NCBI GenBank assembly: GCA_028753945.1
Contig: JAPNXP010000002.1
Span: forward strand, 11,346,001-11,410,000
Direction: 5' to 3'
Origin: Hexactinellida sp. DTS-2022
Taxonomy: Eukaryota; Porifera; Hexactinellida
DNA length: 64,000 nt
A program made the position numbers and the translations under genes. Positions 1-64,000 of the stretch are shown one piece after another. Every line of letters begins with the position of its first letter. Within the stretch, counting starts at the first letter, position 1. Below the pieces are notes generated by a model, which was not told the origin of the DNA, made no database searches, and saw nothing but the letters and a program-made list of their open reading frames with translations.

Positions 1-840
1 ATGATGATATGAAGTATTAATCATCAAAGGTGTCCTAACAGTGCCACTGATACTCCACAAACTCAATTAACATTCATTTGAGAGCCTAATATTGAGAAAA
101 ACCAATTTTCGTGTGCAATGACCGTTAAAAACTCCCAAATTGATAAATTAATGGTTTAAGGATGTTTCCAATTGTTTTTTTGATAATAAGAAGAATTTAT
201 AATCAAATATGTCCTAATAGTGCCAATGAAACTCCACTAAATCAATTAACATTCATTTAAGAGCCTAATATCACGAAAAACCAATTTTCGTGTGCAATGA
301 CTGTCAAAAACTCCCAAATTGATAAATTAATGGTTTAAGGATGTTTCCAATTGTTTTTTTGATAATACGAAGAATTTAACATCAAATATGTCCTAACAGT
401 GCCAATGAAACTCCACTAACTCAATTGACATTCATTTAAGAGCCTAATATAAAAAAAAAACCGATTTTCAAGTACAATGACTGTCAAAAACTCCCAAATT
501 GATAAATTAATGGTTTAAGGACGTTGCTAGTAGTTTCTTTTGATGATATGAAGTATTTATCATCAAAGGTGTCCTAACAGTGCCACTGATACTCCACAAA
601 CTCAATAAACATTCATTTGAGAGCCTAATATTGAGAAAAACCAATTTTCGTGTGCAATGACTGTCAAAAACTCCCAAATTGATAAATTAATGGTTTAAGG
701 ATGTTTCCAATTGTTTTTTTGATAATACGAAGAATTTAACATCAAATATGTCCTAACAGTGCCAATGAAACTCCACTAACTCAATTGACATTCATTTTTT
801 GAGCCTAATATAAAAAAAAACCGATTTTCAAGTACAATGA

Positions 841-1200
841 CTGTCAAAAACTCCCAAATTGATAAATTAATGGTTTAAGGACGTTGCTAGTTGTTTCTTT
901 TGATGATATGAAGTATTTATCATCAAAGGTGTCCTAACAGTGCCACTGATACTCCACAATCTCAATTAACATTCATTTGAGAGCCGAATATTGAGAAAAA
1001 CCAATTTTCGTGTGCAATGACTGTCAAAAACTCCCAAATTGATAAATTAATGGTTTAAGGACGTTGCTAGTTGTTTCTTTTGATGATATGAAGTATTTAT
1101 CATCAAAGGTGTCCTAACAGTGCCACTGATACTCCACAATCTCAATTAACATTCATTTGAGAGCCGAATATTGAGAAAAACCAATTTTCGTGTGCAATGA
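841..1200 (+). repeat. Two identical adjacent 180-bp monomers
   Basis: Bases 841-1020 and 1021-1200 read identically over all 180 positions, whereas neighbouring monomers in this zone usually differ at many sites. The corresponding place in copy A2 (about 4321-4500) has one monomer. This is the clearest single-monomer gain or loss between sister units. Confidence 0.92.
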
Positions 1201-2135
1201 CTGTCAAAAACTCCCAAATTGATAGTTTAATGGTTTAAGGAAGTTGCAAGTTGTTTCTTTTGTTGATAAGAAGTATTTACCGGAACAGGCGTCCTAGCAG
1301 TGCCACTGAAACTCCACTCACTCAATTAAGATTCATTTAATATTCTCATATATCGAAAAACCAATTTTCGTGTGCAATGAACTTCAAAAACTCCCAAATT
1401 GATTAATTAATGGTTTAAGGATGTTTCCAATTGTTTTTTTGATAATAAGAAGAATTTATCATCAAATATGTCTTAACAGTGCCAATGAAACTCCACTAAC
1501 TCAATTAACATTCATTTAAGAGCCTAAAATGAAGAAAAACCTATTTTTGTGTGCAATGACTGTAAAACTCCCAAATTTATAAATTATTGGATTAAGGACG
1601 TTTCCAGTTTTTTGGTTTGATGATAAGAAGTATTTATCATGAAAAGTGTCCTAACAGTGCCACTGATACTCCACAAACTCAATTAACATTCATTTGAGAG
1701 CCTAATATTGAGAAAAACCAATTTTCGTGTGCAATGACTGTCAAAAACTCCCAAATTGATAGTTTAATGGTTTAAGGAAGTTGCTAGTTGTTTCTTTTGT
1801 TGATAAGAAGTATTTACCGGAACAGGTGTCCTAACAGTGCCACTGAAACTCCACTCACTCAATTAACATTCATTTAATATTCTCATATATCGAAAAACCA
1901 ATTTTCGTGTGCAATGACCTTCAAAAACTCCCAAATTGATTAATTAATGGTTTAAGGATGTTTCCAATTGTTTTTTTGATAATAAGAACTATTTATCATC
2001 AAATATGTCCTAATAGTGCCAATGAAAGTCCACTAACTCAATTAACATTCATTTGAGAGCCTAATATCGAGGAAAACCAATTTTTGTGTGCAATGACTGT
2101 AAAAACTCCCAAATAGATAAATTAAGGGATTTAGG

Positions 2136-2217
2136 ACGTTTAAAGTTGTTTCGTTTAATGATAAGAATAATTTATCACGTTTCCAGTTGTTTCTTTTGAT
2201 GATAAGAAGTATTTACC
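2136..2217 (+). repeat. 41-bp internal duplication inside a monomer (site 1)
   Basis: Two copies of a 41-bp segment, from acgttt to ttatc or ttacc, lie side by side at 2136-2176 and 2177-2217. The first has acgtttaaagttgtttcg and the second acgtttccagttgtttct. The segment carries the left arm and loop of the monomer dyad, lengthening this monomer to about 220 bp. Confidence 0.92.
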
Positions 2218-3449
2218 GTAAAATGTGTCCTAACAGTGCCACTGAAACTCCACTCACTCAATTTACATTCATTTAAATGCCTAATATCGAGGAAACCAAT
2301 TTTTGTGTGCAATGACTTTAAAAACTCCCAAATTGATAAATTAATGGATTAATGACGTTTCCAGTTGTTTCGTTTGATGATAAGAAGTATTTATCATCAA
2401 AATTGTCCTATCAGTGCCTCTGAAACTCCACTAACTCAATTGACATTCATTTAAGAGCCTAATATCAAGAAAAACCAATTTTCATGTACAATGACAGTCA
2501 AAAACTCCCAAATTGATAGATTAATGGTTTAAGGACGTTGCTAGTTGTTTCTTATGATGATATGAAGTATTAATCATCAAAGGTGTCCTAACAGTGCCAC
2601 TGATACTCCACAAACTCAATTAACATTCATTTGAGAGCCTAATATTGAGAAAAACCAATTTTCGTGTGCAATGACCGTTAAAAACTCCCAAATTGATAAA
2701 TTAATGGTTTAATGATGTTTCCAATTGTTTTTTTCATAATAAGAAGAATTTATCATCAAATATGTCGTAACAGTGCCAATCATACTCCACTAACTCAATT
2801 AACATTCTTTTAAGAGCCTAATATCAAGAAAAACCTATTTTTGTGTGCAATGACTGTAAATACACCCAAATTGACAAATTAATGGATTAAGGACGTTTCC
2901 AGTTGTTTAGTTTGATGATAAGAAGTATTTATCATCAAAAGTGTCCTAACAGTGCCACTGAAACTCCACAAAGTCAATTAACATTCATTTAATAGCCTAA
3001 TTTCGAGAAAAACCAATTTTTGTCTGCAATGACTGTCAAAAAGTATGAAATAGATAAATTAGTGGTTTATGGAAGTTTCGAGTTGTTTCTTTTGATGATA
3101 AGAAATATAAACCGTAATTTGTCCTAACTGTGCCACTGAAATTCCACTCACTCAATTAACATTCTTTTAATAGCCTAATATCGAGAAAAACCAATTTCTG
3201 TGTGCAATGACTGTCAAAAACTCAGAAATTGATAAATTGTTGTTTTAAGGTCGTTTCCATTTGTTTCTTTTGATGATTCGAAGAATTTATCATCTAATAA
3301 GTCCTAACAGTCCCAATGAAACTCTTCTAACTCAATTAACATTCATTTAATAGCCTAATATCGAGAAAAACCAATTTTCAAGTACAATGACTGTCAAAAA
3401 CTCCCAAATTGATAAATTAATGGTTTAAGGACGTTGCTAGTTGTTTCTT

Positions 3450-6400
3450 ATGATGATATGAAGTATTAATCATCAAAGGTGTCCTAACAGTGCCACTGAT
3501 ACTCCACAAACTCAATTAACATTCATTTGAGAGCCTAATATTGAGAAAAACCAATTTTCGTGTGCAATGACCGTTAAAAACTCCCAAATTGATAAATTAA
3601 TGGTTTAAGGATGTTTCCAATTGTTTTTTTGATAATAAGAAGAATTTATAATCAAATATGTCCTAATAGTGCCAATGAAACTCCACTAAATCAATTAACA
3701 TTCATTTAAGAGCCTAATATCACGAAAAACCAATTTTCGTGTGCAATGACTGTCAAAAACTCCCAAATTGATAAATTAATGGTTTAAGGATGTTTCCAAT
3801 TGTTTTTTTGATAATACGAAGAATTTAACATCAAATATGTCCTAACAGTGCCAATGAAACTCCACTAACTCAATTGACATTCATTTAAGAGCCTAATATA
3901 AAAAAAAAACCGATTTTCAAGTACAATGACTGTCAAAAACTCCCAAATTGATAAATTAATGGTTTAAGGACGTTGCTAGTAGTTTCTTTTGATGATATGA
4001 AGTATTTATCATCAAAGGTGTCCTAACAGTGCCACTGATACTCCACAAACTCAATAAACATTCATTTGAGAGCCTAATATTGAGAAAAACCAATTTTCGT
4101 GTGCAATGACTGTCAAAAACTCCCAAATTGATAAATTAATGGTTTAAGGATGTTTCCAATTGTTTTTTTGATAATACGAAGAATTTAACATCAAATATGT
4201 CCTAACAGTGCCAATGAAACTCCACTAACTCAATTGACATTCATTTTTTGAGCCTAATATAAAAAAAAACCGATTTTCAAGTACAATGACTGTCAAAAAC
4301 TCCCAAATTGATAAATTAATGGTTTAAGGACGTTGCTAGTTGTTTCTTTTGATGATATGAAGTATTTATCATCAAAGGTGTCCTAACAGTGCCACTGATA
4401 CTCCACAATCTCAATTAACATTCATTTGAGAGCCGAATATTGAGAAAAACCAATTTTCGTGTGCAATGACTGTCAAAAACTCCCAAATTGATAGTTTAAT
4501 GGTTTAAGGAAGTTGCAAGTTGTTTCTTTTGTTGATAAGAAGTATTTACCGGAACAGGTGTCCTAGCAGTGCCACTGAAACTCCACTCACTCAATTAAGA
4601 TTCATTTAATATTCTCATATATCGAAAAACCAATTTTCGTGTGCAATGAACTTCAAAAACTCCCAAATTGATTAATTAATGGTTTAAGGATGTTTCCAAT
4701 TGTTTTTTTGATAATAAGAAGAATTTATCATCAAATATGTCTTAACAGTGCCAATGAAACTCCACTAACTCAATTAACATTCATTTAAGAGCCTAAAATG
4801 AAGAAAAACCTATTTTTGTGTGCAATGACTGTAAAACTCCCAAATTTATAAATTATTGGATTAAGGACGTTTCCAGTTTTTTGGTTTGATGATAAGAAGT
4901 ATTTATCATGAAAAGTGTCCTAACAGTGCCACTGATACTCCACAAACTCAATTAACATTCATTTGAGAGCCTAATATTGAGAAAAACCAATTTTCGTGTG
5001 CAATGACTGTCAAAAACTCCCAAATTGATAGTTTAATGGTTTAAGGAAGTTGCTAGTTGTTTCTTTTGTTGATAAGAAGTATTTACCGGAACAGGTGTCC
5101 TAACAGTGCCACTGAAACTCCACTCACTCAATTAACATTCATTTAATATTCTCATATATCGAAAAACCAATTTTCGTGTGCAATGACCTTCAAAAACTCC
5201 CAAATTGATTAATTAATGGTTTAAGGATGTTTCCAATTGTTTTTTTGATAATAAGAACTATTTATCATCAAATATGTCCTAATAGTGCCAATGAAAGTCC
5301 ACTAACTCAATTAACATTCATTTGAGAGCCTAATATCGAGGAAAACCAATTTTTGTGTGCAATGACTGTAAAAACTCCCAAATAGATAAATTAAGGGATT
5401 TAGGACGTTTAAAGTTGTTTCGTTTAATGATAAGAATAATTTATCACGTTTCCAGTTGTTTCTTTTGATGATAAGAAGTATTTACCGTAAAATGTGTCCT
5501 AACAGTGCCACTGAAACTCCACTCACTCAATTTACATTCATTTAAATGCCTAATATCGAGGAAACCAATTTTTGTGTGCAATGACTTTAAAAACTCCCAA
5601 ATTGATAAATTAATGGATTAATGACGTTTCCAGTTGTTTCGTTTGATGATAAGAAGTATTTATCATCAAAATTGTCCTATCAGTGCCTCTGAAACTCCAC
5701 TAACTCAATTGACATTCATTTAAGAGCCTAATATCAAGAAAAACCAATTTTCATGTACAATGACAGTCAAAAACTCCCAAATTGATAGATTAATGGTTTA
5801 AGGACGTTGCTAGTTGTTTCTTATGATGATATGAAGTATTAATCATCAAAGGTGTCCTAACAGTGCCACTGATACTCCACAAACTCAATTAACATTCATT
5901 TGAGAGCCTAATATTGAGAAAAACCAATTTTCGTGTGCAATGACCGTTAAAAACTCCCAAATTGATAAATTAATGGTTTAATGATGTTTCCAATTGTTTT
6001 TTTCATAATAAGAAGAATTTATCATCAAATATGTCGTAACAGTGCCAATCATACTCCACTAACTCAATTAACATTCTTTTAAGAGCCTAATATCAAGAAA
6101 AACCTATTTTTGTGTGCAATGACTGTAAATACACCCAAATTGACAAATTAATGGATTAAGGACGTTTCCAGTTGTTTAGTTTGATGATAAGAAGTATTTA
6201 TCATCAAAAGTGTCCTAACAGTGCCACTGAAACTCCACAAAGTCAATTAACATTCATTTAATAGCCTAATTTCGAGAAAAACCAATTTTTGTCTGCAATG
6301 ACTGTCAAAAAGTATGAAATAGATAAATTAGTGGTTTATGGAAGTTTCGAGTTGTTTCTTTTGATGATAAGAAATATAAACCGTAATTTGTCCTAACTGT

Positions 6401-6718
6401 GCCACTGAAATTCCACTCACTCAATTAACATTCTTTTAATAGCCTAATATCGAGAAAAACCAATTTCTGTGTGCAATGACTGTCAAAAACTCAGAAATTG
6501 ATAAATTGTTGTTTTAAGGTCGTTTCCATTTGTTTCTTTTGATGATTCGAAGAATTTATCATCTAATAAGTCCTAACAGTCCCAATGAAACTCTTCTAAC
6601 TCAATTAACATTCATTTAATAGCCTAATATCGAGAAAAACCAATTTTCAAGTACAATGACTGTCAAAAACTCCCAAATTGATAAATTAATGGTTTAAGGA
6701 CGTTGCTAGTTGTTTCTT
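3450..6718 (+). repeat. Higher-order repeat copy A2 (3269 bp, one monomer shorter)
   Basis: This copy follows A1 closely. It aligns at offset 3449 up to about 4320 and at offset 3269 thereafter, because it has a single copy of the monomer that A1 carries twice. Matching markers are 1262 with 4531, 2174 with 5443, 2551 with 5820 and 3450 with 6719. Scattered single-base differences separate the copies, for example ggaacaggc in A1 against ggaacaggt here. Confidence 0.85.
5405..5486 (+). repeat. 41-bp internal duplication (site 2)
   Basis: Same arrangement as site 1, 3269 bp downstream (18 monomers plus 41 bp). Copies at 5405-5445 and 5446-5486. It shares the tttaatgataagaataat variant with site 1. 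Confidence 0.92.
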
Positions 6719-7614
6719 ATGATGATATGAAGTATTAATCATCAAAGGTGTCCTAACAGTGCCACTGATACTCCACAAACTCAATTAACATTCATTTGAG
6801 AGCCTAATATTGAGAAAAACCAATTTTCGTGTGCAATGACCGTTAAAAACTCCCAAATTGATAAATTAATGGTTTAAGGATGTTTCCAATTGTTTTTTTG
6901 ATAATAAGAAGAATTTATCATCAAATATGTCGTAACAGTGCCAATCATACTCCACTAACTCAATTAACATTCTTTTAAGAGCCTAATATCAAGAAAAACC
7001 TATTTTTGTGTGCAATGACTGTAAATACACCCAAATTGACAAATTAATGGATTAAGGACGTTTCCAGTTGTTTAGTTTGATGATAAGAAGTATTTATCAT
7101 CAAAAGTGTCCTAACAGTGCCACTGAAACTCCACAAAGTCAATTAACATTCATTTAATAGCCTAATTTCGAGAAAAACCAATTTTTGTCTGCAATGACTG
7201 TCAAAAAGTAAGAAATAGATAAATTAGTGGTTTATGGAAGTTTCGAGTTGTTTCTTTTGATGATAAGAAATATAAACCGTAAATTTGTCCTAACTGTGCC
7301 ACTGAAATTCCACTCACTCAATTAACATTCTTTTAATAGCCCAATATCGAGAAAAACCAATTTCTGTGTGCAATGACTGTCAAAAACTCAGAAATTGATA
7401 AATTGTTGTTTTACGGTCGTTTCCATTTGTTTCTTTTGATAATTCGAAGAATTTATCATCTAATAAGTCCTAACAGTCCCAATGAAACTCTTCTAACTCA
7501 ATTAACATTCATTTAATAGCCTAATATCGAGAAAAACCAATTTTCAAGTACAATGACTGTCAAAAACTCCCAAATTGATAAATTAATGGTTTAAGGACTT
7601 TGCTAGTTGTTTCT
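6719..7614 (+). repeat. Five-monomer duplication of 5823-6718 (~896 bp)
   Basis: After copy A2 the sequence does not continue into the start of the 3449-bp unit. It repeats the preceding five monomers, carrying the catcaaatatgtcgtaac and ccaatcatactcc markers, ctgtaaatacaccc, tctgcaatgactgtc and the ctcttctaac variant. The offset is about 896 bp, or 5 x 179. Confidence 0.8.
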
Positions 7615-9000
7615 TTTGATGATATGAAGTATTTATCATCAAAATTGTCCTATCAGTGCCACTGAAACTCCACTAACTCAATTGACATTCATTTAAGAGC
7701 CTAATATAAAAAAAAAACAATTTTCAAGTACAATGACTGTCAAAAACTCCCAAATTGATAAATTAATGGTTTAAGGATGTTTCCAATTGTTTTTTTGATA
7801 ATAAGAAGAATTTATAATCAAATATGTCCTAATAGTGCCAATGAAACTCCACTAAATCAATTAACATTCATTTAAGAGCCTAATATCACGAAAAACCAAT
7901 TTTCGTGTGCAATGACTGTCAAAAACACCCAAATTGATAAATTAATGGTTTAAGGATGTTTCCAATTGTTTTGTTGATAATACATTGAATTTAACATCAA
8001 ATATGTCCTAACAGTCCCAATGAAACTCTTCTAACTCAATTAACATTCATTTAATAGCCTAATATCGAGAAAAACCAATTTTCAAGTACAATGACTGTCA
8101 AAAACTCCCAAATTGATAAATTAATGGTTTAAGGACGTTGCTAGTTGTTTCTTTTGATGATATGAAGTATTTATCATCAAAATTGTCCTATCAGTGCCAC
8201 TGAAACTCCACTAACTCAATTGACATTCATTTAAGAGCCTAATATCACAAAAAAACAATTTTCAAGTACAATGACTGTCAAAAACTCCCAAATTGATAAA
8301 TTATTGGTTTAAGGACGTTGATTGTTGTTTCTTTTGATGATATGAAGTTTTATCATCAAAAGTGTCCTAACAGTGCCACTGATACTCCACAAACTCAATA
8401 AACATTCATTTGAGAGCCTAATATTGAGAAAAACCAATTTTCGTGTGCAATGACTGTCAAAAACTCCCAAATTGATAAATTAATGGTTTAAGGATGTTTC
8501 CAATTGTTTTTTTGATAATAAGAAGAAATTATAATCAAATATGTCCTAATAGTGCCAATGAAACTCCACTAAATCAATTAACATTCATTTAAGAGCCTAA
8601 TATCACGAAAAACCAATTTTCGTGTGCAATGACTGTCAAAAACACCCAAATTGATAAATTAATGGTTTAAGGATGTTTCCAATTGTTTTTTTGATAATAC
8701 ATTGAATTTAACATCAAATATGTCCTAACAGTGCCAATGAAACTCCACTAACTCAATTGACATTCATTTAAGAGCCCAATATCAAAAAAAACCGATTTTC
8801 AAGTACAATGACTGTCAAAAACTCCCAAATTGATAAATTAATGGTTTAAGGACGTTGCTAGTTGTTTCTTTTGATGATATGAAGTATTTATCATCAAAGG
8901 TGTCCTAACAGTGCCACTGATACTCCACAAACTCAATAAACATTCATTTGAGAGCAGAATATTGAGAAAAACCAATTTTCGTGTGCAATGACTGTCAAAA
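7615..9000 (+). repeat. Reshuffled monomers linking A and B higher-order copies
   Basis: About eight monomers of zone A types in a different order. They include tatcagtgccactgaaac, aagaaattataatc and gataatacattgaattt variants that are found again near 10740-11300, 11960-12160 and 14160-14720. No complete higher-order unit is present. Nothing other than satellite is seen. Confidence 0.75.
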
Positions 9001-12000
9001 ACTCCCAAATTGATAGTTTAATGGTTTAAGGAAGTTGCTAGTTGTTTCTTTTGTTGATAAGAAGTATTTACCGGAACAGGTGTCCTAACAGTGCCACTGA
9101 AACTCCACTCACTCAATTAACATTCATTTAATATTCTCATATATCGAAAAACCAATTTTCGTGTGCAATGACCTTCAAAAACTCCCAAATTGATTAATTA
9201 ATGGTTTAAGGATGTTTCCAATTGTTTTTTTGATAATAAGAACAATTTATCATCAAATATGTCCTAATAGTGCCAATGAAAGTCCACTAACTCAATTAAC
9301 ATTCATTTGAGAGCCTAATATCGAGGAAAACCAATTTTTGTGTGCAATGACTGTAAAAACTCCCAAATAGATAAATTAAGGGATTTAGGACGTTTAAAGT
9401 TGTTTCGTTTGATGATAAGAATAATTTATCACGTTTCCAGTTGTTTCTTTTGATGATAAGAAGTATTTACCGTAAAATGTGTCCTAACAGTGCCACTGAA
9501 ACTCCACTCACTCAATTTACATTCATTTAAATGCCTAATATCGAGGAAACCAATTTTTGTGTGCAATGACTTTAAAAACTCCCAAATTGATAAATTAATG
9601 GATTAATGACGTTTCCAGTTGTTTCGTTTGATGATAAGAAGTATTTATCATCAAAATTGTCCTATCAGTGCCACTGAAACTCCACTAACTCAATTGACAT
9701 TCATTTAAGAGCCTAATATCAAGAAAAACCAATTTTCATGTACAATGACAGTCAAAAACTCCCAAATTGATAGATTAATGGTTTAAGGACGTTGCTAGTT
9801 GTTTCTTATGATGATATGAAGTATTAATCATCAAAGGTGTCCTAACAGTGCCACTGATACTCCACAAACTCAATTAACATTCATTTGAGAGCCTAATATT
9901 GAGAAAAACCAATTTTCGTGTGCAATGACCGTTAAAAACTCCCAAATTGATAAATTAATGGTTTAAGGATGTTTCCAATTGTTTTTTTGATAATAAGAAG
10001 AATTTATCATCAAATATGTCGTAACAGTGCCAATCATACTCCACTAACTCAATTAACATTCTTTTAAGAGCTTAATATCAAGAAAAACCTATTTTTGTGT
10101 GCAATGACTGTAAATACACCCAAATTGACAAATTAATGGATTAAGGACGTTTCCAGTTGTTTAGTTTGATGATAAGAAGTATTTATCTTCAAAAGTGTCC
10201 TAACAGTGCCACTGAAACTCCACAAAGTCAATTAACATTCATTTAATAGCCTAATTTCGAGAAAAACCAATTTTTGTCTGCAATGACTGTCAAAAAGTAT
10301 GAAATAGATAAATTAGTGGTTTATGGAAGTTTCGAGTTGTTTCTTTTGATGATAAGAAATATAAACCGTAAATTTGTCCTAACTGTGCCACTGAAATTCC
10401 ACTCACTCAATTAACATTCTTTTAATAGCCTAATATCGAGAAAAACCAATTTCTGTGTGCAATGACTGTCAAAAACTCAGAAATTGATAAATTGTTGTTT
10501 TAAGGTCGTTTCCATTTGTTTCTTTTGATGATTCGAAGAATTTATCATCTAATAAGTCCTAACAGTCCCAATGAAACTCTTCTAACTCAATTAACATTCA
10601 TTTAATAGCCTAATATCGAGAAAAACCAATTTTCAAGTACAATGACTGTCAAAAACTCCCAAATTGATAAATTAATGGTTTAAGGACGTTGCTAGTTGTT
10701 TCTTTTGATGATATGAAGTATTTATCATCAAAATTGTCCTATCAGTGCCACTGAAACTCCACTAACTCAATTGACATTCATTTAAGAGCCTAATATCAAA
10801 AAAAAACAATTTTCAAGTACAATGACTGTCAAAAACTCCCAAATTGATAAATTATTGGTTTAAGGACGTTGATTGTTGTTTCTTTTGATGATATGAAGTA
10901 TTTATCATCAAAAGTGTCCTAACAGTGCCACTGATACTCCACAAACTCAATAAACATTCATTTGAGAGCCTAATATTGAGAAAAACCAATTTTCGTGTGC
11001 AATGACTGTCAAAAACTCCCAAATTGATAAATTAATGGTTTAAGGATGTTTCCAATTGTTTTTTTGATAATAAGAAGAATTTATAATCAAATATGTCCTA
11101 ATAGTGCCAATGAAACTCCACTAAATCAATTAACATTCATTTAAGAGCCTAATATCACGAAAAACCAATTTTCGTGTGCAATGACTGTCAAAAACACCCA
11201 AATTGATAAATTAATGGTTTAAGGATGTTTCCAATTGTTTTTTTGATAATACATTGAATTTAACATCAAATATGTCCTAACAGTGCCAATGAAACTCCAC
11301 TAACTCAATTGACATTCATTTAAGAGCCCAATATCAAAAAAAACCGATTTTCAAGTACAATGACTGTCAAAAACTCCCAAATTGATAAATTAATGTTTTA
11401 AGGACGTTGCTAGTTGTTTCTTTTGATGATATGAAGTATTTATCATCAAAGGTGTCCTAACAGTGCCACTGATACTCCACAAACTCAATAAACATTCATT
11501 TGAGAGCAGAATATTGAGAAAAACCAATTTTCGTGTGCAATGACTGTCAAAAACTCCCAAATTGATAGTTTAATGGTTTAAGGAAGTTGCTAGTTGTTTC
11601 TTTTGTTGATAAGAAGTATTTACCGGAACAGGTGTCCTAACAGTGCCACTGAAACTCCACTCACTCAATTAACATTCATTTAATATTCTCATATATCGAA
11701 AAACCAATTTTCGTGTGCAATGACCTTCAAAAACTCCCAAATTGATTAATTAATGGTTTAAGGATGTTTCCAATTGTTTTTTTGATAATAAGAACAATTT
11801 ATCATCAAATATGTCCTAATAGTGCCAATGAAAGTCCACTAACTCAATTAACATTCATTTGAGAGCCTAATATCGAGGAAAACCAATTTTTGTGTGCAAT
11901 GACTGTCAAAAACTCCCAAATTGATAAATTAATGGTTTAAGGATGTTTCCAATTGTTTTTTTGATAATAAGAAGAAATTATAATCAAATATGTCCTAATA

Positions 12001-12449
12001 GTGCCAATGAAACTCCACTAAATCAATTAACATTCATTTAAGAGCCTAATATCACGAAAAACCAATTTTCGTGTGCAATGACTGTCAAAAACACCCAAAT
12101 TGATAAATTAATGGTTTAAGGATGTTTCCAATTGTTTTTTTGATAATACATTGAATTTAACATCAAATATGTCCTAACAGTGCCAATGAAACTCCACTAA
12201 CTCAATTGACATTCATTTAAGAGCCCAATATAAAAAAAAACCGATTTTCAAGTACAATGACTGTCAAAAACTCCCAAATTGATAAATTAATGGTTTAAGG
12301 ACGTTGCTAGTTGTTTCTTTTGATGATATGAAGTATTTATCATCAAAGGTGTCCTAACAGTGCCACTGATACTCCACAAACTCAATAAACATTCATTTGA
12401 GAGCAGAATATTGAGAAAAACCAATTTTCGTGTGCAATGACTGTCAAAA
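9001..12449 (+). repeat. Higher-order repeat copy B1 (3449 bp)
   Basis: The tract from 9001 (gatagtttaatgg monomer) restarts at 12450, offset 3449. Its first part equals 1747-3406 of copy A1 (offset 7254), so A and B copies are the same family with a different internal composition. The gatagtttaatgg marker also occurs at 11553, dividing the unit into 2552 and 897 bp. Confidence 0.82.
9390..9471 (+). repeat. 41-bp internal duplication (site 3)
   Basis: Copies at 9390-9430 and 9431-9471. It lies 3985 bp after site 2, which fits 22 monomers plus 41 bp. It has tttgatgataagaataat rather than the tttaatg of sites 1 and 2. Confidence 0.92.
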
Positions 12450-12793
12450 ACTCCCAAATTGATAGTTTAATGGTTTAAGGAAGTTGCTAGTTGTTTCTTT
12501 TGTTGATAAGAAGTATTTACCGGAACAGGTGTCCTAACAGTGCCACTGAAACTCCACTCACTCAATTAACATTCATTTAATATTCTCATATATCGAAAAA
12601 CCAATTTTCGTGTGCAATGACCTTCAAAAACTCCCAAATTGATTAATTAATGGTTTAAGGATGTTTCCAATTGTTTTTTTGATAATAAGAACAATTTATC
12701 ATCAAATATGTCCTAATAGTGCCAATGAAAGTCCACTAACTCAATTAACATTCATTTGAGAGCCTAATATCGAGGAAAACCAATTTTTGTGTG
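11000..12793 (+). repeat. Tandem duplication of a five-monomer block (897 bp each)
   Basis: Bases 11000-11896 recur at 11897-12793, offset 897 = 5 x 179.4. The copies are not identical: the second has aagaaattataatc where the first has aagaatttataatc. The second agrees with the 8520 copy at that site, suggesting exchange with another block rather than a simple fresh duplication. Confidence 0.8.
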
Positions 12794-15080
12794 CAATGAC
12801 TGTAAAAACTCCCAAATAGATAAATTAAGGGATTTAGGACGTTTAAAGTTGTTTCGTTTGATGATAAGAATAATTTATCACGTTTCCAGTTGTTTCTTTT
12901 GATGATAAGAAGTATTTACCGTAAAATGTGTCCTAACAGTGCCACTGAAACTCCACTCACTCAATTTACATTCATTTAAATGCCTAATATCGAGGAAACC
13001 AATTTTTGTGTGCAATGACTTTAAAAACTCCCAAATTGATAAATTAATGGATTAATGACGTTTCCAGTTGTTTCGTTTGATGATAAGAAGTATTTATCAT
13101 CAAAATTGTCCTATCAGTGCCACTGAAACTCCACTAACTCAATTGACATTCATTTAAGAGCCTAATATCAAGAAAAACCAATTTTCATGTACAATGACAG
13201 TCAAAAACTCCCAAATTGATAGATTAATGGTTTAAGGACGTTGCTAGTTGTTTCTTATGATGATATGAAGTATTAATCATCAAAGGTGTCCTAACAGTGC
13301 CACTGATACTCCACAAACTCAATTAACATCCATTTGAGAGCCTAATATTGAGAAAAACCAATTTTCGTGTGCAATGACCGTTAAAAACTCCCAAATTGAT
13401 AAATTAATGGTTTAAGGATGTTTCCAATTGTTTTTTTGATAATAAGAAGAATTTATCATCAAATATGTCGTAACAGTGCCAATCATACTCCACTAACTTA
13501 ATTAACATTCTTTTAAGAGCTTAATATCAAGAAAAACCTATTTTTGTGTGCAATGACTGTAAATACACCCAAATTGACAAATTAATGGATTAAGGACGTT
13601 TCCAGTTGTTTAGTTTGATGATAAGAAGTATTTATCTTCAAAAGTGTCCTAACAGTGCCACTGAAACTCCACAAAGTCAATTAACATTCATTTAATAGCC
13701 TAATTTCGAGAAAAACCAATTTTTGTCTGCAATGACTGTCAAAAAGTATGAAATAGATAAATTAGTGGTTTATGGAAGTTTCGAGTTGTTTCTTTTGATG
13801 ATAAGAAATATAAACCGTAAATTTGTCCTAACTGTGCCACTGAAATTCCACTCACTCAATTAACATTCTTTTAATAGCCTAATATCGAGAAAAACCAATT
13901 TCTGTGTGCAATGACTGTCAAAAACTCAGAAATTGATAAATTGTTGTTTTAAGGTCGTTTCCATTTGTTTCTTTTGATGATTCGAAGAATTTATCATCTA
14001 ATAAGTCCTAACAGTCCCAATGAAACTCTTCTAACTCAATTAACATTCATTTAATAGCCTAATATCGAGAAAAACCAATTTTCAAGTACAATGACTGTCA
14101 AAAACTCCCAAATTGATAAATTAATGGTTTAAGGACGTTGCTAGTTGTTTCTTTTGATGATATGAAGTATTTATCATCAAAATTGTCCTATCAGTGCCAC
14201 TGAAACTCCACTAACTCAATTGACATTCATTTAAGAGCCTAATATCAAAAAAAAACAATTTTCAAGTACAATGACTGTCAAAAACTCCCAAATTGATAAA
14301 TTATTGGTTTAAGGACGTTGATTGTTGTTTCTTTTGATGATATGAAGTATTTATCATCAAAAGTGTCCTAACAGTGCCACTGATACTCCACAAACTCAAT
14401 AAACATTCATTTGAGAGCCTAATATTGAGAAAAACCAATTTTCGTGTGCAATGACTGTCAAAAACTCCCAAATTGATAAATTAATGGTTTAAGGATGTTT
14501 CCAATTGTTTTTTTGATAATAAGAAGAATTTATAATCAAATATGTCCTAATAGTGCCAATGAAACTCCACTAAATCAATTAACATTCATTTGAGAGCCTA
14601 ATATCACGAAAAACCAATTTTCGTGTGCAATGACTGTCAAAAACACCCAAATTGATAAATTAATGGTTTAAGGATGTTTCCAATTGTTTTTTTGATAATA
14701 CATTGAATTTAACATCAAATATGTCCTAACAGTGCCAATGAAACTCCACTAACTCAATTGACATTCATTTAAGAGCCCAATATCAAAAAAAACCGATTTT
14801 CAAGTACAATGACTGTCAAAAACTCCCAAATTGATAAATTAATGTTTTAAGGACGTTGCTAGTTGTTTCTTTTGATGATATGAAGTATTTATCATCAAAG
14901 GTGTCCTAACAGTGCCACTGATACTCCACAAACTCAATAAACATTCATTTGAGAGCAGAATATTGAGAAAAACCAATTTTCGTGTGCAATGACTGTCAAA
15001 AACTCCCAAATTGATAGTTTAATGGTTTAAGGAAGTTGCTAGTTGTTTCTTTTGTTGATAAGAAGTATTTACCGGAACAT
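12450..15080 (+). repeat. Higher-order repeat copy B2 (truncated)
   Basis: It repeats copy B1 from its start (41-bp duplication at 12839-12920 against 9390-9471) up to the gatagtttaatgg marker at 15002, which matches 11553. After the ccggaacatg near 15070 the order changes to a monomer with gaaacaacactaac, ending the correspondence. Confidence 0.8.
12839..12920 (+). repeat. 41-bp internal duplication (site 4)
   Basis: Copies at 12839-12879 and 12880-12920, 3449 bp after site 3. It is the equivalent element in higher-order copy B2. Confidence 0.92.
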
Positions 15081-16644
15081 GTGTCCTAACAGTGCCAATG
15101 AAACAACACTAACTCAATTGACATTCATTTAAGAGCCTAATATCAAGAAAACCAATTTTCAAGTACAATGACTGTCAAAAACTCCCAAATTGATAAATTA
15201 ATGGTTTAAGGACGTTGCTAGTTGTTTCTTATGATGATATGAAGTATTAATCATCAAAAGTGTCCTAACAGTGCCACTGATTCTCCACAAACTCAATTAA
15301 CATTCATTTGAGAGCCTAATATTGAGAAAAACCAATTTTCGCTTGCAATGACTGTCAAAAACTCCCAAATTGATAAATTAATGGTTTAAGGATGTTTCCA
15401 AATGTTTTTTTGATAATAAGAAAAATTTATCATCAAATATGTCCTAATAGTGCCAATGAAACTCCACTAACTCAATTAACATTCATTTAAGAGACTAATA
15501 TCAAGAAAAACCTATTTTTGTGTGCAATGACTGTAAAAACTACCAAATTGATAAATTAATGGATTTAGGAAGTTTCCAGTTGTTTCGTTTGGTGATAAGA
15601 AGTGTTTATCATCAAAATAGTCCTAACAGTGCCACTGATACTCCACAAACTCAATAAACATTCATTTGAGAGCCGAATATTGAGAAAAACCAATTTTCGT
15701 GTGCAATGACTGTCAAAAACTCCCAAATTGATAGTTTAATGGTTTAAGGAAGTTGCAAGTTGTTTCTTTTGTTGATAAGAAGTATTTACCGGAACAGGTG
15801 TCCTAACAGTGCCACTGAAACTCCACTCACTCAATTAACATTCATTTAATATTCTCATATATCGAAAAACCAATTTTAGTGTGCAATGAACTTCAAAAAC
15901 TCCCAAATTGATTAATTAATGGTTTAAGGATGTTTCCAATTGTTTTTTTGATAATAATAAGAATTTATCATCAAATATGTCTTAACAGTGCCAATGAAAC
16001 TCCACTAACTCAATTAACATTCATTTAAGAGCCTAAAATCAAGAAAAACCTATTTTTGTGTGCAATGACTGTAAAACTCCCAAATTTATAAATTATTGGA
16101 TTGAGGACGTTTCTAGTTGTTTGGTTTGATGATAAGAAGTATTTATCATGAAAAGTGTCCTAACAGTGCCACTGATACTCCACAAACTCAATTAACATTC
16201 ATTTGAGAGCCTAATATTGAGAAAAACCAATTTTTCGTGTGCAATGACTGTCAAAAACTCCCAAATTGATAGTTTAATGGTTTAAGGAAGTTGCTAGTTG
16301 TTTCTTTTGTTGATAAGAAGTATTTACCGGAACAGGTGTCCTAACAGTGCCACTGAAACTCCACTCACTCAATTAACATTCATTTAATATTCTCATATAT
16401 CGAAAAACCAATTTTCGTGTGCAATGACCTTCAAAAACTCCCAAATTGATTAATTAATGGTTTAAGGATGTTTCCAATTGTTTTTTTGATAATAAGAACA
16501 AATTATCATCAAATATGTCCTAATAGTGCCAATGAAAGTCCACTAACTCAATTAACATTCATTTGAGAGCCTAATATCGACAAAACCAATTTTTGTGTGC
16601 AATGACTGTAAAAACTCCCAAATAGATAAATTAAGGGATTTAGG

Positions 16645-16726
16645 ACGTTTAAAGTTGTTTCGTTTGATGATAAGAATAATTTATCACGTTTCCAGTTGTT
16701 TCTTTTGATGATAAGAAGTATTTACC
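16645..16726 (+). repeat. 41-bp internal duplication (site 5)
   Basis: Copies at 16645-16685 and 16686-16726, 3806 bp after site 4 (21 monomers plus 41 bp). First occurrence in zone B. Confidence 0.92.
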
Positions 16727-19700
16727 GTAAAATGTGTCCTAACAGTGCCACTGAAACTCCACTCACTCAATTTACATTCATTTAAATGCCTAATATCGAG
16801 GAAACCAATTTTTGTGTGCAATGACTTTAAAAACTCCCAAATTGATAAATTAATGGATTAATGACGTTTCCAGTTGTTTCGTTTGATGATAAGAAGTATT
16901 TATCATCAAAATTGTCCTATCAGTGCCACTGAAACTCCACTAACTCAATTGACATTCATTTAAGAGCCTAATATCAAGAAAAACCAATTTTCATGTACAA
17001 TGACCGTCAAAAACTCCCAAATTGATAGATTAATGGTTTAAGGACGTTGCTAGTTGTTTCTTATGATGATATGAAGTATTAATCATCATAGGTGTCCTAA
17101 CAGTGCCACTGATACTCCACAAACTCAATTAACATTCATTTGAGAGCCTAATATTGAGAAAAACCAATTTTCGTGTGCAATGACCGTTAAAAACTCCCAA
17201 ATTGATAAATTAATGGTTTAAGGATGTTTCCAATTGTTTTTTTGATAATAAGAAGAATTTATCATCAAATATGTCGTAACAGTGCCAATCATACTCCACT
17301 AACTCAATTAACATTCTTTTAAGAGCCTAATATCAAGAAAAACCTATTTTTGTGTGCAATGACTGTAAATACACCCAAATTGACAAATTAATGGATTAAG
17401 GACGTTTCCAGTTGTTTAGTTTGATGATAAGAAGTATTTATCATCAAAAGTGTCCTAACAGTGCCACTGAAACTCCACAAAGTCAATTAACATTCATTTA
17501 ATAGCCTAATTTCGAGAAAAACCAATTTTTGTCTGCAATGACTGTCAAAAAGTATGAAATAGATAAATTAGTGGTTTATGGAAGTTTCGAGTTGTTTCTT
17601 TTGATGATAAGAAATATAAACCGTAAATTTGTCCTAACTGTGCCACTGAAATTCCACTCACTCAATTAACATTCTTTTAATAGCCTAATATCGAGAAAAA
17701 CCAATTTCTGTGTGCAATGACTGTCAAAAACTCAGAAATTGATAAATTGTTGTTTACGGTCGTTTCCATTTGTTTCTTTTGATGATTCGAAGAATTTATC
17801 ATCTAATAAGTCCTAACAGTCCCAATGAAACTCTTCTAACTCAATTAACATTCATTTAATAGCCTAATATCGAGAAAAACCAATTTTCAAGTACAATGAC
17901 TGTCAAAAACTCCCAAATTGATAAATTAATGGTTTAAGGACGTTGCTAGTTGTTTCTTTTGATGATATGAAGTATTTATCATCAAAATTGTCCTATCAGT
18001 GCCACTGAAACTCCACTAACTCAATTGACATTCATTTCAGAGCCTAATATCAAAAAAAAACAATTTTCAAGTACAATGACTGTCAAAAACTCCCAAATTG
18101 ATAAATTATTGGTTTAAGGACGTTGATTGTTGTTTCTTTTGATGATATGAAGTATTTATCATCAAAAGTGTCCTAACAGTGCCACTGATACTCCACAAAC
18201 TCAATAAACATTCATTTGAGAGCCTAATAATGAGAAAAACCAATTTTCGTGTGCAATGACTGTCAAAAACTCCCAAATTGATAAATTAATGGTTTAAGGA
18301 TGTTTCCAATTGTTTTTTTGATAATAAGAAGAATTTATAATCAAATATGTCCTAATAGTGCCAATGAAACTCCACTCAATCAATTAACATTCATTTAAGA
18401 GCCTAATATCACGAAAAACCAATTTTCGTGTGCAATGACTGTCAAAAACACCCAAATTGATAAATTAATGGTTTAAGGATGTTTCCAATTGTTTTTTTGA
18501 TAATACGAAGAATTTAACATCAAATATGTCCTAACAGTGCCAATGAAACTCCACTAACTCAATTGACATTCATTTAAGAGCCTAATATATAAAAAAACCG
18601 ATTTTCAAGTACAATGACTGTCAAAAACTCCCAAATTGATAAATTAATGGTTTAAGGACGTTGCTAGTTGTTTCTTTTGATGATATGAAGTATTTATCAT
18701 CAAAGGTGTCCTAATAGTGCCACTGATACTCCACAAACTCAATAAACATTCATTTGAGAGCCGAATATTGAGAAAAACCAATTTTCGCATGCAATGACTG
18801 CCAAAAACTCCCAAATTGATAGTTTAATGGTTTAAGGAAGTTGCTAGTTGTTTCTTTTGTTGATAAGAAGTATTTACCGGAACAGGTGTCCTAACAGTGC
18901 CAATGAAACTCCACTAACTCAATTGACATTCATTTAAGAGCCTAATATATAAAAAAAACGATTTTCAAGTACAATGACTGTCAAAAACTCCCAAATTGAT
19001 AAATTTATGGTTTAAGGATGTTTCCAATTGTTTTTTTTGATAATAAGAAGAATTTATCATCAAATATGTCCTAATAGTGCCAATGAAAGTCCACTAACTC
19101 CATTAACATTCATTTAAGAGCCTAATATCAAGAAAAGCCAATTTTTGTGTGCAATTACTTTAAAAACTCCCAAATTGATAAATTAATGGATTAATGACGT
19201 TTCAAGGTGTTTCCTTTGATGATTAAGAAGTATTTATCATCAAAATTGTCCTATCAGTGCCACTGAAACTCCACTAACTCAATAGACATTCATTTAAGAG
19301 CCTAATATCAAGAAAACCAATTTTCAAGTACAATGACTGTCAAAAACTCCCAAATTGATAAATTAATGGTTTAAGGACGTTGCTAGTTGTTTCTTATGAT
19401 GATATGAAGTATTAATCATCAAAAGTGTCCTAACAGTGCCACTGATTCTCCACAAACTCAATTAACATTCATTTGAGAGCCTAATATTGAGAAAAACCAA
19501 TTTTCGTTTGCAATGACTGTCAAAAACTCCCAAATTGATAAATTAATGGTTTAAGAATGTTTCCAAATGTTTTTTTGATAATAAGAAAAATTTATCATCA
19601 AATATGTCCTAATAGTGCCAATGAAACTCCACTAACTCAATTGACATTCATTTAAGAGCCTAATATCAAGAAAAACCAATTTTCAACTACAATCACTGTC

Positions 19701-20092
19701 AAAAACTTCAAATTGATAAATTAATGGTTTAAGGACGTTTGCTAGTTGTTTCTTTTGATGATATGAAGTTTGTATCTTCAAAAGTGTCCTAACAGTTACA
19801 CTGATACTCCACAAACTCAATTAACATTCATTTGAGAGCCTAATATTGAGAAAAACCAATTTTCGTGTGCAATGACTGTCAAAAACTCCCAAATTGATAA
19901 ATTAATGGTTTAAGGATGTTTCCAATTGTTTTTTTGATAATAAGAAGAATTTATCATCAAATATGTCTTAACAGTGCCAATTAAACTCCACTAACTCAAT
20001 TAACATTCATTTAAGAGCCTAAAATGAAGAAAAACCTATTTTTGTGTGCAATGACTGTAAAACTCCCAAATTGATAAATTAAGGGATTTAGG

Positions 20093-20174
20093 ACGTTTAA
20101 AGTTGTTTCGTTTGATGATAAGAATAATTTATCACGTTTCCAGTTGTTTCTTTTGATGATAAGAAGTATTTACC
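20093..20174 (+). repeat. 41-bp internal duplication (site 6)
   Basis: Copies at 20093-20133 and 20134-20174. The upstream part of the host monomer differs from earlier sites (gtaaaactcccaaattgataaat), suggesting an exchange point just upstream of the element. Confidence 0.92.
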
Positions 20175-23100
20175 GTAAAATGTGTCCTAACAGTGCCACT
20201 GAAACTCCACTCACTCAATTTACATTCATTTAAATGCCTAATATCGAGGAAACCAATTTTTGTGTGCAATGACTTTAAAAACTCCCAAATTGATAAATTA
20301 ATGGATTAATGACGTTTCCAGTTGTTTCGTTTGATGATAAGAAGTATTTATCATCAAAATTGCCCTATCAGTGCCACTGAAACTCCAATAACTCAATTAA
20401 CATTCATTTGAGAGCCTAATATTGAGAAAAACCAATTTTCGTGTGCAATGACTGTCAAAAACACCCAAATTGATAAATTAATGGTTTAAGGATGTATCCA
20501 ATTGTTTTTTTGATAATACGAAGAATTTATCATCAAATATGTCCTAACAGTGCCAATGAAACTCCACTAACTCAATTGACATTCATTTGAGAGCCTAATA
20601 TTGAGAAAAACCAATTTTCGTGTGCAATGACTGTCAAAAACTCCCAAATTGATAAATTATTGGTTTAAGGATGTTTCCAATTGTTTTTTTGATAATACGA
20701 AGAATTTAACATCAAATATGTCCTAACAGTGCCAATGAAACTCCACTAACTCAATTGACATTCATTTAAGAGCCTAATATCAAAGAAAACCGATTTTCAA
20801 GTACAATGACTGTCAAAAACTCCCAAATTGATAAATTAATTAGTTTAAGGACGTTGCTAGTTGTTTCTTTTGATGATATGAAGTATTTATCATCAAAGGT
20901 GTCCTAACAGTGCCACTGATACTCCACAAACTCAATAAACATTCTTTTGAGAGCCGAATATTGAGAAAAACCAATTTTCGTGTGCAATGACTGTCAAAAA
21001 CTCCCAAATTGATAGTTTAATGGTTTAAGGAAGTTGCTAGTTGTTTCTTTTGTTGATAAGAAGTATTTACCGGAACATGTGTCCTAACAGTGCCACTGAA
21101 ACTCCACTCACTCAATTAACATTCATTTAATATTCTCATATATCGAAAAACCAATTTTTGTGTGCAATGACCTTCAAAAACTCCCAAATTGATTAATTAA
21201 TGGTTTAAGGATGTTTCCAATTGTTTTTTTGATAATAAGAACAATTTATCATCAAATATGTCCTAACAGTGCCAATGAAACTCCACTAACTCAATTGACA
21301 TTCATTTAAGAGTCTAATATCAAGAAAACCAATTTTCAAGTACAATGACTGTCAAAAACTCCCAAATTGATAAATTAATGGTTTAAGGACGTTGCTAGTT
21401 GTTTCTTATGATGATATGAAGTATTAATCATCAAAAGTGTCCTAACAGTGCCACTGATTCTCCACAAACTCAATTAACATTCATTTGAGTTCCTAATATT
21501 GAGAAAAACCAATTTTCGTTTGCAATGACTGTCAAAAACTCCCAAATTGATAAATTAATGGTTTAAGGATGTTTCCAAATGTTTTTTTGATAATAAGAAA
21601 AATTTATCATCAAATATGTCCTAATAGTGCCAATGAAACTCCACTAACTCAATTAACATTCATTTAAGAGACTAATATCAAGAAAAACCTATTTTTGTGT
21701 GCAATGACTGTAAAAACTACCAAATTGATAAATTAATGGATTTAGGACGTTTCCAGTTGTTTCGTTTGGTGATAAGAAGTGTTTATAATCAAAATAGTCC
21801 TAACAGTGCCACTGAAACTCCACTAACTCAATTGACATTCATTTAAGAGCCTAATATCAAGAAAAACCAATTTTCAAGTACAATGACTGTCAAAAACTCC
21901 CAAATTGATAAATTAATGGTTTAAGGACGTTTGCTAGTTGTTTCTTTTGATGATATGAAGTATGTATCTTCAAAAGTGTCCTAACAGTTCCACTGATACT
22001 CCACAAACTCAATTAACATTCATTTGAGAGCCTAATATTGAGAAAAACCAATTTTCGTGTGCAATGACTGTCAAAAACTCCCAAATTGATAAATTAATGG
22101 TTTAAGGATGTTTCCAATTGTTTTTTTGATAATAAGAAGAATTTATCATCAAATATGTCTTAACAGTGCCAATTAAACTCCACTAACTCAATTAACATTC
22201 ATTTAAGAGCCTAAAATGAAGAAAAACCTATTTTTGTGTGCAATGACTGTAAAACTCCCAAATTTATAAATTATTGGATTAAGGACGTTTCCAGTTGTTT
22301 GGTTTGATGATAAGAAGTATTTATCATGAAAAGTGTCCTAACAGTGCCACTGATACTCCACAAACTCAATTAACATTCATTTGAGAGCCTAATATTGAGA
22401 AAAACCAATTTTCGTGTGCAATGACTGTCAAAAACTCCCATATTGATAGTTTAATGGTTTAAGGAAGTTGCTAGTTGTTTCTTTTGTTGATAAGAAGTAT
22501 TTGCCGGAACAGGTGTCCTAACAGTGCCACTGAAACTCCACTCACTCAATTAACATTCATTTAAAATTCTCATATATCGAAAAACCAATTTTCGTGTGCA
22601 ATGACCTTCAAAAACTCCCAAATTGATTAATTAATGGTTTAAGGATGTTTCCAATTGTTTTTTTGATAATAAGAACAATTTATCATCAAATATGTCCTAA
22701 TAGTGCCAATGAAAGTCCACTAACTCAATTAACATTCATTTGAGAGCCTAATATTGAGAAAAACCAATTTTCGTGTGCAATGACTGTCAAAAACTCCCAA
22801 ATTGATAAATTATTGGTTTAAGGATGTTTCCAATTGTTTTTTTGATAATACGAAGAATTTAACATCAAATATGTCCTAACAGTGCCAATGAAACTCCACT
22901 AACTCAATTGACATTCATTTAAGAGCCTAATATCAAAGAAAACCGATTTTCAAGTATAATGACTGTCAAAAACTCCCAAATTGATAAATTAATTAGTTTA
23001 AGGACGTTGCTAGTTGTTTCTTTTGATGATATGAAGTATTTATCATCAAAGGTGTCCTAACAGTGCCACTGATACTCCACAAACTCAATAAACATTCTTT

Positions 23101-24076
23101 TGAGAGCCGAATATTGAGAAAAACCAATTTTCGTGTGCAATGACTGTCAAAAACTCCCAAATTGATAGTTTAATGGTTTAAGGAAGTTGCTAGTTGTTTC
23201 TTTTGTTGATAAGAAGTATTTACCGGAACAGGTGTCCTAACAGTGCCACTGAAACTCCACTCACTCAATTAACATTCATTTAATATTCTCATATATCGAA
23301 AAACCAATTTTCGTGTGCAATGACCTTCAAAAACTCCCAAATTGATTAATTAATGGTTTAAGGATGTTTCCAATTGTTTTTTTGATAATAAGAACAATTT
23401 ATCATCAAATATGTCCTAACAGTGCCAATGAAACTCCACTAACTCAATTGACATTCATTTAAGAGCCTAATATTAAAAAAAACCGATTTTCAAGTACAAT
23501 GACTGTCAAAAACTCCCAAATTGATAAATTTATGGTTTAAGGATGTTTCCAATTGTTTTTTTGATAATAAGAAGAATTTATCATCAAATATGTCCTAATA
23601 GTGCCAATGAAAGTCCACTAACTCCATTAACATTCATTTAAGAGCCTAATATCAAGAAAAGCCAATTTTTGTGTGCAATGATTTTAAAACTCCCAAATTG
23701 ATAAATTAATGGATTAATGACGTTTCAAGTTGTTTCCTTTGATGATAAGAAGTATTTATCATCAAAATTGTCCTATCAGTGCCACTGAAACTCCACTAAC
23801 TCAATTGACATTCATTTAAGAGCCTAATATCAAGAAAACCAATTTTCAAGTACAATGACTGTCAAAAACTCCCAAATTGATAAATTAATGGTTTAAGGAT
23901 GTTTCCAATTGTTTTTTTGATAATAAGAAGAATTTATCATCAAATATGTCTTAACAGTGCCAATGAAAGTCCACTAACTCAATTAACATTCATTTGAGAG
24001 CCTAATATCGAGGGAAACCAATTTTTGTGTGCAATGACTGTAAAAACTCCCAAATTGATAAATTAAGGGATTTAGG

Positions 24077-24158
24077 ACGTTTAAAGTTGTTTCGTTTGAT
24101 GATAAGAATAATTTATCACGTTTCCAGTTGTTTCTTTTGATGATAAGAAGTATTTACC
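24077..24158 (+). repeat. 41-bp internal duplication (site 7)
   Basis: Copies at 24077-24117 and 24118-24158. The following monomer carries the ctccaccgactcaattt variant shared with sites 8 and 9. Confidence 0.92.
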
Positions 24159-25729
24159 GTAAAATGTGTCCTAACAGTGCCACTGAAACTCCACCGACTC
24201 AATTTACATTCATTTAAATGCCTAATATCGAGGAAACCAATTTTTGTGTGCAATGACTTTAAAAACTCACAAATTGATAAATTAATGGATTAATGACGTT
24301 TCCAGTTGTTTCGTTTGATGATAAGAAGTATTTATCATCAAAATTGCCCTATCAGTGCCACTGAAACTCCAATAACTCAATTAACATTCATTTGAGAGCC
24401 TAATATTGAGAAAAACCAATTTTCGTGTGCAATGACTGTCAAAAACACCCAAATTGATAAATTAATGGTTTAAGGATGTATCCAATTGTTTTTTTGATAA
24501 TACGAAGAATTTAACATCAAATATGTCCTAACAGTGCCAATGAAACTCCACTAACTCAATTGACATTCATTTAAGAGCCTAATATCAAAGAAAACCGATT
24601 TTCAAGTACAATGACTGTCAAAAACTCCCAAATTGATAAATTAATGGTTTAAGGACGTTGCTAGTTGTTTCTTTTGATGATATGAAGTATTTATCATCAA
24701 AGGTGTCCTAACAGTGCCACTGATACTCCACAAACTCAATAAACATTCATTTGAGAGCCGAATATTGAGAAAAACCAATTTTCGTGTGCAATGACTGTCA
24801 AAAACTCCCAAATTGATAGTTTAATGGTTTAAGGAAGTTGCTAGTTGTTTCTTTTGTTGATAAGAAGTATTTACCGGAACAGGTGTCCTAACAGTGCCAC
24901 TGAAACTCCACTCACTCAATTAACATTCATTTAATATTCTCATATATCGAAAAACCAATTTTCGTGTGCAATGACCTTCAAAAACTCCCAAATTGATTAA
25001 TTAATGGTTTAAGGATGTTTCCAATTGTTTTTTTGATAATAAGAACAATTTATCATCAAATATGTCCTAACAGTGCCAATGAAACTCCACTAACTCAATT
25101 AACATTCATTTAAGAGCCTAAAATGAAGAAAAACCTATTTTTGTGTGCAATGACTGTAAAACTCCCAAATTTATAAATTATTGGATTAAGGACGTTTCCA
25201 GTTGTTTGGTTTGATGATAAGAAGTATTTATCATGAAAAGTGTCCTAACAGTGCCACTGATACTCCACAAACTCAATTAACATTCATTTGAGAGCCTAAT
25301 ATTGAGAAAAACCAATTTTCGTGTGCAATGACTGTCAAAAACTCCCAAATTGATAGTTTAATGGTTTAAGGAAGTTGCTAGTTGTTTCATTTGTTGATAA
25401 GAAGTATTTACCGGAACAGGTGTCCTAACAGTGCCACTGAAACTCCACTCACTCAATTAACATTCATTTAATATTCTCATATATCGAAAAACCAATTTTC
25501 GTGTGCAATGACCTTCAAAAACTCCCAAATTGATTAATTAATGGTTTAAGGATGTTTCCAATTGTTTTTTTGATAATAAGAACAATTTATCATCAAATAT
25601 GTCCTAATAGTGCCAATGAAAGTCCACTAACTCAATTAACATTCATTTGAGAGCCTAATATCGAGGGAAACCAATTTTTGTGTGCAATGACTGTAAAAAC
25701 TCCCAAATTGATAAATTAAGGGATTTAGG

Positions 25730-25811
25730 ACGTTTAAAGTTGTTTCGTTTGATGATAAGAATAATTTATCACGTTTCCAGTTGTTTCTTTTGATGATAAG
25801 AAGTATTTACC
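25730..25811 (+). repeat. 41-bp internal duplication (site 8)
   Basis: Copies at 25730-25770 and 25771-25811, only 1653 bp after site 7 (9 monomers plus 41 bp). This marks a short local higher-order period. Confidence 0.92.
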
Positions 25812-26529
25812 GTAAAATGTGTCCTAACAGTGCCACTGAAACTCCACCGACTCAATTTACATTCATTTAAATGCCTAATATCGAGGAAACCAATTTTTGT
25901 GTGCAATGACTTTAAAAACTCACAAATTGATAAATTAATGGATTAATGACGTTTCCAGTTGTTTCGTTTGATGATAAGAAGTATTTATCATCAAAATTGC
26001 CCTATCAGTGCCACTGAAACTCCAATAACTCAATTAACATTCATTTGAGAGCCTAATATTGAGAAAAACCAATTTTCGTGTGCAATGACTGTCAAAAACA
26101 CCCAAATTGATAAATTAATGGTTTAAGGATGTATCCAATTGTTTTTTTGATAATACGAAGAATTTAAAATCAAATATGTCCTAACAGTGCCAATGAAACT
26201 CCACTAACTCAATTGACATTCATTTGAGAGCCTAATATTGAGAAAAACCAATTTTCGTGTGCAATGACTGTCAAAAACTCCCAAATTGATAAATTATTGG
26301 TTTAAGGATGTTTCCAATTGTTTTTTTGATAATACGAAGAATTTAACATCAAATATGTCCTAACAGTGCCAATGAAACTCCACTAACTCAATTGACATTC
26401 ATTTAAGAGCCTAATATCAAAGAAAACCGATTTTCAAGTACAATGACTGTCAAAAACTCCCAAATTGATAAATTAATGGTTTAAGGACGTTGCTAGTTGT
26501 TTCTTTTGATGATATGAAGTATTTATCAT

Positions 26530-29500
26530 CAAAGGTGTCCTAACAGTGCCACTGAAACTCCACTCACTCAATTAACATTCATTTAATATTCTCATATATC
26601 GAAAAACCAATTTTCGTGTGCAATGACCTTCAAAAACTCCCAAATTGATTAATTAATGGTTTAAGGATGTTTCCAATTGTTCTTTTGATAATAAGAACAA
26701 TTTATCATCAAATATGTCCTAACAGTGCCAATGAAACTCCACTAACTCAATTGACATTCATTTAAGAGCCTAATATAAAAAAAAAACCGATTTTCAAGTA
26801 CAATGACTGTCAAAAACTCCCAAATTGATAAATTTATGGTTTAAGGATGTTTCCAATTGTTTTTTTGATAATAAGAAGAATTTATCATCAAATATGTCCT
26901 AATAGTGCCAATGAAAGTCCACTAACTCCATTAACATTCATTTAAGAGCCTAATATCAAGAAAAGCCAATTTTTGTGTGCAATGACTTTAAAAACTCCCA
27001 AATTGATAAATTAATGGATTAATGACGTTTCCAGGTGTTTCCTATGATGATAAGAAGTATTTATCATCAAAATTGTCTTATCAGTGCCACTGAAACTCCA
27101 CTAACTCAATTGACATTCATTTAAGAGCCTTATATCAAGAAAACCAAATTTCAAGTACAATGACTGTCAAAATCTCCCAAATTGATAAATTAATGGTTTA
27201 AGGACGTTGCTAGTTGTTTCTTATGATGATATGAAGTATTAATCATCAAAAGTGTCCTAACAGTGCCACTGATACTCCACAAACTCAATTAACATTCATT
27301 TGAGAGCCTAATATTGAGAAAAACCAATTTTCGTTTGCAATGACTGTCAAAAACTCCCAAATTGATAAATTAATGGTTTAAGGATGTTTCCAAATGTTTT
27401 TTTGATAATAAGAAAAATATATCATCAAATATGTCCTAATAGTGCCAATGAAACTCCACTAACTCAATTAACATTCATTTAAGAGACTAATATCAAGAAA
27501 AACCTATTTTTGTGTGCAATAACTGTAAAAACTACCAAATTGATAAATTAATGGATTTAGGACGTTTCCAGTTGTTTCGTTTGGTGATAAGAAGTGTTTA
27601 TCATCAAAATAGTCCTAACAGTGCCACTGAAACTCCACTAACTCAATTGACATTCATTTAAGAGCCTAATATCAAGAAAAACCAATTTTCAAGTACAATG
27701 ACTGTCAAAAACTCCCAAATTGATAAATTAATGGTTTAAGGACGTTTGCTAGTTGTTTCTTTTGATGATATGAAGTATGTATCTTCAAAAGTGTCCTAAC
27801 AGTTCCACTGATACTCCACAAACTCAATTAACATTCATTTGAGAGCCTAATATTGAGAAAAACCAATTTTCGTGTGCAATGACTGTCAAAAACTCCCAAA
27901 TTGATAAATTAATGGTTTAAGGATGTTTCCAGTTGTTTGGTTTGATGATAAGAAGTATTTATCATGAAAAGTGTCCTATTAGTGCCACTGATACTCCACA
28001 AACTCAATTAACATTCATTTAAGAGCCTAATATTGAGAAAAACCAATTTTCGTGTGCAATGACTGTCAAAAACTCCCAAATTGATAGTTTAATGGTTTAT
28101 GGAAGTTGCTAGTTGTTTCTTTTGTTGATAAGAAGTATTTACCGGAACAGGTGTCCTAACAGTGCCACTGAAACTCCACTCACTCAATTAACATTCATTT
28201 AATATTCTCATATATCGAAAAACCAATTTTCGTGTGCAATGACCTTCAAAAACTCCCAAATTGATTAATTAATGGTTTAAGGATGTTTCCAATTGTTTTT
28301 TTGATAATAAGAACAATTTATCATCAAATATGTCCTAATAGTGCCAATGAAAGTCCACTAACTCAATTAACATTCATTTGAGAGCCTAATATCGAGGGAA
28401 ACCAATTTTTGTGTGCAATGACTGTAAAAACTCCCAAATTGATAAATTAAGGGATTTAGGACGTTTAAAGTTGTTTCGTTTGATGATAAGAATAATTTAT
28501 CACGTTTCCAGTTGTTTCTTTTGATGATAAGAAGTATTTACCGTAAAATGTGTCCTAACAGTGCCACTGAAACTCCACCGACTCAATTTACATTCATTTA
28601 AATGCCTAATATCGAGGAAACCAATTTTTGTGTGCAATGACTGTCAAAAACTCCCAAATTGATAAATTATTGGTTTAAGGATGTTTCCAATTGTTTTTTT
28701 GATAATACGAAGAATTTAACATCAAATATGTCCTAACAGTGCCAATGAAACTCCACTAACTCAATTGACATTCATTTAAGAGCCTAATATCAAAGAAAAC
28801 CGATTTTCAAGTACAATGACTGTCAAAAACTCCCAAATTGATAAATTAATGGTTTAAGGACGTTGCTAGTTGTTTCTTTTGATGATATGAAGTATTTATC
28901 ATCAAAGGTGTCCTAACAGTGCCACTGATACTCCACAAACTCAATAAACATTCATTTGAGAGCCGAATATAGAGAAAAACCAATTTTCGTGTGCAATGAC
29001 TGTCAAAAACTCCCAAATTGATAGTTTAATGGTTTAAGGAAGTTGCTAGTTGTTTCTTTTGTTGATAAGAAGTATTTACCGGAACAGGTGTCCTAACAGT
29101 GCCACTGAAACTCCAATCACTCAATTAACATTCATTTAATATTCTCATATATCGAAAAACCAATTTTCGTGTGCAATGACCTTCAAAAACTCCCAAATTG
29201 ATTAATTAATGGTTTAAGGATGTTTCCAATTGTTTTTTTGATAATAAGAACAATTTATCATCAAATATGTCCTAACAGTGCCAATGAAACTCCACTAACT
29301 CAATTGACATTCATTTAAGAGCCTAATATTAAAAAAAACCGATTTTCAAGTACAATGACTGTCAAAAACTCCCAAATTGATAAATTTATGGTTTAAGGAT
29401 GTTTCCAATTGTTTTTTTGATAATAAGAAGAATTTATCATCAAATATGTCCTAATAGTGCCAATGAAAGTCCACTAACTCCATTAACATTCATTTAAGAG

Positions 29501-30342
29501 CCTAATATCAAGAAAAGCCAATTTTTGTGTGCAATGACTTTAAAAACTCCCAAATTGATAAAGTAATGGATTAATGACGTTTCCAGGTGTTTCCTTTGAT
29601 GATAAGAAGTATTTATCATCAAAATTGTCTTATCAGTGCCACTGAAACTCCACTAACTCAATTGACATTCATTTAAGAGCCTTATATCAAGAAAACCAAT
29701 TTTCAAGTACAATGACTGTCAAAATCTCCCAAATTGATAAATTAATGGTTTAAGGACGTTGCTAGTTGTTTCTTATGATGATATGAAGTATTAATCATCA
29801 AAAGTGTCCTAACAGTGCCACTGATACTCCACAAACTCAATTAACATTCATTTGAGAGCCTAATATTGAGAAAAACCAATTTTCGTTTGCAATGACTGTC
29901 AAAAACTCCCAAATTGATAAATTAATGGTTTAAGGATGTTTCCAAATGTTTTTTTGATAATAAGAAAAATATATCATCAAATATGTCCTAATAGTGCCAA
30001 TGAAACTCCACTAACTCAATTAACATTCATTTAAGAGACTAATATCAAGAAAAACCTATTTTTGTGTGCAATGACTGTAAAAACTACCAAATTGATAAAT
30101 TAATGGATTTAGGACGTTTCCAGTTGTTTCGTTTGGTGATAAGAAGTGTTTATCATCAAAATAGTCCTAACAGTGCCACTGAAACTCCATTAACTCAATT
30201 GACTTTCATTTAAGAGCCTAATATCAAGAAAAACCAATTTTCAAGTACAATGACTGTCAAAAACTCCCAAATTGATAAATTAATGGTTTAAGGACGTTTG
30301 CTAGTTGTTTCTTTTGATGATATGAAGTATGTATCTTCAAAA
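26530..30342 (+). repeat. Fourteen-monomer period (2552 bp), second copy partial
   Basis: 26530-27790 matches 29082-30342 at an offset near 2552, fitting 14 monomers plus the 41-bp element at 28461. Shared markers are the aaaaccgattttcaag monomer, the ccttatatcaag variant, the aaaaatatatcatc variant and ttggtgataagaagtg. The match ends where gtatcttcaaaa is followed by gtgtcc in one copy and ttgtcc in the other. Confidence 0.78.
28461..28542 (+). repeat. 41-bp internal duplication (site 9, last)
   Basis: Copies at 28461-28501 and 28502-28542, 2731 bp after site 8 (15 monomers plus 41 bp). I see no further copy in zones C and D or in the reverse array. Confidence 0.92.
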
Positions 30343-30930
30343 TTGTCCTATCAGTGCCACTGAAACTCCACTAACTCAATTGACATTCATTTAAGAGCCT
30401 AAAATCAAGAAAAACCTTTTTTGTGTGCAATGACTGTAAAACTCCCAAATTTATAAATTATTGGATTAAGGACGTTTCCAGTTGTTTGGTTTGATCATAA
30501 GAATTATTTATCATGAAAAGTGTCCTAACAGTGCCACTGATACTCCACAAACTCAATTAACATTCATTTGAGAGCCTAATATTGAGAAAAACCAATTTTC
30601 GTGTGCAATGACTGTCAAAAACTCCCAAATTGATAGTTTAATGGTTTAAGGAAGTTGCTAGTTGTTTCTTATGTTGATAAGAAGTATTTACCGGAACAGG
30701 TGTCCTAACAGTGCCACTGAAACTCCACAAACTCAATTAACATTCATTTGAGAGCCTAATATTGAGAAAAACCAATTTTCGTGTGCAATGACTGTCAAAA
30801 ACTCCCAAATTGATAAATTAATGGTTTAAGGATGTTTCCAATTGTTTTTTTGATAATAAGAAGAATTTATCATCAAATATGTCCCAACAGTGCCAATGAA
30901 ACTCCACTAACTCAATTAACATTCATTTAA

Positions 30931-33900
30931 GAGCATAAAATCAAGAAAAACCAATTTTTGTGTGCAATGACTTTCAAAAAGTATGAAATAGATAAATTAG
31001 TGGTTTTAGGACGTTTCCAGTTGTTTATTTTGATGATAAGGAGAATTTATCATCAAATATGTCCTAACAGTGCCAATGAAACGCCACTAACTCAATTAAC
31101 ATTCATTTAAGAGCCTAATAGCAAGAAAAACCTATTTGTATATGCAATGACTGTCAAAAACTCCCAAACTGATAAATTAATTGATTAAGGACGTTTCCAG
31201 TTGTTTCGTTATATGATAAGAAGAATTTATCATCAAATATGTCCTAACAGTCCCAATGAAACTCCACTAACTCAATTATCATTCATTTAAGAGCTTAATT
31301 TCGAGAAAAACCAAATTTTTATGTGCAATGAATGTAAAAAACTCCCAAATTGATAAATTAATGGATTAAAGACGTTTCCAGTTGTTTCGTTTGATGATAA
31401 GAAGAATTTATCATCAAATATGTCCAAACAGTGCCAATGATACTCCACTAACTCAATTAACATTCTTTTAAGAGCCTAATATCAAGAAAAACCTATTTTT
31501 GTGTGCAATGACTGTCAAAAACTCCCAAATTGATAAATTAATGGATTAAGAACGTTTCCAGTTGTTTCGTTTGATGATGAGAAGAATATATCATCAAATA
31601 TGTCCTAACAGTGCCAATTAAACTCCACTAACTCTATTAACATTCATTTAAAAGCCTAATATCAAGAAAACCCAATCTTTATGTGCAATGACTGTCAAAA
31701 ACTCCCAAATTGATAAATTAATGGATTAAGGACGTTTCCAGTTGTTTCGTTTGATGATAAGATGAATTTATCATCAAATAGGTCCTAACAGTCCCAATGA
31801 AACTCTTCTAACTCAATAAACATTCATTTAATAGCCTAATATCGAGAAAAACAAATTTTTGTGTGCAATGTCTTGAAAAACTCAGAAATTGATAAATTAG
31901 TGTTTTAAGGATGTTTCCATTTGTTTCTTTTGATAATAAGAAGTATTTACCCTAAAGAGAACTAACAGTGCCACTGAAACTCCACTCACTCAATTTACAT
32001 TCATTTAAGAGCCCAATATCAAGTAAAACCAATTTTTGTGTGCAATGATTGTCAAAAAGTCTCAAATAGATAAATTAGTGGTTTAAGGACGTTTCCAGTT
32101 GTTTCTTTTAATGATAAGAAGTGTTTATCATAGAAAGTTTCATAACAGTTAGACTGAAACTCTTCTAACTCAATTAACTTTCAATTAATAGCCTAATATT
32201 GAGAAAAACCAATTTTTGTGTGCAATGACTATCAAAAAGTCTCAAATAGATAAATTAGTGGTTTAAGGACGTTTCCAGTTGTTTCTTTTGATGATAAGAA
32301 GTGTTTATCATAGAAAGTTTCATAACAGTTAGACTGAAACTCTTCTAACTCAATTAATATTCATTTAAGAGCCTAATATCAAGAAAAACCAATTTTATGT
32401 GCAATGACTGTCAAAAACTCCCAAATTGATAAATTAAATGTTCAAGGACGTTTCCAGTTGTTTCTTTTGATGATATGAAGTATTTAGAGTCAAAGTAGTC
32501 CTAGAAGTGCCACTTATACTCCATTAACTCAATTGACTTTCATTTATGAGCCTAATATGAAGAAAAACCAATTTTTGTGTGCAATGACTGTCAAAAACTC
32601 CCAAATTGATGAATTAATGGATTAAGGACGTTTAAAGTTGTTTGGTTAGATGATAAGAAGAATTTATCATCAAATATGTCCTAACAGTGCAAATTAAACT
32701 CCACTAACTCATATGACATTCATTTAAGAGCCTAATATCAAGAAAAACCAATTTTTATGTGCAATGACTGTCAAAAACTCCCAAATTGATAAATTAATGG
32801 ATTAAGGACGTTTCCAATTGTTTCGTTTTATGATAAAAAGAATTTATCATCAAATATGTCCTAACTGTGCTACTGAAACTCCACTCAACCAATTAACATT
32901 CTTTTAATAGCCTAATATCGAGAAAAACAAATTTTTGTCTGCAATGTATTGAAAAACTCATAAATTGATAAATTAGTGTTTTAAGGATGTTTCCATTTGT
33001 TTCTTTTAGAGATTTGAAGTGATTATCATAGAAAGTTTCCTAACAGTTAAACAGAAACTCCACTAACTCAATTAACATTCATTTAAGAGCCTAAAATCAA
33101 GAAAAACCAATTTTTGTGTGCAATGACTTTCAAAAAGTATGAAATAGATAAATTAGTGGTTTAAGGACATTTCCAGTTGTTTCTTTTGATGATAAGGAGA
33201 ATTTATCATCAAATATGTCCTAACAGTGCCAATGAAACGCCACTAACTCAATTAACATTCATTTAAGAGACTAATAGCAAGAAAAACCTATTTGTATATG
33301 CAATGACTGTCAAAAACTCCCAAACTGATAAATTAATGGATTAAGGACGTTTCCAGTTGTTTCGTTTGATGATAAGAAGTATTTATCATCAAAAGTGTCC
33401 TAACAGTCCCAATGAAACTCCACTAACTCAATTATCATTCATTTAAGAGCTTAATATCGAGAAAAACCAAATTCTTATGTGCAATGACTGTCAAAAACTC
33501 AGAAATTGATAAATTGTTGTTTTAAGGTCGTTTCCATTTGTTTCTTTTGATGATTCGAAGAATTTATCATTAATTAGTCCTAACAGTCCCAATGAAACTC
33601 TTCTAACTCAATTAACAATCATTTAATAGCCTAATATCGAGAAAAACAAATTTTTGTCTGCAATGTATTGAAAAACTCAGAAATTGATAAATTAGTGTTT
33701 TAAGGATGTTTCCATTTGTTTCTTTTAGAGATAAGAAGTGATTATCATAGAAAGTTTCCTAACAGTTAAACAGAAACTCCACTAACTCAATTAACATTCA
33801 TTTAAGAGCCTAATATCAAGAAAAACCAATTTTTGTGTGCAATGACTTTCAAAAAGTATGAAATAGATAAATTAGTGGTTTAAGGACGTTTCCAGTTGTT

Positions 33901-36900
33901 TCTTTTGATGATAAGGAGAATTTATCATCAAATATGTCCTAACAGTGCCAATGAAACGGCACTAACTCAATTAACATTCATTTAAGAGCCTAATAGCAAG
34001 AAAAACCTATTTGTATATGCAATGACTGTCAAAAACTCCCAAACTGATAAATTAATTGATTAAGGACGTTTCCAGTTGTTTCGTTTTATGATAAGAAGAA
34101 TTTATCATCAAATATGTCCTAACAGTCCCAATGAAGCTCCACTAACTCAATTATCATTCATTTAAGAGCTTAATATCGAGAAAAACCAAATTTTTATGTG
34201 CAATGAATGTAAAAAACTCCCAAATTGATAAATTAATGGATTAAGGACGTTTCCTGTTGTTTCGTTTGATGATAAGAAGAATTTATCATCAAAAGTGTCC
34301 TAACAGTGCCACTGATACTCCACAAACTCAATTAACATTCATTTGAGAGCAAAATATTGAGAAAAACCAATTTTCGTGTGCAATGACTGTTAAAAACTCC
34401 CAAATTGATAAATTAATGGTTTAAGGATGTTTCAAATTGTTTTTTTAATAATAAGAAGAATTTATCATCAAATATGTCCAAACAGTGCCAATGATACTCC
34501 ACTAACTCAATTAACATTCTTTTAAGAGCCTAATATCAAGAAAAACCAATTTTTGTGTGCAATGACTGTCAAAAACTCCCAAATTGATAAATTAATGGAT
34601 TAAGAACGTTTCCAGTTGTTTCGTTTGATGATAAGAAGAATATATCATCAAATATGTCCTAACAGTGCCAATTAAACTCCACTAACTCTATTAACATTCA
34701 TTTAAAAGCCTAATATCAAGAAAACCCAATCTTTATGTGCAATGACTGTCAAAAACTCCCAAATTGATAAATTAATGGATTAAGGACGTTTCCAGTTGTT
34801 TCGTTTGATGATAAGATGAATTTATCATCAAATAGGTCCTAACAGTCCCAATGAAACTCTTCTAACTCAATAAACATTCATTTAATAGCCTAATATCGAG
34901 AAAAACAAATTTTTGTGTGCAATGTCTTGAAAAACTCAGAAATTGATAAATTAGTGTTTTAAGGATGTTTCCATTTGTTTCTTTTGATAATAAGAAGTAT
35001 TTACCCTAAAGAGAACTAACAGTGCCACTGAAACTCCACTCACTCAATTTGCATTCATTTAAGAGCCCAATATCAAGTAAAACCAATTTTTGTGTGCAAT
35101 GATTGTCAAAAAGTCTCAAATAGATAAATTAGTGGTTTAAGGACGTTTCCAGTTGTTTCTTTTAATGATAAGAAGTGTTTATCATAGAAAGTTTCATAAC
35201 AGTTAGACTGAAACTCTTCTAACTCAATTAACTTTCAATTAATAGCCTAATATTGAGAAAAACCAATTTTTGTGTGCATTGACTATCAAAAAGTCTCAAA
35301 TAGATAAATTAGTGGTTTAAGGACGTTTCCAGTTGTTTCTATTGATGATAAGAAGTATTTATCTTCAAAAGTGTCCTAACAGGGCCAATGAAACTCCAAT
35401 AACTCAATTAACATTCATTTAAGAGTCTATTATCGAAATTAACCAATTTTTCGGTGCAATTACTCAAATTCTCCCAAATTGATAAATTAATGGATTAAGG
35501 ACGTTTCCAGTTGTTTCGTATGATGATAAGAAGAATTTATCATCAAATATGTCCTAACAGTGCAAATTAAACTCCACTAACTCATATGACATTCATTTAA
35601 GAGCCTAATATCAAGAAATCCATTTTTGATGTGCAATGACTGTCAAAAACTCCCAAATTGAAAAATTAATGGATTAAGGACGTTTCCAGTTGTTTCGTTT
35701 GATGATAAGAAGAATTTAACATCAAATAAGTCCTAACATTCCCAATGAAACAACACTAACACAATTATAATTCATTTAAGAGCCATATATCAAGAAATCC
35801 ATTTTTGATGTTCAATGACTGTCAAAAACTCCCAAATTGATAAATTAATGGATTAAGAACGTTTCCAGTTGTTTGGTTTGATGATAAGAAGAATATATCA
35901 TCAAATATGTCCTAACAGTTAAACAGAAACTCCACTAACTCAATTAACATTCATTTAAGTGCCTAATATCAAGAAAAACCAATTTTTGTGTGCAATGACT
36001 TTCAAAAAGTCTGAAATAGATAAATTAGTGGTTTAAGGACGTTTCCAGTTGTTTCTTTTGATGATAAGGAGAATTTATCATCAAATATGTCCTAACAGTG
36101 CCAATGAAACGCCACTAACTCAATTAACATTCATTTAAGAGCCTAATAGCAAGAAAAACCTATTTTTATATGCAATGACTGTCAAAAACTCCCAAATTGA
36201 TAAATTAATGGATTAAGGACGTTTCCAATTGTTTCGTTTGATGATAAAAGAATTTATCATCAAATATGTCCTAACTGTGCCACTGAAACTCCACTCACTC
36301 AATTAACATTCTTTTAATAGCCTAAAATCGAGAAAAACCAATTTCTGTGTGCAATGACTGTCAAAAACTCAGAAATTGATAAATTGTTGTTTTAAGGTCG
36401 TTTCCATTTGTTTCTTTTGATGATTCGAAGAATTTATCATCAAATATGTCCTAACATTGCCAATGAAACTCCACTAACTCAATTATCATTCATTTAAGAG
36501 CCTAATATCAAGAAAAACCATTTTTGATGTGCAATGACTTTAAAAACTCCCAAATTGATAAATTAATGGATTAAGGACGTTTCCAGTTGTTTCGTTTGAT
36601 GATAAGAAGTATTTATCATCAAAAGTGTCCTAAAAGTGCCACTGAAACTCCACAAAGTCAATTAACAATCATTTAATAGCCTAATTTGGAGAAAAACCAA
36701 TTTCTGTGTGCAATGACTGTCAAAAACTCAGAAATTGATAAATGTTGTTTTAAGGTCGTTTCCATTTGTTTCTTTTGATGATTCGAAGAATTTATCATTA
36801 ATAAGTCCTAACAGTCCCAATGAAACTCTTCTAACTCAATTAACATTCATTTAATAGCTTAATATCAAGAAAAACAAATTTTTGTCTGCAATGTATTGAA

Positions 36901-39900
36901 AAACTCAGAAATTGATAAATTAGTGTTTTAAGGATGTTTCCATTTGTTTCTTTTAGAGATAAGAAGTGATTATCATAGAAAGTTTCATGACAGTTAGAAT
37001 GAAACTCTTCTAACTCAATTAATATTCATTTAAGAGCTTAATATCAAGAAAAACCTATTTTATGTGCAATGACTGTCAAAAACTCCCAAATTGATAAATT
37101 AATGGTTCAAGGACGTTTCCAGTTGTTTCTTTTGATGATATGAAGTATTTAGAGTCAAAGTAGTCCTAGAAGTGCCACTTATACTCCATTAACTCAATTG
37201 ACTTTCATTTATGAGCCTAATATGAAGAAAAACCAATTTTTGTGTGCAATGACTGTCAAAAACTCCCAAATTGATAAATTAATGTATTAAGGACGTTTAA
37301 AGTTGTTTGGTTAGATGATAAGAAGTATTTATCATCAAAAGTGTCCTAACAGTGCCAATAAACTCCACTATCTCAATTTACATTTATTTAATAGACTAAT
37401 ATCGTGAAAAACTAATTTTAGTCTGCAATGACTGTCAAAAACGCCAAAATTGATAAATATATGGTTTAGGGACGTTTCCAGTTGTTTCTATTGATGTTAA
37501 GAAGTATTTATCTTCAAAAGTGTCCTAACAGGGCCAATGAAACTCCAATAACTCAATTAACATTCATTTAAGAGTCTAATATCGAAATAAAACAATTTTT
37601 CGGTGCAATGACTCAAATTCTCCCAAATTGATAAATTAATGGATTAAGGACGTTTCCAGTTGTTTCGTATGATGATAAGAAGAATTTATCATCAAATATG
37701 TCCTAACAGTGCAAATTAAACTCCACTAACTCATATGACATTCATTTAAGAGCCTAATATCAAGAAATCCATTTTTGATGTGCAATGACTGTCAAAAACT
37801 CCCAAATTGAAAAATTAATGGATTAAGGACGTTTCCAGTTGTTTCGTTTGATGATAAGAAGAATTTAACATCAAATAAGTCCTAACATTCCCAATGAAAC
37901 AACACTAACACAATTATAATTCATTTAAGAGCCAAATATCAAGAAAAAACAATTTTTATGTGCAATGACTGTCAAAAACTCCCAAATTGATAAATTATTG
38001 GATTAAGGACGTTTCCAAATTGTTTCGTTTTATGATAAAAAGAATTTATCATCAAATATGTCCTAACTGTGCCACTGAAACTCCACTCACTCAATTAACA
38101 TTCTTTTAATAGCCTAAAATCGAGAAAAACCAATTTCTGTGTGCAATGACTGTCAAAAACTCAGAAATTGATAAATTGTTGTTTTAAGGTCGTTTCATTT
38201 GTTTCTTTTGATGATTCGAAGAATTTATCATCAAATATGTCCTAACATTGCCAATGAAACTCCACTAACTCAATTATCATTCATTTAAGAGCCTAATATC
38301 AAGAAAAACCATTTTTGATGTGCAATGACTGTCAAAAAGTCCCAAACTGATAAATTAATTGATTAAGGACGTTTCCAGTTGTTTCGTTTTATGATAAGAA
38401 GAATTTATCATCAAATATGTCCTAACAGTCCCAATGAAACTTCACTAACTCAATTATCATTCATTTAAGAGCTTAATATCAAGAAAAACCAAATTTTTAT
38501 GTGCAATGACTGTCAAAAACTCCCAAATTGATAAATTAATGGATTAAGGACGTTTCCAGTTGTTTCGTTTGATGATATGAAGAATTTATCATCAAAAGTG
38601 TCCTAACAGTGCCACTTATACTCCACAAACTCAATTAACATTCATTTGAGAGCCTAATATTGAGAAAAACCAATTTTCGTGTGCAATGACTGTTAAAAAC
38701 TCCCAAATTGATAAATTGATGGTTTAAGGATGTTTCAAATTGTTTTTTTAATAATAAGAAGAATTTATCATCAAATATGTCCTAATAGTGCCAATGATAC
38801 TCCACTAACTCAATTAACATTCTTTTAAGAGCCTAATATCGAGAAAAACAAATTTTTGTCTGCAATGTATTGAAAAACTCAGAAATTGATAAATTAGTGT
38901 TTTAAGGATGTTTCCATTTGTTTCTTCTAGAGATAAGAAGTGATTATCATAGAAAGTTTCCTAACAGTTAAACAGAAACTCCACTAACTCAATTAACATT
39001 CATTTAAGAGCCTAATATCAAGAAAAACCATTTTTGATGTGCAATGACTTTAAAAACTCCCAAATTGATAAATTAATGGATTAAGGACGTTTCCAGTTGT
39101 TTCGTTTGATGATAAGAAGTATTTATCATCAAAAGTGTCCTAAAGGTGCCACTGAATCTCCACAAAGTCAATTAACAATCATTTAATAGCCTAATTTCGA
39201 GAAAAACCAATTTCTGTGTGCAATGACTGTCAAAAACTCAGAAATTGATAAATGTTGTTTTAAGGTCGTTTCCATTTGTTTCTTTTGATGATTCGAAGAA
39301 TTTATCATAAATAAGTCCTAACAGTCACAATGAAACTCTTCTAACTCAATTAACATTCATTTAATAGCCTAATATCGAGAAAAAACAAATTTTTGTCTGC
39401 AATGTATTGAAAAACTCAGAAATTTATAAATTAGTGTTTTAAGGATGTTTCCATTTGTTTCTTTTAGAGATAAGAAGAAATTATCATAGAAAGTTTCCTA
39501 ACAGTTAAACAGAAACTCCACGAACTCAATTAACATTCATTTAAGTGCCTAATATCAAGAAAAACCAATTTTTGTGTGCAATGACTTTCAAAAAGTCTGA
39601 AATTGATAAATTAGTGGTTTAAGGACGTTTCCAGTTGTTTCTTTTGATGATAAGGAGAATTTATCATCAAATATGTCCTAACAGTGCCAATGAAACGCCA
39701 CTAACTCAATTAACATTCATTTAAGAGCCTAATAGCAAGAAAAACCTATTTTTATATGCAATGACTGTCAAAAACTCCCAAATTGATAAATTAATGGATT
39801 GAGGACGTTTCCAATTGTTTCGTTTGATGATAAAAAGAATTTATCATCAAATATGTCCTAACTGTGCCACTGAAACTCCACTCACTCAATTAACATTCTT

Positions 39901-42900
39901 TTAATAGCCTAAAATCGAGAAAAACCAATTTCTGTGTGCAATGACTGTCAAAAACTCAGAAATTGATAAATTGTTGTTTTAAGGTCGTTTCCATTTGTTT
40001 CTTATGATGATTCGAATAATTTATCATCAAATATGTCCTAACATTGCCAATGAAACTACACTAACTCAATTAACATTCATTTAAGAGCCTAATATCAAGA
40101 AAACCCAATCTTTATGTGCAATGACTGTCAAAAACTCCCAAACTGATAAATTAATTGATTAAGGACGTTTCCAGTTGTTTCGTTTGATGATATGAAGAAT
40201 TTATCATCAAAAGTGTCCTAACAGTGCCACTTATACTCCACAAACTCAATTAACATTCATTTGAGAGCCTAATATTGAGAAAAACCAATTTTCGTGTGCA
40301 ATGACTGTTAAAAACTCCCAAATTGATAAATTGATGGTTTAAGGATGTTTCAAATTGTTTTTTTAATAATAAGAAGAATTTATCATCAAATATGTCCTAA
40401 TAGTGCCAATGATACTCCACTAACTCAATTAACATTCTTTTAAGAGCCTAATATCAAGAAAAACCTATTTTTGTGTGCAATCACTGTAAATACACCCAAA
40501 TTGATAAATTAATGGATTAAGGACGTTTCCAGTTGTTTAGTTTGATGATAAGAAGTATTTATCATCAAAAGTGTCCTAAAAGTGCCACTGAAACTCCACA
40601 AAGTCAATTAACATTCATTTAATAGCCTAATTTCGAGAAAAACCAATTTCTGTGTGCAATGACTGTCAAAAACTCAGAAATTGATAAATTGTTGTTTTAA
40701 GGTCGTTTCCATTTGTTTCTTTTGATGATTCGAAGAATTTATCATTAATAAGTCCTAACAGTCCCAATGAAACTCTTCTAACTCAATTAACATTCATTTA
40801 ATAGCCTAATATCGAGAAAAACAAATTTTTGTCTGCAATGTATTGAAAAACTCAGAAATTGATAAATTAGTGTTTTAAGGATGTTTCCATTTGTTTCTTT
40901 TGATGATAAGGAGAATTTATCATCAAATATGTCCTAACAGTGCCAATGAAACGCCACTAACTCAATTAACATTCAATTAAGAGCCTAATAGCAATAAAAA
41001 CCTATTTTTATATGCAATGACTGTCAAAAACTCCCAAATTGATAAATTAATGGATTAAGGACGTTTCCAATTGTTTCGTTTGATGATAAAAAGAATTTAT
41101 CAACAAATATGTCCTAACAGTCCCAATGAAACTTCACTAACTCATTTATCATTCATTTAAGAGCTTAATATCAAGAAAAACCAAATTTTTATGTGCAATG
41201 ACTGTCAAAAATTCCCAAATTGATAAATTAATGGATTATAGACGTTTCCAGTTGTTTCGAATGATGATATGAAGAATTTATCATCAAAAGTGTCCTAACA
41301 GTGCCACTTATACTCCACAAACTCAATTAACATTCATTTGAGAGCCTAATATTGAGAAAAACCAATTTTCGTGTGCAATGACTGTTAAAAACTCCCAAAT
41401 TGATAAATTGATGGTTTAATTATGTTTCAAATTGTTTTTTTAATAATAAGAAGAATTTATCATCAAATATGTCCTAATAGTGCCAATGATACTCCACTAA
41501 CTCAATTAACATTCTTTTAAGAGCCTAATATCAAGAAAAACCTATTTTTGTGTGCAATCACTGTAAATACACCCAAATTGATAAATTAATGGATTAAGGA
41601 CGTTTCCAGTTGTTTAGTTTGATGATAAGAAGTATTTATCATCAAAAGTGTCCTAAAAGTGCCACTGAAACTCCACAAAGTCAATTAACATTCATTTAAT
41701 TGCCTAATTTCGAGAAAAACCAATTTCTGTGTGCAATGACTGTCAAAAACTCAGAAATTGATAAATTGTTGTTTTAAGGTCGTTTCCATTTGTTTCTTTT
41801 GAAGATTCGAAGAATTTATCATTAATAAGTCCTAACAGTCCCAATGAAACTCTTCTAACTCAATTAACAATCATTTAATAGCCTAATATCGAGAAAAACA
41901 AATTTTTGTCTGCAATGTATTGAAAAACTCAAAAAATTGATAAATTAGTGTTTTAAGGATGTTTCTATTTGTTTCTTTTAGAGATAAGAAGTGATTATCA
42001 TAGAAAGTTTCCTAACAGTTAAACAGAAACTCCACTAACTCAATTAACATTCATTTAAGAGCATAATATCAAGAAAAACCAATTTTTGTGTGCATTGACT
42101 TTCAAAAAGTCTGAAATAGATAAATTAGTGGTTTAAGGACGTTTCCAGTTGTTTCTTTTGATGATAAGGAGAATTTATCATCAAATATGTCCTAACAGTG
42201 CCAATGAAACGCCACTAACTCAATTAACATTCATTTAAGAGCCTAATAGCAATAAAAACCTATTTTTATATGCAATGACTGTCAAAAACTCCCAAATTGA
42301 TAAATTAATGGATTAAGGACGTTTCCAATTGTTTCGTTTGATGATAAAAAGAATTTATCATCAAATATGTCCTAACTGTGCCACTGAAACTCCACTCACT
42401 CAATTAACATTCTTTTAATAGCCTAAAATCGAGAAAAACCAATTTCTGTGTGCAATGACTGTCAAAAACTCAGAAATTGATAAATTGTTGTTTTAAGGTC
42501 GTTTCCATTTGTTTCTTTTGATGATTCGAAGAATTTATCATCAAATATGTCCTAACATTGCCAATGAAACTCCACTAACTCAATTATCATTCATTTAAAA
42601 GCCTAATATCCAGAAAAACCATTTTTAATGTGCAATGACTTTAAAAACTCCCAAATTGATAAATTAATGGATTAAGGACGTTTCCAGTTGTTTCGTTTGA
42701 TGATAAGAAGTGTTTATCATCAAAAGTGTCCTAAAAGTGCCACTGAAACTCCACAAAGTCAATTAACATTCATTTAATAGCATAATTTCGAGAAAAACCA
42801 ATTTCTGTGTGCAATGACTGTCAAAAAGTCAGAAATTGTTAAATTAGTGTTTCAAGGATGTTTCCATTTGTTTCTTTTAGAGATAAGAAGTGATTATCAT

Positions 42901-44320
42901 AGAAAGTTTCCTAACAGTTAAACAGAAACTCCACTAACTCAATTAACATTCTTTTAATAGCCTAAAATCGAGAAAAACCAATTTCTGTGTGCAATGACTG
43001 TAAAAACTCAAAAATTGATAAATTGTTGTTTTAAGGTCGTTTCCATTTGTTTCTTTTGATGATTCGAAGAATTTATCATCAAATATGTCCTAACATTGCC
43101 AATGAAACTACACTAACTCTATTAACATACATTTAAGAGCCTAATATCAAGAAAACCCAATCTTTATGTGCAATGACTGTCAAAAACTCAGAAATAGATA
43201 ATTAGTGGTTTAAGGACCTTTCCAGTTGTTTCTTTTGATGATAAGGAGAATTTATGATCAAATATGTCCTAACAGTGCCAATGAAACGCCACTAACTCAA
43301 TTAACATTCATTTAAGAGCCTAATAGCAAGAAAAACCTATTTTTATATGCAATGACTGTCAAAAACTCCCAAATTGATAAATTAATGGATTAAGGACGTT
43401 TCCAATTGTTTCGTTTGATGATTCGAAGAATTTATCATCAAATATGTCCTAACATTGCCAATGAAACTCCACTAACTCAATTATCATTCATTTAAAAGCC
43501 TAATATCCAGAAAAACCATTTTTAATGTGCAATGACTTTAAAAACTCCCAAATTGATAAATTAATGGATTAAGGACGTTTCCAGTTGTTTCGTTTGATGA
43601 TAAGAAGTATTTATCATCAAAAGTGTCCTAAAAGTGCCACTGAAACTCCACAAAGTCAATTAACATTCATTTAATAGCATAATTTCGAGAAAAACCAATT
43701 TCTGTGTGCAATGACTGTCAAAAAGTCAGAAATTGTTAAATTAGTGTTTCAAGGATGTTTCCATTTGTTTCTTTTAGAGATAAGAAGTGATTATCATAGA
43801 AAGTTTCCTAACAGTTAAACAGAAACTCCACTAACTCAATTAACATTCTTTTAATAGCCTAAAATCGAGAAAAACCATTTTCTGTGTGCAATGACTGTAA
43901 AAACTCAAAAATTGATAAATTGTTGTTTTAAGGTCGTTTCCATTTGTTTCTTTTGATGATTCGAAGAATTTATCATCAAATATGTCCTAACATTGCCAAT
44001 GAAACTACACTAACTCTATTAACATACATTTAAGAGCCTAATATCAAGAAAACCCAATCTTTATGTGCAATGACTGTCAAAAACTCAGAAATAGATAAAT
44101 TAGTGGTTTAAGGACCTTTCCAGTTGTTTCTTTTGATGATAAGGAGAATTTATGATCAAATATGTCCTAACAGTGCCAATGAAACGCCACTAACTCAATT
44201 AACATTCATTTAAGAGCCTAATAGCAAGAAAAACCTATTTTTATATGCAATGACTGTCAAAAACTTCCAAATTGATAAATTAATGGATTAAGGACGTTTC
44301 CAATTGTTTCGTTTGATGAT
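30931..44320 (+). repeat. Zone C: distinct, more diverged monomer subfamily
   Basis: From about 30930 the dominant variants change: gataaggagaatttatc, gaaacgccactaac, cctatttttatatgcaatg, gatgattcgaagaattt, and the unusual gagataagaagtgattatcatag with acagttaaacagaaac. The gataaggaga marker recurs at 31035, 33191, 33910, 36063, 39649, 40905, 42163, 43240 and 44138, spacings that fit 12, 4, 12, 20, 7, 7, 6 and 5 monomers. No fixed higher-order unit spans the zone. Monomers differ more from one another than in zone A, consistent with an older or less homogenised tract. Confidence 0.82.
42518..44312 (+). repeat. Tandem duplication of a five-monomer block (897 bp)
   Basis: 42518-43414 and 43415-44312 correspond at an offset of 897-898. 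They share the taatatccagaaaaacc, agcataatttcgag, gtttcaaggatg and acatacatttaag variants. A few differences are visible: gtgtttatc against gtatttatc near 42709 and 43606, a one-base indel at gata(a)attag near 43200, and ccaattt against ccatttt. This is the youngest-looking event in zone C. Confidence 0.88.
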
Positions 44321-45398
44321 AAAAAGAATTTATCATCAAATATGTCCTAACTGTGCCACTGAAACTCCACTATCTAGATTAACATTCATTTAAGAGCCTA
44401 ATATCGAAAAGAACCAATTTTTGTTTGCAATTACTTTCAAAAACTCCCAAATTAATGAATTAATGGATTATGGACGTTTGAAGTTGTTTGGTTTGATGAT
44501 AAGAATAATCTATCATCAAATATGTCCTAATAGTGCCAATGAAACTCCACTAACTCAATTAACATTCATTTAAGAGCCTCATATAAAGAAAAACCAATTT
44601 TTGTGTGCAATGACTGTCAAAGACTCCCAAATTGATAAATTAATGGTTTAAGGACGTTTCCATTTGTTCCTTTTGATGATAATAAGTATTTAGAGTCAAT
44701 GTTGTAATAACAGTGCCACTGATTCTCCACTAACTCAATTAACAGTCATTTAAGTGCCTAATATCAAGAAAAATCAATTTTTGTGTCAATCACTGTCAAA
44801 ATCTCCCAAATTGATAAATTAATCGTTTAAGGACGTTTCCATTTGTTTCTTTTGATGAAAATAAGTATTTAGAGTCAAAGTTGTCCTAACTGTGCCACTG
44901 AAACTCCACTACTCTATTAATATTGATTTAAGATCCTTATATCGAGAAAAACCAATTTTTGGTGCAATGAATGTCAAAAACCCAGAAATTGATAAATTAG
45001 TGTTTTAAAGACTTTTCCAGTTTTTTCTTTTGATGATATGATGTAATTATAATCAAAGTTGTCCTAACAGTGCCACTGAAACTCCACTAACGCAATTAAC
45101 ATTCATTTAAGAGCCTAATATCAAGAAAAACCAATGTTTGTGAGAAATGACAGTCAAAAACTCCCAAATTGATAAATTAATGGATTAAGGAGGTTTCCAG
45201 TTGTTTCTTTTGATGATAAGAAGTATTTATCATCAAAAGTGTCCTAACAGGGCCAATGAAACTCCTCTAACTCAATTAACATTCATTTAAGAGCCTAATA
45301 TAGAGAAAAACCAATTCTTGTGTGCAATGACTGTCAAAAACCCTCAAATAAATAAATTAGTGCTTTACGACGTTTCCAGTTGTTTCTTTTGATGATAA
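44321..45398 (+). repeat. Zone D: diverged monomers next to the inversion
   Basis: About six monomers that differ strongly from one another, with variants such as tttagagtcaatgttgt, gtaattataatcaaag, tgatttaagatcc and gagaaatgacag. I see no higher-order match within the window. The last monomer (about 45220-45398), with ccaattcttgtgtgc and ctcaaataaataaattag, resembles a reverse-array monomer near 46660-46790 more than its forward neighbours. Confidence 0.78.
45207..45239 (+). other. Example of the monomer dyad (13-bp arms, 7-base loop)
   Basis: cttttgatgataa at 45207-45219 and its exact reverse complement at 45227-45239 flank gaagtat. Many forward monomers keep 8-13 bp of this symmetry. Others weaken it: gatgatatgaag loses the innermost pair, and gataataagaag introduces a mismatch. 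On single-stranded DNA it could form a hairpin, and in duplex form a small cruciform. Confidence 0.88.
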
Positions 45399-45440
45399 AC
45401 ACTCCTTATCATCAAAAGAAACAACTGGAAACGTCGTAAA
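45364..45440. other. Array inversion junction: 35-bp perfect palindrome arms
   Basis: The left arm 45364-45398 and right arm 45406-45440 are exact reverse complements (35 bp), separated by acactcc. The left arm ends a forward monomer; the spacer and right arm are those of a normal reverse monomer. Beyond the arms the two sides continue as homologous but different monomer variants, offset at once by a one-base indel (gtgcttta against gtggtttta). It is therefore a meeting of two array orientations rather than a simple copied hairpin. The breakpoint falls inside the monomer's own dyad. It could be a real chromosomal inversion or, less likely, an assembly join. Confidence 0.93.
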
Positions 45441-47200
45441 ACCACAGAATTATCTATTTGAGAGTTTTTGAAAGTCATTGCACCCAAAAATTAGTTTTTC
45501 TTGATATTAGGCTCTTGAATGAATGTTAATTGAGTTTCTGGAGTTTCAGTGGCACTGTTAGTACATAATCGATGATAAATTCTTCTTATCATCAAACTAA
45601 ACACCAGGAAACGTCCTTAATCCATTAATTTATCATTTTCTGAGTTTTTGACTGTCATTGCACACAAAAATTGGTTTTTCTCTATTTTAGGCTCTTAAAT
45701 GAATGTTAATTGCGTTAGTAGAGTTTCGATTTTATTGTTAGGACACTTTTGTTGATAAACACTCCTTATCATCAAAAGAAACAACCGGAGACGTCGTAAA
45801 ACCACTGATTTATCTATTTGAGAGTTTTTGACAGTCATTGCACACAAAAATTAGTTTTTCTTGATTTTAGGCTCTTGAATGAATGTTAATTGAGTTTGTG
45901 GAGTTTCAGTGGCACTGTTAGGACATAATTGATGATAAACACTCCTTATTTTCAAAAGAAACACCAGGAAACGTCCTTAATCCATTAATTTATCAATTGG
46001 GAGTTTTTGACAGTCATTGCACACAAAAATGTTTTTCTCTATTTTAGGCTCTTAAATGAATGTTAATTGCGTTTTTAGAGTTTCAGTTTTATTGTTAGGA
46101 CGCTTTTGATGATAAACAGCTGGAAACATCCTTAAAACACTAATTTATCATTTTCTGAGTTTTTGACAGTCATTGCACACAAACATTGGTTTTCCTCGAT
46201 ATAAGTCACTTAAATGAATGTAAATTGAATGAGTGGAGTTTCAGTGGCACTGTTAGGACATAATTGATGATCAATTCTTCTTATCATCAAACTAAACACC
46301 TGGAAACGTCCTTAATCCATTAATTTATCAATTGGGAGTTTTTGACAGTCATTGCACCCAAAATTGGTTTTCTCGATATTAGGCTATTAAATGAATGTAA
46401 ATTGAGTTAGTGGAGTTTCATTGGCACTATTAGGACATATTTGATGATAAATACTTCTTATCATCAAACAAACAACTGGAAACGTCCTTAATCCATTAAT
46501 TTATCAATTTGTGAGTTTTTGACAGTCATTGCACACAAAAATTGGATTTCTCTATGGTAGGCTATTAAATGAATGTAAATTGAGTGAGTGGAGTATCAGA
46601 ATTATTGCTAGGACACTTTTGAAGATAAACACTACTTATCATCAAAAGAAACAACTGGAAACGTCGAATAACACTAATGTATTTATTTGAGAGTTTTTGA
46701 CAGTCATTGCACACAAGAATTGGTTTTTCTCTATATTAGGCTCTTAAATGAATGTTAATTGAGTTAGTGTAGTTTCATTGGCACTGTTAGGACACTTTTG
46801 ATGATAAACACTCATTATCATCAAAAGAAACAACTGGAAACGTCGTAAAACCTCTGATTTATCTATTTGAGAGTTTTTGACAGTCATTAACCCAAAATTA
46901 GTTTTTCTTGTTATTAGGCTCTTGAAAGAATGTTAATTGCGTTAGTAGAGTTTCGATTTTATTGTTAGGACACTTTTGATGATAAACACTCCTTATCATC
47001 AAACTAAACTCCTGGAAACGTCCTTATTCCATTAATTTATCAATTGGGAGTTTTTGACAGTCATTGCACATAAAAATTGTTTTTTCTCTATTTTAGGCTC
47101 TTAAATGAATGTTAATTGCGTTAGTAGAGTTTCAGTTTTATGTTAGGACACTTTTTATGATAAACACTCCTTATCATCAAAAGAAACAGCTGAAAACATC
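45406..47200 (-). repeat. Zone E: diverged reverse monomers beside the inversion
   Basis: About ten reverse monomers with many private differences: ctattttaggctc, atggtaggctatt, gagtatcagaattattg, and a shortened unit near 46095-46125 where gataaacagctgg lacks the usual actccttatcatc segment. Types P, Q and R can already be told apart, but I see no regular higher-order order. Some variants recur further in, for example atggtaggctatt near 48160 and 57120. Confidence 0.78.
46795..46827 (-). other. Monomer dyad in the reverse array
   Basis: cttttgatgataa at 46795-46807 and ttatcatcaaaag at 46815-46827 enclose acactca. The same arms recur through the reverse array with loops of 7, 6 (cactcc) or 5 (cactc) bases. 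The stem is thus kept while loop length varies. Confidence 0.88.
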
Positions 47201-47914
47201 CTTAAAACACTATTTTATCATTTTCTGAGTTTTTGACAGTCATTGCACACAAACATTGGTTTTTCTCGATATAAGTCTCTTAAATGAATGTAAATTGAAT
47301 GAGTGGAGTTTCAGTGGGACAGTTAGGACTCTTTTGATGATAACACTCCTTATCATCAAAAGAAACAACTGGAAACGTCGTAAAACCTCTGATTTATCTA
47401 TTTGAGAGTTTTTGACAGTCATTGCACCCAAAAATTAGTTTTTCTTGATATTAGGCTCTTGAATGAATGTTAATTGAGTTTCTGGAGTTTCAGTGGCACT
47501 GTTAGTACATAATCGATGATAAATTCTTCTTATCATCAAACTAAACACCAGGAAACGCCTTAATCCATTAATTTATCAATTGGGTGTTTTTGACAGTCAT
47601 TGCACACAAAAAATGTTTTTTCTCTATTTTAGGCTCTTAAATGAATGTTAATTGCGTTTTTAGAGTTTCAGTTTTATTGTTAGGACGCTTTTGATGATAA
47701 ACACTCCTTATCATCAAAAGAAACAGCTGGAAACATCCTTAAAACACTAATTTATCATTTTCTGAGTTTTTGACAGTCATTGCACACAAACATTGGTTTT
47801 CCTCGATATAAGTCACTTAAATGAATGTAAATTGAATGAGTGGAGTTTCAGTGGCACTGTTAGGACATAATTGATGATAAATTCTTCTTATCATCAAACT
47901 AAACACCTGGAAAC

Positions 47915-50900
47915 GTCCTTAATCCATTAATTTATCAATTGTGAGTTTTTGACAGTCATTGCACCCAAAATTGGTTTTCTCGATATTAGGCTATTAAATG
48001 AATGTAAATTGAGTTAGTGGAGTTTCATTGGCACTATTAGGACTTATTTGATGATAAATACTTCTTATCATCAAACGAACAACTGGAAACGTCCTTAATC
48101 CATTAATTTATCAATTTGTGAGTTTTTGACAGTCATTGCACACAAAAATTGGATTTCTCTATGGTAGGCTATTAAATGAATGTAAATTGAGTGAGTGGAG
48201 TATCAGAATTATTGCTAGGACACTTTTGAAGATAAATACTACTTATCATCAAAAGAAACAACTGGAAACGTCGTAAAACCTCTGATTTATCTATTTGAGA
48301 GTTTTTGACAGTCATTGCACCCAAAAATTAGTTTTTCTTGATATTAGGCTCTTGAATGAATGTTAATTGAGTTTCTGGAGTTTCAGTGTCACTGTTAGTA
48401 CATAATCGATGATAAATTCTTCTTATTATCAAACTAAACACCAGGAAACGTCCTTAATCCATTAATTTATCATTTTCTGAGTTTTTGACAGTCATTGCAC
48501 ACAAACATTGGTTTTTCTCGATATAAGTCTCTTAAATGAATGTAAATTGAATGAGTGGAGTTTCAGTGGCACTGTTAGGACACTTTTGATGATAAACACT
48601 CCTTATCATCAAAAGAAACAACTGGAAACGTCGAATATCACTAATTTATTTATTTGAGAGTTTTTGACAGTCATTGCACACAAGAATTGGTTTTTCTCTA
48701 TATTAGGCTCTTAAATGAATGTTAATTGAGTTAGTGTAGTTTCATTGCCACTGTTAGGACACTTTTGATGATAAATACTCCTTATCATCAAAAGAAACAA
48801 CTGGAAACGACGTGAAACCTCTGATTTATCTATTTGAGAGTTTTTGACAGTCATTGCACACAAAAATTAGTTTTTCTTGATATTAGGCTCTTGAATGAAT
48901 GTTAAATGAGTTTGTGGAGTTTCGATTTTATTGTTAGGACACTTTTCATGATAAACACTCCTTATCATCAAAAGAAACAACTGGAGACGTCGTAAAACCA
49001 CTGATTTATCTATTTGAGAGTTTTTGACAGTCATTGCACACCAAAATTAGTTTTTCTTGATTTTAGGCTCTTGACAGAATGTTAATTAAGTTTGTGGAGT
49101 TTCAGTGGCACTGTTAGGACACTTTTGATGATAAACACTCCTTATCATCAAAAGAAACAGCTGGAAACATCCTTAAAACACTAATTTATCATTTTCTGAG
49201 TTTTTGACAGTCATTGCACACAAACATTGGTTTTTCTCGATATTCGTCACATAAATGAATGTAAATTGAATGAGTGGAGTTTAGTGACACTGTTAGGACT
49301 ATTTTGATGATAACACTCCTTATCATCAAAAGAAACAACTGGAAACGTCGTGAAACCTCTGATTTATCTATTTGAGAGTTTTTGACAGTCATTGCACCCA
49401 AAAATTAGTTTTTCTGGATATTAGGCTCTTGAATGAATGTTAATTGAGTTTCTGGAGTTTCAGTGGCACTGTTAGTACATAATCGATGATAAATTCTTCT
49501 TATCATCAAACTAAACACCAGGAAACGTCCTGAATCCATTAATTTATCAATTGGGAGTTTTTGACAGTCATTGCACACAAAAAATCTTTTTTCTCTATTT
49601 TAGGCTCTTAAATGAATGTTAATTGCGTTAGTAGAGTTTCAGTTTTATTGTTAGGACACTTTTGATGATATTCACTCCTTATCATCAAAAGAAACAATAG
49701 GAAAAATCCTTAAAACACTAATTTATCATTTTCTGAGTTTTTGACTGTCATTGCACACAAACATTGGTTTTTCTCGATATAAGTCTCTTAAATGAATGTA
49801 AATTGAATGTGTGGAGTTTCAGTGGCACTGTTAGGACTCTTTTGATGATAACACTCTTATCATCAATAGAAACAACTGGAAACGTCGTAAAACCTCTGAT
49901 TTATCTATTTGAGAGTTTTTGAAAGTCATTGCACCCAAAAATTAGTTTTTCTTGATATTAGGCTCTTGAATGAATGTTAAATGAGTTTCTGGAGTTTCAG
50001 TGGCACTGTTAGTACATAATCGATGATAAAATCTTCTTATCATCAAACTAAACACCAGGAAACGTCCTTAATCCATTAATTTATCAATTGGGAGTTTTTG
50101 GCAGTCATTGCACACAAAAAATGTTTTTTCTCTATTTTAGGCTCTTAAATGAATGTTAATTGCGTTAGTAGAGTTTCAGTTTTATTGTTAGGAGACTTTT
50201 GATGATATACACTCCGTATCATCAAAAGAAACAGCTGGAAACATCCTTAAAACACTAATTTATCATTTTCTGAGTTTTTGACAGTCATTGCACACAAACA
50301 TTGGTTTTTCTCGATATAAGTCTCTTAAATGAATGTCAATTGAATGAGTGGAGTTTCAGTGGCACTGTTAGGACTCTTTTGATGATAAACACTCCTTATC
50401 ATCAAAAGAAACAACTGGACACGTCGTAAAACCACTGATTTCTCTATTTGTGAGTTTTTGACAGTCATTGCACACAAGAATTGGTTTGTCTCTATATTAG
50501 GCTCTTAAATGAATGTTAATAGAGTTAGTGTAGTTTCATTGGCACTGTTAGGACACTTTTGATGATAACACTCCTTATCATCAAAAGAAACAACTGGAAA
50601 CGTCGTAAAACCTCTGATTTATCTATTTGAGAGTTTTTGACAGTCATTGCACACAAAAATTAGTTTTTCTTGATATTAGGCTCTTGAATGAATGTTAATT
50701 GCGTTAGTAGAGTTTCAGTTTTATTGTTAGGACACTTTTGATGATAAACACTCCTTATCATCAAAATAAACAACTGGAAACGACGTAAAACCTCTGATTT
50801 ATCTATTTGAGAGTTTTTGACAGTCATTGCACACAAAAATTAGTTTTTCTTGATATTAGGCTCTTGAATGAATGTTAAATGAGTTTGTGGAGTTTCAGTG

Positions 50901-53100
50901 GCACTGTTAGTACATAATCGATGATAAATTCTTCTTATCATCAAACTAAACACCTGGAAACGTCCTTGTTCCATTAATTTATCAATTGGGAGTTTTTGAC
51001 AGTCATTGCACACAAAAATTGTTTTTTCTCTATTTTAGGCTCTTAATGAATGTTAATTGCGTTAGTAGAGTTTCTAGTTTTATGTTAGGACACTTTTGAT
51101 GATAAACACTCCTTATCATCAAAAGAAACAGCTGGAAACATCCTTAAAACACTAATTAATCATTTTCTGAGTTTTTGACAGTCATTGCACACAAACATTG
51201 GTTTTTCTCGATATAAGTCTCTTAAATGAATGTAAATTGAATGAGTGGAGTTTCAGTGGCACTGTTAGGACTCTTTTGATGATAACACTCCTTATCATCA
51301 AAAGAAACAACTGGAAACGTCGTAAAAACCTCTGATTTATCTATTTGAGAGTTTTTGACAGTCATTGCACACAAAAATTAGTTTTTCTTGATATTAGGCT
51401 CTTGAATGAATGTTAAATGAGTTTGTGGAGTTTCAGTGGCACTGTTAGTACATAATCGATGATAAATTCTTCTTATCATCAAACTAAACACCTGGAAACG
51501 TTCTTGTTCCATTAATTTATCAATTGGGAGTTTTTGACAGTCATTGCACACAAAAATTGTTTTTTCTCTATTTTAGGCTCTTAAATGAATGTTAATTGCG
51601 TTAGTAGAGTTTCTAGTTTTATGTTTGGACACTTTTGATGATAAACACTCCTTATCATCAAAAGAAACAACTGGAAACGTCGTAAAACCTCTGATTTATC
51701 TATTTGAGAGTTTTTGAAAGTCATTGCACACAAAAATTAGTTTTTCTTGATATTAGGCTCTTGAATGAATGTTAAATGAGTTTGTGGAGTTTCAGTGGCA
51801 CTGTTAGTACATAATCGATGATAAATTCTTCTTATCATCAAACTAAACACCTGGAAACGTTCTTGTTCCATTAATTTATCAATTGGGAGTTTTTGACAGT
51901 CATTGCACACAAAAATTGTTTTTTCTCTATTTTAGGCTCTTAAATGAATGTTAATTGCGTTAGTAGAGTTTCTAGTTTTATGTTTGGACACTTTTGATGA
52001 TAAACACTCCTTATCATCAAAAGAAACAGCTGGAAACATCCTTAAAACACTAATTTATCATTTTCTGAGTTTTTGACAGTCATTGCACACAAACATTGGT
52101 TTTTCTCGATATAAGTCTCTTAAATGAATGTAAATTGAATGTGTGGAGTTTCAGTGGCACTGTTAGGACTCTTTTGATGATAACACTCTTATCATCAATA
52201 GAAACAACTGGAAACGTCGTAAAACCTCTGATTTATCTATTTGAGAGTTTTTGAAAGTCATTGCAGCCAAAAATTAGTTTTTCTTGATATTAGGCTCTTG
52301 AATGAATGTTAAATGAGTTTCTGGAGTTTCAGTGGCACTGTTAGTACATAATCGATGATAAAATCTTCTTATCATCAAACTAAACACCAGGAAACGTCCT
52401 TATTCCATTAATTTATCAATTGGGAGTTTTTGACAGTCATTGCACACAAAAAATCTTTTTTCTCTTTTTTAGGCTCTTAAATGAATGTTAATTGCGTTAG
52501 TAGAGTTTCAGTTTTATTGTTAGGACACTTTTGATGATAAACACTCCTTATCATCAAAAGAAACAGCTGAAAACATCCTTAAGACACATTTTATCATTTT
52601 CTGAGTTTTTGAGAGTCATTGCACACAAACATTGGTTTTTCTCGATATAAGTCTCTTAAATGAATGTAAATTGAATGAGTGGAGTTTCAGTGGCACTGTT
52701 AGGACACTTTTGATGATAACACTCCTTATCATCAAAAGAAACAACTGGAAAAGTCGTGAAACCTCTGATTTATCCATTTGAGAGTTTTTGACAGTCATTG
52801 CACCGAAAAATTTGATTTTCTTGATATTAGGCTCTTGAATGAATGTTAATTGGGTTTCTTGAGTTTCAGTGGCACTGTTAGTACATAATCGATGATAAAT
52901 TCTTCTTTTCATCAAACTAAACACCAGGAAACGTCCTTAATCCTTAATTTATCAATTGGGAGTTTTTGACAGTCATTGCACACAAAAAATGTTTTTTCTC
53001 TATTTTAGGCTCTTAAATGAATGTTAATTGCGTTAGTAGAGTTTCAGTTTTATTGTTAGGAGACTTTTGATGATATACACTCCGTATCATCAAAAGAAAC
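47915..53100 (-). repeat. Segmental duplication, left copy (~5.2 kb)
   Basis: It corresponds to 56873-62237. Offsets are 8958 at the left part (47941 to 56899, 48241 to 57199, 49141 to 58099), 9496 in the middle (50041 to 59537, 50941 to 60437, 51481 to 60977) and 9137 at the right (52616 to 61753). Offset changes are +538 and -359, that is three and two whole monomers. Confidence 0.83.
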
Positions 53101-53104
53101 AGCT
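51135..53104 (-). repeat. 11-monomer higher-order unit, copy 1 (1970 bp)
   Basis: The monomer order read left to right is R P Q, P Q, R P Q, R P Q. The next unit follows at an offset of 1970-1971 bp (51311 to 53281, 51671 to 53641, 52616 to 54587). The edge is approximate. The first R monomer has attaatcatttt where copy 2 has atttatcatttt. Confidence 0.85.
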
Positions 53105-55074
53105 GGAAACATCCTTAAAACACTAATTTATCATTTTCTGAGTTTTTGAGAGTCATTGCACACAAACATTGGTTTTTCTCGATATAAATCTCTTAAATGA
53201 ATGTAAATTGAATGAGTGGAGTTTCAGTGGCACTGTTAGGACTCTTTTGATGATAACACTCCTTATCATCAAAAGAAACAACTGGAAACGTCGTAAAAAC
53301 CTCTGATTTATCTATTTGAGAGTTTTTGACAGTCATTGCACACAAAAATTAGTTTTTCTTGATATTAGGCTCTTGAATGAATGTTAAATGAGTTTGTGGA
53401 GTTTCAGTGGCACTGTTAGTACATAATCGATGATAAATTCTTCTTATCATCAAACTAAACACCTGGAAACGTTCTTGTTCCATTAATTTATCAATTGGGA
53501 GTTTTTGACAGTCATTGCACACAAAAATTGTTTTTTCTCTATTTTAGGCTCTTAAATGAATGTTAATTGCGTTAGTAGAGTTTCTAGTTTTATGTTTGGA
53601 CACTTTTGATGATAAACACTCCTTATCATCAAAAGAAACAACTGGAAACGTCGTAAAACCTCTGATTTATCTATTTGAGAGTTTTTGAAAGTCATTGCAC
53701 ACAAAAATTAGTTTTTCTTGATATTAGGCTCTTGAATGAATGTTAAATGAGTTTGTGGAGTTTCAGTGGCACTGTTAGTACATAATCGATGATAAATTCT
53801 TCTTATCATCAAACTAAACACCTGGAAACGTTCTTGTTCCATTAATTTATCAATTGGGAGTTTTTGACAGTCATTGCACACAAAAATTGTTTTTTCTCTA
53901 TTTTAGGCTCTTAAATGAATGTTAATTGCGTTAGTAGAGTTTCTAGTTTTATGTTTGGACACTTTTGATGATAAACACTCCTTATCATCAAAAGAAACAG
54001 CTGGAAACATCCTTAAAACACTAATTTATCATTTTCTGAGTTTTTGACAGTCATTGCACACAAACATTGGTTTTTCTCGATATAAGTCTCTTAAATGAAT
54101 GTAAATTGAATGTGTGGAGTTTCAGTGGCACTGTTAGGACTCTTTTGATGATAACACTCTTATCATCAATAGAAACAACTGGAAACGTCGTAAAACCTCT
54201 GATTTATCTATTTGAGAGTTTTTGAAAGTCATTGCAGCCAAAAATTAGTTTTTCTTGATATTAGGCTCTTGAATGAATGTTAAATGAGTTTCTGGAGTTT
54301 CAGTGGCACTGTTAGTACATAATCGATGATAAAATCTTCTTATCATCAAACTAAACACCAGGAAACGTCCTTATTCCATTAATTTATCAATTGGGAGTTT
54401 TTGACAGTCATTGCACACAAAAAATCTTTTTTCTCTTTTTTAGGCTCTTAAATGAATGTTAATTGCGTTAGTAGAGTTTCAGTTTTATTGTTAGGACACT
54501 TTTGATGATAAACACTCCTTATCATCAAAAGAAACAGCTGAAAACATCCTTAAGACACATTTTATCATTTTCTGAGTTTTTGAGAGTCATTGCACACAAA
54601 CATTGGTTTTTCTCGATATAAGTCTCTTAAATGAATGTAAATTGAATGAGTGGAGTTTCAGTGGCACTGTTAGGACACTTTTGATGATAACACTCCTTAT
54701 CATCAAAAGAAACAACTGGAAAAGTCGTGAAACCTCTGATTTATCCATTTGAGAGTTTTTGACAGTCATTGCACCGAAAAATTTGATTTTCTTGATATTA
54801 GGCTCTTGAATGAATGTTAATTGGGTTTCTTGAGTTTCAGTGGCACTGTTAGTACATAATCGATGATAAATTCTTCTTTTCATCAAACTAAACACCAGGA
54901 AACGTCCTTAATCCTTAATTTATCAATTGGGAGTTTTTGACAGTCATTGCACACAAAAAATGTTTTTTCTCTATTTTAGGCTCTTAAATGAATGTTAATT
55001 GCGTTAGTAGAGTTTCAGTTTTATTGTTAGGAGACTTTTGATGATATACACTCCGTATCATCAAAAGAAACAGC
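53105..55074 (-). repeat. 11-monomer higher-order unit, copy 2 (1970 bp)
   Basis: Near-identical to copy 1, with the same monomer order. After it the pattern changes to a run R, P-like (ggacacgtcg), P, P, Q that resembles 50200-51100, so the array switched template near 55075. Confidence 0.85.
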
Positions 55075-56872
55075 TGGAAACATCCTTAAAACACTAATTT
55101 ATCATTTTCTGAGTTTTTGACAGTCATTGCACACAAACATTGGTTTTTCTCGATATAAGTCTCTTAAATGAATGTCAATTGAATGAGTGGAGTTTCAGTG
55201 GCACTGTTAGGACTCTTTTGATGATAAACACTCCTTATCATCAAAAGAAACAACTGGACACGTCGTAAAACCACTGATTTCTCTATTTGTGAGTTTTTGA
55301 CAGTCATTGCACACAAGAATTGGTTTGTCTCTATATTAGGCTCTTAAATGAATGTTAATTGAGTTAGTGTAGTTTCATTGGCACTGTTAGGACGCTTTTG
55401 ATGATAACACTCCTTATCATCAAAAGAAACAACTGGAAACGTCGTAAAACCTCTGATTTATCTATTTGAGAGTTTTTGACAGTCATTGCACACAAAAATT
55501 AGTTTTTCTTGATATTAGGCTCTTGAATGAATGTTAATTGCGTTAGTAGAGTTTCAGTTTTATTGTTAGGACACTTTTGATGATAACACTCCTTATCATC
55601 AAAAGAAACAACTGGAAACGACGTAAAACCTCTGATTTATCTATTTGAGAGTTTTTGACAGTCATTGCACACAAAAATTAGTTTTTCTTGATATTAGGCT
55701 CTTGAATGAATGTTAAATGAGTTTGTGGAGTTTCAGTGGCACTGTTAGTACATAATCGATGATAAATTCTTCTTATCATCAAACTAAACACCTGGAAACG
55801 TCCTTGTTCCATTAATTTATCAATTGGGAGTTTTTGACAGTCATTGCACACAAAAATTGTTTTTTCTCTATTTTAGGCTCTTAATGAATGTTAATTGCGT
55901 TAGTAGAGTTTCTAGTTTTATGTTAGGACACTTTTGATGATAAACAATCCTTATCATCAAAAGAAACAGCTGGAAACATCCTTAAAACACTAATTAATCA
56001 TTTTCTGAGTTTTTGACAGTCATTGCACACAAACATTGGTTTTTCTCGATATAAGTCTCTTAAATGAATGTAAATTGAATGAGTGGAGTTTCAGTGGCAC
56101 TGTTAGGACTCTTTTGATGATAACACTCTTATCATCAATAGAAACAACTGGAAACGTCGTAAAACCTCTGATTTATCTATTTGAGAGTTTTTGAAAGTCA
56201 TTGCAGCCAAAAATTAGTTTTTCTTGATATTAGGCTCTTGAATGAATGTTAAATGAGTTTCTGGAGTTTCAGTGGCACTGTTAGTACATAATCGATGATA
56301 AAATCTTCTTATCATCAAACTAAACACCAGGAAACGTCCTTAATCCATTAATTTATCAATTGGGAGTTTTTGACAGTCATTGCACACAAAAAATCTTTTT
56401 TCTCTTTTTTAGGCTCTTAAATGAATGTTAATTGCGTTAGTAGAGTTTCAGTTTTATTGTTAGGACACTTTTGATGATAAACACTCCTTATCATCAAAAG
56501 AAACAGCTGAAAACATCCTTAAGACACATTTTATCATTTTCTGAGTTTTTGAGAGTCATTGCACACAAACATTGGTTTTTCTCGATATAAGTCTCTTAAA
56601 TGAATGTAAATTGAATGAGTGGAGTTTCAGTGGCACTGTTAGGACACTTTTGATGATAACACTCCTTATCATCAAAAGAAACAACTGGAAAAGTCGTGAA
56701 ACCTCTGATTTATCCATTTGAGAGTTTTTGACAGTCATTGCACCGAAAAATTTGATTTTCTTGATATTAGGCTCTTGAATGAATGTTAATTGTGTTTCTT
56801 GAGTTTCAGTGGCACTGTTAGTACATAATCGATGATAAATTCTTCTTTTCATCAGACTAAACACCAGGAAAC
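55075..56872 (-). repeat. Reverse monomers between the duplicated segments
   Basis: About ten monomers. The first half resembles 50220-51290 (ggacacgtcg, gtttgtctctatattagg and acgacgtaaaacc variants). The second half repeats the R-P-Q trimers of 52130-52920, with gtgtttcttgag in place of gggtttcttgag. It joins the right duplicated copy at the taatccattaatttatcaattgtg monomer. Confidence 0.75.
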
Positions 56873-59800
56873 GTCCTTAATCCATTAATTTATCAATTGT
56901 GAGTTTTTGACAGTCATTGCACCCAAAATTGGTTTTCTCGATATTAGGCTATTAAATGAATGTAAATTGAGTTAGTGGAGTTTCATTGGCACTATTAGGA
57001 CTTATTTGATGATAAATACTTCTTATCATCATACGAACAACTGGAAACGTCCTTAATCCATTAATTTATCAATTTGTGAGTTTTTGACAGTCATTGCACA
57101 CAAAAATTGGATTTCTCTATGGTAGGCTATTAAATGAATGTAAATTGAGTGAGTGGAGTATCAGAATTATTGCTAGGACACTTTTGAAGATAAATACTAC
57201 TTATCATCAAAAGAAACAACTGGAAACGTCGTAAAACCTCTGATTTATCTATTTGAGAGTTTTTGACAGTCATTGCACCCAAAAATTAGTTTTTCTTGAT
57301 ATTAGGCTCTTGAATGAATGTTAATTGAGTTTCTGGAGTTTCAGTGTCACTGTTAGTACATAATCGATGATAAATTCTTCTTATTATCAAACTAAACACC
57401 AGGAAACGTCCTTAATCCATTAATTTATCATTTTCTGAGTTTTTGACAGTCATTGCACACAAACATTGGTTTTTCTCGATATAAGTCTCTTAAATGAATG
57501 TAAATTGAATGAGTGGAGTTTCAGTGGCACTGTTAGGACACTTTTGATGATAAACACTCCTTATCATCAAAAGAAACAACTGGAAACGTCGAATATCACT
57601 AATTTATTTATTTGAGAGTTTTTGACAGTCATTGCACACAAGAATTGGTTTTTCTCTATATTAGGCTCTTAAATGAATGTTAATTGAGTTAGTGTAGTTT
57701 CATTGCCACTGTTAGGACACTTTTGATGATAAATACTCCCTATCATCAAAAGAAACAACTGGAAACGACGTGAAACCTCTGATTTATCTATTTGAGAGTT
57801 TTTGACAGTCATTGCACACAAAAATTAGTTTTTCTTGATATTAGGCTCTTGAATGAATGTTAAATGAGTTTGTGGAGTTTCGATTTTATTGTTAGGACAC
57901 TTTTCATGATAAACACTCCTTATCATCAAAAGAAACAACTGGAGACGTCGTAAAACCACTGATTTATCTATTTGAGAGTTTTTGACAGTCATTGCACACC
58001 AAAATTAGTTTTTCTTGATTTTAGGCTCTTGACAGAATGTTAATTAAGTTTGTGGAGTTTCAGTGGCACTGTTAGGACACTTTTGATGATAAACACTCCT
58101 TATCATCAAAAGAAACAGCTGGAAACATCCTTAAAACACTAATTTATCATTTTCTGAGTTTTTGACTGTCATTGCACACAAACATTGGTTTTTCTCGATA
58201 TAAGTCTCTTAAATGAATGTAAATTGAATGTGTGGAGTTTCAGTGGCACTGTTAGGACTCTTTTGATGATAACACTCTTATCATCAATAGAAACAACTGG
58301 AAACGTCGTAAAACCTCTGATTTATCTATTTGAGAGTTTTTGAAAGTCATTGCACCCAAAAATTAGTTTTTCTTGATATTAGGCTCTTGAATGAATGTTA
58401 AATGAGTTTCTGGAGTTTCAGTGGCACTGTTAGTACATAATCGATGATAAAATCTTCTTATCATCAAACTAAACACCAGGAAACGTCCTTAATCCATTAA
58501 TTTATCAATTGGGAGTTTTTGACAGTCATTGCACACAAAAAATGTTTTTTCTCTATTTTAGGCTCTTAAATGAATGTTAATTGCGTTAGTAGAGTTTCAG
58601 TTTTATTGTTAGGAGACTTTTGATGATATACACTCCATATCATCAAAAGAAACAGCTGGAAACATCCTTAAAACACTAATTTATCATTTTCTGAGTTTTT
58701 GACAGTCATTGCACACAAACATTGGTTTTTCTCGATATAAGTCTCTTAAATGAATGTAAATTGAATGAGTGGAGTTTCAGTGGCACTATTAGGACTCTTT
58801 TGATGATAACACTCCTTTTCATCAAAAGAAACAACTGGAAACGTCGTAAAACCTCTGATTTATCTATTTGAGAGTTTTTGACAGTCATTGCACCCAAAAA
58901 TTAGTTTTTCTGGATATTAGGCTCTTGAATGAATGTTAATTGAGTTTCTGGAGTTTCAGTGGCACTGTTAGTACATAATCGATGATAAATTCTTCTTATC
59001 ATCAAACTAAACACCAGGAAACGTCCTGAATACATTAATTTATCAATTGGGAGTTTTTGACAGTCATTGCACACAAAAAATCTTTTTTCTCTATTTTAGG
59101 CTCTTAAATGAATGTTAATTGCGTTAGTAGAGTTTCAGTTTTATTGTTAGGACACTTTTGATGATATTCACTCCTTATCATCAAAAGAAACAGCTGGAAA
59201 CATCCTTAAAACACTAATTTATCATTTTCTGAGTTTTTGACTGTCATTGCACACAAACATTGGTTTTTCTCGATATAAGTCTCTTAAATGAATGTAAATT
59301 GAATGTGTGGAGTTTCAGTGGCACTGTTAGGACTCTTTTGATGATAACACTCTTATCATCAATAGAAACAACTGGAAACGTCGTAAAACCTCTGATTTAT
59401 CTATTTGAGAGTTTTTGAAAGTCATTGCACCCAAAAATTAGTTTTTCTTGATATTAGGCTCTTGAATGAATGTTAAATGAGTTTCTGGAGAAGCAGTGGC
59501 ACTGTTAGTACATAATCGATGATAAAATCTTCTTATCATCAAACTAAACACCAGGAAACGTCCTTAATCCATTAATTTATCAATTGGGAGTTTTTGACAG
59601 TCATTGCACACAAAAAATGTTTTTTCTCTATTTTAGGCTCTTAAATGAATGTTAATTGCGTTAGTAGAGTTTCAGTTTTATTGTTAGGAGACTTTTGATG
59701 ATATACACTCCGTATCATCAAAAGAAACAGCTGGAAACATCCTTAAAACACTAATTTATCATTTTCTGAGTTTTTGACAGTCATTGCACACAAACATTGG

Positions 59801-62237
59801 TTTTTCTCGATATAAGTCTCTTAAATGAATGTCAATTGAATGAGTGGAGTTTCAGTGGCACTGTTAGGACTCTTTTGATGATAAACACTCCTTATCATCA
59901 AAAGAAACAACTGGACACGTCGTAAAACCACTGATTTCTCTATTTGTGAGTTTTTGACAGTCATTGCACACAAGAATTGGTTTGTCTCTATATTAGGCTC
60001 TTAAATGAATGTTAATAGAGTTAGTGTAGTTTCATTGGCACTGTTAGGACACTTTTGATGATAACACTCCTTATCATCAAAAGAAACAACTGGAAACGTC
60101 GTAAAACCTCTGATTTATCTATTTGAGAGTTTTTGACAGTCATTGCACACAAAAATTAGTTTTTCTTGATATTAGGCTCTTGAATGAATGTTAATTGCGT
60201 TAGTAGAGTTTCAGTTTTATTGTTAGGACACTTTTGATGATAAACACTCCTTATCATCAAAATAAACAACTGGAAACGACGTAAAACCTCTGATTTATCT
60301 ATTTGAGAGTTTTTGACAGTCATTGCACACAAAAATTAGTTTTTCTTGATATTAGGCTCTTGAATGAATGTTAAATGAGTTTGTGGAGTTTCAGTGGCAC
60401 TGTTAGTACATAATCGATGATAAATTCTTCTTATCATCAAACTAAACACCTGGAAACGTCCTTGTTCCATTAATTTATCAATTGGGAGTTTTTGACAGTC
60501 ATTGCACACAAAAATTGTTTTTTCTCTATTTTAGGCTCTTAATGAATGTTAATTGCGTTAGTAGAGTTTCTAGTTTTATGTTAGGACACTTTTGATGATA
60601 AACACTCCTTATCATCAAAAGAAACAGCTGGAAACATCCTTAAAACACTAATTAATCATTTTCTGAGTTTTTGACAGTCATTGCACACAAACATTGGTTT
60701 TTCTCGATATAAGTCTCTTAAATGAATGTAAATTGAATGAGTGGAGTTTCAGTGGCACTGTTAGGACTCTTTTGATGATAACACTCCTTATCATCAAAAG
60801 AAACAACTGGAAACGTCGTAAAAACCTCTGATTTATCTATTTGAGAGTTTTTGACAGTCATTGCACACAAAAATTAGTTTTTCTTGATATTAGGCTCTTG
60901 AATGAATGTTAAATGAGTTTGTGGAGTTTCAGTGGCACTGTTAGTACATAATCGATGATAAATTCTTCTTATCATCAAACTAAACACCTGGAAACGTTCT
61001 TGTTCCATTAATTTATCAATTGGGAGTTTTTGACAGTCATTGCACACAAAAATTGTTTTTTCTCTATTTTAGGCTCTTAAATGAATGTTAATTGCGTTAG
61101 TAGAGTTTCTAGTTTTATGTTTGGACACTTTTGATGATAAACACTCCTTATCATCAAAAGAAACAGCTGGAAACATCCTTAAAACACTAATTTATCATTT
61201 TCTGAGTTTTTGACAGTCATTGCACACAAACATTGGTTTTTCTCGATATAAGTCTCTTAAATGAATGTAAATTGAATGTGTGGAGTTTCAGTGGCACTGT
61301 TAGGACTCTTTTGATGATAACACTCTTATCATCAATAGAAACAACTGGAAACGTCGTAAAACCTCTGATTTATCTATTTGAGAGTTTTTGAAAGTCATTG
61401 CAGCCAAAAATTAGTTTTTCTTGATATTAGGCTTATGAATGAATGTTAAATGAGTTTCTGGAGTTTCAGTGGCACTGTTAGTACATAATCGATGATAAAA
61501 TCTTCTTATCATCAAACTAAACACCAGGAAACGTCCTTATTCCATTAATTTATCAATTGGGAGTTTTTGACAGTCATTGCACACAAAAAATCTTTTTTCT
61601 CTTTTTTAGGCTCTTAAATGAATGTTAATTGCGTTAGTAGAGTTTCAGTTTTATTGTTAGGACACTTTTGATGATAAACACTCCTTATCATCAAAAGAAA
61701 CAGCTGAAAACATCCTTAAGACACATTTTATCATTTTCTGAGTTTTTGAGAGTCATTGCACACAAACATTGGTTTTTCTCGATATAAGTCTCTTAAATGA
61801 ATGTAAATTGAATGAGTGGAGTTTCAGTGGCACTGTTAGGACACTTTTGATGATAACACTCCTTATCATCAAAAGAAACAACTGGAAAAGTCGTGAAACC
61901 TCTGATTTATCCATTTGAGAGTTTTTGACAGTCATTGCACCGAAAAATTTGATTTTCTTGATATTAGGCTCTTGAATGAATGTTAATTGGGTTTCTGGAG
62001 TTTCAGTGGCACTGTTAGTACATAATCGATGATAAATTCTTCTTTTCATCAAACTAAACACCAGGAAACGTCCTTAATCCTTAATTTATAAATTGGGAGT
62101 TTTTGACAGTCATTGCACACAAAAAATGTTTTTTCTCTATTTTAGGCTCTTAAATGAATGTTAATTGCGTTAGTAGAGTTTCAGTTTTATTGTTAGGAGA
62201 CTTTTGATGATATACACTCCGTATCATCAAAAGAAAC
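56873..62237 (-). repeat. Segmental duplication, right copy (~5.4 kb)
   Basis: Second copy of 47915-53100, with three extra monomers near 58160-58890 and two fewer near 61150. The extra trimer consists of R, P and Q monomers like those near 49680-50280. Point differences are few, for example tattatcaaac retained in both copies. Confidence 0.83.
58617..58649 (-). other. Dyad variant with pairing restored
   Basis: The arms cttttgatgatat and atatcatcaaaag pair over all 13 positions around acactcc. Sister monomers near 50205, 53069, 55040, 59697, 62207 and 63640 have gtatcatc on the right side, leaving the innermost pair unmatched. This copy differs by one base that restores the pair. It is a single instance and may be chance. 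Confidence 0.75.
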
Positions 62238-62241
62238 AGCT
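60631..62241 (-). repeat. 11-monomer unit, copy 3 lacking one P-Q pair (9 monomers)
   Basis: Matches copy 1 at offset 9496 up to about 61150 and at 9137 afterwards. The difference of 359 bp is two monomers, the P-Q pair at about 51660-52010 of copy 1. The order is R P Q, R P Q, R P Q. This suggests the dimer was gained in copies 1 and 2 or lost here. Confidence 0.8.
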
Positions 62242-64000
62242 GGAAACATCCTTAAAACACTAATTTATCATTTTCTGAGTTTTTGACAGTCATTGCACAC
62301 AAACATTGGTTTTTCTCGATATAAGTCTCTTAAATGAATGTCAATTGAATGAGTGGAGTTTCAGTGGCACTGTTAGGACTCTTTTGATGATAAACACTCC
62401 TTATCATCAAAAGAAACAACTGGACACGTCGTAAAACCACTGATTTCTCTATTTGTGAGTTTTTGACAGTCATTGCACACAAGAATTGGTTTGTCTCTAT
62501 ATTAGGCTCTTAAATGAATGTTAATTGAGTTAGTGTAGTTTCATTGGCACTGTTAGGACGCTTTTGATGATAACACTCCTTATCATCAAAAGAAACAACT
62601 GGAAACGTCGTAAAACCTCTGATTTATCTATTTGAGAGTTTTTGACAGTCATTGCACACAAAAATTAGTTTTTCTTGATATTAGGCTCTTGAATGAATGT
62701 TAATTGCGTTAGTAGAGTTTCAGTTTTATTGTTAAGACACTTTTGATGATAACACTCCTTATCATCAAAAGAAACAACTGGAAACGACGTAAAACCTCTG
62801 ATTTATCTATTTGAGAGTTTTTGACAGTCATTGCACACAAAAATTAGTTTTTCTTGATATTAGGCTCTTGAATGAATGTTAAATGAGTTTCTGGAGTTTC
62901 AGTGGCACTGTTAGTAAATAATCGATGATAAAATCTTCTTATCATCAAACTAAACACCAGGAAACGTCCTTATTCCATTAATTTATCAATTGGGAGTTTT
63001 TGACAGTCATTGCACACAAAAATTGTTTTTTCTCTATCTTAGGCTCTTAATGAATGTTAATTGCGTTAGTAGAGTTTCTAGTTTTATGTTAGGACACTTT
63101 TGATGATAAACAATCCTTATCATCAAAAGAAACAGCTGGAAACATCCTTAAAACACTAATTAATCATTTTCTGAGTTTTTGACAGTCATTGCACACAAAC
63201 ATTGGTTTTTCTCGATATAAGTCTCTTAAATGAATGTAAATTGAATGAGTGGAGTTTCAGTGGCACTGTTAGGACTCTTTTGATGATAACACTCTTATCA
63301 TCAATAGAAACAACTGGAAACGTCGTGAAACCTCTGATTTATCCATTTGAGAGTTTTTGACAGTCATTGCACCGAAAAATTTGATTTTCTTGATATTAGG
63401 CTCTTGAATGAATGTTAATTGTGTTTCTTGAGTTTCAGTGGCACTGTTAGTACATAATCGATGATAAATTCTTCTTTTCATCAGACTAAACACCAGGAAA
63501 CGTCCTTAATCCTTAATTTATCAATTGGGAGTTTTTGACAGTCATTGCACACAAAAAATGTTTTTTCTCTATTTTAGGCTCTTAAATGAATGTTAATTGC
63601 GTTAGTAGAGTTTCAGTTTTATTGTTAGGAGACTTTTGATGATATACACTCCGTATCATCAAAAGAAACAGCTGGAAACATCCTTAAAACACTAATTTAT
63701 CATTTTCTGAGTTTTTGACAGTCATTGCACACAAACATTGGTTTTTCTCGATATAAGTCTCTTAAATGAATGTCAATTGAATGAGTGGAGTTTCAGTGGC
63801 ACTGTTAGGACTCTTTTGATGATAAACACTCCTTATCATCAAAAGAAACAACTGGACACGTCGTAAAACCACTGATTTCTCTATTTGTGAGTTTTTGACA
63901 GTCATTGCACACAAGAATTGGTTTGTCTCTATATTAGGCTCTTAAATGAATGTTAATAGAGTTAGTGTAGTTTCATTGGCACTGTTAGGACGCTTTTGAT
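62242..64000 (-). repeat. Terminal reverse monomers, repeat of 55075-56870 blocks
   Basis: The ggacacgtcg marker recurs at 62422 and 63854, matching 55256 (offset 7166, 40 monomers). The tract then repeats the gtgtttcttgag P monomer near 63420 and returns to the ggacacgtcg type before the window ends. Only satellite is seen. Confidence 0.75.

Follow-up and report, generated by a model that had tools for sequence, protein, structure and literature searches.

An orientation switch within the monomer dyad of a ~180-bp satellite in a hexactinellid sponge

The orientation switch and its surroundings

The window analysed here is a stretch of 64,000 nt (C11:11346001-11410000) from a genome of 112.4 Mb in 18 contigs, and by profile search it consists throughout of an AT-rich satellite with monomers of ~180 bp. 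The search gives 251 forward matches up to window position 45386 and then 105 reverse matches to position 64000, one of which is a 31-bp piece at the joint itself; no wrong-strand match was found on either side of the joint in the whole window. We refer to this change of orientation, near position 45386, as S1. Outside the window the same arrays continue, so that 389 forward matches (C11:11321013-11391386) adjoin 352 reverse matches (to 11454278). The features at the locus are as follows (window coordinates, strand, description).

1..45386, forward strand: forward satellite array, 251 profile matches of ~180 bp, with near-identical higher-order copies up to ~44340
44340..45194, forward strand: diverged monomers of the forward edge, ~0.85 kb, best match in the DNA compared 86.5% over the full length
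45195..45386, forward strand: patch of one monomer, whose nearest relatives are reverse-array monomers
45364..45398, forward strand: left arm of the perfect 35-bp inverted repeat
45399..45405, no strand: 7-nt centre ACACTCC, the dyad loop in its reverse-array form
45406..45440, reverse strand: right arm of the perfect 35-bp inverted repeat
45386..45418, no strand: monomer dyad at the joint, CTTTTGATGATAA, 7 nt, TTATCATCAAAAG, with the switch in its arms
45418..64000, reverse strand: reverse satellite array, running past the window to C11:11454278

The perfect 35-bp inverted repeat that the initial annotation described around ACACTCC is present at 45364-45440, and forward monomers do stop, and reverse monomers start, at this repeat, with a single strand on each side in the profile search. 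In a scan of the window for perfect inverted repeats (arms of at least 8 bp, spacer of at most 20), it is the longest of 184, the other 183 having arms of 8-14 bp. Dynamic programming on a two-profile alignment places the strand change at 45385-45390, where forward monomer position 178-3 is joined to reverse position 31-27. This interval falls within both arms of the dyad TTTGATGATAA-(7)-TTATCATCAAA, which confirms that the flip lies inside a dyad carried by normal monomers. No inverted self-homology of the consensus monomer is longer than the dyad (11 bp; runner-up 8 bp), which by computed folding forms an 11-bp hairpin, while the S1 junction forms one of 35 bp. The crossover is spanned by the 13-bp sequence CTTTTGATGATAA, which is common to both sides of S1.

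The 7-nt centre of S1 carries the reverse-array form of the dyad loop. This form, GATAAGGAGTG, has 71 reverse copies (S1's own counted) and 0 forward copies in the 264 kb studied, and 70 of the 71 lie within 11390-11420 kb (10-kb bins). The 35-mer arm occurs in the same 264 kb once in forward orientation, which is S1 itself, and 19 times in reverse orientation including the right arm of S1. Three further switches are located in the 264 kb, namely S2 (11454280), S3 (11473180) and S4 (11481745); S2 and S3 lie in the dyad and S4 outside it. S1 (forward to reverse) and S2 (reverse to forward) are neighbours.

Other features were seen in this satellite region. A 41-bp internal duplication gives rise to monomers of 219 bp (window 2129-2215, 5398-5484, 9383-9469 and six later places), which recur every 1.7-4.0 kb and serve as markers of higher-order copies in the forward array. 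Three mutually dissimilar inserts (C11:11291574-11292294, 11300410-11301992 and 11320271-11321012) lie at the same TTAA, at monomer position 157, and each, as read by eye, is bordered by TTAA at either end and carries short terminal inverted repeats; judging by eye, we take them to resemble miniature elements of the piggyBac or Kolobok type. Similar inserts are found at the TTAA of position 79 (11312085, 11481912 and 3994720), the last with an inverted repeat of ~22-24 bp. About 1 kb to the right of S2, the satellite is interrupted by a 4.7-kb insert (C11:11455342-11460077) with 183-bp direct ends that are 97.8% alike, and its frames, read by eye, look like those of a gypsy-type LTR retrotransposon. 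Long frames in the DNA read, again by eye, look like P-element-type transposases with a THAP domain and hint at an animal source.

Monomer types at the dyad switches

To compare the two sides, 1159 near-complete monomers from the 264 kb (C11:11266001-11530000) were clustered. Monomer classes are near-completely separated by strand. At a cut of 6.5%, 2 of the 112 classes with at least two members occur on both strands, and these two hold exactly the junction monomers of S1 and S3: the last forward monomer with four reverse monomers at S1, and the last forward monomer with one reverse monomer at S3. The same two are the both-strand classes at a cut of 8% (of 101), and the S3 pair is the single one at 5% (of 130); among the 58 classes with at least four members at 6.5%, one is on both strands.

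The last forward monomer at S1 ranks first among 673 forward monomers for leaning to the opposite array, with 95.5% identity to its best reverse relative versus 89.9% to its best forward relative. Likeness to the reverse array covers ~45195-45398 and reaches 95.6% over 204 bp (to C11:11394603-11394806), and the next-best relatives (95.1, 94.6 and 94.1%) are all reverse as well. The four near-equal relatives are 1.2-23.6 kb distant and therefore fix no donor. Strong reverse-type likeness ends near the preceding dyad. Further to the left, from ~44340 where the near-identical forward copies stop, single monomers of the diverged edge reach a best match of 91.6% in the DNA compared, and several sub-windows lean weakly to the reverse array. 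In all, 5 of 673 forward monomers resemble the reverse array more than their own, four of them located among the last six before S1.

Both monomers that meet at S1 are of reverse-array type; the one on the forward strand belongs to class p, the one on the reverse strand to class I. The initial annotation had taken S1 as a forward array joined to a reverse array, and this description is not supported, because the last forward monomer is of reverse type, both by its rank (1 of 673) and by its both-strand class; its type also rules out that unrelated forward and reverse arrays meet at S1. It had further been proposed that the switch joins two distinct monomers and is no fold-back copy. The monomers flanking S1 are 86.5% identical, near the background for mirrored pairs (83.3% ± 2.7), and the identity of mirrored monomer pairs at S1, S2 and S3 is not above background, which rejects a simple fold-back of the nearest monomer at these three switches. 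The proposal thus holds for the adjacent pair; however, a turned-round relative is involved, though not one of the adjacent monomer.

At S3, the last forward monomer also ranks first for opposite-array lean, here among 79 (97.1% versus 90.9%), and the final 400 bp of the forward side match, at 92.5%, a site located ~3.1 kb into the reverse array, as against 89.4% for the best of the forward places listed. One monomer further back, the sequence is nearer to its own array (94.4% versus 89.9% to the opposite one), and 9 of 39 reverse monomers at S3 are nearer to the forward array. Leaning is thus not uncommon on the reverse side, and sharing may have run either way. Five of these nine are consecutive (C11:11476067-11476964) and nearer to the forward array F2; this island may be the S3 edge copied in inverted orientation. 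S2 shows a weak lean to the opposite array and no clear patch.

Orientation switches elsewhere and their positions in the monomer

Satellite sequence was read over 264 kb around the window and over short stretches adding up to ~34 kb, which makes the following map of switches incomplete, as switches between these places can be missed. Two 18-mer scans, of which the first 100 of 352 and of 342 matches were listed, contain six strand changes among the matches listed: S5 (C11:2576653), S6 (2582228-2582588), S7 (11027316), S8 (11031680), S9 (11050450) and S11 (3986781). For switch calling in the fetched stretches, matches mostly covered by a better one or with a score below 3 were dropped. None of these six switches has both sides in the dyad. 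S10 (C12:1669111) does lie in the dyad but came from a scan aimed at it. At S5 two TTAA sites are joined exactly (CGTCCTTAAGGACG), and at S6 ~360 bp of non-satellite DNA (C11:2582228-2582588) stand between the TTAA at position 157 of a forward monomer and that of a reverse monomer. The two sides meet in mirror phase at S2 (9-11/10), S5 (157-161 on both sides), S6, S7 and S10. The breakpoints of the 11 switches examined differ from one another.

Genome-wide, an exact-flank pattern of the S1 joint type matches five places, of which three lie outside the satellite and two are S1 and S3, unlike each other; its reversed control matches two. The scan for joints of the opposite sense gives five places (reversed control, nine), of which, by reading, two are joints and three are ordinary forward monomers. 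These scans, which miss joints with changed flanks, thus recover, for each sense, two dyad joints within the satellite.

Among the ten switches found regardless of the dyad (S10 was excluded because its scan targeted the dyad), three lie in the dyad (S1, S2 and S3; P = 0.0039 with the sides independent, P = 0.039 with the sides shifted together). Both sides are at TTAA in three of the ten (S4, S5 and S6; P = 0.003 and 0.019). Moreover, the two sides meet at a similar phase of the monomer (mean offset 25.6, null 44.8, P = 0.009, n = 10). Break positions are not significantly clustered in a 10-bp window (P = 0.25). All of these values come from a small n with thresholds, and the TTAA test itself, chosen post hoc, and the reverse-side interval of S3 used in the null tests (-6 to 7) combines a computed value (173) with a by-eye reading (7). 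They supersede tests on nine switches, in which a plain binomial for three of nine in the dyad gave 0.17-0.22; under the shift-together null, the values were 0.038 with the dyad taken as positions 1-29 and 0.093 with it taken wider. On the idea that other switches would also fall in the dyad, the tally of three in ten gives P = 0.0039 or 0.039 depending on the null. The seven switches outside reject the dyad as the sole switch site, and dyad switching is at best an excess, not a rule.

Formation of the switch and known systems

What is observed at S1 is its anatomy, its loop form, the homology of the arms, the reverse type of the last forward monomer and the near-complete separation of classes by strand; from these we infer that a strand switch took place, as well as the direction that it took and the sequence of events. 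Judged from the assembly, the chances are about even that S1 is real and arose through inverted template switching, or through recombination to the same effect, between the two arms of the dyad hairpin, with array turnover afterwards. The exchange would have involved a class p monomer (now forward) and a class I monomer (reverse), both of reverse-array type, and would have left the reverse-array loop and the 13-bp shared arm at the joint. On the forward side, reverse-type likeness is strong over one monomer and weak for ~0.85 kb further. Separate higher-order amplification would since have rebuilt each side. Strand switching or recombination at the dyad had been suggested by the initial annotation, and at S1 the suggestion fares well, since the flip lies in the dyad and the 13-bp shared arm covers the crossover as predicted. 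Against the dyad reading, 7 of 10 switches are located elsewhere. The absence of fold-back at S1-S3 and the lack of a clear patch at S2 also count against a dyad mechanism, and gene conversion after the switch would yield an identical patch.

The main rival includes such a conversion. It supposes a large inversion through crossover between distant dyads, with S1 and S2 (C11:11454280) as the pair and the reverse-type last monomer as the result of later gene conversion, and we regard it as possible but unlikely. Because the dyad is its own inverted repeat, a dyad-dyad crossover turns the segment between and leaves one joint of each sense, and S1 and S2 are indeed neighbours of opposite sense, both in the dyad. 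Monomers near S2 lean to the opposite array as well (11453929, rank 1 of 351; 11454804, rank 1 of 79), by small margins of 0.011 and 0.028. However, nothing at the S2 end of the reverse array stands out as a partner for the left edge of S1, which over 870 bp finds its best match (86.5%) in the forward array, and the reverse-specific loop form is found beside S1 and not beside S2 (70 of 71 copies within 11390-11420 kb). A fusion of broken ends, for example of sister chromatids cut at the same site (the dyad hairpin loop or TTAA), followed by array turnover, would fit the mirror phase at S2, S5, S6, S7 and S10 and the exact TTAA-to-TTAA join of S5; nevertheless, the mirrored flanks at S1-S3 have only background identity and S1 itself is of unequal phase, with position 3 joined to 27 through arm homology, and we consider this explanation improbable.

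An assembly or library artefact, be it a fold-back chimera or a collapsed repeat, comes to mind in a region made of 64 kb of satellite. A fold-back chimera would be expected to be ~100% palindromic far past 35 bp, whereas the two sides of S1 diverge directly outside the 35-bp arms, where they are 83-87% alike, which makes a fold-back artefact unlikely. The forward edge (44340-45194), without a close copy in the DNA compared, could anchor reads, and other switches with different anatomy exist, so that an artefact of either kind seems quite improbable. We give least credence to a selected, functional macro-dyad with a conserved switch site, as proposed for Tribolium pericentromeres, which is very improbable here. 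The large-scale layout is similar, with tens of kb per direction; yet the 11 sites differ, while the inversion sites of Tribolium madens are 98.2-98.9% alike over thousands of copies (PMC13081366). Furthermore, the S1-type exact-flank pattern picks out in the satellite two places that are unlike each other, among five genome-wide (control, two).

A wider and rather doubtful extension of the reading by dyad exchange concerns the other switches. Each monomer might carry two kinds of flip-prone site, the dyad, where strand switching would leave a turned-round patch of about one monomer, and TTAA, where cuts would be joined inverted (S4, S5 and S6). Cutting by TTAA-specific transposases (piggyBac) leaves self-complementary ends. 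If this were true, the orientation of an array would be set by the repeat's own sequence and its transposons.

As far as the open-licence literature was searched, the origin of bidirectional satellite arrays is little described at base level, and no base-level survey of orientation switches within one satellite was found there in titles and the starts of abstracts. No match to satellite k-mers was found in paper text, and one satellite pattern gave 0 hits in a prokaryote genome collection and viral contigs. The 11 switch points described here belong to a single satellite and genome and lend themselves to comparison, which suggests rules open to testing: the two sides meet in matched phase, switches are in excess at the dyad and at TTAA, and at two dyad switches the last monomer is of opposite type. 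Should this prove true of more copies, the formation of switches would be readable from assemblies alone.

Several known systems share features with these switches. Pokey has TTAA as its target. As described in the portions available of the papers on Pokey and other TTAA-specific DNA transposons (PMC4912750, PMC2872659), it resembles the TTAA inserts here in inserting into a tandem repeat, a likeness that concerns the TTAA inserts and switches and not S1. In ODIRA, according to the accessible part of its description, template switching takes place at short interrupted inverted repeats with arms of 2-14 bp (PMC10766183), and S1 is similar in that a repeat of this kind (13-bp arms, 7-bp spacer) was already present where its joint lies. 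However, the ODIRA repeats mostly span 40-80 bp and the dyad here 33 bp, and ODIRA involves an origin, a triplication and a unit copied from the adjacent segment; S1 is likened to it by the joint sequence. A flank that is an inverted copy of the adjacent segment, as in ODIRA, is not seen at S1-S3, where mirror pairs are at background, and array turnover could have erased such a copy. The templated inverted insertions made by fold-back at yeast breaks, in the part of the account available (PMC11724301), are also short turned-round copies placed at a joint via microhomology; they are mostly ~5-34 bp long, whereas the S1 patch is ~200 bp and is no copy of the adjacent monomer.

The closest layout is that of the macro-dyads of the TmSat1/TmSat2 satellites of Tribolium madens, in which, as in this genome, satellite arrays of tens of kb change orientation and a degenerate or unusual subunit with hairpin potential lies at the inversion site (PMC13081366, available part). 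By that paper's own statement in the same part, macro-dyad symmetries are documented only in Tribolium (PMC13081366). The monomers here are ~180 bp, and they are set beside the Tribolium satellites by layout, not by sequence. The Tribolium madens sites are conserved and recurrent in the available text (PMC13081366), whereas the 11 found here are individual, some at the dyad and some at TTAA. A conserved, recurrent inversion site is thus a feature of Tribolium that is not seen among the 11 switches examined, and long sub-arrays of opposite orientation are a shared one.
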